Below are positions 1 through 64,000 of a stretch of 64,000 bases of DNA, in pieces. Under the pieces are notes generated by a model, which had not been told where the DNA came from, made no database searches, and saw only the letters and a program-made list of their open reading frames with translations. Source of the stretch: Notolepis coatsorum (lineage: Eukaryota; Chordata; Actinopteri; Aulopiformes; Paralepididae); assembly GCA_963971535.1 (NCBI GenBank), contig OZ020591.1:20229790-20293789 (forward strand), given 5' to 3'. Position numbers and translations under genes: made by a program. Numbering within the stretch: the stretch's first letter is position 1; every line of letters begins with the position of its first letter.

Positions 1-118
1 AATAATAATAACCATTACATTCTTGTTCTGAATATATACAACATATGAATCCACAAAGTGCTACACGTTAATCAATAACGTACCTCTTAGGTTGAGCGCC
101 TGGCGCAGACTGAATCCA

Positions 119-486
119 AACCGGAGAGGATAACCTTTAGCAGCGCGCTATATGAACCGGAGAGGATAACCTTTAGCAGCGCGCTGTATGAACCGGAGAT
201 GATAACCTTTAGCAGCGCGCTGTATGAACCGGAGAGGATAACCTTTAGCAGCGCGCTGTATGAACCGGAGAGGATAACCTTTAGCAGCGCGCTGTATGAA
301 CCGGAGAGGATAACCTTTAGCAGCGCGCTGTATGAACCGGAGAGGATAACCTTTAGCAGCGCGCTGTATGAACCGGAGAGGATAACCTTTAGCAGCGCGC
401 TGTATGAACCGGAGAGGATAACCTTTAGCAGCGCGCTGTATGAACCGGAGAGGATAACCTTTAGCAGCGCGCTATATGAACCGGAA
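119..486. repeat. 36-bp minisatellite, 10 copies
   Basis: Ten head-to-tail copies of a 36-bp unit start at 119 and every 36 bases after that, with a partial unit at 479. The unit begins AACCGGAGAGGATAACC and holds the palindromic core GCGCGC. Copies are almost identical; the third reads GAGATG where the others read GAGAGG, and the first and last have TATAT for TGTAT. Because 36 is a multiple of three, the array stays open in frames on both strands and gives a 12-residue repeat on the plus strand. I read this as a satellite artefact, not a gene. Confidence 0.95.
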
Positions 487-800
487 GGCAAAGCTCTTGA
501 CCGTGAACTTTCTTAAAGTGACGGTTCATATAAAAGAGTTCGGTATAAATAAATCATAATAAACATAGGATTTGGTGACATTTCAAACCTACAAAATAAT
601 AAACAATGTACATTTAACACTTGTTACACTAGGCATGATCTAATTCCTATAACACACGACTACAAGTGGTGTAATGTCTTTTATACAATGGCTGAATTCA
701 CCCAACCTTATTGCTATAGAATAAACACACAGTAATTTAAGCATAATGGAGATTTATTCACAAAACCATCCACAGAGAAAGTAGATCTAATAGTAGATCC
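487..800. other. No recognisable gene
   Basis: AT-rich sequence without a convincing ORF, tandem repeat or terminal repeat that I can pair. It ends at a LINE fragment. Confidence 0.5.
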
Positions 801-1330
801 ACTAGTAGACACCAGAGGGAGCTCCACAAACCATGTTAAACCCAGATAGACAGTACTGCTACATCTATACATTTATGACATACCAGATTTACAAATACAG
901 TACTGTTTTTGTAGGATGATTATGGTTTATTTACATTGAGCTTCCGGGGTCAGGTGGAGTGTGTTATACGAAATACCCCCCCCCCCCTCCACCCCACCTA
1001 CCAATCTCCTACCTACCAACCTCCTCCAATGTACAGTGTCTTCGTCAAATGTATATACTCTCTTTTTTAGACTCTTCTTGTATCACAAACAGTACTGTAT
1101 TTGTAAATCTGGTATGTCATAAATGTATAGATGTAGCAGTACTGTCTATCTGTATGTCATGTATGTCATATATGTTATGATGCATTGAAAATGGGGGACC
1201 CTGATGTAAACAAGACGAAAGTCTTTCTCTGGTCTGCATCCCCTTACCAATTGTGTGTATTGAGCTGTACTGTATTGTACCTGAAGTGGATTCCCAAGCT
1301 GTTTCGGTTCTGCTCTGCTTCAGAACCGGG
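801..1330 (+). mobile_element. LINE 3' end with internal 64-bp inverted repeat
   Basis: Positions 807-848 encode a LINE C-terminal tail (DTRGSSTNHVKPR, then stop) that matches the C-terminus of the LINE at 12.8-15.3 kb. It runs into a 3' UTR. Positions 845-908 and 1087-1150 are a perfect 64-bp inverted repeat around a 178-base loop. The right arm continues into a 3' UTR block (from 1185, starting GAAAATGGGGGACCC) that recurs at 10084, at 17596 on the minus strand, and as short tails at 2893 and 19487. The inverted arm may be a twin-priming inversion or a natural UTR foldback. Confidence 0.65.
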
Positions 1331-2235
1331 TTGCCTAGTACTCTGCGTTGTGATTCAATACCTTAAAGCTGGGATCACTTCTCTTCAAACTGACTGAGCA
1401 GGCCGAAAGGCAGAAGGAATTAGGAGGAAGGTAGTTTAACAGTTGTTTAATCAAAGTTTAAGAGTGTATACAAATTACAATAAGAAGATGCTATAGTTGT
1501 TTATCAAAGACACTATGCCGTCTTGATAACAACCAGACTAATATTACAGTATAAAGAATGATAATTGATAAATTGTTGCTGGTCTTTGTTTGATAACAAA
1601 GACTTGGTTTTCCCTCCAAAAAGTCCTTTTGTTCTCGTTGCCTGCTGTAGATGGGTGAGATGGTAGAGATGTTGTCCTTGTGTTTCGTTGGTTCTGAGTC
1701 TTTCTGTTGTTCCTGAGTCCTTCTCCCCACATCACACACCCATTCTTATAGCCAAGGCCAGTCTCTCGGAGTTGATGACATCATCACATTATTGCCCCAA
1801 TCACAAACCTGCTAAGCTGGTATTTGAAAATAGGGGTTTGGCTTATAGGCCAAACCCTCTTCACAGTTACCCAGAGAATATTTTCCCTATAATTTTACTT
1901 AAACACATTACTTGACTTGTTAATACTTTGATGAACCTCAAAATATATTGATTACCTAAACACAGATATATTTCTTTATCACTAAGTCTGTTTGACTTTC
2001 AGAACATATATCTAACAAATCTAATCATTTTGTTAGCTTAATAGAATACATTTCAATACATAGAACAATCAATTTATCATATTGAACATAAATGAAAATA
2101 GCACAGACACATTAACTAATTGTAGACATTTTAAGTATGACCAAACCTAATTATATTTTAACTTACTTCAATGACTTAATTCAAGATTCAAATTACTATT
2201 TTAACAATATACCAGGAAATAGTTAGCTTGTTTGG
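1331..2235. other. No recognisable gene
   Basis: AT-rich sequence with short ORFs only. I cannot assign a family. The next positive feature is the GT array at about 2240. Confidence 0.5.
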
Positions 2236-2239
2236 AGAT

Positions 2240-2501
2240 CTTCTGTGTGTGTGTGTGTGAATGTGTGTGTGTGTGTATGTGTGTGTGTGTGTGTGACTAT
2301 GTGTGTGTGAGTGTGTGTGTGTGTGTGGATGTGTATTTGAAAATGTGTGTGTGTGAGTATGTGTGTGTGTCTGTCTGTGTCCCCCAGGCCGTAAAGCAGC
2401 TGATAACACTTCATGGGCGCTTTGATCCTTTTAACCTCATCACTGTGTGTGTGTGTGTGGATGTGTATGTGAAAATGTGTGTGTGTCTGAATGTGTGTGT
2501 G

Positions 2502-2559
<58 letters not shown>

Positions 2560-2564
2560 ACTAT

Positions 2565-2609
<45 letters not shown>

Positions 2610-2632
2610 TGTGTGTGTGTGTGTGACAGGAA
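2240..2632. repeat. Interrupted (GT)n microsatellite
   Basis: Long imperfect GT array with GA, CT and AT interruptions, split by a unique 57-base stretch at 2388-2444. Cys/Val and His/Thr ORFs here are low-complexity artefacts. Confidence 0.95.
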
Positions 2633-2747
2633 ACTCGAGCGAGATAACATGTTTACGTGACCTTTTGTCTTTTTGATCTCACAGAGCCCATTGTCCCAGG
2701 CCATGGCAGATGGTCCTTGGGTTGCGGTCGTAGATAGAATCATTTGA
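2388..2747 (+). pseudogene. Candidate two-exon C-terminal fragment of an unknown protein
   Basis: A 57-base unique segment (2388-2444) interrupts the GT array. It is preceded by CCCCCAG, is open in frame (AVKQLITLHGRFDPFNLIT), and is followed at once by GTGTGTG, so it has acceptor and donor dinucleotides. A second segment starts at 2685 after TTTTTGATCTCACAG and continues in the same phase for 20 codons (SPLSQAMADGPW...) to TGA at 2745-2747. The joined peptide has ordinary amino-acid composition. I do not recognise the protein. It could be the end of a host gene transcribed from further left, a captured exon pair, or chance, since GT arrays supply donors freely. Confidence 0.3.
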
Positions 2748-2892
2748 CCACTCACTTCATGTGTAAATCGACCTGTGGCCACAATGTCAATCAGTCTATG
2801 TAAACACACACACACAATCTATGAATTATTGTTTTGAGGTCCAAGTATTTCCACACATTAGTTAATCATGATATATATGTTTGGATTTTACA

Positions 2893-2945
2893 ACATACCC
2901 ATTCTGCAATCTGTTAATAAAATGTTCAATCAATCAATCAATCAA
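2893..2945 (+). mobile_element. LINE 3' tail with (AATC)n
   Basis: Short copy of the tail CCCATTCTGCAATCTG followed by TTAATAAA and an ATCA repeat. It is the terminal block of the 3' UTR family seen at 1185, 10084 and 17596. A shorter copy is at 19487-19540. Confidence 0.7.
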
Positions 2946-3160
2946 ATAACATCCGGTAACTTCACTGTGCTTCTTAAGGGTCAGTGAGACGGAGGCGTCT
3001 GCCTCACCACCTGGGGCCTGCCTGCCTGTCAGGAAGTCCAATATCCAGCTGCAGATGGAGGTCTCCAGTCCAAGATCAACGAGCTTAGAGACAAGTTTAG
3101 AGGGAATGATGGTGTTGAATGCTGAGCCATAATCAACGAAGAGCATTCTCACATACAGTA
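2946..3160 (-). mobile_element. Rex1-type LINE RT fragment
   Basis: The minus strand encodes part of a reverse transcriptase: MLFVDYGSAFNTIIPSKL followed by LVDLGLETSICSWILDFL. This is the motif A region of the Rex1/Babar type; Rex1 is usually FSSAFNT, here YGSAFNT. Both ends are truncated. On the plus strand a (TAGAA)n run and TTTCTATTGTCATTG at 3163-3195 look like the reverse complement of another LINE 3' end, so two LINE pieces abut. Confidence 0.75.
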
Positions 3161-3524
3161 TAGAATAGAATAGAATATTTCTATTGTCATTGTTGGTACA
3201 ATACGTCCATAACCATAACGTCACTGCATTCCTGTGTGTTAGTTGGTTGGATCCACTACACTTCCGGTTGCTACTGAACGGACGTGTTTTTGCGGACCTC
3301 CCAAACTTTCAAACTTTAGACTGTTTTCTTTCTTTCTACCATTTTTTAACCAGTAATCTTAACTGATCACTGTGACTTTTGCTCTTATCGTTTATGCTGT
3401 TGGATTTATTGGTTTTATGTGACTTTTTACTGGACGTGACCTAAGCTATCGCTATCGGAGCTTGTTGTTGCCATAGCTACAGCTACACGCTACAGTACTC
3501 ACAGTGCTAAACTCCCCCGAGGAA

Positions 3525-4736
3525 ATGGCTCCAACGTCAGATGTCGCAGAAATGCGAACGGAACTGAAGACCATCAAGATACTAGTAATGGATCTTCTCA
3601 AGCGTCAAACGGAGCTCATGTCCAGGCTGGCTAGCATGGAACAAGCGGACGCAGGCTGCACCAGTAGTCCCTCCTGGGCGACAGTGGTGAGGGGCCGAAG
3701 GAAGCTCTCCCTTCCTCTATATGATCCCGTTGATTCACCTCAACTATCAAACCGATTCAATCCTCTTTGTAATGATCCCAGCCTCCTAGGCTCTCCCTCG
3801 TTTCCGTCTCCTGCTGCTAGTAATGTAGCTTTGCTCAAAGACTATCCGATGCTAGCTACTAGCCTAGCTACTAGCCAGGCTCCAAGCGAAGCTACCAGGA
3901 CGGCGGCCCTCTCCAGCTCACAACTCAACCATGGAAATATATCTGCAACCCAGAGCAGAAAGCGCTCTGCCCTGTTTGCTCTCGCATCGCCAAACTCCCC
4001 AGACTCACGCGATGGGTCCGACTCCCCAAAGTTTAAACGTCCTCGTCTGCGGTGCTCTGCAGCCCATGCCAGTATGATCATTCAAACGGCGAGTGTCATC
4101 GATGGAAATGCCGCTGTGAACGAGCCCCTCCACACGGCGCTGCTGCCCGACCAACCATCAAACCCTGCCAACAATACAGACGCTACTCCTGCGGCTTTTC
4201 ACCATAGAAACCTGGCCATCTACGACGGGGAATGCATCCATGAACAGCCAGAGATCCTACTCATCGGAGATTCCATCACCAGGTTTTTGCAAATACCACA
4301 CGGCATTACGTATTGTTTTTCCGGTTTAAAAGTTACTGACTTACTTGAGTGTACTCCCGAAATCATCGACAGATATCCGTCCGCCCACACCGTTATCATT
4401 CATATCGGAGCAAATGACGTAATGGCTAGACAATCCGTTAAACTCCAATCTGACTTTGAATCACTAATACTCACTATTGAAAGCCTGGGTAAAATATGCA
4501 TTGTGTCTGGCCCCATTCCATCCATAGGTCGTGGATCTGAGCGATTTAGCCGTCTGTTCTGGTTGCACAAATGGCTACAGACCTACTGTACTACTATAGG
4601 ACTTTGCTATATAAATAACTTTGATCTGCTCTGGTCCAGGAAAGACCATTACAGACCCGATGGCATCCATCCAAACATATCAGGGGTAAATGTGCTAATA
4701 CATAACGTCATACAAAGTGTAGCATCACTGGCCTGA
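3525..4736 (+). CDS. L2 LINE ORF1 protein with SGNH/GDSL esterase domain
   Basis: 403 residues from the first in-frame ATG; the frame is open upstream from 3504 but only with GTG. Residues 6-40 look like a short coiled coil (EMRTELKTIK...), followed by a Ser/Pro/Ala-rich linker. From about residue 240 there is an SGNH-hydrolase fold: GDSITR (Ser250), the HIGAND block (Asn297) and DGIHPN (Asp379, His382), so the catalytic set appears complete. ORF1 proteins of CR1/L2 elements often carry this esterase, thought to help membrane or RNP association. The frame is intact. Its TGA is followed in the same frame by ORF2. Confidence 0.88.
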   Translation: MAPTSDVAEMRTELKTIKILVMDLLKRQTELMSRLASMEQADAGCTSSPSWATVVRGRRKLSLPLYDPVDSPQLSNRFNPLCNDPSLLGSPSFPSPAASNVALLKDYPMLATSLATSQAPSEATRTAALSSSQLNHGNISATQSRKRSALFALASPNSPDSRDGSDSPKFKRPRLRCSAAHASMIIQTASVIDGNAAVNEPLHTALLPDQPSNPANNTDATPAAFHHRNLAIYDGECIHEQPEILLIGDSITRFLQIPHGITYCFSGLKVTDLLECTPEIIDRYPSAHTVIIHIGANDVMARQSVKLQSDFESLILTIESLGKICIVSGPIPSIGRGSERFSRLFWLHKWLQTYCTTIGLCYINNFDLLWSRKDHYRPDGIHPNISGVNVLIHNVIQSVASLA

Positions 4737-6278
4737 CAACCAACCATATCTAGCTCTGTAGACTATATACAGAAGCAGCCTAAGCTACAAAAAAACACGT
4801 TGAGTGTCATCCCGATTCTGATCACCAAAAGACTAATCAATTACTCATTATCACGTCCCATATGTAAATCTAACCTTATCAATATCAGTGTTCAACCACA
4901 GACTATCTCACACCCCACTACAGAACCCGTACAGCTAAAACTAGCACTGTTCAATGTTAGAGCGCTGAAACAAAAATCATTTCTGATAAATGAACTCATA
5001 GTAAAACATGGTGTACATTGTATGTTTTTAGTAGAGACATGGTTAGACAATATCACTGGTGTAGCAACACTGATTGAGACCTGCCCTTCCAATTTTAAAT
5101 TCTATCAATCAAACAGACAGAGTGGGAGGGGAGGCGGAATAGCAGCAATCATCTCCACTCAATTTGTGTGCAATGATATTGACCTGGGAACATTTTTATC
5201 ATTTGAATACCTTGCTATTGTACTGAAAACAGAAATGCCAGTAATATGTGTGACATTGTATCGACCACCAAGGTACTCGCCACTCTTCATACAGGAATTT
5301 TCAGAACTCATATCGATCTGCATTACCAGGTATGATAGAATCATTCTTAATGGAGATCTAAACATTCATATCAACAAAAAGGATGACCCCAGGGGTTGTG
5401 AGTTTCTGAACCTACTGGACAGTTTTGGACTGATGCAACATGTTCACGAGGCCACCCACCAACATGGCAACACTCTGGACCTACTAATAACAACAGGGCT
5501 AAACATTGAGAATGTATCAGTAAAACAAATTCCAATTTCTGACCATTATTGTGTGTTCTATGGTACAAGCCTAATATTACATAAGACCAGAAGCGAATTC
5601 CTAGTTCACAGAAGGCTTCTGGACGCTAGAGCTGAAGCAAAATTCTCTAGTATGATGAAAACATATGACCAATGCAGTGAATCCTCCTTAAATCAGAAAG
5701 TGCAAAACTTCCACAGCACCTTGTCAACAGTGTTAGATACTGTTGCCCCTCTGAAGGTTAAAAAGGTAAAAACTGATAGAATCTCTCCATGGTTAAATAA
5801 AACCAATGTTAAAGATAACAAGAGAAAATGTAGGATAGCCGAGCGAAAATGGAGGAAATTCAAACTCACAGCTCACTTTAATTTATACAAAGACGCCATG
5901 GGCGCATACAATAAGGCAATACAACTTGCGAGAAAGGAATATTTTTCCAAAATGATCTCAGAAAATATGGGTAACTCCAGGGTACTTTTTTCCACCATCG
6001 ACCGGCTGATTAACATACCACCCCCCCATATACCGCAGCAATCAGCCACAAAATGTGAAGAGTTCGCAGTTTTCTTTAATGAAAAAATATCATTGATTAG
6101 AGCAAGCATTACCGCTGATATAGATCTGGCTGTGAGTGAAAACCCACCTGAGATAACTATGGGGGAATTCACATGTATTACATTACCTGACCTCTGTAAG
6201 ATTGTCTCTGAGTGTAATTCCGCCACCTCCTGCCTCGATTCCTATACCAACAGCATTTCTCAAGCGGGTGTTCGATAG
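4737..6278 (+). CDS. L2 LINE ORF2, endonuclease half
   Basis: The frame is open from directly after the ORF1 TGA; the first start-like codon is TTG at 4800 and the first ATG comes only near the FLVETW motif, so initiation is not by an ordinary ATG. It encodes an apurinic-like (APE) endonuclease: FNVRAL, VETWLDN, GRGGGIAA, YRPPR, GDLNIH, then THQHGNTLDLLIT and SDHYCVF. These are the metal-binding and catalytic blocks of the LINE exonuclease-endonuclease-phosphatase fold that nicks target DNA. The end at 6278 is caused by a one-base frameshift: an extra T at about 6243 changes D-S-I-P-T to D-S-Y-T-N. Confidence 0.85.
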   Translation, partial: QPTISSSVDYIQKQPKLQKNTLSVIPILITKRLINYSLSRPICKSNLINISVQPQTISHPTTEPVQLKLALFNVRALKQKSFLINELIVKHGVHCMFLVETWLDNITGVATLIETCPSNFKFYQSNRQSGRGGGIAAIISTQFVCNDIDLGTFLSFEYLAIVLKTEMPVICVTLYRPPRYSPLFIQEFSELISICITRYDRIILNGDLNIHINKKDDPRGCEFLNLLDSFGLMQHVHEATHQHGNTLDLLITTGLNIENVSVKQIPISDHYCVFYGTSLILHKTRSEFLVHRRLLDARAEAKFSSMMKTYDQCSESSLNQKVQNFHSTLSTVLDTVAPLKVKKVKTDRISPWLNKTNVKDNKRKCRIAERKWRKFKLTAHFNLYKDAMGAYNKAIQLARKEYFSKMISENMGNSRVLFSTIDRLINIPPPHIPQQSATKCEEFAVFFNEKISLIRASITADIDLAVSENPPEITMGEFTCITLPDLCKIVSECNSATSCLDSYTNSISQAGVR

Positions 6279-7722
6279 TGTCTCAAATCATGTCCTTGAA
6301 ATCATAAATATGTCTCTTCAAACAGGCACTTTTCCAGATGCATTTAAAACGGCTGTAGTAAAACCACTACTAAAGAAAACAAACTTAGATGTAAACGAAC
6401 TAAAAAGCTATAGGCCAATATCGAACCTTCCATTTATCAGCAAGATATTAGAAAAGATAGTCTCAGTACAAATAAACTCCTTTCTCAAAGATAATAACAT
6501 CATGGAGGAATTACAATCAGGTTTCAGAACAAATCACAGCACTGAAACTGCCCTTACCAAAATAGTTAGCGACCTCAGGCTAAACTCTGATGCTGGCAAA
6601 GTCTCAATTCTTGTCCTATTGGACCTTAGTGCAGCGTTCGATACGATTGACCATAATATCTTGATCAGTCGTCTTGAAAGACTGGTTGGCTTTTCCGATC
6701 ATGTACTAAATTGGCTCATAACATACATTAAGGGGAGAAGGTTCTATGTTAAGCTTGGAGACAATGTATCCGAGGAACATGACAGCAGCTTTGGAGTTGC
6801 ACAAGGAAGCTGCCTTGGTCCATTACTCTTCTCACTATATATGCTGCCCCTCTGGGACATCATTCGAGACCACAATGTATGCTTCCATAGTTATGCTGAT
6901 GATACACAACTATATATCTCCGCAGAACCAAATAACACTACAGCCATACAGTCCATTACAAATTGTCTGTTAGCAATAAACAAGTGGATGAACAATAACT
7001 TCCTAAAATTAAACGAAAGCAAGACCGAAATCCTATTGATCGGCCCAAAAGCGAAAAGGGAAGTGCTGTGTGAAAACCTGGGGAGTCTGTCATCCTATGT
7101 AAAGACTGAGGTTACAAGCCTAGGTGTCATCTTGGACTCAGACCTGACCTTTAAGTCTCATATAAATAAGGCCATGAAAACGTCATTCTTCCACCTAAGA
7201 AACATAGCGAAAGTAAGACCTTTCGTAAATAAAAAGGATGCAGAGAAACTTATTCATGCTTTTGTATCAAGTCGGCTTGACTATTGTAATGCACTGTTCA
7301 CTGGTCTTCCCAAAGCAACCATTGGGAAGCTTCAGCTTATCCAAAACTCTGCAGCTCGATTACTAACTCATACAAGGAGAAGAGAACATATCACTCCAGT
7401 CCTGGCCACTCTGCACTGGCTTCCAATAACTCATAGAATTGATTTTAAGGTCCTTTTCCTAACATATAAAGCTCTTAATGAGCAAGGCCCAAAATACATA
7501 GCAAATTCCCTAGTTAGTTATCTGCCCTCAAGAACGCTACGGTCATCCACTACAGGTTTACTAGACACGCCCAGAAACCAAAAGAGGATAGGAAGTATGG
7601 CATTTGCCAACTATGCCCCAAAACTATGGAACACACTACCAACACACATCAGAAACGCCAGCTCCATACACATTTTTAAAGGAAAATTAAAAACGTACCT
7701 ATACAGTCTAGCTTACAAATAG
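6244..7722 (+). CDS. L2 LINE ORF2, reverse transcriptase half
   Basis: Continues ORF2 in the +1 frame after the indel at about 6243 (IPTAFLKRVF). RT blocks in order: SYRPISNLPF, LLDLSAAFDTIDH (motif A aspartate), GVAQGSCLGPLLFSLYM, SYADDTQLYIS (catalytic YADD), LGVILDSDL, then the thumb and the C-terminal LINE signature LWNTLPTHIR ending in LKTYLYSLAYK. The DLSAAFDTIDH and YADDTQLY forms are typical of the L2 clade rather than Rex1. The enzyme would copy element RNA onto nicked target DNA. Apart from the frameshift no stop interrupts the domain, so the copy looks fairly young. Confidence 0.88.
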   Translation: MPTAFLKRVFDSVSNHVLEIINMSLQTGTFPDAFKTAVVKPLLKKTNLDVNELKSYRPISNLPFISKILEKIVSVQINSFLKDNNIMEELQSGFRTNHSTETALTKIVSDLRLNSDAGKVSILVLLDLSAAFDTIDHNILISRLERLVGFSDHVLNWLITYIKGRRFYVKLGDNVSEEHDSSFGVAQGSCLGPLLFSLYMLPLWDIIRDHNVCFHSYADDTQLYISAEPNNTTAIQSITNCLLAINKWMNNNFLKLNESKTEILLIGPKAKREVLCENLGSLSSYVKTEVTSLGVILDSDLTFKSHINKAMKTSFFHLRNIAKVRPFVNKKDAEKLIHAFVSSRLDYCNALFTGLPKATIGKLQLIQNSAARLLTHTRRREHITPVLATLHWLPITHRIDFKVLFLTYKALNEQGPKYIANSLVSYLPSRTLRSSTTGLLDTPRNQKRIGSMAFANYAPKLWNTLPTHIRNASSIHIFKGKLKTYLYSLAYK

Positions 7723-7741
7723 TTATGGCTTGGAAAAACCT

Positions 7742-8070
7742 GATGGATCCATGAGGCTAGGATAAGCCTTGTGGACCCAACTTTTTAGATGAAGGAACGG
7801 GTACATACGCACAATACACGACCACTGATGGATCCGTAAGGCTTGGAAAAGTCTTGTGGACCCAACTCTTTAGATGAGGGAACGGGTACATACGCACACA
7901 AGACGCGGCCACTGATGGGTCCATGGGGCTTAGATAAGTCCTGTGGACCCAACTCTGGCCACTGACCACATGAGGGAACGGGTACATACGCACACAATAC
8001 ACGGCCACTGATGGATCCATGGGACTTGGTAAAGCACTATGGACCCAACTATGACCACTGATAAAAACGT
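7742..8070. repeat. 85-96-bp tandem repeat in L2 3' UTR
   Basis: Four units starting at 7742, 7827, 7914 and 8010 begin GATGGATCCATGAGGCT or close to it and share GGAACGGGTACATACGCAC. Unit lengths are 85, 87 and 96, plus a partial. The third unit has a small insertion (CTGGCCACTGACCAC). Confidence 0.9.
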
Positions 8071-8120
8071 AACTACACTAGCGTTATAAGAGCTAAACAT
8101 TGCTACCTACCATACAAGTG

Positions 8121-8536
<416 letters not shown>

Positions 8537-8610
8537 TGAAATTGAGTTTAGAGCATCACCACTGGCTTACAAACATACTGAATATAGCATGTGCAAAATT
8601 ATAATATCAA

Positions 8611-8847
<237 letters not shown>

Positions 8848-10017
8848 TAACATCAATGTCCCAAGTGCAATAGTGCTAGTGCAACTAAATAGTACAGTGA
8901 CAGTCCAGTTGAGTTAATGGATGGAGGGGGGGGCGTTGCAATGGATGGAATAGTGTATAGTGCAGCAATGCAAGTCTGGTTCACAGTTATTGTTGTAATG
9001 TAGAAGTGGGAGTTATGTCACCGGGGGTTGGGGATGGGGGGGGGGGGGGGGGGGGGGGGGGGGCGAGGGGGGTGCGGGGCGGCAAGTTGATCGTTGAGCA
9101 GCCCGACAGCCTGTGGATAGAGGCTGTTGGTCAGTCTGCTAGTACCGGACTGGATGGATCTGTACCTTCGACCAGAGGGCAGCAGTTGAAAAAGATGGTG
9201 TGCTGGGTGGTACTGGTCCTGTAGGATGTTATTCACACAACGTAGGCAGCGGGAGGTGAAGACTGTGGAGATATCTGGGAGGCTAGCTCCAGTGATCCTC
9301 CTCGCAGCTTTGACCACTCTGTGGAGGGCCTCCTTCTCCGCCCTGGTGCAGCTGGAGAACCACACCAGTAGTCCGTATGTGAGCACACTCTCTACTGCGC
9401 AGTGGTAGAAGTTAGCCATCAGTCCCTGTGGGAGTTTAGCCCATTTAAGTTTCCGCAGATAGAAAAGGCGCTGCTGTGCTTTCCCCACAGCAGAGGTAAT
9501 GTTGATCCCCCAGGACAGGTCATCAGACAGAGTCACGCCCAGAAACGTACATTTTTAAACCCTCTCCACCTCCTCACTTCCAATGAGGAGTGGAGAGTGG
9601 CTGAGGTCACCAGTCCTGCGGAAATCGATCATCATTCCCTTGGTCTTCGTGGGGTTGAGAGCAAGGTTATGACTACCGCACCACTCCACTAGTCGCTCGA
9701 CCTCCCTCCTGTATGAGGTCTCATCATTTCCTTTGATGTTGTGTCATCTGCAAATTTAACTATGAGGTTAGATGGAGAGGAGGAGCAACAGTCGTGAGTG
9801 AAAAGAGTGTAGAGAAGTGGGCTGAGCATTTGGCCCTGAGGGGCCCCGGTGCTAATGGGCAGGGTGGGGAAGATGTGCTTGCCAATCCTGACATGTTGTG
9901 TACGATTTGTAAGAAAGTCCAAGATCCAATTGCATAATGTGGTGTTCAGTCTGAGTTTGTGTAGTTTACTGTGAAGCTTGTTGGGTAGAATAGTATTGAA
10001 AGCTGAACTAAAGTAAA
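8848..10017 (-). mobile_element. Rex1-type LINE, 5' truncated
   Basis: The minus strand carries RT motif A ([14 protein letters not shown], 10017-9960), [37 protein letters not shown] (9922-9730), then after frame breaks the thumb and C-terminus (9536-9090: LTYGLLVWFSS, RVVKAARRITGASLP, LLPSGRRYRS, LYPQAVGLLN). A poly-G run of about 25 bases lies just past the coding end. The FSSAFNT motif is diagnostic of Rex1/Babar. It is truncated in RT at 10017 and ends in the TAA tail. At least two frame changes separate the two coding blocks, so it is dead. Confidence 0.85.
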
Positions 10018-10083
10018 CAAAAAGGAGTTATGTGTTCTGAGAGGGCATACATACCAGGGTAAGTAAGTAAGGTTTCAATATGA

Positions 10084-10205
10084 AATGAAAATGGGGGACC
10101 CTGATGTAAACAAGACAAACGTCTTTCTCTGGTCTGCATCCCCTTAACAATTGTGTGTATTGAGCCATACTGTATTGTACCCATTCTGCAATCATTCATT
10201 CATTC
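10084..10205 (+). mobile_element. LINE 3' end with (CATT)n tail
   Basis: About 110 bases, about 95% alike to 1185-1290 (GAAAATGGGGGACCCTG ... CTGCATCCCCTTAACAATTG ... CATTCTGCAATC), followed by CATT repeats. A 5'-truncated copy of the 3' UTR family described at 801. Confidence 0.75.
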
Positions 10206-10640
10206 ATTCATTTATTTATATAGCACCTTTCACAGACCAGGGTCACAAAGTGCTTCACATATAAAAATATATAGAAAGTAATTAAAAACGTGAAAGAAAA
10301 AAAACAAGATAAAAAGACAAAAGATTTACAGACATAGTTAGCCAAAAGCCTGTTTGAACAACACAGTCTTTAGCTGCTTTTTAAAAGTGTTTACCGAGAC
10401 CACACCGATATATCCTAGTTCCCACTTCAATGGAATGCATTTAGAGAGAAGAAAGAATATTCTCCTAAATGTATTTTTGTTAGTTATAAATAGTGATTTT
10501 GTGTAAACCTCCCATTTACTGTACCTCCTGCAATTACAATTACTGCGCTTCGAGCGCCCTCTACTGGCAGCATTAGAGTTGGTCCTCTCCTTTATAGAGC
10601 TTTGAGGCAGTCCCCGCCCAGCGGAAATGACGTCAGGCAC
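10206..10640 (-). mobile_element. Minus-strand LINE/SINE-like retroposon
   Basis: Plus-strand TTTATATAGCACCTTTCACA at 10211 is the reverse complement of an L2-type tail (GAAAGGTGCTATATAAA). The body runs to about 10640 and contains GCGCCCTCTACTGG. A minus-strand frame (10640-10338) is open for 100 codons but has no domain I recognise and includes UTR, so I do not call it a gene. Confidence 0.45.
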
Positions 10641-10673
10641 ACGCTCTTTGTTTACTGTAGTTTCACCTCGTTG

Positions 10674-10771
10674 TCTATGGCTAATAAGCTAATGCTAATC
10701 TAATTCTCTGATAATATCTAGAACTATGGCTAATAAGCTAATGCTAATCTAATTCTCTGATCATATCTAGA
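10674..10771. repeat. 49-bp direct duplication
   Basis: Two adjacent copies of a 49-bp unit starting CTATGGCTAATAAGC differ by one base. The flanks to 11498 show no gene or terminal repeat that I recognise. Confidence 0.85.
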
Positions 10772-11499
10772 ACTATAATGCAGAGATCGTGTAATGAATG
10801 GACTAACTGCAGCTGCAGAATATAATTTGAAGTATTTGAACGGACTAAGATGGAGCACCGTGGAGGAGTATGAACTAGAGTAGAGACTGATCTCCAGATT
10901 CTTCACCGTGAAACTACTGAATGTTTTGATGCTGAAACTGAGATGAAGAAACACAAAGCAGGTTTGTTAAATCAGAAGGTCCTTTGAACTTTAATGTCAC
11001 CCTCTTGGTCAATAGGCTCACATTTGAGAGTACGACATTGCACAATTGAATGTTTTATTCTGCATATTACCAGCCGCTTGCAGTGGTTTCATAACCAGGC
11101 TGGGCCTTGTGTGCTGCAGACGCCATCATTGTACCCTAATGCTGCTGCATTGTTTCTGTCTTTATTACCTAACAGACTGAACATAAATACACCACTAGTT
11201 TCAGTTAAAGATTAACCTGAATCTCTTTGTCTGGAAAAACACAACAAAACACAGAGTCGTAGCAACAAGGGTCTGCTGAGGAGTAGAACTAGTCCGGCTA
11301 CACGAGCAGAACAAGATGGAGGTTTTACGGTTTTATTCAGTAATACAAATATAAAATAGAATAGACAGAGTAAAAAAGTACGGTTTGATTCAGTTTTAAA
11401 ATAGACAATTCTAAAAATAATAAAATATAATAGAGTAAAAATTGATAAAATAGTTAAATAAAAATATACAATAACATTACAACAGAGCATCACTCATAA

Positions 11500-11910
11500 C
11501 ATTTAAAGGGGAACTATCTTATAAATGGCCTTTTTCAGTGTTTAGCATTGTTTCCTAGCTATGTGGACTTATATTAATATGATCTATGTCTCTAATTCTC
11601 ATATTGGCGCATTCTTCCAATTCTCCTCTCACAATATTCACCCTCACTGAACTGAGTCATCTGAAAATGTGCGGATTTGTGATGTTAGAGAGACTCAGCT
11701 GCATGATAATGTTCAGGCGGCGCAGTGGTTTAGGTGCCCACTGCCCAGGCTCAAAACGGCTTAAGAAAAATGCTGTTTTTGAGGACTTCATTAGAAATAC
11801 AAAACAATGAATTAAAAAAAATTATAATTACAGAGGTGTTCCATGAACTCACAGGAATTGTGTAAAAGTGCCCAAATAGTGAAAGAAATAGTAAAATAGT
11901 TCCCCTTTAA
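11500..11910. mobile_element. MITE with terminal inverted repeat
   Basis: Ends TTTAAAGGGGAACTAT (left) and ATAGTTCCCCTTTAA (right) are inverted repeats about 410 bases apart. No coding capacity. The target duplication is uncertain (TA or TTAA), so the superfamily is open. Confidence 0.65.
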
Positions 11911-12013
11911 TAGAACAACAGAGCAGTGCATCGCTCTCAACTTAACAACAGAACAGTGCATCACTCTCAACTTTGAGTTTCTTTACAAAGTTCAGTTCTA
12001 AATTACCTTATAG

Positions 12014-12130
12014 AACAACAGAGCAGCAGTGGAGGCTGCTGACCAAATTTTTAGGTGAAGCACAAATTATTATATTATATATTAAATTATATTTTTAAAA
12101 CATCCCCCACTGTGTGTCAGTGGTCAGTGG
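12014..12130. mobile_element. hAT-type terminus
   Basis: CAGTGGAGGCTGCTGA and the following roughly 90 bases are repeated at 21633-21720. The CAGTGG start is usual for hAT termini. No matching far end found. Confidence 0.5.
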
Positions 12131-12135
12131 ACACA

Positions 12136-12372
12136 GATGAAAACATATTAACATTAGGTGACAGCGCACCTGACCAGATGAAAACATATTAGGTGACAGC
12201 GCACCTGACCAGATGAAAACATATTAGGTGACAGCGCACCTGACCAGATGAAAACATATTAGGTGACAGCGCACCTGGCCAGATTAAATCATATTAGGTG
12301 ACAGCGCACCTGACCAGATGAAATCATATTAGGTGACAGCGCACCTGACCAGATCAAAACATATTAGGTGAA
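12136..12372. repeat. 35-bp minisatellite, about 6.5 copies
   Basis: Units starting GATGAAAACATATTAGG at 12136 (a 41-base variant), 12177, 12212, 12247, 12282, 12317 and 12352. Each contains the imperfect palindrome AGGTGACAGCGCACCT. Confidence 0.95.
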
Positions 12373-12822
12373 GGTGACAAGGAAGCCACAGACTCATACC
12401 CCCCCGACACTCAACTAACCGCCTCGGACAGTCCTTCATACCAGTGGCCATCAGGCTCCACAACAGTGGGCAGGGACTGCTGCCAGACATCGACCTAGAA
12501 CTAATAGGAACCCAAGTAGGACAATAACACTACCTTATGCATACTGCACCTTATGTGGATACTGTGAATAATGAATAATGTATATTTCAGTTAGTTAGAT
12601 AGTAAATTATAACACTACCTTATGCATACTGCACCTTATGTGACACTGTGAATACTGTGAAAATATATTTCAGTTAGTTAGATAGTCAATTATATTGACA
12701 TTTGTTTACACTGCTTGTGTTGTTTTCACTACCTGTACCCCCCCCCCCCCCTCCCCCATGCTGCTATGATGCCTGAATTTCCCCAAGGGGATCAATAAAG
12801 GAATATCTTATCTTATCTTAAA
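12373..12822 (+). mobile_element. LINE 3' end with (TTATC)n tail
   Basis: A short coding tail (GQSFIPVAIRLHNSGQG ... then stop near 12527) resembles the C-terminal end of Rex1/CR1-type ORF2. The 3' UTR holds two copies of an ACACTACCTTATGCATAC block and a poly-C run, and ends AAGGGGATCAATAAAGG then TTATC repeats. 5' truncated. Confidence 0.7.
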
Positions 12823-13150
12823 AGGAAAGATGAAATTACCTACCTGGGTTCCATCCTATAGAGGCAAATCTTTCCTGTGACAAAATGGGATCCAATGTAA
12901 TAAAACTAAGTCAACCAACAAACTAGATTCCTGTACCGGATCTCCTCTCTGGTAAACAAGAATACCTTGAAGACTCTAACAGGAGCACTCATTCAAGGGT
13001 ACTACGACTATGCTTGCACCTCATGGTACCAAAGCACCTCAAAGGCACTAAAAACAAGATTACAAACATCTAGTGATGCACGATATATCGGCCGCCGATA
13101 TAATATCGGCCGATATGGCCGTTTTTTTACACATCGGTATCGGTCCGATA

Positions 13151-14782
13151 CAGTAGAGCCATATGAAATCCGTTTTATTTTTTTCCAAATTCCATTTAAT
13201 TTTTTTCCAAATTCCGTTTTTTCCGTTTTAATATTTCAGAATTCTGTATTTTGCTTTGTACGCTCATTTTACCATCAGAAATAGTGTCTAATAAGTGGGA
13301 ATGAATAAATGTCCACAATTTAATAAGATATAACAGTCCATTTAATAGGGCTGTCTTAAATACTTCGAAGCTTCATTCATTTATTTCATTCGAATATGAA
13401 AATAAAATTCGATTATAAAAAAAAATAAAAAGGTATACCGGTATATATTTTTGCAAAATCAACTCTGCCTCTCTTTGTTAACTACAACAAGCAATGCCGT
13501 TTGTTATTTAAGATGAGGTCGGACTCGGCACTGACAGATGTGTTCATTGTGCTGCTTTTATGAAGCCTCAAATGACTGCTTACAATATTTCATGAAAGCA
13601 AAGTGTTTTGTTTGTCTAAGATTTAAAAAGGTTTAAACTTTACAGCACTGACAAAGTTGAACAAAGTGCTGTACAAGTCCCACAACATAAAAAAAAAAAA
13701 TTTTTTATTATTATTTTTTTAATAGTTGATTCCATTTTTATTGCTCAATTCCGCGATTCCGTCCGCGATTCCGTGATCGCGGATTCCATATGGCTCTACG
13801 ATACAGGGCCCGAAATTAGAGCCCGCCACCCGCCATTGGCGGGCAGTTTTTACGTTTGGCGACTCGCACTGAGAGGTCTGCCCGCCGTGTGGCGGGCAAT
13901 AATAGTCATGTGAAAACCGAAAATCATGATCCAATTCTTAGCGCAGTTCTCACTCGCTGTCTCAGCACAGACATGCAGCGCACCGCGCACTGTTGCTCCT
14001 ACCCCTCCTGCACCTGTTTCTGTATGCTGCATGTAAACAGAGGCTATTGCCTCGGACAGTCACCGTGACGTTAGTCTAGTCAGAGGGACCTCCGTGAGCT
14101 AATGTTAGCTACTGTTACAAAATGACCCAGTCAACTATTCACTTTTAGTTTAATACATGAGGCATTGTGTAACGCTATCCAGCCGGCTAGCTACTGATAG
14201 CTCCCGACATCAACAACTGCTCCAGCAAGTGTCCAGTGCATAATACCTCCGTTGGCTAGGTAGCTCATGTTAGCCCACGTTAGCTCACTAGTCACTACGA
14301 AATGTCCCAGTAAACTAAATAGTTCAGAGGCGTTGTCCCAACGCCATCCAGCAGTAGCTACAGATAGCTCCTGACATCAATGTCCTACAACATGCGTATT
14401 CGAGCCCCTGGCTTACATCGCATGAGGGCTGCTGAATAGGGTCTAGCTGCAGCGCAGGAGAATCCTTTCATGCTGAATGTAGAGTTTAGGTCCAGCTGCA
14501 GCGCCGGAGAATCCTTGCTGGAGCTGGAGGCCACTCGAGTATACACACAGACAGTGGAGCTGTTTGCAGACAGCGAGGTGGCGATGTCTTGCAGACAATA
14601 CAACTACAAGTATGATTATATAATATATATATTTTATTAAAAAGATTTTTTTTTATATAAAATAATAATTATTATTTTTTTAATCAAAAAAAAGTTGGCA
14701 GGTAAGAAATATGCTTGGCGGGTAGATTCTTCCCATCTACCCGCCACTGGCCGGTGAGTCAAAAAGTTTATTTCGTGCCCTG
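13151..14782. mobile_element. hAT element B inside A (TSD GTCCGATA)
   Basis: Starts CAGGGCCCGAAATTAG (the first three bases are cut off from the rest by element C) and ends ATTTCGTGCCCTG. Perfect 8-bp duplications GTCCGATA lie at 13143-13150 and 14783-14790. About 600 bases of its interior (14080-14610) are shared with a hAT of different termini at 52369-53306. Confidence 0.9.
13154..13798. mobile_element. hAT element C inside B (TSD CGATACAG)
   Basis: Ends TAGAGCCATATGAAATCCG and CGGATTCCATATGGCTCTA, with perfect duplications CGATACAG at 13146-13153 and 13799-13806. The target straddles the junction of the element B TSD and its first CAG. A fragment (13349-13690) matches the hAT at 26664-27075. 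Confidence 0.92.
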
Positions 14783-15332
14783 GTCCGATATCAAGATAGG
14801 ACCGATATTAATTTTTTATTTATTTATTTTTTAATCTTTTTTTTTCTTTTTACATGTTTTGACCTTAAATAGTTTCAAAATATCAGTAATTTCTGAAAAT
14901 AAGTTACAAAAGTTAAAAAAAGTATGCGTTTTGGAAAATAGCTCTTTATTTGATTATCATAAAAAAGTGTTTTCTATACAGAGATATCGACATTGGTAAA
15001 TATCGGTATCGGCCAGAACAGCAATATTAATATCGGTTATCGGTATCGGCCACAATTTTCACATCGGTGCATCACTACAAACATCACAAAACAAACTGGT
15101 CAGCCTACTGCTTGACCTTACTCCTAAAACCCACCTCACCCCTGCCCACTTTGACAACCTAGGATGGCTTAGAGTAGACGACAGAGTACAGCAACTTGCA
15201 ATGGGCCTGGTCTACAAGATACACTACACCACTAAGATACCCATGTGCATGTCGAAATACTTCCCAAAGGTCAGTGAATACCACGACCACAACACCAGAG
15301 GGAGTTCCACAAATCATGTTCAACCCAGATAA

Positions 15333-15483
15333 AATCATTTAAAAAGTTAAAAAAAATAAAAATAAAAAGAAATTATAACTTTTTTTGTTTTAATAAAAGA
15401 AAAATCGTCATAACTTAGAAATGAGATTGCATAGGTCTATGAATCGATATCGCGATTCTGTTTCGATTAATTGCCCAGCCCTA
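15333..15483. mobile_element. Probable hAT right terminus
   Basis: AT-rich sequence ending CGATTAATTGCCCAGCCCTA, the usual form of a fish hAT end (TAGGGCTGGGC read in reverse). The left end was not found. 15484-15802 holds no recognised feature. Confidence 0.45.
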
Positions 15484-15802
15484 CCGTGTACAGTAAGTTA
15501 GCTTGGTGATCATCATTGTGATGTAGGCTAAGCTAAAAGGTAGCTAACAAATTGGCTAGCTACTGTTAGCATACAAGCTTTTACAAACACTGTACTTACT
15601 TTTTCATCCACAACTTTTTTTCTGATCCAGATGCATAAGTCCACTTCTTCATGTTGCTCAGTTGCTGGTTTATACTTCGGTCCTAATGTTGGCGCAAAGT
15701 TTAATTTAGCCTACTGTGTTGTTACAGCTGTACAGCTTACTAAACTACTAGCTTGCTCTTTCAATGCTGCCTTGCACACAGTCAAAACAGTCCAGAGGCA
15801 GT

Positions 15803-16393
15803 CAGGGATGGGTACCTTTCACATTTGAACCGATACCGGTACCGGTACCTGTGAATCGATACCGGTACCCAACGGTACCTTTTTTCGGTACTTTAAAAAA
15901 AAATATATATAAAAAAAAAAAAAAAAAAATTATTACAATTTTTTTTATTTTTTTTTCCTTTTTTTTTCATGTCAACGTTCACACGCACAATATATGCTTA
16001 CCTAGGATTTGACTTGATTCAACAACAAAGCAGTCGGAGCAATGACAAGCCGAAAACTGTCGAAATTTAATTTACCTACCTCAGTCGTAAAAAAAAATCC
16101 AAACTTCAAATAACTACAATTTCGACAGTTTTCGGCTTGTCATTGCTCCGACTGCTTTGTTGTTGAATCAAGTCAAATCCTAGGTAAGCATATATTGTGC
16201 GTGTGAACGTTGACATGAAAAGAAAAAAGTAAAAAAAAAAAAAAAAAAAAGTAAAAAAAAAAAACGAATAAAAAATATTTTTTTTAAATTTTTTTTAATT
16301 TTTTTTTCGGTTTCTCACTTGATTCGATACTCGGTAGTACCGACGTGTTTCGGTTCGGTACCTCAAAAGTACCGAATTCGGTACCCATCCCTA
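15803..16393. mobile_element. hAT element with internal foldback
   Basis: Ends CAGGGATGGGTACC and GGTACCCATCCCTA. Flanks GAGGCAGT and GCTGCAGT agree at 6 of 8. It is an inverted-orientation relative of 20068-20439 but contains a second, inverted copy of its middle. No coding sequence. Confidence 0.8.
15968..16217. repeat. 100-bp perfect inverted repeat (foldback)
   Basis: Arms 15968-16067 and 16118-16217 are exact reverse complements, with a 50-base loop. Each arm contains TTACCTAGGATTTGACTTG. The related element at 20068 has only one arm, so this copy gained an inverted duplication. Exact arms suggest it is recent or kept by conversion. Confidence 0.95.
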
Positions 16394-16536
16394 GCTGCAG
16401 TTCCGTAAGTTAGGTTTAGCTGGGGCCAATCTCAAGTTTCTCAAGTTTCTTTATTAGTTGTCATACAGAAGTACAGAATACTTTTATACAAAATGCTTCT
16501 TTCTGTTACATTTAGTATAAAAGTATTAGTAGGGAG

Positions 16537-16716
16537 ATGACCAATGCTCTCAACTGCAAATATACCCCTCCCTGCAGGAATGTCCTCAGTAACACACTGA
16601 TTCCTGCCTGGTATAATGTTGAAAAGGCCAATGTTATCACAGAGCTTAAAGATGTGCCAAAGTTAGCCTTTACATCGGATGGGTGGACCAGCTTAACTCA
16701 GGACCACTACTACTAA
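16537..16716 (+). pseudogene. hAT transposase fragment
   Basis: 60 codons including stop: YTPPCRNVLSNTLIPAWYN, then ELKDVPKLAFTSDGWTSLTQ. The LAFTSDGWTS block matches the first catalytic-aspartate region of hAT transposases of the ZBED/Ac type (usual form T-D-x-W-T-S). The frame stops just after it; the remaining roughly 500 residues are missing. It sits in a deleted hAT whose right end reads TAACGATACCCATCCCTA at about 17878-17896. Confidence 0.7.
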
Positions 16717-16927
16717 ATAAAATAGAAAGTCCCAAAATAGTTAATTTATCTGACTGCTTGTATTAATTGATAAAAAAGTTGCCATGTGCAGTAATATAGT
16801 TATATAAAAGAATAATAAAGCAATGTCGATTCTGTTCTTAATCATTTTTTTGCTAAATCAAAAAGAACCGATAAGAGTATCGATAAAGTACCGAACCGTT
16901 AAGCAGTATCGATAAGAGTAGTAGTAT

Positions 16928-17859
16928 TAGGCCTGCCACGATAACACATTTTGCTGGGCGATTAATTGCCCCCGAAAATATCGCGATAAGCGATATTATT
17001 GCGACCGGTTTAGAGAATTTTTTTGAGAAATTTATTTCCCAAAACTTTTATTTTGAAGCCCACCGCTCCGTCTTTTCCGGTTTAAGACTTTTATTTTGAA
17101 GCCCACCGACCGGACCGGAAGTATTGTTGCGATTATCCTAGCCGACAACTTGTCTCGTCCGGTTGTGTTTTTTAGTTTTAACGTTAGCTACTAACGTTAG
17201 ATGCAGCTACTACAGGCAATCAACGATGAGGAGGAAGCGTCAAAGCAGTATATAATAGAATAGCTGTGGTGCGTAGGCACTGCAGCACGACTCGAAAACG
17301 ACCCGTTATAATAAATTAATTCATGTTTAACTTGTCCCCGTCTCCAGTGCTTTGACTAGCCCCACCCGTTCATTGTAAACAATGATGCATGTAATTGTAT
17401 TAACGTTATTCTGTGTTATTCTAACGTTACACTACAAATAACGCTACTTGGTTAAAAGGAGCAACACTATTGAGAAATGTAGTTAAGCTATATGTGGCGT
17501 TGCTACTGCCCCACGGAGCTCCCGTGCTGTGCTCTGTAGTAACGCCAGCGGCCAACCCACACGGAGAGAGACTGCAAGGGGCACTGGTTCCGCCTGAATG
17601 AATGAATGAATGAAAACTTTATTTAACAGATTGCAGAATGGGTACAATACAGTACGGCTCAATACATACAATTGTTAAGGGGATGCAGACCTGAGAAAGA
17701 CGTTTGTCTTGTTTCCATCAGGGTCCCCCATTTTCAATTCATATAGACAATCATTAAAACAAACGCGCAAATAGCAATTAATCGCGCCCGTCAAAATCAT
17801 TGCATTCATTTTAATTATCGCGGCAATTAATCGATTTATTGCTTATCACGGCAGGCCTA
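16928..17859. mobile_element. hAT element (TSD AGTAGTAT)
   Basis: Ends TAGGCCTGCCACGATAACAC and CACGGCAGGCCTA, with perfect duplications AGTAGTAT at 16920-16927 and 17860-17867. A second copy of the family is at 40146-41533. No transposase frame. It contains the retroposed LINE tail at 17596-17751. Confidence 0.93.
17596..17751 (-). mobile_element. LINE 3'-end insertion, 156 bp, empty site known
   Basis: Minus-strand copy of the 3' UTR family (GAAAATGGGGGACCC ... CCCATTCTGCAATCTG) with a (TTCA)n tail. The paralogous hAT at about 41427 reads straight through (CCGCCTCATTAAAAC), which fixes the inserted segment at 17596-17751. A 5'-truncated LINE insertion of only about 150 bases. Confidence 0.85.
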
Positions 17860-17899
17860 AGTAGTATCGATAAAATCCTAACGATACCCATCCCTACCC

Positions 17900-18950
17900 A
17901 TAATTAGTTCTCTACTCGGTAACAAAGTTTGTGATGTAAATATAGAAGAATGTCCCAAGTTGCGGCTGGTACGGTTTACAGGGTTTTATTGTCCAAAGGT
18001 GAATGATAGTGAATGAAATGGTTCAATTAGAGCAGTTGTCAGTTGCTCTGTCTATCAGTTCCAAACAGTGATACAGGTAGGAAAAATGAATCTCCATAAC
18101 AGGGCCCCGTTCCCCGTACCTGGCTAACTGAGTTAGCCGGATAATTTCCAGCATAGCCTGACTTAAGCCAGACCTTTCTGTTCCCCGACGCTCGATTGTC
18201 TAAATCACCATGATCAACAGATCAAAAAGTTTGAGCCTGGTCGAGAGCAGGGTTAAGTTCAGTTAGCTGGATGAACCATGGCCACACCCCCGCAAAGAAA
18301 TGCCAGCTCGCTTCCTGAAATGATTCTCACAGTCTAGATCTGCATTATACCATTCTGAATTATGTTTCTGTGCTTCGTTTTCCTAGAGGGGGCTTTTGAA
18401 ATGTATAATAATAGAACTAAATGCTGATAATAAATCATATTCAGCCTATAGATTTACTTTGTCCTAAATAAAATAATGCACGTCATATACGGCGCTCGGA
18501 GTGCGATACACGCTGCATGTGGTTATTTGAATAACGGCGCATTGCAAATGTGAATCCCGCGGGGATATTTTTAATGAATGAAACCTATCGGCCGTTTGGC
18601 TCTGATTAGTTTCATATATTCTCAGCTGTAGATTTGCTTAACGGAGCGCCCGGATTGTGTTTCATTCAAGCATAAAATTGAAGTGTCTATGCGTGGATTG
18701 TGGTTTTTGTGGATTATGAATTACGAGGACTCTGAGGATTGTTGAATTGTATCATCACTCACACGTTATTGTGATATTGTAACTGGGATTAAAATGTCTG
18801 AGATGCGCTGTTTGACGGATTTGAGAAATTGAATGAGCCGTTGACGTCACATTAATGCATTTGAGAATAAAGAGATAAAACTTCATTCAAAAGAAAAATA
18901 TTCGAAACACAGGTCTCTTGTCCATTGATGGATACACAATGGATATATCC
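17900..18950. mobile_element. Probable DNA-element remnant
   Basis: From 18103 the sequence CAGGGCCCCGTTCCCCGTA with AACTGAGTTAGCCGGA looks like a fish DNA-transposon terminus. No far end or coding region found. Confidence 0.35.
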
Positions 18951-19270
18951 CGTCTGGCACAGTGGTGCAACGGCCAGTGTTCGCACCTGGCAAGCGGGCG
19001 ACCCGAGTTCGAGACCCCGCGTTTCCAATATAATTTTTTTGGAATATAATATTAATGATTATACGCAAAAGTAGCCTAGTTTTAAGTTAAAATATTATAA
19101 ATCTACATGCATTGAGGATGTCATTCTTTATATAGCTCTCAACGTGCACCAAATTGAATTATTCCTACATTGCAAAAAGAAGAAAAAGACTAGAAGAAGT
19201 GGGATTCGAACGCGGGTCGTCTGCGTGAAAGTCAAAACGACCAACCGTCACACCACAGTGCAGATAAGTA
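18950..19270. repeat. Two tRNA-like modules in opposite orientation
   Basis: 18953-19026 (+) has an A-box-like TGGCACAGTGGTGCAACGG with a 4-bp D stem and a B-box-like GAGTTCGAGACCC. 19197-19266 (-) has CTGTGGTGTGACGGTTGG and GCGTTCGAATCCC. Neither folds into a full cloverleaf, so both are better read as SINE heads than tRNA genes. The segment between (19046-19137) recurs at 39276-39365. Confidence 0.5.
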
Positions 19271-20059
19271 AAACATCCACCATACATCAATCAATGGGTA
19301 AGAGAGCCGTATCCTTATTCTGAAACAGTTGAACTAATTATCTTCGCTAGCAAGATCTCATTTGATTATCCATTCCATAAACCTACTGCCAGCAGGCAAG
19401 TTTAAAGAAATATAATCTGATTGATTGGGGTAATGAGGGACTTAAAATTAGCCTATAGATTATGCATTTAACTTGTCGGCGAGGCTATTGAGCCGTACTG
19501 CAATCTGTTAATAAAGTTTTAAATCAATTAATCAATCAATGCCGTTAGAAAACCAGGTGCATGAATTACAGTGATTAGCTAGGTTACTTATAGTAGGTGG
19601 GGAGCCCCCTAGAGTTCAAACATAAATAAGACACTAAACAATAATATAAATACTAGAAGACGGTTTCTGCTTCTACACACGGCCCTTAATTGTGCACTAA
19701 ACTAACACAATTACAAAATATATACTAAAGAAGCTACCGACGTAACCAATTTCATATCATAGTTCTAAACACAAATAAGCTTGACTGGGTCCTGGTTTCC
19801 ACTTGTTGTCCCTGTGCATGGGAAGAACAAATTAGTTAGTGACTCAAATCACAGTCAAGGTATTTCAATAACATTCAAAGTATTTCAACAACTGGCTCCA
19901 TTATTATGGGTACTGTTCTAAAAATATAAACAAACAAAATCTATTCGAGCCAAAGAAACATAATGCCAGTTTTTATTTTTTTTATTTTTTATACAACAGA
20001 GCCATAGCTCTGATAGGCATATAGCCAATGTCTATTCAATGTCTATTCAATGTTCATTG
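19271..20059. other. No recognisable gene
   Basis: Only a 54-base LINE tail at 19487-19540 (CTGCAATCTG, TTAATAAA, then AATC repeats). The rest is AT-rich and unassigned. Confidence 0.5.
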
Positions 20060-20067
20060 GTTGTGAC

Positions 20068-20439
20068 TAGGGATGGGTACCGAATTCGGTACTTTTGAGG
20101 TACCGAACCAAAACACGTCGGTACTACCGAGTATCGAATCAAATTTCTTTTTTTTTCTTTTCTTTTTTTACTTTTACTTTTTTTTTTTTTTTTTTCACAC
20201 GCACAATATATGCTTACCTAGGATTTGACTTGATTCAACAACAAAGCAGTCGGAGCAATGACAAGCCGAAAACTGTCGAAATTGTAGTTATTTGAAGTTT
20301 GGATATTTTTTTACGACTGAGGTAGGTAAATTAAATTTCTTGAGACTAAAGTACCGAAAAAAGGTACCGTTGGGTACCGGTATCGATTCACAGGTACCGG
20401 TACCGGTATCGGTTCAAATGTGAAAGGTACCCATCCCTA
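20068..20439. mobile_element. hAT element, 372 bp (TSD GTTGTGAC)
   Basis: Ends TAGGGATGGGTACCGAATTC and GGTACCCATCCCTA, with perfect 8-bp duplications GTTGTGAC at 20060-20067 and 20440-20447. Same family as 15803-16393, but with one copy of the middle instead of an inverted pair. Confidence 0.95.
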
Positions 20440-20634
20440 GTTGTGACTCTCCATCAGGGTTAATCAGGACTGTCTGCGGTAAGTCGGTCAGGAAGTCTCA
20501 GCCATTCTTTCCCAGGTTTCTTTACGCCGTTTCCTCTTGTAGTTCCTTCTCTTGGAAACTTGGTTATTTTGTCTTTCTATGGTGTATCAGTATCTCATGT
20601 CGTCTTCTCCAACACTCTTATCCTCAGCAGGTCT

Positions 20635-21671
20635 TCACAGAGTAGAGCTACGTTTTGGGAGATGCACGTCTATGCTGTAGTCTTTCTCCTCTTCAGGACA
20701 GTGCAACTTGGTCAGCCTTTTTGGACTGGCTGCGACTGCTGTTGTCCTGCTTCTGAGAGCTCTTGTTTCAAACACTGGAAGTTCAGCAGTGATTTTGTTA
20801 TGTGCATCTTCCTTATGTGCATCTTCCTCTTCCTCTGCTTCATTCTCTGAGGAGCTGCAGTCGTGCACATCATCTGGTTCCCCAGTACACTCTTCATCTG
20901 TGGAATCATCTGATGCCTCTCTCTCATCATCATTTTCCTCCTCGTCTTCATCAGGTGTACATGTAGCAGAGTTAATGGTTGGTTTTGCTGGTGCCATTTC
21001 AGGTTCTTCTCCTTGCATTTCATTTGCAGCACTCTCCTCCACAGCTGCCACACTGTATTTCTCCTTTTCAATGTCTGACACAGCGATTTCCTCTGTCACT
21101 GCTTCTTCTTCTGTGGAATCATTTTCATAGAAATAGCTTCGAACAGTGTCAACTGCTTCAGCTGAGAATGCTTCTGTGTTGTCCTCTGCAGACTTTAGTA
21201 GGGCATAACTGGTATCCCTTTGCTTGAATGAAAGTGCAAGTTGATAATGTCCATCTCTTTTCACAGCAGAGTTCGACATAATCTCCACAAATCTTTTGTC
21301 TTCAACAGACATTTCCTTCTTCTCCTCATATTTCCTTTCTGGGAAATCATGGTTGCATCGTCCAATGAGAAGATTGTTCAAGTCTGCTACTGAAATCTGA
21401 TTAGCGGTGACAGATGAGTGCAGTCCGTCTCCATCCTTGTTTAGTTAGTGGTCCATTCACTATCCATCCTATCTGTTTTAACAGCATAAGGTCCCTCATT
21501 CTGACTGTTAATGACCTTCCACGGTTCCATTAGTTGTGGCGCATTGGTTCCAATGAGCAGTCCAACAGGCGCATTAACTTCCGTCAAGTGAATCTTCTTC
21601 AGGTAGTCCCACCTTTCTAGTGCAGCTTGTGTAGCAGTGGAGGCTGCTGACCAAATTTTTAGGTGAAGCAC
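20635..21671 (-). mobile_element. BEL/Pao LTR-retrotransposon pol relic
   Basis: Fossil. The minus strand carries Pao-type pol sequence: VNAPVGLLIGTNAPQ and GPYAVKT (21671-21441), then the downstream block SVEDKRFVEIM and DGHYQLAL (21381-21240). This order is usual in BEL/Pao pol. The rest of the second ORF, to 20635, is a long Glu/Asp/Ser-rich acidic tract with no homology I recognise. No LTRs, gag, RT core or integrase are present; it is broken in more than one place and looks old. Confidence 0.7.
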
Positions 21672-21760
21672 AAATTATTATATTATATTCATAAAACATC
21701 CCCCAATGTGTGTGTCAGTAGTGGCTGGTGAGTTAAAAAATTGGGGAGAACGGGAGAGAT
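21633..21760. mobile_element. hAT-type terminus, second copy
   Basis: CAGTGGAGGCTGCTGACC and the following roughly 80 bases repeat 12014-12110. A nested CAGTAGTGGCTGGTGAG at 21717 looks like another hAT start. 21761-22284 holds no gene I recognise. Confidence 0.5.
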
Positions 21761-22487
21761 AAAAAATTGTAATAAAGAAGTACAGACACAGTGTGGTTAT
21801 GAAGACAGCAGACAGACACTACAGTTAAAGACAACAGGCACTAGTAGTAAATACCTTTGAGTAACTCTTGACACACACCTCACTTACACACATCACAACA
21901 ATAGCTTAGTCAAGAAGGCAAATCAAAAACTATTTGTTTACAGCCAGATCATCAGACCATTTCTCACCCTCACTGTTTCAAACACATATCTACATGCAAT
22001 TTTTCTTTCACCAATATCTTACTGTCTCCCAATCTAGTCCCTCACAACAAAGGAAATTATATGAAATTATATGGGTAGGCGGGGTGGGGGAAACTGTACA
22101 ACTGTACAAGCAAAACTGTACATTGGAATATCGACGAAACCATACTTGGTAGAAGAGGGTCTCGTGTATTCTTGGGTCAGGTAATTTACTGTACATTGGA
22201 GGGGGTTGGGTTAGGACATTACATTCACATCACTCAGCACTATAGGAAATGAACGACACACACGCGCGCGTGCACACACACACAGTGGCGGCGCCAGAGA
22301 ATTGGCATTGGGGGAGCTCTGGGGGGGCTGGATTGTTTATAGCAGGTGCTAATGAATTTTAATGTAACAAACAATAACAAACAAAATAACGGCTAATATA
22401 GGCTACATCATTGAAAATGCACGTTACTAAATGTTTAGCGTTATACACCAATGCAAGCACCCAATAACCCAATAAAGCTCGACATTA

Positions 22488-22922
22488 TATCGGGGGTGGT
22501 AATCTGACGTTCGTGCGTAAAAGGTCGCTCAGTCAGTATGATTACAATTTAAAACAACGCTTGAAAGAAAAGTAACCAAAGAAAGGGTGTAATATTTAAG
22601 ATTTCGTTTCTACAAAGGGTATAGCAACGAAATATATATATATATCAGATAATGACACACCACAAGGACAACGAAAACATAGCCTATAATAATATGACTA
22701 TATCGGGAGTGGTAATCTGACGCTTGTGCGTAAAAGGTCGCTCAGTCAGTATGATTACAATTTAAAACAACGCTTGAAAGAAAAGTAACCAAAGGAAAGG
22801 TGTAATATTTAAGATTTCGTTTCTACAAAGGGTATAGCAATGAAATATATATATATATATATATATATCAGATAATGACAAATCACAAGGACAACGAAAA
22901 CATAGCCTATAATAATATGACT
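22488..22922. repeat. 213-222-bp tandem duplication
   Basis: Copies 22488-22700 and 22701-22922 differ at a few bases and in the length of an internal (AT)n run. Both contain GCGTAAAAGGTCGCTCAGTC. Confidence 0.92.
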
Positions 22923-23032
22923 ACATTTCTGACATGCACCATTCATTCACCACGGTAACAGCCACCATGAGAGCAGTAGTCAACTGGGCACGGCGACCCT
23001 ATACATTAAACTAGAAAGAAGAAGAAGACCCT

Positions 23033-23084
<52 letters not shown>

Positions 23085-23160
23085 ATTAAAATGGGCACAG
23101 CGGCCCGTACATTCCAGTGTGTGTGTGTGTCAACAAAGACTGCATGGTACTCACCACCAG

Positions 23161-23439
23161 TCACAGGAGAACGATCCGCCTGTTGTTGTGATTTGCAGCG
23201 AAGCGATCGATCACTGCATTGACGTCCAGTTCTTTGGTCCTTCTGGAACTGATTGCAAGCAGACCCAAGTTGCTGGTTCGAGCATCTCCGCTTCTATTCC
23301 TCAGATAGGTCTTTATCCGGCGTAAGCAAGAAAAGCTCCTCTCACACGCAGCTGATGTGACGGGCAATGTCATTGAGATGCACACAAGTTTGTACAGATC
23401 AACGAACGCATCATTGTATGGCCTTAATAGCACCAGCAC
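23161..23439 (-). pseudogene. hAT transposase C-terminal dimerisation domain
   Basis: The minus strand gives a clear hATC domain: YKLVCISMTLPVTSAACERS, FSCLRRIKTYLRNRSG, NLGLLAISSRRTKELDVNAV, FAANHNNRR. The P-V-T-S-A-x-x-E-R-S-F-S and L-R-R-I-K-T-Y-L-R motifs are those of the ZMYM/THAP9-like branch of hAT transposases. The domain helps transposase dimerise. The catalytic and zinc-finger portions are absent upstream, so this is a dead 3' fragment of an autonomous element. Confidence 0.85.
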
Positions 23440-23718
23440 GTCATGGGTGGTGTTGATGACAGTTCCACTTTGTTTTTTTCTTTCAATAAGTCGCTTTGCC
23501 TGGTGAAGTTCTGCAGAGATGTTGGTTCATTATAAAAGATACAAACCTGACAACAAAAGCACTAAAATGTTAAATAAAAGGACCACAGTAATGAGGCAGG
23601 AGGAACATGTTTTTTTGCACTATAATGGTAAAATTGTAATTAAAAAATTTGCCCCTAAAACATATTTTTTGCCCCTAAATTTCTAATTTAGGGGCAAGTG
23701 TGCCCCTAGTGAAAAAGC

Positions 23719-24456
23719 TTAGCGTACAGCCCTGGCCTGGAGGCGCTCTCGTTCCGTTGCAGAGTGTTCGCGCTCGCTTAATTGTTGCGCCTGGAGGTGC
23801 TCTCGTTCCGCTGCAGAGTGTTCGCGCTCGCTTAGTTGTTGCGCCTGGAGGCGCTCTCGTTGTTCGCGCTCGCTCATTTGTTGAGCCTGGAGGCGCTCTC
23901 GTTCCACAGCAGAGTGTTCGCGCTCGCTCAATTGTTGCGCCTGGAGGCGCTCTCGTTCCGTAGCAGAGTGTTCGCGCTCACTAAGCGTCTTTGCTTGAAG
24001 CCGGTCGCGCTCACCCTGGAGTCGATCTCTTTCGGTTGAAGCTGTCAGCGTGGCGATCAAGGCTTGCGCCAGTCTCTGGTCCGCCTCGCTGGGGGATGAC
24101 ACTGACGGAGGTGATCGGGTGCTGACAGTGCTTGTTGGAGATCTGTTCTCCCGGAGCGCTCCGGGGTCTATCCCGGTGACGCTGTCTGGAGGTATAGTCC
24201 CGTCATGTCCCACTTGGTCCCCCCTGTGAGCTAAGTCGGTTTGGCTTGAACCCACTGGGGTCTCTACTGGCGGGGTCGCCAAGTCGATAGGATTGGGCAT
24301 GCTTAAACTATCCGATTTATCCGTATTTAACGTCTGTTTAGATAAGCTAGGGGGTAAAACAACAGCGAAGTCCTCCAGATACGGAGGTAGCTGACGTTTG
24401 CGCTGCGGGCGTTCTAGCTTAGGGGAGCCGCTTGGAGAGTGTTCACCGCTGGCCAT
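23719..24456 (-). pseudogene. Gag-like N-terminal fragment with 18-residue repeats
   Basis: Fossil. A 245-residue minus-strand frame starting 40 bases after the tRNA-Tyr primer-binding site. Early residues (RKRQLPPYLEDFAVVLPP) resemble the start of gag-like proteins in fish LTR elements. A Ser/Pro/Thr-rich middle follows, then several 18-residue repeats of the type REHSAxERERLQAQQLSE, predicted to be a long charged coiled coil; they correspond to 54-bp DNA repeats at about 23735-24000. No zinc knuckle or major homology region is present in what remains. Function beyond a structural role cannot be stated. Confidence 0.55.
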
Positions 24457-25817
24457 GTCAATATTAATATTATATTAAATATTACACTGATACCCTCCGG
24501 CTCGAAGGACCAATTGTAACTGAGGGGTTACAAAACCCTGACTGTATTAAAGATTGTGATAGATTAAACCACTGCTAGGTATGTACTTTAATTACTGGCC
24601 AGACAGTACATCAAATATAGATGGTGAACACTCACAAGAACACGGCATTGACAAAGAAATAGTATTTGAGGGTATTTTATTATTATGCAACATTAGGTTA
24701 CAGAATGAGAATTAGGGTCGCGCTTGTATGGCGAAGAATATGCGTAAAGTCAGTCAATAGCATGAGTCACTAGGAATAGCAGGAATCCTACGATGGGTCT
24801 AAGTTGACGCCACCTGTCGTATAATAGCAACTATATAAGGCAACGCTGGTACCGCCTGGAGACAATGGGTTCCCTCCGGGGTGTAAGGCCTGGAGGGTAG
24901 AGGAATGTTCGGATACTCAGTCTGATTCAATGAAGAATAAAGAGACTCCACGTACAGGAGTCGGTCCTTGTAAATCCAACGATCAGCAGCAAAGCAATAA
25001 CTGTAATCCAAATGCTCGATAGCAATGATGACAGCCAGCCAGCCTCTGTCCATGAGGCCAGCCCGAGTTGTAATCCTCACAAGGTTGAATCCCAAACGAC
25101 AGTGGAAATCAACGAGGCTCTTCTCCGGGTAACACGTTCCAAATCAATATAATCCAACCAGTAATGGTTCTGCAATCGCCGACGCTGGTTCTCCTGTGCA
25201 CATGTCCAACGGTTCTCCGACTAGGCCTCCTCGGGTGCGGGCGACGTATTTAGGCCACACACCCTGGCTAAGGTACACTAGCTAAAACACGACGAACCGC
25301 TGGGTAATGCTACACACGAACGAACTGTGGTTGCACGATATACAATAAATGAACGACTATTTACTTCACATTAGATTAGGTCGAACTTGACGTTACTGCA
25401 TTAAACTCTGACACTTTACTATTCTATTCGCACATGTTCTCAACGCACGAGTGCTCAATTTACACGATGAACTACGTTGGCTTGTTTAGATGGACAAGCA
25501 GGTGATCGGTCGGGTTAGTTACTGCTGTGCGCACCTTGCGCTGTATATATACTTAAGTGATTATCTAGTCCCAAACCGCAGTCCTTGTCTGGGATCAATA
25601 CGCTGTCTCCGGGCATGTTCTGACATGCCTGAACTTGTCTTTGAACCTGACGTTGGGGGCTTGCGAGGTGGCGCCTAGGGCGCTGTCCAATAAGGAGAGC
25701 GAATATTACTCTGGTTTGAACGCAGGTAAAGGGATATTCCGTGTATATATAAATAATATACAAAGTATATCAAACAATAAAGGTAGATTCTCAGTTTTAA
25801 TCTGGCCCTTCACAACA
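23719..25817 (-). mobile_element. LTR retrotransposon relic: 5' LTR, PBS and gag-like start
   Basis: Fossil. In minus orientation: LTR 25817-24515 (about 1.3 kb, TGTTGTGAAGGG to CAGTTACA), then a primer-binding site (24512-24496) complementary to the 3' end of tRNA-Tyr, then a gag-like ORF (24456-23719). Pol and the 3' LTR are missing, so it is broken and cut off at about 23719. A related LTR is at 62470-63906. Family not certain; Ty3/gypsy is the most likely. Confidence 0.75.
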
Positions 25818-26500
25818 CCAGTGTTCTCGACAATGGAGTATGGTCGCAGATCTGCTGCTATAAAAACACCTATGGTGTTTGTTATTGCTTTGGCCCAGTC
25901 TGAATTGAGTCTGAATTGAGTCTGCTTGAATGCCACGGGGAGCTGGGTTTGCTTCTTCCGTGTACCAGTGATATTCACATTCGGGTGATGCCGTTTCAAA
26001 TGCGTGATAAAGTTCGCAATAAAGTTGAACAATGCCGGCACGTAGCCCCTTTCGTGACTGTGATGCAAGGCTTGCATCACAAGTGTGCATCACAGTCACG
26101 AAAGGGGCTAGCCGGCACGTAGCTTTAGTGCGATCCACCTGTCTTTGTCCATTACTGTGGTTAACTGGGAATCCGAAATTATCCCAAAACGGGAGACTTG
26201 AATGTTGTGGGAGCATCTTCTAGCTCTGGCTTGTCAGTTAGTATTGCACTCGTCATACTAAGGCTAATATGCTATGCTGAATTACAGCTATCGTTCAGTG
26301 TAGCTGCGTGGGATCAACAAACAACATCCGGTTAGTTGTGCACGTTATATTAGGGCCGGGGGGATTTAAGTTCCACAAAAAAAGGTTCCGTACCATTGCA
26401 ATCGTTCGGTGCACAGCGCGTACTGTACCGGAGGACCACATTGAGGCGGTACAGTACGTGTTCACGTACCGTTACACCCCTACTGCTAACGCTAATCACT
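25818..26500. mobile_element. hAT remnant with 25-bp hairpin
   Basis: The right end (GTACCGTTACACCCCTA, about 26481-26497) and the preceding block from 26344 match the right end of the hAT at 44380-49379. 26140-26240 repeats 40003-40100. Inside, 26043-26067 and 26086-26110 form a perfect 25-bp inverted repeat flanked by direct copies of GCCGGCACGTAG (26034 and 26111). Confidence 0.65.
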
Positions 26501-26663
26501 GGGGACGCTCAGAGGCATAGTGAGGGAAGGGAGGGCTGAGAATCAGTCTCTCTCCGTCTATCTCTCTCTGTGTGTGTGTGTGTGTGTGGCTCTCTCTCTC
26601 CTTCTCCCTCTCCATCTCTCTCCTGAACCTATTTCATTCAAAAGGAAGATATTGACAGTAGCT

Positions 26664-27075
26664 TAGGGCTGTCTTAAATACTTCGAAGCTTCGTTCGATG
26701 GGCATGGGATTCGAATATGAAAATAAATGTGTTTATTAAAAATATATATGATTTAAAAAAAAAATTAATTTAAGATGAGGTCGCACTGACAGATTTGTGT
26801 TCATTGTGCTGCTTTTATAAAGCCTCAAATGACGGCTTACAATATTTCATGAAAGCAAAGTGTTTTGTTTGTCTAAGATTTAAAAAGGTTTAAACTTTAC
26901 AGCACTGACGAAGTAGAACAAAGTGCTGTACAAGTCCCACAACATAAAAAAAAAGAAAAAAAAGATATTTAAATAAAATAATATTTTTTTTCTTTTTTTC
27001 GTGAAGCTTCGAATTAAAATCGAATCTCGGCCCCGAAGCTTCGAATTCCAAAAAAAGAATCGAAGGTCAGCCTTA
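26664..27075. mobile_element. hAT element (TSD CAGTAGCT)
   Basis: Ends TAGGGCTGTCTTAAATACTT and GAAGGTCAGCCTTA, with perfect duplications CAGTAGCT at 26656-26663 and 27076-27083. Its middle matches 13349-13690. No coding sequence. Confidence 0.92.
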
Positions 27076-27399
27076 CAGTAGCTATAGTATATAGCTCAGT
27101 AGCTGTAACAGAATAATTGTATTAATTACTATTGATTAACTATTATTCAATAGCGTTTAAATGATAATGAATTAAATAATTGTATAAAGAATTTTCCATT
27201 TTCTGTCATCTAATAATATATTCCATTACCTTTCCTATCTGTATCAAAGTCAAAATGTTGGTATTGTGACAACAGTACAACATACAAAAGCAGCTTGACA
27301 ACCGATATCCTTTGTGTCTAGTAGGCATGGGTCAATGTGTGATTTTGGTGATATGTGCTATTGCACAGATGTTGACCCTTAGTATGCACATGCACGCAC

Positions 27400-27819
27400 A
27401 GTATAATATGCATGTAATAAATAGTTTGTTAATAAACTCTGTTACTTGAAAAATGTTCACCATGCTCCTAATTTTTCTTTTATTTAGGAGCACATGTGCT
27501 CCCTGGGGAAAATGTTAGCGTAGAGCCCTGTATATAGTAATAATAATAACACAATAATAACACTAAAAAGCTATTTCAAATTTTTGGCTGGTAAAAAATC
27601 TGCCTGGCTGGTAAGCCAAAACGTAAATTTTGTTCCCCGAGTGCGTCACCTTGTTTGTAGAGCTATAACTATATTCTATATAGCTATGGATACAATACTA
27701 TGGCCCATTTGACATCAACTATCTATCATTCAATATGTGAAAAAGCATAAATTTTTTCATCCATACGTTCCCGTGTTATACCGTGGTGAATATAAGTATA
27801 GTTTTCGAGTGGTCTGGGG
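27400..27819. mobile_element. Two hAT right ends and a piggyBac-like relic
   Basis: TTAGCGTAGAGCCCTG at 27519-27534 ends one hAT; GGCTGGTAAGCCAAAACG to about 27640 resembles the right end of hAT B (14690-14782). 27650-27819 is a diverged copy of the piggyBac-like family (shared CTATGGCCCATT and TTTTTCAT blocks with 43990-44120). It resumes after the 13.8-kb nest at 41672. Confidence 0.55.
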
Positions 27820-28502
27820 CAGGGTTCGAAATTAACGTGGGCTTGGGGCAAAATGCCTGTGAAAATGGACAAAATGCCCTCGAAAATCAGTTAAGGGGGC
27901 ACAAAATGCCCCAGACAGTTTACTAATTATATATATATATTCTGTTGAAGTCCGACATATTTAAATATCTCCGTCATAATGTCCTGTGAGAATGATTCCC
28001 TCGCGACCTGTGTTTTGCTGATGAGAATGGCGGTGCGGCAGCTTGGTGCTGGATTAGCGAGAGGCGTGCAGCTGCGGAGCCGCAGAGCTTACAGTTGTGC
28101 CCGCACAGTGCAGTACTCCAATTCAGCCATTAGCAATTCAGCCATTGGGTGGGTGGCGCTGCTGAGCGGACCGGACCTGATAGCGCCGCTGGCTCTGCGG
28201 CTCTGCAGTTGCATACTATTGGGATGAGTTTATCGCTTCGTTGGGAGGCGGAGGTTGTCGTTGGTTTCAGCGATCACGCAGCGTTGGACCCCGCGATAAT
28301 GTTGCCGTCTCTCTGCCAAATTTCTCAGTTCTTCGCTTGATATAATTAATACAAATGTCCAATATAACGGAATTCGTTAGCTCATAAAAATGTGATTATA
28401 ACAGACTGCTGTTAATGTCGGGCCGACTGCCCACAGACACCTATTTGATTTCAAGTCAGGAGCAGCACGGAGTCTCGAGGGACTTATTTTATTTGGAATA
28501 TA

Positions 28503-28953
28503 TTCATCATCATTAGGTGGCTTCTTCGTTCCGAAGGTTGCCTATCACTCTCCAACCCATTCTGTCCCCACTTCTTCTCTCCAACTCCGTGACTCCGTCT
28601 CTCACTCCGCTCCAATCACAGACGTCGTCTACCCAGCCTCTTCTTGGTCTTCCACTTCCTCTCTTTCCATCCACCTTCCCCATCACCACCTTCTTGAACA
28701 TCTCCCCGCTGGATCCTCTCAGAACATGCCAGCACAACTCCATCTTTCTCTTTTTCAACCTCTCTAGCAGCTGTCCTCCTTGCATATCCGCTCTTCTCAG
28801 TACCTCCTCATTCTTGATCTTATCCTTCCATGTTATCTTCAGCATCTTCCTCAGCGTCCACATTTCAAAAGAGTCTATCATCCTCTTTGCCTCTTCATTC
28901 AGTGTCCATGCTTCTGCTCTGTATGAAAAGACTGACATAACATACGTTTCCAA
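28503..28953 (-). pseudogene. RTE-like LINE ORF2 C-terminus (distal part)
   Basis: The minus strand encodes LETYVMSVFSYRAEAWTL, MWTLRKMLKITWKDK, NEEVLRRADMQ, GSGRPRRGWVDDVCDW and GDRMGWRV. This is the common C-terminal region of animal endonuclease-reverse transcriptases (motifs AEAWTL and GRPRxxWxDDV). It ends near 28513 and has an ATGATGATG tail at about 28503, which fits RTE-type elements. It continues upstream at 39005-39275 beyond the inserted Harbinger-like element. Confidence 0.75.
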
Positions 28954-29999
28954 AATCCTGGGCCCTCATTCATCAACGTGACGTAGAAAATGTTCTATTT
29001 CCATACTTAAGCACAGAATTTAGAATATGTGCATGCACAAAAAAAACGGGATTTATCACACGTGCGTACACAGGTCCTACGCACACCTGTCTTGATAAAT
29101 ATGACTTTGATCCTACGTTTGAGCTTGTGCACTGTTTTAAGTATTTGCATACCAGAACCGCCCCGATTAACCATATACGGTAATGGAATACCCCCATGAA
29201 ATGTGGAAAAATGGACTAAGCCGAGGGAAGCGTGTTATGTGACAGGCTGACAGACGTGTACACGTACGGTGATGTCGGATATGATATCTATTAACCATTG
29301 CTGCCTGGGCAGCGCAAACACTAATAAAGACCGTGCTGGAATATGACTGCCTTTTCCCGTTTTGTTTGATTAATACCCAGGGATTAAAGTTCTCCTCAAT
29401 TTTATTCCAAATCGCGACGGATTTTCCGTCAATTTTCTACCTGCTGCATTATGATTTCTAGAGGCATACAATCTATTTTGATGTCAGTATTGGGTAGCCT
29501 ATATAAACAATAATACGAGAGCATATACAAGAACAATGAATCTCACTGCCATGTATGATGTAGCCTATACGCCATGTGTAGCCTGCCTATATGTGATCAA
29601 TACAAACTTGAACTTGAATTCCATCATGTCTGTGTGCGGGTCACTGCGGGAACTCACAAGGCTGTTGTCACAATGTAAATAAGAACGTGCACTGAAAAGT
29701 TACAGTATGTAGTTGGTTGATTATTTGTATGACAGTCAGTAAACCCTTGCAAAAAGTATCCGTTTTATTTAATGAATTGAAAACATTCAGCATCGCCTTC
29801 CTCCTGGCATGCAGCAACAACATGTATCAGGCAAATGCGCATCGCAACATTGACTGAGTGGAATCCCTTTCTATTCACATAACTGCATTTGTGATGGAGC
29901 TTTGACAGCTACAGTAACAGTCTATTGCTCGATCCATCTCCAATATCACGATGGACCGTGCCGGTGGCAAAGACCCGAGGGTGGAGAGGACTTGAATGA

Positions 30000-30160
30000 A
30001 TTCCATCATCATATTTATATGTTGTCTGTCCACTATGTTTGTTACTTTGTTATCCCCCCCCCCCTATCTATGTAAAGCGACCTTGGGTCTCTTGAAAGGC
30101 GCTATATAAAATGAAGCTATTATTATTATTATTATTATTATTGTTATTATTATTATTATC
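30000..30160 (+). mobile_element. L2-type SINE/LINE tail with (TTA)n
   Basis: GTAAAGCGACCTTGGGTCTC followed by GAAAGGCGCTATATAAAATG and a TTA array (30118-30160) is the usual L2-type 3' end. Truncated on the left. Confidence 0.65.
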
Positions 30161-30776
30161 ACATCTGTGCGGGAGCTCACAAATAGACTGTTAGTCTCAG
30201 TGAAGTTTCAACAGAGGTCATCTATTCTAACTAGAGCTGGGCCGTTAACGGCGTTAACGCTATACTAGTATCGCGCGATAATATAATTAACGCATTAATC
30301 TTTTTAGATTTATCTTTTTTTATTGGAAGAATTAGTACATATTTATACATTTCAGTTATCAAAATTATACAACTTCCATTTCCTTCCTCATTCCTATCCC
30401 CTAATCCCACCCATCCCACCCAGTGAGGGCGACGACAAACATACATGAAAAAGAAAAAAAGAGATATAAATAAAAAATAGACATTTAAATAATTAAACAA
30501 AAGTACAGATGTGGCAGACAAAGCTACGCAAAAGAAAAATGAAGTCAAATTAAAATAAAACAAAGATAAAACAGAGATATTTTTATATATACATACCGTA
30601 ATAATAATATATAATATAAGTGTTACTACTCTCCATTTTAGTAGCGTAATTTCCAGATGGTAAAACAAATAAAATGGAGAGTAAATTTAACACCCTTAGC
30701 AGACCACCACAATGCCATCTCCCTAGCCATGCGTGGGCTAGCAGTGTCATGAAGGTAGATAGGGGGTGGAGGGGGG

Positions 30777-33700
30777 TCATGGGGTCCCAAGATTGGATGG
30801 AGTCATATGGGTTTTGAAATGGGATAGGAAGGGCTGCCATGTTTTGTGGAAGATATCCGTGTGGCCTTGTGTAGTAAATCTGATTTTCTCTATATGTATA
30901 AGAGACATGACATCCCTCATCCAGTGTAAGTGTGAAGGGGGAGTGGCTGCCTTCCAGTTGAATAGGATGAGACGTCTGGCAATGAGTGAGGCAAAGGCCA
31001 TGGCATTGGATTGCCCAATAGATATTGTAGCGTTTTCCGGTGTCAAGCCAAATAGTGCAATAAGAGGGCATGGGTCAATGTTCATAAAAAATATGTCTGA
31101 ATAAGATTTAAAAATGGAAGTCCAGAAAGGGGCCAGTACTGGACAATGCCAGAACATATGGATAAGTGAGCCAGGGGCTTGGTGACACCGGTCGCATGTG
31201 GGATCCATGCCAGGATTTATCTTCGCCAGTCTAGTCTTTGACCAATATAGACGGTGGAGGAGCTTGAACTGTATCAGTGAATGGCGGGCACATATTGAAG
31301 AAGAGTGTATTCGGGCAAGAGCGTTTTCCCATTCTTTGTCTGTAAATTGATGATTTAGATCGGACTCCCAGTTTTGTCTTATAGCCAATACTGAGGAGGG
31401 TAGGGATAGGGATATGATGTTATATAGTTTAGATATTGAGCCTTTGATTACAACCTTCACCTCCAAGATGCGATCGATCAAAGTTTTTGGGGGTGTATGG
31501 GGGAACTGGTCAAATTTGCTCTTAACAAAATCACGTATCTGTAGATATCTGAAAAAATTTGTTTTTGGTAAGTTAAACTTTAGGGACAGTTGTGTGAAAG
31601 ACATGAAAGAACTGTCTTGGTACAAATCATAAATGTTCAGAATGCCCTTCTTAAACCAGTTGCTGAAGGTTTCATCCACCATAGAGGGAGGGAAAAGGAA
31701 GTTTTTGTGGACAGGTGACGACTGTGACATGGCGTGGAGACCAAAGTGTTTTCTAAACTGGGACCAGATCCGGAGGGAGTGTTGTACTAAGAGGTTGTTG
31801 GTATACTGGGCGGTTGTGACTGGGAGCGAGGAGCAGACTAAGGATTGCAAAGATGTTCTAGAACAAGATGCCCTTTCCATGTCCACCCATGCCGGTACCC
31901 ACTGACAGAGTCCGTAGTGGGAGTGACTCCAGTAGAGAATGCTGTGAATATTTGCAGCCCAATAGTAGACCAAGAAATTGGGTAGTGCGAAGCCTCCCTG
32001 TGATTTAGGCTTCTGGAGGGCCATTTTATTTATTCGGACTGGGCGTTTGTTCCAAATAAAATCTGATATTGCCTTGTCGAGGGCTTTAAAAAATGACTTT
32101 GGAATAAAGGTTGGAATATTTTGAAATAAGTACAGAAATTTCGGTAATGTGTTCATTTTCACAGTGTTCACTCTGCCAACAAGTGATAAAGGAAGTGATG
32201 ACCATCTGATAAAATCCTGCTTGGTGCGCTCCAATAGAGGGGTGAAGTTGGACGCTATAAGATTAGAATGTTTATGTGTTATCGTTATGCCAAGGTAACG
32301 GAAGCTGCTTGGGGAAAGCTTGAAGGGGAACCTAGAGGGGGGGATATTTCTAGCTAAGGAATTTATGGGGAAGAGTTCACTCTTGTTTAAGTTTAATTTA
32401 TAGCCAGAAAAAACACCAAACTCGTGTAGTATGTGAAGGACACGTGGAAGTGTGGCCGCTGGATCCGCGATATACAACAGGACATCGTCCGCATATAGCG
32501 AGATTCTTTGTTCCTGTCCATTTCTGATGATGCCTTGGACATGGCGGTCCTTGCGAAAGGAAATAGCTAGTGGCTCGATCGCTAGTGCAAATAGTAGCGG
32601 AGAGAGAGGGCAACCCTGTCTTGTACCGCGTTGTAGGGGGAAATATTCCGAAGTCACATCATTTGTTCGAACTGATGCCACTGGAGAGGAGTATAAAAGT
32701 TTGACCCAGGACACAAATTTCTCGCCGAAACCGAATTTCTGCAGAGTATAGAATAAATAGTCCCATTCAACCCGGTCAAAGGCCTTCTCTGCGTCTAGCG
32801 CAACAACGACCTCTGCAACGGGAGACTCGGTGGATGAGTAAATTATATTCATAAGGCGCCGCAGGTTGAAAAAAGCCATTCTATCCTTCACAAAGCCAGA
32901 CTGGTCTGGATGGATAATACTTGGTATAACGGATTCCAGTCGTCGAGCGAGTACCTTTGCCAAGATCTTTGCTTCATTGTTAAGGAGAGAAATAGGACGA
33001 TATGAGCCACAGTCTTTCGGGTCCTTATCTTTTTTTAAAAGCAGGGATATTGAGGCTTGATAGAGAGTCGGAGGAAGCGAGCAGGATTGAAAAGATTCCT
33101 CAAACATTGAAGCCATAATGGGACATAACTGGGTGGAATATTTTTTTAAAAATTCCACTGGGAACCCGTCTGGGCCTGGGCTTTTCCCACTCTGCATCAT
33201 AGTTAAAGCCTGTTGGATTTCATCAGCGCTAATGGGCTCTTCCAAAAGAGTCATTGAATCATTGTCTATGACTGGTATATCCAAATTTGCGAAGAAACTA
33301 TTCATGAGAGAGGGGTCTTTGGGGGAATCAGAGGTATATAGTGAAGAATAAAATGTTTTGAATTGACCATTTATTTCCAATGGGTCCGTATAGATCTCTC
33401 CAGTGGCAGAGTTAATTTGCGTGATCAAGTTCTGAGCGGTGCGGTGTTTTAGCTGTAGTGACAGCACTTTACTAGGTTTATCACCGAATTCAAAAAAGGA
33501 CTGCCGTGATTTGAGTAGAAGCTGCTCAGCATGACTGGTGGAAAGGAGGTTAAATTCCGTCTGTAGGGTCACTCTTTCATTATAAAGTGCAGGTGTCGGA
33601 GAGACTGCGTATGAATAATCCAATTTAATAATTTGGTCTGAAAGTTCAGTGCGTCTGCTGTTGTGCAGTTTATTACGTCGAGCACAATTAGAAATAATTT

Positions 33701-34616
33701 CTCCACGGAGAAAAGCTTTAAGAGCTTCCCAAATGATGGACATAGGCATGCCAGGGGTAGAATTTACCTCAATAAAAAATTTGATCTTAGTGGACAGGAA
33801 CGATGAAAATGAGTCCTCAGATAGCAATAGTGGATTAAGTTTCCACGGCCTGAATGATGGACATTTGTCCGGGAAGGCTAGCTCTAAGATTATTGCTGCA
33901 TGGTCTGAAATAACAATGCTATCGTAAGAGCAGGAACGCACTTGAGATAGAAATGTGTTGTCAATAAACAAATAATCAATTCGAGAATATGTATGATGAA
34001 CTGGTGAAAAGAAAGAGTACTGTTTGGCGGTGGGATGAAGGAAGCGCCAGACATCTGAAATACCGTATTGCTTCAGGAAGGACACTATGGCTCTAGCAGT
34101 CTGAGATTGTGGAGCTGGATTAGATGATGATCGATCTAAGGCTGGGTTAAGAGCACAATTAAAGTCACCTCCCATAATCAGTTGGTTAGAGTTCAGGTCG
34201 GGGAGTGAAGAGATAAGTTTATTGATGAAATGCGTGTCACCAAAATTTGGAGCATATACGTTGACTAGGACTACCTTTGTGGAATAGAGAGTTCCTGAAA
34301 CTATAATGAATCTGCCATTAGGGTCAGAGATCACATCAGATGGAGTAAATGGTGTGTTTTTGTTGATCAGAATGGCTGTTCCTCTGGCTTTGCTCTGAAA
34401 ACCAGAGTGGAACACTTGACCTACCCAAGCTCTGTGTATTCGACGGTGATCTACTCGCCGAAGGTGAGTTTCTTGCAGAAAAGCGATGCCAACCCCAAGC
34501 TGCTGTAAGTGAGTAAGGATCCTAGTACGTTTCAAGGGGTTATTTACACCCTTCACATTCCAACTAATTATGTTAGTATTGCCCCCTGACCCCCTATTAG
34601 GATTAAACACTAGCAT
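30777..34616 (-). CDS. L1-type ORF2p: endonuclease and reverse transcriptase
   Basis: 1279 residues from ATG, uninterrupted. Residues 15-245 are an APE endonuclease with the usual catalytic set: Asn20 (SWNVKG), Glu49 (LQETHL), YAPN at 121, Asp151/Asn153 (GGDFN), Asp214 (SRIDY), Asp238-His239 (SDHA). RT spans about 476-760: GKSPGPDGFP, YRPISLLN, Asp608 (ALDAEKAFDRVEW), RGTRQGCPLSPLLF, YADD at 708-711. A Cys/His C-terminal motif (CDRCHQAPGSLIHMFWHC) follows, as in L1 and Tx1 elements. The length fits the family (about 1250-1300). It nicks target DNA and copies its own RNA in the nucleus. Every catalytic residue looked for is present. Confidence 0.95.
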   Translation of the reverse strand: MLVFNPNRGSGGNTNIISWNVKGVNNPLKRTRILTHLQQLGVGIAFLQETHLRRVDHRRIHRAWVGQVFHSGFQSKARGTAILINKNTPFTPSDVISDPNGRFIIVSGTLYSTKVVLVNVYAPNFGDTHFINKLISSLPDLNSNQLIMGGDFNCALNPALDRSSSNPAPQSQTARAIVSFLKQYGISDVWRFLHPTAKQYSFFSPVHHTYSRIDYLFIDNTFLSQVRSCSYDSIVISDHAAIILELAFPDKCPSFRPWKLNPLLLSEDSFSSFLSTKIKFFIEVNSTPGMPMSIIWEALKAFLRGEIISNCARRNKLHNSRRTELSDQIIKLDYSYAVSPTPALYNERVTLQTEFNLLSTSHAEQLLLKSRQSFFEFGDKPSKVLSLQLKHRTAQNLITQINSATGEIYTDPLEINGQFKTFYSSLYTSDSPKDPSLMNSFFANLDIPVIDNDSMTLLEEPISADEIQQALTMMQSGKSPGPDGFPVEFLKKYSTQLCPIMASMFEESFQSCSLPPTLYQASISLLLKKDKDPKDCGSYRPISLLNNEAKILAKVLARRLESVIPSIIHPDQSGFVKDRMAFFNLRRLMNIIYSSTESPVAEVVVALDAEKAFDRVEWDYLFYTLQKFGFGEKFVSWVKLLYSSPVASVRTNDVTSEYFPLQRGTRQGCPLSPLLFALAIEPLAISFRKDRHVQGIIRNGQEQRISLYADDVLLYIADPAATLPRVLHILHEFGVFSGYKLNLNKSELFPINSLARNIPPSRFPFKLSPSSFRYLGITITHKHSNLIASNFTPLLERTKQDFIRWSSLPLSLVGRVNTVKMNTLPKFLYLFQNIPTFIPKSFFKALDKAISDFIWNKRPVRINKMALQKPKSQGGFALPNFLVYYWAANIHSILYWSHSHYGLCQWVPAWVDMERASCSRTSLQSLVCSSLPVTTAQYTNNLLVQHSLRIWSQFRKHFGLHAMSQSSPVHKNFLFPPSMVDETFSNWFKKGILNIYDLYQDSSFMSFTQLSLKFNLPKTNFFRYLQIRDFVKSKFDQFPHTPPKTLIDRILEVKVVIKGSISKLYNIISLSLPSSVLAIRQNWESDLNHQFTDKEWENALARIHSSSICARHSLIQFKLLHRLYWSKTRLAKINPGMDPTCDRCHQAPGSLIHMFWHCPVLAPFWTSIFKSYSDIFFMNIDPCPLIALFGLTPENATISIGQSNAMAFASLIARRLILFNWKAATPPSHLHWMRDVMSLIHIEKIRFTTQGHTDIFHKTWQPFLSHFKTHMTPSNLGTP

Positions 34617-36595
34617 AAGAAAGTGAAAAAATATTCATGACATTTGAGATGGCAAAGTGGTGGTCCAGGGTGCTTATAATTAAAGATGAAAAAAAGTCAT
34701 AAGAATAGAAACAAAAAACAATAAACAAAAATAGACAAAGATATTCACTGTTAATATTAGCAATGAAAAACAAACAAACATAAAACGCCCTCTCACGTCC
34801 CCGTGGGGCGTGACTACTCACAGCCATAGTAACACTGACTGTGCCTAGCATTACAGCTAACCTTGTGCACCCTGTGCTCTAAACGAGCACCCTGTGAGAA
34901 CTGTAATTCTTAATTACACATGGCAAGAACCAAAAAAGAAAAGAAAAAAAGGGAAGAAAGAAAAAATAATGAATAAATAAATAATTGCTCGACACGTGGC
35001 CATATATAATTATGTAACTAGCTTGGTTGGATAAGGCAGGTTTCTAACAATGTATACACCTAAACCCCTGTTTGGAATCTCATTGTAGTCCACCCCCTCA
35101 AGAGACAGGTACTGCCTATTTAGACCAGTAGAATGTAAGATATCTCTCTTTGGTTAGAGTTCTACACCAAATGTTTGGGCCATGGGGTATGTTGTTTTAT
35201 AAAGGTGCATAGTGGCACCAAACCTGCCTTTTCCATATAACTAACACACACACCCACACACACACACACACACACACACGGGGGCGGGGGCCAATTGATC
35301 ACCGCCCTGACACACACATACCCACACGCACTCACACACCACGTATGTTGCTATGGTTAACTTGAATAAGTATGACAAAGATAAATCGCAAGCCTGCAGC
35401 CAATTCGGCGCATATAATGTAATGATACTAAATAATACGATATCACCAGTGTGGGATATGGGCGAGTAAACAGTCAGCTTGTACCCAACGTAGACTGAGA
35501 CTGAAAGTTTAGCAATAGCCAGGCGGCTAGCTGTGGTAAGTGACGTCATCAAGTCAGCCACCAGTGACCCGGATGAAGATGAATATACATGTTAATCGCC
35601 AGCGGGATGACAGTCAGCTTGTATTTAACGAAAGAATAATAATAATAAGTTGGCTTTAGCAAGTAATAATAATAGTAACAATGAATTCACAGTGAACCGA
35701 GTTAGCCAACAGTCTATAGTAAGTGACGTAATCGAACAAACCCGGCAGTGACCCGGAAGAAAAAGAAATACAAAAATAATAAAAAAAAATAGGCGACATT
35801 CACCGGCAGGTTCACATTCGGCTTGTATTCTACGTAATAAAAATAGTAGTAACAAATGAGCTTTAGTAAATTAAGACTAGTCGGCCGGTTATAACGAGCA
35901 GGTTGGCCGATGTACACAGCAATTGCATAGCGACAATCATACCGTGTTGTTACCCACATCAATTTCTTCAACATTATGTAATTATAAATAGGAGCAATAA
36001 CAGATTATATAGTCTTCCATTACCTCCCAGATAATCTCAATGCAAAAAATTACGAAAAGTGGTGGCCCCCCTGATAGTAGATGAATGCGAATAAGAAATC
36101 ATAATGATAATAGTAGTAATAATAATAATAACGGTCTAGCTAGTTGCTAGGACCGTAAGGATCGTTATCAGTCAGCCAAAATGTTCAAATCCACTTCAGC
36201 CGGGGGTGTAAGGGGAAAAAACCCTGAGTCCACTGGTGTGTATCATATCCAAATGTTGTTAGTCCTTTAGTGTAAGCAGGATTTATCGTCAACAGTATGG
36301 TATATAATATGAATAATAACGGATTGTTTTTTGGATAGTGTTCCATTACCTCCTAGGTAATCCCAGTACGAAAAAAAAATAAAAAAAAAATACGAAAAGT
36401 AGTGGCTCACCTGATAGTAGACAGATGCAAGTAAAATAAATCATAATAATAATAGTACTAATAATAATAATAACAACGGTCTAGCTAGTTGCTAGGACCG
36501 TGAAGAACGTTACCGGTCAGCCAGAATGATCCTTCAGATCCACTTCGGCCGGAGGTATGAGGGAAAAAACTGATGTGTATCATATCCGAGCGTTA
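34617..36595 (-). other. 2-kb spacer between L1 ORF1 and ORF2, with tandem duplications
   Basis: Much longer than the usual L1 inter-ORF gap. Roughly 300-bp units at 35996-36290 and 36313-36616 are diverged direct copies (shared GGTCTAGCTAGTTGCTAGGA). The second copy overlaps the last codons of ORF1, so the first is a duplicated ORF1 tail plus downstream sequence. A further diverged set around 35470, 35605 and 35820 shares TCAGCTTGTA and AGTGACGT blocks. CA/GT-rich segment at 35245-35280. Confidence 0.75.
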
Positions 36596-37507
36596 TTAGT
36601 CTTTTAGTGTAGGCATGATTTTTTCCTTGTAGAAATCGGCTGCCAGCTCTGGAGAGTCAAATGTGTAGCCTTCCCCACCGAATGTCAGGCGCAGCTTAGC
36701 CGGGTAAAGCAAGCCGTATCTGATGTTGGCCTCGCGGAGCAGGTTCTTGATGTCTTTGTATGCCCCTCGGCGTCTGGATAGATCCGCAGAAAGATCGGGG
36801 AAAATGTGTACCGTGGAGCCCCTGAATGTTAGCCGTCCCCGCTCACGCGAGAGCCGCATGACCAGCTCCTTCGTCTGGGAATAATGGAACCGTACCATCA
36901 TGCCTCTAGGAGGGGCCTTCTGGTGCGTTTTGGGTGCCATTAGGCGATGTGCGCGGTCTAGGACTACCGGCTTGTCGAAGGCCTCTTCACCGAACAGCTC
37001 CACGAAAAAGGCGGACATGAATGTAATAGAGTTCTGCCCCTCGATTCCTTCAGGGATTCCAATTATTTTTACGTTCTGCCTGCGTGAACGGTTTTCGAGG
37101 TCATCAATTTTGAGTCGTAGGTTAGTGTTTTCGCTTAAGGATTCACACAGTGTCTCCACTGTGGATGCACACAGTGTCTCTACTGTGGACAACCTCTCGT
37201 CCATATCCGCCAATGAAGTCTCCACGTGCTGTATTTTCTGCGTCTGTGTGGATATCGAGGCCTGGAGGACCGAGAGGGAGGTACGGAGCTCGGCCAGGAA
37301 TTCTGTACGGAGGGAAGCTACCTCGGCACGAATTGTAGAGGTAATCAGCTCTTTCATTATCGCTGGCGTCAGCTCTGTTGGTTCCGCGGCGTCCGCCATC
37401 TTGTCGCCTGTACTCGAGCCCGTTTCCTCTAACTCTTCAAGTTCTGTCTTTCGCATATATCTTGTTGCATATATCTTGTTGCTGGTTGTTGCTGGTTTTT
37501 TAGGCAT
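36596..37507 (-). CDS. L1-type ORF1p (transposase_22-like RNA chaperone)
   Basis: 303 residues from ATG, uninterrupted. Residues 50-137 are a coiled coil (MKELITSTIRAEVASLR ...) for trimerisation. 138-220 are the RRM-like domain with ENRSRRQNVKIIGIPEG and VVLDRAHR, and 221-303 the C-terminal domain (FRGSTVHIFPDLS, KLRLTFGG). This is the standard L1 ORF1p order; it binds the element RNA and packs it into a ribonucleoprotein. An 8-residue tandem duplication (STVETLCA/STVETLCE, about 107-122) lies in the coiled coil. The plus-strand ORFs over it are shadows. Confidence 0.93.
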   Translation of the reverse strand: MPKKPATTSNKIYATRYMRKTELEELEETGSSTGDKMADAAEPTELTPAIMKELITSTIRAEVASLRTEFLAELRTSLSVLQASISTQTQKIQHVETSLADMDERLSTVETLCASTVETLCESLSENTNLRLKIDDLENRSRRQNVKIIGIPEGIEGQNSITFMSAFFVELFGEEAFDKPVVLDRAHRLMAPKTHQKAPPRGMMVRFHYSQTKELVMRLSRERGRLTFRGSTVHIFPDLSADLSRRRGAYKDIKNLLREANIRYGLLYPAKLRLTFGGEGYTFDSPELAADFYKEKIMPTLKD

Positions 37508-37679
37508 ACCAAATGTCTGATAGTGTCGTCTGTTTAGTCAGAGAACATAAAATAATACTTTCAGTTCGAGCCAAGTCAAATGGGCTGTAGTAAAACTTAA
37601 TTTCTCACGGAGCTACTCTCATGTGCGTCGTTACTCCGCCATCTTGGAAAACCTCTTGATCTTAACGCATTAATCTTAC

Positions 37680-37860
37680 TTTTTTTTTTTTACCTTTATT
37701 TACCCAGGGTAGGTTCTCTGAGCACAGATGCTCTTTTTCAGGAACGCCCTGCTTCACATTCACAGTTCCATTCACACCTGGGAGCTGCCCAGTACAACCA
37801 CAGTTGACACCATTGGCCACTGAGCAACTCCACTGGAGCAGTTGATTCAAGCCATGTCAC
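37680..37860 (-). mobile_element. SINE-like retroposon
   Basis: Minus strand: CAACTGCTCCAGTGGAG ... CAGAGAACCTACCCTGGG, then TAAATAAAGGTAAAAAA. The A-rich tail and lack of coding sequence suggest a SINE or LINE 3' end. Family not assigned. Confidence 0.5.
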
Positions 37861-38109
37861 ATAGTTCAAGTTTGAAATGATTCTTTCTGTTTTGCTCCTG
37901 AGAGTGCTAGATACTGTACTGTACTGGTAATATTATTTATTTGTGTTAACTTCTGAATAAAACAACTTATTAAACACAAGTACATCTTATTGAAAAAAAA
38001 TATATAAAATCTAACCCTGACTAACCTTACTGTCATGCACTTGTCCTAATAAACTAACCTACACTGTAACACGCAACACTTTGATGAACATTGTTACTCA
38101 GCTGATAGA

Positions 38110-38205
38110 GTTATACTCTTCTTGCTGTCTTGTCGCACAGAACTTGTAAGTCGCTTTGGATAAAAGCGTCAGCTAAATGACTAAATGTAAATGTAAATGT
38201 ATTGA
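38110..38205 (+). mobile_element. Fish LINE/SINE 3' tail
   Basis: TTGTAAGTCGCTTTGGATAA then AGCGTCAGCTAAATG and (ATGTAA)n. This tail is widespread in teleost genomes. Truncated on the left. 38206-38424 unassigned. Confidence 0.7.
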
Positions 38206-39004
38206 ACATTATTTTGATATTTCATTACCAATTATCATAGCAAAACAGCTTTTTCAAACAGTCTGTAATGCATTTTGGAAACGGGAGATGGGCTCATGGT
38301 GTAATGGGCCACCTGGCCTGAGAAACATAAGGAGGAAAGAAAAAGTAAGGACTTACTTCTGGTCATTATTTGGGTAGAACACACATATTTTGAATGCCTT
38401 CGGCAGGTTTTTTTTTTTTTTTTTGAGCCATTTTAATCTAGATTAATCTAGATTAAATCCAGGATTGCAGATAGATTAATCTAGATTAAAAAAAATTATC
38501 TATGCCCACCTCTAATTCTAACCAACAAATTGAAGTAGAAAGCATTTCGTGACCAATCTTATTTGGAAACATGACACACAAAATAATTCGCTTTTTATTT
38601 GAAACAATATTTAATCGCGTTTGGAGGTTGGTGTTTTGCGTCTGCCCCCCCGTGCCAAACAAGCAGGCCAACCTCTTGTTCGCGTGTGAGCCTGTTATAA
38701 TTACACTACTGTCGCTATTTTACAATGAACTATAATGAATTACGGGTCATACAGAAGTTGAGCACTAATGCACGGAAGCTTATTTCCGCGTTGAAACTAA
38801 TGCAGAACTGAGGAGCGCTTATGCCGTAGTAACGATGTTCTACCACTGGGCGTCAGCTACGCATGCTCCGAGCTTTGCGTAAATATAAGCACAAAGTCAA
38901 GTTCAAGTTGAAATTGATGAATCCCACACTTTGCTTAGAAATGGTCGTACGCACAGGTTAAGCACATATATGTGCGTAAGTCACGTTGATGAATGAGGGC
39001 CCTG

Positions 39005-39275
39005 GTCTTCATTTTCCAACTTATGTTTCTTCTCAATAATTCTTTATGGTTCCGAATGCGCCCTTTGCAATTCCGGTTCTTCTCTTAATGTCCATGTTAG
39101 CTCTTCCACCTTCACTGATCCAGCTTCCAAGGTACATGTACTCCTTCACTTGTTCAAGTTTTTCTCCATCCACCTGTATTTTACAAACAGTTCCTGGTGT
39201 TTTTTCAATGATCATTACTTTAGTTTTCTTTGTGTTTAGCGACATTCCATAGTTTTTGCATTCGACATTCATATT
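39005..39275 (-). pseudogene. RTE-like LINE ORF2, RT thumb part (proximal part)
   Basis: The minus strand encodes YGMSLNTKKTKVMI, VDGEKLEQVKEYMYLGSWIS and IKRRTGIAKGAF, the region after the catalytic RT core (pattern K-T-K-V-M and Y-L-G-S). It is the same element and orientation as 28503-28953, separated by the 10-kb Harbinger-like insertion. The RT core and endonuclease are missing at the 5' side, so the LINE was truncated on insertion. The flank at 39276 matches 19046, which marks the outer host repeat. Confidence 0.75.
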
Positions 39276-40137
39276 AATGACTGTATATACGCAAAAGTAG
39301 CCTAGTTTTAAGTTAAAATATTATAAATCTACATGCCTTGAGGATGTCATTCTTTATATAGCCTGCCTATCAATTGTTTTTAAGCTCAATAAACTGACGG
39401 GAATTTCTCACATTTGTCCGGGAGATTGAAATCTTCCAGGACACAGAGACCGGCCCCAATATTTTCTAAAGGAAACCCTGATGGAGACATTAACATTACG
39501 TTGTTTCATTTATGTGAATAGTTTATTTACAAGTGAACCAAACTTCTCCTCCATTGCAAACACTGCAACGCTCCCAGCTGTTTACTAATGATATATATAT
39601 ATATATATGGAGACATTATTAATGTCATTAACATTACGTTATCAAACATAGTATAAAAATTAATATTACTATTTATTTAACTGACGAGTGAAAGACGTGA
39701 TTTATTAAATCTGTTTTGATCAGACGCCGATGTCAACGTCACTCTCCCCACCCTCTCACATTAGCAGGTGAGCAGCTCACCAGCATTTGATGGCATTTTG
39801 AAGACAGACAAGATGGAGTGTTTTTTTATCAAACTATAAAAACACAAAGGAAAAAGAGTCTGAGAAGCAGATTCCCCAGGTCCTCAAATAAAAATAAAAA
39901 AGCGGAGTACAATGGGAGTCGTGGGGATTAGACTGGGTAGGGGTTGAGGAGGATGCTATCAGTCAACATATCATTTATTGCAAAGCTTGTCGTGAGACTC
40001 CGGCGTTTGTCCATTACTGTGGTTAACTGGGAATCCGAAATTATCCCAAACGGGAGACTTGAATGTTGTGGGAGCATCTTCTAGCTCTGGCTTGTCAGTT
40101 AGTGTGGATCTTTTTGTCCGCGGGACAAAAAAATTTG
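39276..40137. other. Interior of the outer hAT; repeats only
   Basis: 39276-39365 repeats 19046-19137; 40003-40100 repeats 26140-26240. An (AT)n run is near 39590. No gene. Confidence 0.6.
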
Positions 40138-40145
40138 GATGTAAG

Positions 40146-41533
40146 TAGGCCTGTCACGATAACACATTTTGCTGGGCGATTAATTGTCCCAGAAAATATT
40201 GCGATAAGCGATGTTATTGCGGTTTTGAGATATTTTTTTTGAGAAATGTATTTCCCAAAAGTTTTCAATTAACCTTTTTATTTTTTTACTAATATAATAA
40301 TAGCATAATAATGCAAGGAAACCGTTTCAAAGTGCAATAAACCTTTATTTAACATTGGAAGATATTTTAAATATCCTAAATAAAAAAAATGCTCAGTTTG
40401 AAAGTGGAAACAAGCCCTCCGTCTGGCTTTTTGTATCATCCTTTTAACATGTACATTTATTATTAATGTACCTTGCGGTACCATGTACAAAATGTTAATA
40501 AAGTATGAGGAAAAAACTGTGGAAACGTAATAAATAAAAAGGCAGTGAAACAATAATCAAATAAACACCAAAATATATACTATCTCTATTGGAATGGAGA
40601 CTTCAGCACAGGATAAACTAGGGATGGGCAAAAATAATCCAGATCGATTGATCACATGATGTACTCGACTACTCGAGTACTCGTGGAGGAAAACGCTGTA
40701 CAAAATAAACATCTTTTCCGGTGTTTTAGACTTTTATTTTGAAACCCACCCACCAGTCCGGAGCGGAAGTATTGTTGTTATTATCCTAGCAGAACGTATT
40801 GAGCGGACAACTTGTCTCGTCCGGTTCTGTGTTTTTGAGCTAATGATAAAACAAATGTTGAGATTGTTGGTGAACAACTAACTTTAGGTTAGTTTTAACG
40901 TTAGATGCAGCTACTACAGGCAATCAACGATGAGGAGGAAGCGCCAAAGCCGTATATAATAGAATAGTAGCCCTGTGGTGCGTAGGCACGACTCGAAACT
41001 ACCTGTTATAATAAATTAATTCATGTTTAACTTGTCCCCGTGTCCAGTCCTTTGACTAGCCCTACCCGTTCATTGTAAACAATGATGCATGTAATTGTAT
41101 TAACGTTATTCTGTGTTGTAGCTAGCTATGCTATACGTTGTATTTCGTTTGTTAGCTATTTAGCTAATGTTGATAGCATCAACGCTAGATCTTTAATCTT
41201 TATTTAGCAGTCCAGTTTCTCCGGGCAGTAGCGAGTAACTACTTGGGTCTAAAAATAGCTACACTACAAAGAACACTACTTGGTTAAAAGGAGCAACACT
41301 ATTGAGAAATGTAGTTAAGCTATGTGGCGTTGCTAGTGCCCCACGGAGCTCCCGTGCTGTACTCTGTAGTAAGGCCAGCCGCCCCCCACACGGAGAGTGA
41401 CTGACAAGGGGTACTGGTTCCGCCTCATTAAAACAAACGCGCAAATAGCAATTAATTGCGCCCGTCAAAATCATTGCATTCATTTTAATTATTGCGCCGA
41501 TTAATCGATTTATTGCTTATTGCGGCAGGCCTA
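40146..41533. mobile_element. hAT element (TSD GATGTAAG)
   Basis: Ends TAGGCCTGTCACGATAACAC and ATTGCGGCAGGCCTA, with perfect duplications GATGTAAG at 40138-40145 and 41534-41541. Same family as 16928-17859 and free of the LINE tail found there. Non-coding. Confidence 0.93.
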
Positions 41534-41671
41534 GATGTAAGGATGTTTAATAACCGTTTATCATAAAAATTCAGTGCCCCCGAAATAAATAAAAAAAGCC
41601 CCCGAAAATCAATTAAGGGGGGCAAAAAAAGCCCTTGAATATTTTTTTTTATTTCTAACCCTGGTCTGGGG

Positions 41672-42940
41672 TAATTCCCGAAAGGCTGAGTAATAGCCTT
41701 ATACGTCAATTCTACTATAAGTGTAGAATTGCCTGGACACGCTACTATTCCCAAACCAAATCTATATAATAGGTATTATGTTTCATCATGAATGCATGAA
41801 ATGTGGGTGGGGGGTCGTTTCTGATTATTTTATTGACAGTAACGGCATTCGTATTGAACACTAAAAACGCTTAGCAGCCCGATCGGTATAAAAACTTGGG
41901 ATGCACCGAATGGGAAATTCTTCAATGCCACCATCGGCGCCAATGTTACGCTTAATATCGCCTAATCTATGTTTTAAATTATGGCTATGTGTCTAATCTG
42001 CCTGTCGATTATCAAAGAATCCTTTTCCAGTCAGTGCTGTCAAGGCAGATTGTTTTTTTATCGCTTCATTTCCGTTTGAGAGCATTTTGAAAAGCACCCG
42101 TTTTGAGGTAAAAAACAGTCCATTCTGGACCATTCTATGATAATCGTCTTTTACTGGAATATTCCAGAACGTTGATATTTGTTGGCCTATTTATGAATCG
42201 TTTTCAAATAAACGCTAGATGATCAATATTATACGTGCACGCACGCACATTCGAGCCGCGCACGGATAATCGCAGTGTTCATTTCCTCTTGGATTTTTAC
42301 AGTGAAACCGAAAGAGCCCATTTCACAAAACAGCTTATATCTTCATCAAAATGAGTCTGATTATCCTAACACTGATAACATAGATTCCTTACCTGACATC
42401 AGATGGTATTCAACTGGTATATTCCAATTCCTGATCACCATTCGGAAAAAATTAAGTGTATGGATCCAACGTGTGTACAGTGCAGTACATGATTCCGCGG
42501 GTATCAGAGGCTCCAGAATGAACTGTGATAACCCCGGCTGCATCAGTGGACTGGAAAATGTGGAGTACGGGATTTTTTTCCCCATCCATTTTCATTGAGT
42601 CCATTCCAAAATCCCTTATGTCATCTGGGAGACGATAGGGGGCGCTTTTTTCCACATCTGATCGCCGGCGGCGCTCGGGTATACTAGGGTAGGCTTGTGT
42701 GATGCAATATGATTTCAGATCGCTAAAAAAACGAGATATTAATAATTCCGAGAAAACTCGTGAGTGCCATAGAAAGTGTTAAACAGACCTTTTTCAAGTT
42801 CCAAGTTTTAATACTCTTATCAACATGCGAGTCAACAAATGCTTGCTTTATGCAGCCATTTAACACAAAAGGATGACCCTCATGCATTGCAAATTTGCAT
42901 CAAATTCAAGAGTGATGCACAAAATAACTTAAAAGAAAAT
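41672..42940. other. PiggyBac-like relic, right part, then unassigned sequence
   Basis: 41672-41870 continues the piggyBac-like relic after the nest (GGGGTCGTTTCTGATTATTT corresponds to the GGGTCGTTTATAATG region at 44326). From about 41900 I see no family. An open 107-codon frame at 42275-42598 has no domain I know. Confidence 0.45.
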
Positions 42941-42949
42941 AATAATTTG

Positions 42950-43413
42950 GCGGCTAGGTGGTGCAGTGGGCAAGGCGCTCACCACCAATGCAGGAGATGC
43001 TGGGTTCGAGCCCAGCTCTCTGCATTGCTATCAGCTTGGCTGGTCGTTCATACTAATACAATTGGCAGTATTAGGGGGTGGGAAGCTGATGGGTGGGGAT
43101 CGGACGTTGTGGACAGCGACTCCTACAGGTCGGTTAGTGCGCCTGCGCAGCAGAATCAGGAAGCGACGGGTGCGGCGTGCCCTCCCACGCAGACCCCCGA
43201 CGCTGAGAGATCGCGCTGTGCAGGTGAAAAGATGCGACGGCTGCTTCCTCGAGTACCGGAGGGGACACGTGATGTAAGGCTTCGTCCACATTGCAGCCGG
43301 CTTGTGGGAGGCATGGCCTAACAGCGTTCGAGACAGGGGAGGGTAGAATTGGACGATACGAAATTGGGATGGGAGAAAAAGTAGATAAAAAATAATAATA
43401 ATAATAATAATAA
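42950..43413 (+). mobile_element. tRNA-derived SINE with (ATA)n tail
   Basis: The head 42953-43025 has an A box (GGTGGTGCAGTGGGCAAGG) and a B box (GGGTTCGAGCCCAGC) with tRNA-like spacing. A GC-rich body of about 350 bases follows, then a tail of AATAAT repeats (43388-43413). Direct AATAATTT at both ends could be the target duplication, though it overlaps the tail. RNA polymerase III promoter expected. Confidence 0.8.
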
Positions 43414-43489
43414 TTTAAAACAATGAATAAAGTGTACATGAAATAATAGGGGAAAGAAAACGTTAGGAACTTGTTACATTCACACACAC

Positions 43490-43732
<243 letters not shown>

Positions 43733-43739
43733 TTCAGAA

Positions 43740-43918
43740 ACAAACATAGTATCAATGAGGGCATCAATAATACACCTGAGTGAAGTCTAGTAAAAAAAAT
43801 AAAAAAATGTAAAAAAAATAAAATAAAAAATCTTAAAAGTAAATCGTGAGTTAAAAGAAATAGTGGCGTTAATAGAATCGGGCGATAAAGCGTTAATACC
43901 GCGTTAACGTTGACAGCC
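43740..43918. mobile_element. Probable hAT right terminus
   Basis: Ends TAATACCGCGTTAACGTTGACAGCC, the reverse of a common fish hAT start (GGCTGTCAACGTTAACGCG). The partner end was not found. Confidence 0.45.
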
Positions 43919-44465
43919 TTAACCCATTCTCCGCCACCACTTTGATTAGTCCTAATCCCTTCTCTGCCAGCTCTATTTGTCTATGGATATGTTCACCTAC
44001 TTTGCAGGGCTATAACTTTTTAAATTGTATTGCTAAATTGACATTACTATGGCCCATTCAACATCGATTAGCTATTGTTCAGGGTGTAGGAACGTTTTAC
44101 TTTTTCATTCACACATTCGTATAAAAATACTGTCTAGAGTAAAAATGTTTTTATCGTTTTCTGCAGTAATTCATAGAACGTGAGATATAGCCATTTATGC
44201 ATATATTACATCATCAAATGCAGTTTGCTAGCGATTGACGTCAGATAAAAAATTTCAATTGTACAAGGTCCTAAACGTCGTGACTCATCATCTGCTGGTG
44301 ACCGGAGGGGGGGGGGGGGGGGGGGGTCGTTTATAATGCAATGGCCGACGTTAAATGAATCATGTAGTATGGTTGATATTAGGGGTGTAACGGTACACAA
44401 AATCCACGGTTCGGTACGTACCTCGGTTTTGAAGTCAAAATGGTTTTAATAGTTTTTTTTCTTTT

Positions 44466-45000
44466 AATTCAGATGTCCATTCATATGCTACACGTCAGTC
44501 CAGGGACCTGCATATACCTTATTGTGGTACTTCACTTAGGCAGTTCTCAGTGAGGTATAGAGGGTCCAATCTTTGGAATGCAGCTGATCCTATGCTGAGG
44601 AAATCTCCATCTCTGCTTATTTTTAAAGCAAACTACAAAGAAATTCTCATCCAAAAGTAGTAGATAGATAACAGGTCATACATGTAGGTATGCATTTGGT
44701 TATGTGGGTGGGTAGGTTTATAGGCAGGTGGGTGGGTTGTTATATATTATTATGTACACAGTATATCCATGTATGTACTGTGTGTATGTATGTTTGTATT
44801 AACACGAATCTTTTAATGTATTCTGGTATTTTATAATATGCATATTCTTGTATTTTTGTATGTTTGATTTTATAAAACGGGGGACGTTCTTGATAAGCCT
44901 CTAGGCTTCTAACTTCTCCTTCACAATCGTTATAACTTATTATGTATTGTTTTTACTTCTGTTTAACTGTGTTAATAAACAAACAAACAAACAATACATT
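44466..45000 (+). mobile_element. LINE C-terminus and 3' UTR, (AAAC)n tail
   Basis: 65 codons (44466-44660) encode the last part of a CR1/L2-type ORF2: SYATRQSRDLHIPYCGTSLR, FSVRYRGSNLWNAADPML, FKANYKEILIQK, stop. The pattern Y-x-T-R...Y-R-G-x-x-L-W-N...F-K is the LINE C-terminal signature. A 3' UTR with a GTATGTA-rich stretch and an AAAC-repeat tail follow to about 45000. Strongly 5' truncated. Confidence 0.82.
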
Positions 45001-45717
45001 ACATTTTTTAATTTTTTTTTAATATAAATTATATATATATTTTTTTAATACACCTACTGTTTTATATATACTGTTTTTTAGTAATAACTAGAAAGTAATG
45101 GTATTTATTCAACAACAGGTGATTGATTAATGATACTAATACAAATCTATACAATGAGTATGGCTGCAGCACTGCAGATATACCCTACTCCAATGATCCA
45201 CACACGGACATTACACGGTGTTGCACTCGCTACCCAGTGGCTCTGCAGATATACCCTACTCAGTCAAGGCTCCGGTGGAAGTAGCATGGAGGATCTGTTG
45301 TGATTTTTGCACAATAAATATTCAACATTCTCTTTTGAGACTCCGCCTCAGACTCTTATCATTTGGCACTAAAAGCTAAACATTGTCACCGATATGGCTG
45401 TCCGCAACATGTCATTAATTGTGTATGCGAGGTGGTTCAGTGACGACTACTCTAACGTGAGCTAGGTTAGCTAGCATTAGCTACCGAGAGATGGAAATAC
45501 TGTAACTTTACTGGTGAAAATGTGATTTACGTTGGAATACTCCTTTGCCAACTTGCTGTACTTTGCTTGCAGGTCTGCAGCCATTATTGCTGGATTATGA
45601 ATAGCCCCAAGGTAACGTTATGGCTAAACCTTTAACGTTAGTTATATCACTATGGCGCGACCCCGGTCAGTCGCCTTTGGTTTAGCTCCGTGACGATTGT
45701 GCACATTTTTAGCTATT

Positions 45718-47274
45718 ATGTTTGTTTTTTCGACTTTTTTTATTAAAACATCACTGGCGGGTATGTCATACGACCGCCAGACACTTATGGACCTAAACTC
45801 CGGACTCAAAGAGGAGTTGGGAGACACTTTATGCCCAGAATGGCTAACAGAAATCAAGCGGGAGAACGACAACAAAGGAAACGGCAGAAAGAAGCATAGA
45901 GGTAGACGAGGCGGTATCAGACTTAGATTAAAAAGATCTGCTTACCGTCCAGCAATTCCATCCATCTTTCTGGCGAATGCACGTTCGTTGGAGGGAAGGA
46001 TGGACGACTTGAGAGCGAGGGTCCGATTCCAACGGGAGATGAGAGACGTTAACGTCATGTGTTTCACTGAGACATGGCTCAAGCCAGCGACGCCGGACAA
46101 CAGCGTCTCTCCATCGGACAATTTCACCGTCCTGAGAGCAGATCGCACGGCAGCCTCTGGGAAGAGCATCGGAGGTGGGGTCTGCATCCTCACGAACAAT
46201 CTCTGGGTTAATCCCAAGGAAGTACATGTCCTCTCAAGTTCATGCTCCCCAGATATGGAACATCTCCAAATCCTGTGCCGACCGTACCACCTACCCCGTG
46301 AGTTTACCGCGGTCATTATATCCGTCGTGTATATTCACCCACAGGCAAATACTGGCAAAGCGCTGGTGGAATTACATGACCACATCAACAAACAGCAGAT
46401 CAAGCACCCGGAAGCCGCGACGATAGTGACTGGTGACTTCAATCAGGCAAACCTGAAAAAAGTGATGCCGACCTTTTTTCAGCACATCGCCTGCTCCACA
46501 AGAGGGGGGAACACACTCGACCACTGCTACACCCCGTTCAGAGCTGCCTACAAGGCTGTAGCGGCTCCGCCACTGATGGGCTCTACAAGCGCGAGCGATC
46601 ACGACTCCATTTTTTTAATCCCAGCATACAAACAAAGATCGCGTGACGTCGTCGTGTCACGTGAGACAAAAAAGTGGTCTGACGAATCAGAGACCGAGCT
46701 CCGTGACGCGTTCGCGGATACAGACTGGGACATGTTTAAAGGAAGCGCCAGTGACGTCAGCGAGTACGCTGATACCGTTGTTTGTTACATAGCAACAGTG
46801 GTAGACGGCATTGTCCTCACAAAGAAGGCGCGGGTTTTCCCAAACCAGAAACCTTGGGTGGACAGCACTATAAGAACAGCCCTAAACTCACGCACCACGG
46901 CTTATAACCTGGGCAGAGAGTCAGGAAATATGGAAGAGTACAAGGCTTCAGTCTACACTCTGCACAAGGCTGTTAAACTTGCTAAGAGGACATATGCTGA
47001 GAAACTGGAGACACAAATGGCACAAAACGACACAAGAGGCTTGTGGAGGGGACTGAAGACAATAACTGACTACAAAGTCAGCGCCCCCTCAATGGGGAGC
47101 GACGACGCCTCTCTAGCGGACAAACTCAACTCCTTCTACGCTCGGTTCGGTGTAGACAGTGTCGCCGCTAGCCCTCTGGCTAGTGACGTCACTGGCGCAC
47201 CGGCTGTTGTGGAGGGGGGGGGGGGCAACCGCGGGGGGGCGGGGGCGCTCTCTCGTTGTCGGAACACAGTGTGA
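45718..47274 (+). CDS. Rex1-type LINE endonuclease ORF
   Basis: Start at the first in-frame ATG (45718); an alternative is 45763 (MSYDRQTLMDLN). The frame is also open upstream from a TTG at 45697. It encodes a basic linker (KKHRGRRGGIRLRLKR), then an APE endonuclease: IFLANARSLEGRMDD, CFTETWL, GGGVCIL, YIHPQAN, VTGDFNQ, NTLDHCYT, SASDHDSIFL. It continues toward the RT domain through KPWVDSTIRTALNSRT and SLADKLNSFYARF. The frame ends in a G-rich tract (47213-47255), where a length change in the G runs has put the RT into another frame. Confidence 0.85.
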   Translation: MFVFSTFFIKTSLAGMSYDRQTLMDLNSGLKEELGDTLCPEWLTEIKRENDNKGNGRKKHRGRRGGIRLRLKRSAYRPAIPSIFLANARSLEGRMDDLRARVRFQREMRDVNVMCFTETWLKPATPDNSVSPSDNFTVLRADRTAASGKSIGGGVCILTNNLWVNPKEVHVLSSSCSPDMEHLQILCRPYHLPREFTAVIISVVYIHPQANTGKALVELHDHINKQQIKHPEAATIVTGDFNQANLKKVMPTFFQHIACSTRGGNTLDHCYTPFRAAYKAVAAPPLMGSTSASDHDSIFLIPAYKQRSRDVVVSRETKKWSDESETELRDAFADTDWDMFKGSASDVSEYADTVVCYIATVVDGIVLTKKARVFPNQKPWVDSTIRTALNSRTTAYNLGRESGNMEEYKASVYTLHKAVKLAKRTYAEKLETQMAQNDTRGLWRGLKTITDYKVSAPSMGSDDASLADKLNSFYARFGVDSVAASPLASDVTGAPAVVEGGGGNRGGAGALSRCRNTV

Positions 47275-48644
47275 GAAGAGCATTTATGCAGGTGAACACC
47301 AGGAAGGCTGCAGGCCCAGATGGTATAACAGGACGCATACTTAAGTCCTGTGCAAACCAGCTTGCCCCGGTGTTCACCGCCATATTTAATCAATCCCTGG
47401 CGGAGTCAGTAGTCCCTGCCTGCTTCAAGATGTCTACCATCATCCCTGTACCGAAGAAACCCTCCCCAACATGTCCAAATGATTACAGACCGGTGGCACT
47501 CACCTCTGTGGTCATGAAATGTTTCGAGAGGCTGGTCAAGGACCACATTTGTGCCTCTCTCCCCAGTGATATGGACCCTATGCAATTTGCATACAGGACA
47601 AACAGGTCCACTGATGACGCGGTCTCCCAGGTACTGCACAGCACTCTCTCCCACCTTGACCGTCAGAAGGGGGGCTATGTGAGACTGTTGTTCATTGACT
47701 ACAGCTCAGCGTTCAACACCATAGTCCCCACCAGACTGGTGGACAAGCTGATCGAGCTAGGCCTGAGCTCCGCCCTGAGCGCCTGGGTACTGGACTTTCT
47801 GAGTGAAAGACCCCAGGCGGTCAGGGTGGGGGGTCAGACCTCCAACACCATCACCCTGAGCATCGGGTCCCCCCAGGGCTGTGTTCTAAGCCCCCTGCTG
47901 TACTCACTCTACACACACGACTGTGCGGCCAAGTTCAGCTCCAACTCCATTGTGAAGTTCGCCGACGACACGGTGGTGGTGGGGCTGATCTCGGACAACG
48001 ACGAGAAGGCCTACCGAGAGGAGGTTGAGGTACTGGAACGTTGGTGCCAGGACAACAGCCTGCTCCTGAACATTGGTAAAACCAAGGAGCTGATCGTGGA
48101 TTATAGGAGAGGACAGCAGGAGACACACACACCACTGACGATTAACGGGGCTACCGTGGACAGGGTGAGCAGCTTCAAGTACCTGGGGGTCCACATCTCA
48201 GAGGACCTGACATGGTCAACACACATAGACACAGTAGTAAAGAAAGCGAAGCAGCGCCTCTACCACCTGAGACAGTTAAGGAAGTTCAGAGTATCGGGGA
48301 AGATACTCCAGTCCTTCTACTCAGGAGCTGTAGAGAGCATCTTGACCGGAAACATCACTGCCTGGTATGGGAACAGCACGGCACAGGACAAGAAGGCCCT
48401 ACAGAGAGTGGTGCGCTCAGCCGAGCGTACCACGGGTATTGCGCTACCTCCCCTGCAGGCTCTATACAACAAGAGGTGCAAATCCAGAGCCTGCAGGATA
48501 ATGAAAGACCCCCACCACCCCAATAACAGCCTGTTCCAGCTGCTGAGGTCAGGCAGACGCCTGCGAACTCCAGCTACTAGGACGGAGAGGCTTAGGCTAA
48601 GCTTCTTCCCCCAGGCCATCAGAGCCTTGAACAATGAACATTGA
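47256..48644 (+). CDS. Rex1-type LINE reverse transcriptase ORF
   Basis: Picks up in the next frame with LSEHSVRRAFMQVNTR and KAAGPDGITGRIL. RT blocks: NDYRPVALTSVVMKCFERLV, FIDYSSAFNTIVPTRL (motif A), GSPQGCVLSPLLYSLYTHDC, KFADDTVVVG (catalytic FADD), FKYLGVHISEDLTW, ITAWYGNSTAQDKKAL, LLRSGRRLRTP and FFPQAIRALN before the stop. The YSSAFNT block is the region used to define Rex1, and the LYSLYTHDC and FADDT forms differ from the L2 at 6244. Open for 462 codons, so apart from the G-tract the element is well kept. Confidence 0.88.
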   Translation: MSEHSVRRAFMQVNTRKAAGPDGITGRILKSCANQLAPVFTAIFNQSLAESVVPACFKMSTIIPVPKKPSPTCPNDYRPVALTSVVMKCFERLVKDHICASLPSDMDPMQFAYRTNRSTDDAVSQVLHSTLSHLDRQKGGYVRLLFIDYSSAFNTIVPTRLVDKLIELGLSSALSAWVLDFLSERPQAVRVGGQTSNTITLSIGSPQGCVLSPLLYSLYTHDCAAKFSSNSIVKFADDTVVVGLISDNDEKAYREEVEVLERWCQDNSLLLNIGKTKELIVDYRRGQQETHTPLTINGATVDRVSSFKYLGVHISEDLTWSTHIDTVVKKAKQRLYHLRQLRKFRVSGKILQSFYSGAVESILTGNITAWYGNSTAQDKKALQRVVRSAERTTGIALPPLQALYNKRCKSRACRIMKDPHHPNNSLFQLLRSGRRLRTPATRTERLRLSFFPQAIRALNNEH

Positions 48645-49885
48645 GAGACACAGAAACTGAACTATCCACACACAAGCACATACACGACACGCACGCTGAG
48701 CACGCTCACACACTAGCAGCCACTTTAACACTCATGCCGCACACACGCACACTTATGGCCAGAGGAAAGGCCACTTAAAGTAGTATAGCATCAGGAACAG
48801 TGTATTGCACTACTAAAGCTACCTAGCATGTCCTATATGCTCTGTAAATACTAATGTACAGATACCGAGATGGCACACCATGTACCTGTTTATTGCACTG
48901 TTTTATTGGATTCTATTAATATGTTGTACCACTGTATTTTATTGGATTCTATTATATGTTGTACCACTGTATTGCACATCGTCGCGGGCAAGACCAGCCG
49001 CATTTCATTGTATACCTGTATGCCGTGACAATTAAAACTCTTGACTTGACTAGTTAATGCTAGCTTTCGGTTAGCTTTTCAATGCTAAATAACACCAGCA
49101 AGCTCCCAGTCAACACCCCTCTCTCGGGAGGATGGCATTTAAGAAAGTATCTGCTGTTAAAATGACAAACAGCATTGACACTTTAATTCACGGTCGGTTG
49201 TTTTATAATGCTCACAGCAGACCGCAGTGTTGTTGATAAATTACGTGGGGCCGGGGGGATTTAAGTTCCGCAAAAAAAGGTTGACCATACCGTTGTAATC
49301 GTACGGTGCACAGCGCGTACTGTACCGGAGGACCACATTGACGCGGTACAGTACGTATCCGCGTACCGTTACACCCCTAGTTGATATATTGATCATAGCA
49401 GTATGGATAATAATAATCAAACACGCTGAAACTCACCGCAGCTTCCTCGTAGCGATGGGGGATGATACTGGAGCAGAACGTTTGCTATTATGGGATGTTG
49501 ATCTAGATGAACCATTTCCGGGTTGTATAAATATATACGTCCAAATAACATTGTTTATTGAGTTATGGCAACCGATCGATTATCCAGTGTGTCAAGATGG
49601 AGTCCCGCGAGCGATCGCGAGTGGCGGACGGAATAGGGGGGACACCAAGCACTTCCGGCCCCACTTCCCCACTTCCGGTTTGGCGATCGGCCACCAGGTG
49701 GCGATATTGAACCGTTGGAGAGTTGAGTGGAGATCCCCAGTACCCGTCAATGATCCGTCGGTGAAATATGAATGCCATGACAGTTTTTTGAAATATTGAT
49801 CTCTATGACGTTGTAATCCGTCATTGGCAGATTAAGCATGGCGAGGAATGACGTCTGAATCCGTCATTGGCGAAAGATGGGTTAA

Positions 49886-50380
49886 TATAAATATATATAT
49901 AATGTATATATATATTTATTTTTTGCTACCTGATTATGGCAAAGGACATGATTATGGCAAAACTTTACTTAAATAATATTAATAATCACTATTATGGGCC
50001 CATAAAACATTTATTCAGCACCTTTGAATGCATACATTAATTCCAGACTGACTGCTGAAAGATTGTACAATTTAAACATTTTCTCTTCGCATACAACAAA
50101 ATGTGCATTAAAGTCAAGTGCATTTTCTTTTCTCTGTAGGATAACTACAACAAAGTGCATTCAGAACAAAGCCAAGGTGCTTTAAAACTGCATAAAGATC
50201 TGCATAAAGACACACACACGAGAGAGATAATAGCTTATAGCAGACTTAATGATGTTACTGTAATGGCTACTGTCATAATTCATGGAATTATGGAAGGACT
50301 GTTGTATTTACTACATCTCCTGTGACTCTTAGCAGGGGATGACGTAGCTTACGAGAGACGAGTGAAAGAGGACCGGAAGC
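49886..50380. other. No recognisable gene
   Basis: AT-rich sequence between the two large nests. No terminal repeats or ORFs that I can support. Confidence 0.5.
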
Positions 50381-50400
50381 GTTGTTAGTAGGGGTGTAAC

Positions 50401-51759
50401 CAGGGTTAGAAATAATAAAAAAAATGTCAAGGGCTTTTTTTGCCCCCCTTAATTGATTTTCGTTAATTGACATTGTTGACACTTTTTTTTACAGTCTTCG
50501 TCCCTATGTTTGATAACGTAATGTTAATGTCTCCATATATAGGGCTCTACGCTAACCTTTTTCCCAAGGAGCACATGTGCTCCTAAATAAAATGTTAATA
50601 AATAAAATCTAAATACAAATTTAGGAGCACACAGAAATTTAGGAGCACAGTGACAATTGTTCAAGTAACACACACACACACACACAAACACGATGTGTGA
50701 CATGGCTTGGTTTCATGTTTTGAGGTACCTTCAATTATCTGTAAATAATACATACATACTCTATCTAAATAGATTAAATATGATTGTCCCTGAGGGCAAG
50801 TTGTGTTGTTGTCTTGATATATCTACAAATAGCAGATGAATAGCCGGTTGCCTCTGGATCAATGAATGTCTAATATTGAATAATATTATTAGCTATTTTA
50901 TTTTTAACATCCCTAATTCCAACAGTCAAGAGGCTTGTTTCAAATTGATACATGAAAAACCCCACACACGCAACAACATCCACCTCAAACACAACAAAAG
51001 AACAGAGCATCTCATGAACTTATGTCATGGACTATGGACTGTCAGCTGAACTCGCACCAATGCATAAGGAAATAGTCAGACATCCCAGAATTATTTCATA
51101 ATACAAGTTTTGAATGGACGTTTGGATTAAAATCAACCCGAAGGCAGCACTGGAACGTGTGTGAGTATATGCTCTGGCCAGATCGATCAATGAAATACGT
51201 TGCACGCTTAGCGCTGTGGAATGAAGGAAATGCGCATCGGGATCGGATTTGGATGTTATTCTTTGGAGTTGTGTTACAAATGGAACGGTCTTTCCCCGCC
51301 GAACACAAGTTACTTAACATTACACAGGTCGCGCTATGCAGATGCTTAGCTTGCTAACGTTAAGATAGCAGTGTAACTTAATGTTACACTATGCATGCTT
51401 GATGATAGCAGAGCTCTCTGTCCGTCTGTGTTCGCACCTATCAAGTACCTGTAACACGCAGCGGGCCCCGCCTCCCTCCTTGCATTCCACCCAAAAACTG
51501 AATTTCAACAGCGGAGCTGTTTTGTAATATTCACTCGTCTCGCACACTGCAAGTAAATGATTTTTCCGGTTCGCACACACACATATTATTAGGGGCAAAT
51601 ACGAGGGAAATGCTCGCACTGTAGAGCATATATATATAATTATATATATAATTAGTAAACTGTCGGGCGCTTTTCTTGCCCCCCTTAACTGATTTTCGAG
51701 GGCATTTGGTAAATTTTCGAGGGCATTTTGCCCCAAGCCCCCGTTAATTTGGAACCCTG
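50401..51759. mobile_element. hAT element inside another hAT's TIR (TSD GGTGTAAC)
   Basis: Ends CAGGGTTAGAAATAATAA and TTAATTTGGAACCCTG, with perfect duplications GGTGTAAC at 50393-50400 and 51760-51767. Same family as 27820-41663. Includes a hAT left end at 50541 (TAGGGCTCTACGCTAAC) and AT-rich spacer. No transposase. Confidence 0.92.
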
Positions 51760-52368
51760 GGTGTAACGGTACGTGTATTCGTCCCGCGAATTTACGGTAC
51801 GGCCGTCACAGTGCGGTACGCGTACCCATGCGACGAATACGCCCCACAGCGCAAACACACCCACATGCAGGCACTCGCGAGGTCTGTGCAAGAACAGCGC
51901 GTGTGGCCGGGCACACCGAGTCAGACTTCAGAGCGGTGAAAGTGCACGGAGGAGAAAGGCACATTTACAATTGGAACAGCTGCAGGGTTATTACAGTTTT
52001 CTTTCGTTTTCTTGTGCGCCCTAACGTTAACCAAATGAACCAATGGAAAGAAAGTTAAACACACACACGCGTCGCCGACACACCCGCACGCGCGCCAACA
52101 AACACATCAACATTCTCCCCCGCAGCCCGCCGGACTCACAGGCGCACAATCAAATAAAAAGAAGAAACCTACTTTTCCGGACAGATCATCTGAGCTCCAC
52201 TGTGTTTAAATCGAAATAATCCTCTGCCATTGTTGTAATATGTCATCTGTTCTCTGGTTCAGTCTGGTCGTGAAGTAAAATTCTCTCTGGAAGTGCAACT
52301 GAAACTTAGCAAGGATATGTTTAAAGGGGCAGTAAGCAAGTGGATGCCTGAACACAGAATGACACCAG

Positions 52369-53306
52369 TAGGGATGCCCCGATCGATCGGCCACCGATCG
52401 TTATCGGCCGATAATTAGTATAAATATGCGATCGGTGATCGGTGATAATGCTTTATTTTCGCAGATCGTCAAAACCGATCTCACTCGCTGAGTTCTGTCT
52501 CAGACACCGGGTGGTGCGGCGTCTGCTCCTCCCTCCAGTCCCTCCCGCATGCATGTAAACACGGGTCTAGTCTAGTGGGACGGGAGGACGGCGTCTCCCT
52601 GAGCTAACGTTAGCTACCGTTACAAAATGACCCAGTCAACTATTCACTTTTAGTTTAATACATGATGAGGCATTGTCTAACCGAACGGTATCTAGCCGGC
52701 TAGCTACTGATAGCTCCTGATATCAACAAATGCTCCAGCAATAGTCTAGTAGAGACGTGTATGATAGCTCTGTTAGCTCACGTTAGCGCAAGTTAGTTCA
52801 CTGTTCAAAACGAAATGTCGCATTGAACTAAATAGTTCACTGAGGCGTTGTATTAACGTTATATATCTGGCTAGCAGTAGCTACAGATAGCTCCTGATAT
52901 CAATGTCTTATAACACTGATTCAACGCGTATTCGAGCTGAGGGCTTGCTGAGCACAGTAACGTTATACCAATAGGGTCCAGCTGCAGCGCAGGAGAATCC
53001 TGGCCGTAGCTCGAGGCTACTCGAGTATAGGGTCCAGCTGCAGCTCCGGAGAATCCTGGCCATAGCTGGAGGCTACTAGAGTACACACAGACAGTGGAGC
53101 TTGTTGCATGGTGGCGATGTCTCGCAGATAATACAAGTACAAGTCTAATTATATAATATATATATTTTATTAAAAATAAAAAAAAATTATATAAAATAAT
53201 TTTACACTTTTTTTTAATCAAAAACAATCGGTATCGGATTGGTATCGGCCGATATGGCTCACGATGATCGGTATCGGTGGCAAAAAATGTGATCGGGGCA
53301 TCCCTA
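52369..53306. mobile_element. hAT element, 938 bp (TSD GACACCAG)
   Basis: Ends TAGGGATGCCCCGATCGATC and GATCGGGGCATCCCTA, with perfect duplications GACACCAG at 52361-52368 and 53307-53314. The interior (about 52590-53140) is homologous to the interior of hAT B (14090-14620), although the termini of the two are unrelated. Confidence 0.95.
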
Positions 53307-53582
53307 GACACCAGTATCACTAATTACCACGGCAAGCCTATAGAAAAGTATTCTATTTAATAATAATTATAATAATTATCATAAATATAATATATAAATA
53401 AAAAATTATATTAACCCATTCCCCGCCAATATCGCTGTTCAGCGTTATTGCCCGCCATGCGTTGTCTGCCAATATCGCTGTACAGCGTTTTTTAGATCAA
53501 TATTTCATATTTTCGTCATGGAATTCATATTTCCTTCACGGAGGCTGGTGTGATGCTGTTTGAGCCGGCACAACTGTGCAAC

Positions 53583-55580
53583 TAGAGCTGCCGCGGTATT
53601 GATGTTTTCCTTACCGCACAAATTTGCAAAATATTTCCTACCGCCGCGGTTATTGCAAAAAAGAAAAATTGAAAGCATTTTTTTTTTTTTTTTAAGTCTA
53701 CTCTTTATAGCATATAGCCTGCCTCTAATGGCGCTTTTCCACTGCATAGTACCTACTCGACTCGACCCGCTTTAGGTACCTGGTACTTCGTTCCTTTTCC
53801 ACTGCAGGTACTACTCAGTTTGTCTCCGTGTGGGGACGCAAGCGGGGCCGCTTGTGTACAGCATGAAAGCTTGTGAGCATAGCTATGTCCGAGGGCTTGC
53901 AGCAAGCCAGAGTTTAACACCGTTTCAATCAATCAATCAATAACAACATTAACCAGACTCTCGTTGTGTCTATTCTGCTAAAGCTAACGTTACCTCTCAT
54001 TGTGTCTATTCTACCAAGCAACCCGGGTTTAACTAGAGATGTTCTGATACAATTTTTTCCTTTCCGATCCGATTCCGATACCTAAGCTTTGGGTATCGGC
54101 CGATACCGATACGTATCCGATACCAGTGCATACATAAAAAAAAATATATATATATATATATATTGTATAAATTATACTTTTTTTTTTTTTTTACAGATAC
54201 TGTTTTATATATACTGTTTTTTAGTAATAACTAGAAAGTAATGGTATTTATTCAACAACAGGTGATTGTATAGATTTGTATTAGTATCATTAATCAATGA
54301 GTATGGGGCTGCAGCACTGCAGATATACCCTACTCCAATGGGGCTGCAGCACTGCAGATATACCCTACTCCAATGATCCACACAGACATTAGACGGTGTT
54401 GCACTCGCTACCCAGTCTGTAAGCTAGTAGCAGATAGAACGTTCATGTTGTGATTTTCGATGCAAAATAAATATTCAACATTCTCTTTTGAGACTCCGCC
54501 TCAGACTCTTATCCTTTGGCACTTGGAACTTGCTGTACTTTGCTTGCAGGTCTGCAGCCATTATTGCTGGATTATGAATAGCACCAACTTTAGACACGGT
54601 ATCGTTATCAAGCTAAGCTAGCTGACCTAGCTCGTCTTCCCGCATTGACATTTGATAACGTTACTCAGCTAACGCTAGTCAGTAGCTACTTAACTTAAAT
54701 ACGATTCACCGTGGGTGCATTATTGTTGATAGACGGTCACGGACAGTGTCAGGTCCTGGAGAAAGGACAGGCGATCATCTGATTTGATGTAATGGGTGGA
54801 TGTTGTTCCAACTAGCTAGCTTTTCAGCTAATGCTATCATAACACCAGCAAAACACATCCCGTCCGAGCTCCCCGTCACACGCTCTGTCGGGGACAATTT
54901 TATAATCCTCACTCTCCGCAGGACTCGGCAGGAGATAAATTACGTCATGGGATCGGAGGCTACAATTTACGTGTATCGGCCGATACCGATACCAGCATTT
55001 TAGGCAGTATCGGCGGCATTTCCGATACTGGTATCGGTATCGGAACAACTCTAGGTTTAACGCTACCTCTCGTGTCTATCTGCTGACGTTAGCGTTAGCA
55101 TTAGGCTAACAACAACAAGCTTAACACATCAGCGATCCTTTTGTGACACTAAACTCTCCGCTCTGTGGTAAATTGGGTTGATGTCGGTTTTGTTTCATCA
55201 ATAAATGAGGCAGAATACACAGTGAATCCATCCTTTTTTGTTTATTGCACTTGGGCTGCTGCAAACAAATCCTGAATGAAATTAATCCCAAGCGAGGCAC
55301 TAAAGATGGCGGCTTTCTGCTTTTGTGCAGACCCTGCAACGTGTGACGCGTCTCTCTTCTGGCCAATCAGTGGTCTGCTGTGTTTCACGTGACTTTTCTG
55401 GTACCACTTCTACCCAATAGGGTCGCTTGGAACCGAGTAGGGTATATCTGCAGAGCCGCAAGCCCAACGTCTGGGCACTACTTTATTATTATTATAAAAA
55501 ACAGCGGTGATGTGGTATTCAGGCTAACTCTGCGGTGGGCGTGATGCAACAGCGATATTGCGGTGATCGCGGCAGCTCTA
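53583..55580. mobile_element. hAT element (TSD TGTGCAAC/TCTGCAAC)
   Basis: Ends TAGAGCTGCCGCGGTATTG and GGTGATCGCGGCAGCTCTA; duplications at 53575-53582 and 55581-55588 agree at 7 of 8. Holds a palindromic-ended MITE at about 53729-55443 (GCGCTTTTCCACTGCATAGT ... GAACCGAGTAGG), which in turn holds the hAT at 54034. Confidence 0.85.
54034..55053. mobile_element. hAT element, 1020 bp (TSD GGTTTAAC)
   Basis: Ends TAGAGATGTTCTGATACAAT and GGTATCGGAACAACTCTA, with perfect duplications GGTTTAAC at 54026-54033 and 55054-55061. The interior shares about 500 bases with 45051-45600. Internal duplication of GGGCTGCAGCACTGCAGATA at 54306 and 54340. Confidence 0.95.
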
Positions 55581-56159
55581 TCTGCAACGCTTCAATACTG
55601 CCACCTGGTGGCTGATCGGCGAATTGCCAAACCGGAAGTGCCCGTTGTAGCTCTGTCCGTCCCCTAATTCCGTCCGGCCACTCGTTTAGCGTCCCGGGAC
55701 TCAAGATACACACCGTGGTTATAGATAGTTGCCATAACTCAATATTCTACATCATTTGGACGTGTATTAGTAATATACAAACCGGAAATGGATCGCCTCG
55801 AACCCCACCACATAACTGGGATCTGTTTGCGCCAGTGTGATCGCCCAACGGTACGAGGAGACTGACGTGAGTTTCAACGTTTTTGATTACCATTTTCGAT
55901 ACAAACTGCTCTGATCAATATATCACCCATGCTACATAAATCATTTAACGTCGGTCACGGAATTATAAACGACCCCCCCCCCTCCGTTCACCCGCGCATG
56001 ATGAGTCATAACGTTTAGGACCATGTACAGTTGAAATTTTTAATATCACGTTGATCAGTATCAAACGGCATTTGATAATCAAATATATGCATTTATGTGT
56101 ATATCTCACGTTCTAGGAAATACTGCAGAAAACGATAAAAACATATTTATACTCTAGAC

Positions 56160-56673
56160 CAGGGGTTCCCAAACTTTTCAGGCCAGGGCCCAGAAAATAA
56201 GGCGTCAGAGAGCCGCGGCCCAATGCACATCGTCAGGCTTTTTTTTTTTTTTTTTTGCCAGGCGACCGATTAAGTTAGTTCAAGTTAGTTATTCATTTAT
56301 ATGTGCTATTTATGAGAGGGCTAACTTGTTGCAAAATAATAATGATAATAATAATAGCCTCATTAAAATACTATTGTTGCTTCGGTTGTTTTCAGCGTTT
56401 TATGTGCATAATCTGTTATTTAGTTTGAAATGTTCGTTGAAATAAGTAGATTTTTCGTTTTTGTTTATTTATTAAGTTAATATAAAACCATAGTCACATT
56501 TTAGAATACAATAGAATAGAATTTTAGAATACAACTAGAAACACTGTCCTGGCCTGCTTCTAAGTTCAGTGGCCTGACAAAAAAATAATAATAAAAAAAA
56601 AATCATCTCGCGGCCCACCCGTGGCTGCTCGCGGCCCACCTTTGGGTCGCGACCCCGACTTTGGGAACCACTG
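56160..56673. mobile_element. hAT element, 514 bp (TSD CTCTAGAC/CCCTAGAC)
   Basis: Ends CAGGGGTTCCCAAACTTTTC and CTTTGGGAACCACTG, a common vertebrate hAT form. Flanks at 56152-56159 and 56674-56681 agree at 7 of 8. Non-coding. Confidence 0.92.
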
Positions 56674-56825
56674 CCCTAGACCAGTGTTTCTCAACTGGTG
56701 GGTCGCGACCCAAAAGTGGGTCGCGGGGCCATTTTGAGTGGGTCGCGGATGTGTGCATATAAAAAAAAAAAAAAGTAAAAAAAAAATATATATATATATT
56801 TTTTTTTGTACTTTTTTTTTTTTTT

Positions 56826-56992
56826 GCAGTACCTATCTTTGTGAAAGTGGCTTCTCAGCTCTGGTCCAGCTGAAGACAAAGCAGAGGAACATATTGGACA
56901 TTGAGCATGACCTCAGAGTTGCTTTGTCTACCATCACCCCAGACTTTGAGACTCTTGTCAGGAGCAAACAACATCCCCAGTTATCCCATTAG
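56826..56992 (+). pseudogene. hAT transposase C-terminus (ZBED5/Buster-like)
   Basis: Encodes STYLCESGFSALVQLKTKQR, NILDIEHDLRVALSTITPDF, ETLVRSKQHPQLSH, stop. The Y-L-C-E-x-G-F-S-A-L and D-L-R-V-A-L-S patterns are the hATC domain of Buster/ZBED5-like transposases. The rest of the transposase is deleted, a typical internal-deletion derivative. Poly-A and AT runs directly upstream mark the deletion joint. Confidence 0.8.
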
Positions 56993-57370
56993 TTCCCTGG
57001 GATGTTAAGCTAAGAAGTCTGCTAAGAAGGATATATTATTTATTATTATTATTATTATTTTATTTCATTGTGTTTTCAGCCGTAGTTGCACTTTTGTTGC
57101 AACCCCAGTTATCCCATTAGTTCCCCCAAACGTAGGTATGTTATGTTAAGCTAAGAAGTCTGCTAGGAAGCATAATTATTTATTATTATTATTTTATTTC
57201 ATTGGGTTTTTAGCCCTAGTTGCACTTTTGTTGCAACCCCAGTTATCCCATTAGTTCCCCCAAACATAGGTCTGTTATGTTAAGCTAAGAAATCTGCTAA
57301 GAAGCATATATTATTTATTATTATTTTATTTCATTGGGTTTTTAGCCCTAGTTGCACTTTTGCTGCACTT
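56970..57370. repeat. About 130-bp tandem repeat, 3 copies
   Basis: Units containing CCCCAGTTATCCCATTAGTT begin at about 56972, 57102 and 57238. The first unit includes the transposase stop, so the repeat duplicated the 3' UTR. Confidence 0.9.
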
Positions 57371-57951
57371 TTTTGTGTTTATTTCATGTTTTTAACAGTG
57401 CATGAAAGATTGTGTATTACTGCAATATTTCTTTTTTATAAATCATAGTGGTTCAAACATTTGGGTCGCGACTTAATGACTAAGGAAAATGTTGGGTCCC
57501 GAGGCTAGACCAGTTGAGAACCACTGCTCTAGGCGGTATTTTTGTATGAATGTGTGAATGAAAAAGTAAAACTTTCTACATCCTGAACGATAGATAATTG
57601 ATGTTGAATGGGCCATAGTAATGTCAATTTAGCAATACAATTTAAAAGGTTATAGCCCTGCAAATAAGGTGAACATCTCCAATGCCCATAGACAAATAGA
57701 GCTGGCAGAGGATCGTTTAGGATGATCAAAGTGCTGCCAGAGAATGGGTTAATAATAATTATTATACATTTTTTTTCCCTGTTGTACCGAACTCGTACCG
57801 AACCGTGACCCCAATACTGAGGTACGTACCGAACCGTGGCTTCTGTGTACCGTTACACCCCTAGTTGTTAGCTATCTTAACGCTAACGTTAGTTTAAAAG
57901 GTTTTAACCGCTACGGGCATATAGAATGGCGAGGATATAAAGCATGTTAAC

Positions 57952-58620
57952 ACTTTGACTGCCGGAAAACGCTTAAAAGCGTCATTCCCCGCCATGCTCA
58001 AGTTGCCGGAGGACGCTTTACAGCGTCCTTATATCAATATTTCAAAAATCTGCGATCGGATTCATATTTCCCCTCCGCTGGCCTGAGATCCACCAGGAGG
58101 ACCCACTGAGCTCTCTGGCGGTTCAGGAGCGCCATCTGGTGGCCGATCGGCGCAATCGCCAAACAGGAAGTGCTATGGAGGTTGTGCTGGTCGGCCGTAT
58201 TACTTCCGGGCACTCTGTTTGGCTACCGGGACTCGATCTCGACACAATACATAGCGATCGATTGCCAATAACTCGATAAACAACATGATTTGGACATATA
58301 TACTATTATACAAGCTGGAAATGGACCCGATATTTCTACATACCATAATAGGTAAATGACTGTTCCACGCTCATCGCCCAACGGCGCGAGGAGGATACGG
58401 TAAGATTCAGCGCTATTTTTTATCGTATTCCATATAAACTGTTATGATGAACATATCACCCACACTAGATGAATGATATAACGCTGCCCACGGAATTATA
58501 AACGATCCCCCGCCCATCCGGTCATCATCAGATCATACGTAGATCATTCTAGAAGTATGTCCAATTGAAATTTTTTATATCGCCCCGATTGCCATCAAAC
58601 TGTATTTCATAACAAAGTTG
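57952..58620. mobile_element. PiggyBac-like element, truncated copy
   Basis: TTAACACTTTGACTGCCGG at 57952 starts a copy of the family; 58080-58610 aligns with 55590-56060. The far half is missing. 58621-58822 unassigned. Confidence 0.7.
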
Positions 58621-58699
58621 TTGTTGCTTCCAGTGACTGAGAACCATTTTTGTTTACCTTCGTCATCATATCTGATATATTATGTTACGTCTGACAACT

Positions 58700-58822
58700 C
58701 TGTATTTAACATATGTCTGAACAGAACTCTTGGTCAGTCTATGGCCAGACGCTAATGTGTTAACATGTTGTCTCTGACTATAAACTGTCCCTTCATTGTG
58801 GCCACGGTGAAATAAACGTTCC

Positions 58823-58880
<58 letters not shown>
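58700..58880 (+). mobile_element. Retroposon tail with (TTA)n
   Basis: TGAAATAAACGTTCC followed by about 18 TTA units (58823-58877) looks like a LINE or SINE 3' tail. A second L2-like tail (GAAAAGTGCTTTATAAAT) is at 59289-59330. The rest of 58880-59569 is unassigned. Confidence 0.5.
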
Positions 58881-59577
58881 AATGACTCAGAATGATTTGT
58901 AAACGGCTCATCGTTTAGTCCTTTAATATTTCCCATTACATCTTCTAACGGCAACATATAGGTCCCTGACATTGAATAGAATATTAAAATAGAAAAAAAG
59001 GAAAAACGATCAAAAAAATATTCTGTATTTTATTTGCCCATACTGGTAAATTGCAGGGACATAACTGTATACAAGACATATTTATGTTATGCTTCAAATT
59101 AGCAGTGCAAATCTGTTTAAATTTGTCATACAATTTTTATTGAGTGTGTAAATCACTAATAGAACAAAAACAACAAACTGTGCGTGTGCGCTTGTAGTAT
59201 TCCTTGAATGACATAATCTCACACACACACACACATACCATTGCATTAATCAGAAGTACAAGGAACTCTGCATACCTTTGTTTCACAATGAAAAGTGCTT
59301 TATAAATAAAATTAATTATTATTATTGTAAATAACCCCATGAATGGTTTATTATTTGTATGGGTTATTATTACCTGCTTCATATTTGTGATGTTACTGGT
59401 TTCAGTGTGTGCCTAAAGTTATAAATGTGTTGGGCAGTTTATACAGATCTATGCCAATTAATGTTTATGTATATCCGGGGCTTTTATTAGAAGAATTGAT
59501 AGAGGCCTAGTACGGTATGTGTATATGTGACCTTTATTTTGAAAACTGTCACTGTCTTGCGAGGCAACCGTGTTTAC

Positions 59578-60408
59578 TAGGCTTGAGCGTTATGACGGTA
59601 TTACGGTATACCAGGGTATTTAGAAATCCCGTCCGTCTGATTTTCAATACCGTCAAAAATACAGATGTTTCTTTCTAGATGGGATCGTCGCAGCGAGTGG
59701 AACGCTCAGCCAGTATTCGTATAACTAGGGTTATAGAACAACCTTTGTTCCTGTCGGTCGCCCATCTCGCATGTGTGTTAATCTGCATGACAAATAAAGA
59801 CTTATTCTTCTATAGAATGCGGTTATGGACCGGAGGCCGTCCGTTTATTAAGGTTGAATGGACCATGGGTCCACTTTCAGACATCGGATGATTCGGGTAT
59901 CAGAGCGTTTTTCTAAAGTTTTGAGAGTATGGATTCGTGCGTGAATGTGGACCCGGGAACACGTTGTTTGGGTAAGTAAGTTATGTTATGGTTAAGAGTA
60001 TGGAAGATGAACGTATGAGGGTCCGGATATCTTTTCTTAGAACGAGGGACGTTCGTATGGATAATTGTCTGAGTTATGAATGCCGGGAGTGTATGGTTGG
60101 TAACATTGTTTACATTGGTAACACGGATTGCTAAGGAATTTAGGTTTGAAGTTGAAAGTGCACGTTTAGGTTGAAAGAACGGCCCTAATGTCAAAGCGTT
60201 TCAATATAAGCGTCTTGTATCATTCTTAAGATACCACAGTTATGTTGTGGAGGATGTAAATGAACGTGTGCTTGCTTATGTAGAAACAATGCAAGATAAT
60301 CCCGCCCCCCCACCCCCCCGCTGATTAAAGTCATACCGTCATATACGTATACCGGGGTGTGATGTCAGAAAGGGATGAAGGTATAAAAAAAATTAACGCC
60401 CAAGCCTA
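59578..60408. mobile_element. hAT element, 831 bp (TSD GTGTTTAC)
   Basis: Ends TAGGCTTGAGCGTTATGACG and TTAACGCCCAAGCCTA, with perfect duplications GTGTTTAC at 59570-59577 and 60409-60416. Both arms carry the ACGGTATTACGGTATACC-like motif. No coding sequence that I support. Confidence 0.95.
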
Positions 60409-60543
60409 GTGTTTACGTTTGTGCTTTTGACAGTGAAATGTTCTGTTCAGCTTAGCTTGAAGGAAAGACGCTATCAAAAAGGTTTAATCGACCCCTATGA
60501 GGCCATAGGTCTTACGGTGGGATTTTAATTGTTTATAGAAGAG

Positions 60544-60915
60544 TAGGGTTGGGCATTGACGATTTGAACGATTCCGATTCCGATTCTCCATTTCGATTCC
60601 TGTTCTAAACGATTCTCGATTCCGATTATTTGAGGTGCAGGTCAAAACACGTCACAGCTTATTTCGCCGGAGATTTAAAAAAAAATTATCTTTAATTTTT
60701 TTCATACTATTCACATTGTCAGTTGACTTGATACAGTTTAATTTGGTTGCTGTACTGTAACTATGGTATTAATTAACAAAGTAAAAAAACATATATTTTA
60801 TTTAAAAAAAAAAAATTATAAGAGTCGAAAAATTAATAATCAAAATGCAAATATATCCAGAACCGGAAGTTAGGAACTGGTTCCTATTAGAACCGGTTCT
60901 CGGTGCCCAACCCTA
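60544..60915. mobile_element. hAT element, 372 bp (TSD TAGAAGAG)
   Basis: Ends TAGGGTTGGGCATTGACG and CTCGGTGCCCAACCCTA, with perfect duplications TAGAAGAG at 60536-60543 and 60916-60923. Arms contain GATTCCGATTCC repeats. Non-coding. Confidence 0.95.
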
Positions 60916-60959
60916 TAGAAGAGGAATGTAATACTAGAAAGGTTGAGATCCAAGGCAGC

Positions 60960-61100
60960 TCTACACATTTTTAAAAAGCCTTTATTTATTGGCTTACATT
61001 ATTTAGAAAATTCTTTAAAAAAACCGACATGTTTCGGCCTACATGGCCTTCTTCAGGGTGTTGTAGCTGTGACAAAAGCAATACTGTGACTAAATAGAGG
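60960..61100 (-). mobile_element. Probable Penelope-like element end
   Basis: The minus strand carries CCTGAAGAAGGCCATGTAGG then CCGAAACATGTCGG, a form common in animal repeats and reported in Penelope-like elements with hammerhead ribozymes. The AT-rich sequence to 61560 may be its body, but no RT or GIY-YIG coding is present. Confidence 0.45.
61024..61056 (-). ncRNA. Hammerhead-like ribozyme motif
   Basis: Read on the minus strand from 61056: CUGAAGA, then A, GGCC-AUGUA-GGCC (a perfect 4-bp stem II with 5-base loop), GAAA, C, AU, GUC. This is the hammerhead core order with a very short stem III. The extra A before stem II departs from consensus, and stem I pairing (ACACC with GGUUU) is weak, so activity is uncertain. 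Confidence 0.4.
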
Positions 61101-61983
61101 AAAAAAGGAAAAAACATAACTCCGGGAGTGACTAATTACAATGGGGGACAGCTGGTCCCAAATGAATGGAGGCAAAGCAACATTCTCAACTTGAGTTGAA
61201 GAAATATACAATAATACTAAATAGAAATAAACAAATTTGTATATTATATAAGTATATATACACAAACTCAAAATATTATAACAACATAAAGAAATGAGTC
61301 AAAACAAACATAGAATAGATCAATAATAATATAAACAATTATCAAAAATTATCAAAAAACAAACGACAATGTAAGAGCATTGAGTAATGCAAGACAAAAA
61401 ATAATACTATAATGTAATCTACTTAGCCTATAAAAGTGACAGTATGTCCATAGAGTCATTTAAACCTGCAAAGAGGTGGCCTGTAGTCTATCAAAATACA
61501 ATAAATAACAATGTATAAATACAATAAATAAATAAAGTGTTCTACTGGCCTATAAAAATGATACCATGTCTATGCAGGGTACAAAATAGTCACACGCCCA
61601 CCGCCACAGGCTTGTAGATATAATGTTTGGCCGTCATAAATTAAGGCCTGGGCGCCATCTGGCGGCCAACTAAATCCACTGCATGATGCATGGAGTAGTC
61701 CAGCTGAGCGGGAGAAATGTCGTGGGAGCGGGTGGAAGTTGCCCAATCTGGAACAATCTCCGGGGCTGCAGCTGGACCCTATTGGATGCGGGCGTGGTGA
61801 GTTGAAACGAAAGTGAAACTGTGTGTGTGTGTGAGATGCGCTCTGCTCACGAGATCAAGTTTGTAACATGAGACGCACATGAGATCTGTCTTCATCCGTT
61901 CTTTAGCCTACTACAAAAAAAAACCTGCAATCGCGTTTTTGATTGTGCTCTGATATTTAATTTTGCATTTGATTTGACCAAAT

Positions 61984-62419
61984 ATGTGGAGGCATATTCC
62001 CGGAGTAGCTCCCCCGGGTCCCCCCTCAAAATTAAGAAAAACAGGCGACAACATTAACGTTGACGAGTCAGTTGCTACCACCAGCACCACCGATAACACT
62101 GCACCTGCTACTAGCGTCGGTGTAGTTAGGAAATTTAACCAGAAATGGTACACATCTGATTCCGGGAAACCACGAGAATGGCTTAAATTTGAGGGGGGGG
62201 GGGGGGGTAAAGTTTTGTATACCATGTCGTGCCAAAGCAACGGATAAAAGAAAACGAAATTCATTTGTCATCGGGACGTCGGTGATGAAACTGGAAGCCA
62301 TCAAAAGCCACGAGACGTCACGCTGTCACAGGGACTGCTCTGTTGTATACAAAGCACAGTCTACTCCGCTCCTGGCTGCTCCGACTGTTGACCAAGCTGT
62401 CAGAGTCGACTCTGGCTAA
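61984..62419 (+). pseudogene. hAT transposase N-terminus with TTF-type zinc finger
   Basis: The first frame (61984-62190) has GVVRKFNQKWYTSDSGKPRE and WLKFE; after a poly-G run (62192-62207) a second frame gives KFCIPCRAKATDKRKRNSF, IGTSVMKLEAIKSHETSRC, HRDCSVV. The pattern R-K-F-x-x-x-W...W-L...C-x-x-C...F-x-x-G...H...H is the TTF-type zinc finger at the N-terminus of ZNF862-like hAT transposases, which binds the element ends. The G run length has shifted the frame. The catalytic region is absent; an LTR relic starts at 62470. Confidence 0.72.
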
Positions 62420-62469
62420 AATGCGGATACTATTCCGTAACGCCCACGCTATAGCGAAAAAATCAAGAC

Positions 62470-63906
62470 TGTAACTGAGGGGTACAATTCCCTGACTGTA
62501 TTACTAGATATGATACTTACTACCACTACCTTTGTACTTAATATTCGGCCACCCAGTACACGGCATAAATATATTATCATGAACACTCTCACGTAGATGA
62601 AACGGATCCAACACAAATGTACGAATTAGAAACAGGTCTTTATTTCCTACACAGCGATGGTGTGTAGAATAAGCACTTAATCACTTAATTACATTTATGA
62701 ATTGAAATAGTATGCACTTTTATGGCAAGGAGTATTCGTCGGTATATCAATAGATAATGTCCAATCTCTGAAGGCGCAGGTGGTAAATATACGACCTGGA
62801 ATAGTTAAGGAATAACAGCAATGATACTTTAATGATTATAGGCTGGATACACTAGAGGGGGTTAATCCGGTCGATTGTAAGCCGACAGGAGTAGGAGGGG
62901 GGGGGGGGGGGTAGAATCCAGCTGCCTCGTCCGGCCAAGGGTATCCCAGGTGAACCCACTGTAGTGCCGTTCAATGCGCCGGCGATCCTTGGACCACAGA
63001 TGAAAGCAGGTGGACTCTTTGTGGGCCGGCTCTCTCCGGTCCACGGGGGAGAGATGTGGAGAGACCTCGTCTTGCAGAGCGTCTCCTCACCTTGCGTCCT
63101 CTCCAGGGGGGGGGGTTCCAACACACGGTAGTGTCGGGGGTCTTTATCCATAGAATAATCAAAGTATCCAAAGCATAATCCGTGCCTGGGAAGGCGGGCT
63201 GTCGTCGGTAGAATAATCCGGTATACAGGTCCACTCGCTCGTCGGCTCTGGGGCTCCTCGGGTGCAGCTTCACATAGGGTCAACCACCCTGGGTAAGCAG
63301 CCAGTTCTCTGCCCGAAACGATGGGGTACTGACTACGGTAGTATTCTCACCGCACGAAGCACTATATATTAACAGACTATTATTAGCTTAATAGACTACG
63401 TCCAACTCGACGATATAGTGCCAAATATGACTATTCAAATATTAATATACACGATGTCTCAATACCGATGGTAGGCCGAACTTGGCCTTACTCCCACACG
63501 TGGCATCGCGGGGAGGCTTTACGTCTGTGACTCTATTGGAGGGTAAGAAACTGGACTGAAAAGAAAGTCCTACTTTAGTAGCGCAGTATATATACGCACT
63601 ATGAACAAATAGTCCCATTAGTGGTGCGGTAGCCAAATTCCTATGCGGAACTAGGACTTGTTCGTACATGTCGAGCGGTACGTTTGAACTGGGTCTGAGG
63701 GGTATGGCAGCCTGGCACCAAGGTCTCGACCAATAGTAGAATGGAGACTATTATGGGATGTTCAGTAGGCTAGAATGGATATTCAATGCATATTGTACAA
63801 GGAATATACAAGGGATATCAGGGAATATTAGAGAATATACAAATACAATTAAATATATATATATAAATAAATATATATATTCGGTTTAATCTGGCCCTTC
63901 ACAACA
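62470..63906 (-). mobile_element. LTR retrotransposon relic: 3' LTR at the window edge
   Basis: Fossil. A single LTR of about 1.44 kb with the same ends as the one at 24515-25817 (TGTTGTGAAGGG and CAGTTACA in minus orientation). A purine-rich tract (AGGGGGGTGG on the minus strand) directly borders its 5' side at 63907-63920, so this is the 3' LTR of a minus-strand element whose body lies beyond 64000. It is diverged from the other LTR and is a separate copy. Poly-G near 62897. State of the rest cannot be judged. Confidence 0.7.
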
Positions 63907-64000
63907 GCCACCCCCTGAATAGGTCCCAGACCTAATCAGTTAAACGGAGACAGATTAATCGCGTTGTCTATTTACACATAAGGGTTTGCTGTAGGGGTCA

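Follow-up and report, generated by a model that had tools for sequence, protein, structure and literature searches.

Clusters of nested transposable elements hold younger elements within older ones, so that the order of insertion can be taken from containment, as set out in the passages we draw on concerning REANNOTATE and transposon interruptions (PMC2672092; PMC2517846). The same passages report nested insertions from diverse eukaryotes and describe them as common in mammals. Compared with the clusters treated in those passages, the nest described here brings together three DNA transposon superfamilies (hAT, Harbinger-like, and piggyBac-like) and two LINEs, and it has target-site duplications (TSDs) that are readable for four of its five chain insertions as well as for a side branch. 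The medaka dmrt1bY locus also has several transposable elements in a single fish locus; in the part of that report used here (PMC5789577), nested elements are described as co-opted and a regulatory role is argued, whereas the present nest is read for structure alone. Literature searches found no paper, within the terms used, on how deep transposon nests go, on the order of insertion, or on hAT/Harbinger nests in fish.

Results

Organization of the nest

The window, by which we mean the whole 64-kb stretch of DNA analyzed, contains six mobile elements nested one within another and a further insertion to the side; the innermost copy is the best preserved. From outside to inside, the order is piggyBac-like relic, outer hAT, 5'-truncated LINE, Harbinger-like element, inner hAT, and full-length L1. 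The initial annotation had proposed such a six-layer nest, and this is confirmed by inverted ends, TSDs, and three reconstructed sites. The features are as follows, with strand given where assigned.

27646–27811 (+): layer 1, left part of a piggyBac-like non-autonomous relic; lacks roughly 74 bases at its start
41672–41860 (+): layer 1, right part; right end lost, edge approximate
27820–41663: layer 2, outer hAT-like element; inverted ends matching at 10 of 11 positions, 8-bp TSD, about 1.68 kb excluding insertions
27812–27819 (left) and 41664–41671 (right): TSD of the outer hAT, GTCTGGGG
40146–41533: side-branch hAT-like element within the outer hAT; TSD GATGTAAG at 40138–40145 and 41534–41541
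28503–39270 (−): layer 3, 5'-truncated LINE fragment, about 724 bp, which we take to be RTE-like
28513–28965 (−) and 39033–39320 (−): LINE reading frames
28961–39001: layer 4, Harbinger-like element, about 1.75 kb; TSD CTG at 28958–28960 and 39002–39004
30232–38514: layer 5, inner hAT-like element, about 0.9 kb; inverted ends matching at 10 of 11 positions
30224–30231 and 38515–38522: TSD of the inner hAT, ATTCTAAC, 8 of 8 bases identical
30303–37661 (−): layer 6, full-length L1, 7359 bp
30287–30302 and 37662–37677: TSD of the L1, TTAACGCATTAATCTT, 16 of 16 bases identical

Almost every boundary given in the initial annotation proved exact. The ends and duplications claimed earlier for the outer hAT, the inner hAT, and the L1 were all found at these positions. 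The outer, inner, and side-branch elements each have the structure expected of hATs, short inverted ends directly abutted by an 8-bp TSD. The 3-bp TSD and matching inverted ends of the Harbinger-like element (first 22 bases identical, 25 of 30 overall) are those of the PIF/Harbinger superfamily, and its proposed boundaries and CTG duplication stand. The statement that each DNA element has matching ends holds for the hATs and the Harbinger-like element but not for the outermost relic, whose own ends are gone.

In a scan of the whole window, we looked for 11-bp inverted ends, with at most one mismatch, that are directly bordered by an 8-bp duplication. The scan gave 19 matches, two of which are the outer and inner hATs of the nest, whereas none of 10 dinucleotide shuffles gave any. 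Seven of the 19 (859, 10155, 15842, 15845, 15848, 15868, and 16381) were discounted as palindromic duplications within inverted repeats, leaving 12. With two mismatches allowed there were 25 matches against 2–4 per shuffle, and it is only at this setting that the inverted ends of the side-branch hAT, an element overlooked in the initial annotation, pass the scan. A paralog of the side branch at 16928–17859 has identical ends and a different 8-bp TSD (AGTAGTAT), and a second copy of the outer hAT at 50401–51759 likewise has a different TSD (GGTGTAAC). No copy of the inner hAT, the Harbinger-like element, or the L1 was found elsewhere in the window. In viral contigs, the inner-hAT repeat pattern and the Harbinger-end pattern each gave 0 matches; for L1 ORF2 there was a single pattern match, and no relative was found. 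Rfam gave no match at the gathering threshold across the window.

Searches for transposases covered parts of each DNA element. For the hATs, Pfam gave no match in 39276–40137 (three minus frames), in 37678–38514 (three plus frames), or in the one frame scanned of the side-branch hAT; the one frame scanned at the left end of the outer hAT gave only a weak DUF4400 match (E 0.05). A Dimer_Tnp_hAT match (6.9e-10) occurs in a minus frame of 18300–26500, its relation to outer-hAT-like sequence being one of position only, between two such pieces. Pfam gave no match, whether to a Harbinger transposase, a Myb-like protein, or any other family, when the left arm of layer 4 was scanned in six frames (28961–30223; the right arm, 38523–39001, lay outside the scan), and we therefore use the name Harbinger-like. 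The hallmarks of piggyBac elements are a TTAA target and CCC-type inverted ends. Both are present in copy A of the relic (TTAACCCAT... at 43919, ...ATGGGTTAA near 49886). Pfam gave no match, to a piggyBac transposase or otherwise, in 43900–44500 (three plus frames) or 41664–43800 (six frames), with 27646–27811 and 49380–49886 outside the scan, and the relic is therefore named piggyBac-like and non-autonomous. Six frames of 55400–58700 gave only a weak DUF7501 match (E 0.053).

Support for the order of insertion

The insertion order had been read correctly: three of the five junctions are backed by independent sequence, and the two innermost, those of the inner hAT and the L1, are supported by their TSDs, which are perfect over 8 and 16 bp, respectively. 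A check by joined flanks, which the initial annotation had proposed for sister species or other individuals, was run on paralogs within the window, with a clear result at the LINE site and a weaker one at the outer-hAT site.

The relic matches copies at 43993–44118 (copy A) and 57672–57548 on the minus strand (copy B), with K2P distances of 0.29 and 0.21, respectively, over 118 sites each. When joined, the relic flanks align across the outer-hAT site to both copies. Random right flanks reached the joined-relic score in 0 of 2000 trials against copy B, 4 of 2000 against copy A, and 3 of 1000 against a longer copy A. For the right flank by itself, 0 of 2000 random draws reached the score against copy B, whereas 115 of 2000 did so against copy A, a result no better than chance, and BLAST gave no match at 1e-4. 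As judged from these alignments, support for the junction of outer hAT and relic is carried by copy B.

An uninterrupted version of the LINE site is carried by the paralog at 19031–19136, and the score of the joined flanks against it was attained by 2 of 5000 left flanks drawn at random. The LINE fits this empty site as a blunt join of 28502 to 39271, without a TSD, the right edge being best at 39270 with a 5-base ambiguity. Of the extent proposed earlier (28503–39275), the left edge and the nesting hold and the right edge is revised; the corresponding join of 28502 to 39276 scored 169 against the paralog and a candidate TSD of ATATT scored 166, compared to 181 for the blunt join, and both were rejected. 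The absence of a TSD is atypical for a LINE. The 3' end of the fragment reads TGATGATGA; its right piece gave a weak RVT_1 match (E 0.05) and its left piece no Pfam match, and its relative P0121 carries RVT_1.

The insertion of the Harbinger-like element into the LINE is also clear. Removal of the element plus 3 bases restores the LINE frame: with one CTG kept, the frame runs through the junction between KT and RIL, and with both kept it gains one extra residue. The joined LINE flanks align ungapped at this site to the foreign LINE protein P0121 (63% identity, 162 columns).

These junctions bear on whether the nest could result from misjoined repeats, with unrelated copies made to appear nested. 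The region is repeat-rich, and it is in such regions that assemblies fail most, but misjoins do not create flush 8- and 16-bp target duplications, nor do they restore a reading frame or a paralogous site at junctions, and we consider an assembly artefact extremely improbable. Another reading, to which we assign a small probability, is that some layers arrived preloaded, for example that the inner hAT was already carrying the L1 when it entered the Harbinger-like element. Nesting would then still give the order of events, but these would not all have occurred at the present locus. hAT elements are known to move as a unit between their own ends, and the inner hAT could have arrived recently, its TSD being perfect over 8 bases. 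Against this, the loaded unit would measure 8.3 kb, greater length usually reduces mobility, and no transposase was found in the element's own sequence (right arm 37678–38514, three forward frames). We consider region 27646–41860, with high confidence, to be an ordinary nested transposon cluster with the proposed insertion series, probably from a ray-finned fish.

The central L1

The coding features of the L1 are the following.

36596–37507 (−): ORF1, 303 aa, with the L1 RNA-binding domain (PF02994)
34617–36595 (−): inter-ORF spacer, 1979 bases, with degenerate tandem repeats
30777–34616 (−): ORF2, 1279 aa from the first Met, with endonuclease and reverse transcriptase (PF03372, PF00078, PF13966)

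An ORF1 with the RNA-binding domain together with an ORF2 encoding endonuclease and reverse transcriptase identifies this element as an L1; these features and the 16-bp TSD are shared with L1s of ray-finned fish. One difference from these is distance, the nearest relative among the matches listed (P0001) being 58% identical to ORF2 over 97%. The best PDB match of ORF2 is to the LINE-1 ORF2 protein (residues 15–1250, E 4e-191), and its YADD motif is invariant across 10 aligned sequences. Among the relatives listed, at least 120 in number, seven entries name an organism, representing six species (of Pampus, Oryzias, Triplophysa, Kryptolebias, Xiphophorus, and Polypterus), all ray-finned fish. 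Apart from its two copies, the TSD TTAACGCATTAATCTT is found nowhere on either strand of the 64 kb. At its 3' end the element carries AATAAA and a run rich in A, without a clean poly(A) tail.

The spacer of human L1 is 63 bases long, compared to 1979 bases with degenerate tandem repeats here. The repeats at 35965–36284 and 36286–36621 are 75% alike, and the repeat unit takes in the end of ORF1. The L1 with its 2-kb repeat-rich spacer is the most interesting part of the nest. It is conceivable, though rather unlikely, that the element remains active and belongs to a fish L1 lineage in which the spacer serves as an internal promoter or in translation restart for ORF2, unlike mammalian L1.

Ages of the layers

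Divergence from paralogs within the window, which limits the age of a family and not that of an insertion, is 0.21–0.29 substitutions per site for the relic and 0.02–0.12 for the outer hAT. The side-branch hAT, at 0.06–0.08, cannot be told apart in age from the outer hAT. Both frames of the L1 are intact, none of the 4749 coding bases showing a disabling change, and decay of the element is probably under 1% (95% upper bound 0.9–0.5%, assuming 0.05–0.15 indels per substitution). Among the layers that can be dated, age falls from outside to inside as had been predicted, the relic being most diverged and the L1 intact. Because the two paralogs of the relic differ from each other by 0.10–0.16, less than the nest relic differs from either, the nest relic may represent another subfamily and not simply an older copy.

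Discussion

We propose that the nest would have begun with a piggyBac-like non-autonomous copy struck by the outer hAT, which would then have been struck by the 5'-truncated LINE and, separately, by the side-branch hAT. The LINE would then have received the Harbinger-like element, and this in turn the inner hAT; in the last step, the full-length L1, using the two proteins that it encodes, would have entered the inner hAT by target-primed reverse transcription. The DNA elements may have been mobilized in trans by transposases from elsewhere, a proposal made because the scanned parts of these elements yielded no transposase.

Nested transposons are well known, and this nest shows a common phenomenon in clean, readable form. 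Its relative order of six insertions is fixed from one sequence and without a molecular clock. The nest can serve to calibrate the ages of transposons in the species and leaves the general view unchanged. The L1, being full length with both proteins open, is a candidate active element, and on this reading of its sequence it is possibly still mobile.

Boundaries of the nested elements

The six layers proposed in the initial annotation exist, the ends and target-site duplications (TSDs) of four of them being confirmed by both sequence reading and script. The chain was incomplete in one respect, a further hAT within the outer hAT having been overlooked, so that the nest consists of six elements in a chain plus one side branch.

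Elements of the nest with confirmed boundaries, and the side branch and L1 spacer
27820-41663, outer hAT-like element, TSD GTCTGGGG, sequence reading and script
28961-39001, Harbinger-like element, CTG on both sides, sequence reading and script
30232-38514, inner hAT-like element, TSD ATTCTAAC, sequence reading and script
30303-37661, L1, 16-bp TSD, sequence reading and script
34617-36595, L1 inter-ORF spacer, 1979 bases, degenerate tandem repeats whose unit takes in the end of ORF1
40146-41533, side-branch hAT, seventh element, within the right-hand portion of the outer hAT, TSD GATGTAAG

The 16-bp TSD of the L1 is present in the window at the two L1 edges only, and the ends of the Harbinger-like element are identical over their first 22 bases and match at 25/30 overall. 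The side-branch hAT has a paralog at 16928-17859 with the same ends and a TSD of its own (AGTAGTAT). Matching ends and duplications, which had been claimed for every DNA element, are found for the hATs and the Harbinger-like element and not for the outermost piggyBac-like relic, both ends of which are lost. When the whole window was scanned for 8-bp duplications directly abutting 11-bp inverted ends, there were 19 matches compared with 0 in each of 10 shuffles (up to one mismatch); seven of the 19 are palindromic duplications inside inverted repeats and are to be discounted, leaving 12. At two mismatches the same scan gave 25 matches compared with 2-4 per shuffle.

Continuity of the flanks

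TSDs alone do not prove that the flanks were once continuous, and unbroken copies were therefore sought. The window contains several paralogs of nest elements, and alignment of joined flanks to these supported the proposed order at two sites, more weakly at the second. The site at which the LINE lies in the outer hAT is uninterrupted in a second outer-hAT piece (19031-19136), against which the best join connects 28502 directly to 39271, blunt and without a TSD. Its score of 181 was matched or beaten by 2 of 5000 random left flanks (best 189), sampled across the window with the nest and the paralog itself included. The site at which the outer hAT lies in the piggyBac-like relic is crossed by two relic copies, the first at 43993-44197 and the second at 56154-55961 (minus strand). 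Random right flanks reached the joined relic score in 0/2000 trials against the second copy, 4/2000 against the first and 3/1000 against a longer form of the first. The right flank by itself was matched by random flanks in 0/2000 trials against the second copy and 115/2000 against the first, and gave no BLAST match at 1e-4. Thus the left half of the relic is clear, and the right half is backed mainly by one copy.

Translation of the joined LINE flanks showed that the frame reads through the Harbinger-like junction with one CTG retained, a single frameshift being seen by eye upstream. A database search found three relatives, the best of which (P0121, uninterrupted when read) is 63% identical, with zero gaps at the junction and four elsewhere. 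Neither the inner hAT nor the L1 was seen a second time in the window, and their junctions therefore rest on perfect duplications.

Ages of the layers

The age of the layers had been expected to decrease inwards, which agrees with the figures for the three layers dated, the relic (0.21-0.30), the outer hAT (0.02-0.12) and the L1 (decay below approximately 0.9-0.5%). The K2P divergence of the relic from its paralogs is 0.29 and 0.21 (118 sites each), and that of its right flank 0.30 (145 sites, 14 gap openings). The two paralogs differ from one another by only 0.10-0.16, so the relic of the nest may represent a different subfamily. For the outer hAT, divergence from its paralogs is 0.12 (118 sites), 0.03 (61), 0.02 (88) and 0.05 (112). 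Because the side-branch hAT differs by 0.06-0.08 (four pieces), it cannot be ranked in age against its host. The L1 has zero stops or frameshifts across 4749 coding bases; its bound assumes 0.05-0.15 indels per substitution.

The central L1

The L1 is the best-preserved layer of the nest. Its ORF1, of 303 aa, has a match to the L1 RNA-binding domain; its ORF2, 1279 aa counted from the first Met, matches endonuclease and reverse transcriptase domains, with YADD among the invariant columns of a ten-sequence alignment. Among the best 120 of 772 ORF2 relatives, the closest is 58% identical, and the seven entries naming an organism represent six species, all of them ray-finned fish. A PDB sequence search matched a LINE-1 ORF2 protein, presumably human, over nearly the full length. 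The 5' end of the L1 carries CAAGATGGCGG starting at base 16, and its resemblance to the YY1 site of human L1 suggests that this end is complete.

A possible transposase remnant and other repeats

Judged from sequence, the DNA elements look non-autonomous. Stops were translated as X to allow scanning through broken frames, and no transposase domain turned up in the outer hAT (39276-40137, three minus frames), the flank 41664-43800 (six frames), the left arm of the Harbinger-like element (six frames), the right arm of the inner hAT (three plus frames), or the relic copies at 43900-44500 (three frames) and 55400-58700 (six frames; weak DUF7501 only, E 0.053). A hAT C-terminal dimerisation domain lies near 23161-23526 (minus strand) with outer-hAT-like pieces on either side, and may be the remnant of an autonomous element related to the outer hAT.

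The first relic copy (43919 to approximately 49886) has TTAA at both ends, which are of the CCC type. Interrupting it is a 5-kb hAT-like element at 44380-49379 (TSD GTTGATAT, ends TAGGGGTGTAA matching 11/11), which holds a LINE with long reading frames (45694-48644), presumably Rex1-like. A 7.5-kb hAT-like span at 50389-57863 (TSD GTTGTTAG) has the same ends and encloses a relic copy and three or more other hAT-like elements; 12 bases inside its left end begins a second copy of the outer hAT. Two back-to-back hAT-like elements at 56160-57530 seem to have a single imperfect target duplication in common (GCCTAGAG / GTCTAGGG / GTCTAGAG), which would fit insertion of the second into the TSD of the first. 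Elsewhere are about ten near-identical 36-bp tandem repeats with open frames on both strands (119-485), a large inverted repeat with TACCGGTA palindromes and arms 100% identical in one 92-base stretch (15804-20438), and three long reading frames that abut or overlap one another (3477-7722) and look like a LINE, presumably L2-like, with a putative reverse transcriptase.

Relation to known nests

According to a review, ray-finned fish carry hAT, PIF-Harbinger, PiggyBac, RTE and L1 elements (PMC7599744). Nested transposons are well documented; REANNOTATE is described as made for ordering them (PMC2672092), and interruption analysis as deriving relative ages from them (PMC2517846). For this reason the nest is classed as an example of a known phenomenon, of which it is a well-resolved new case.
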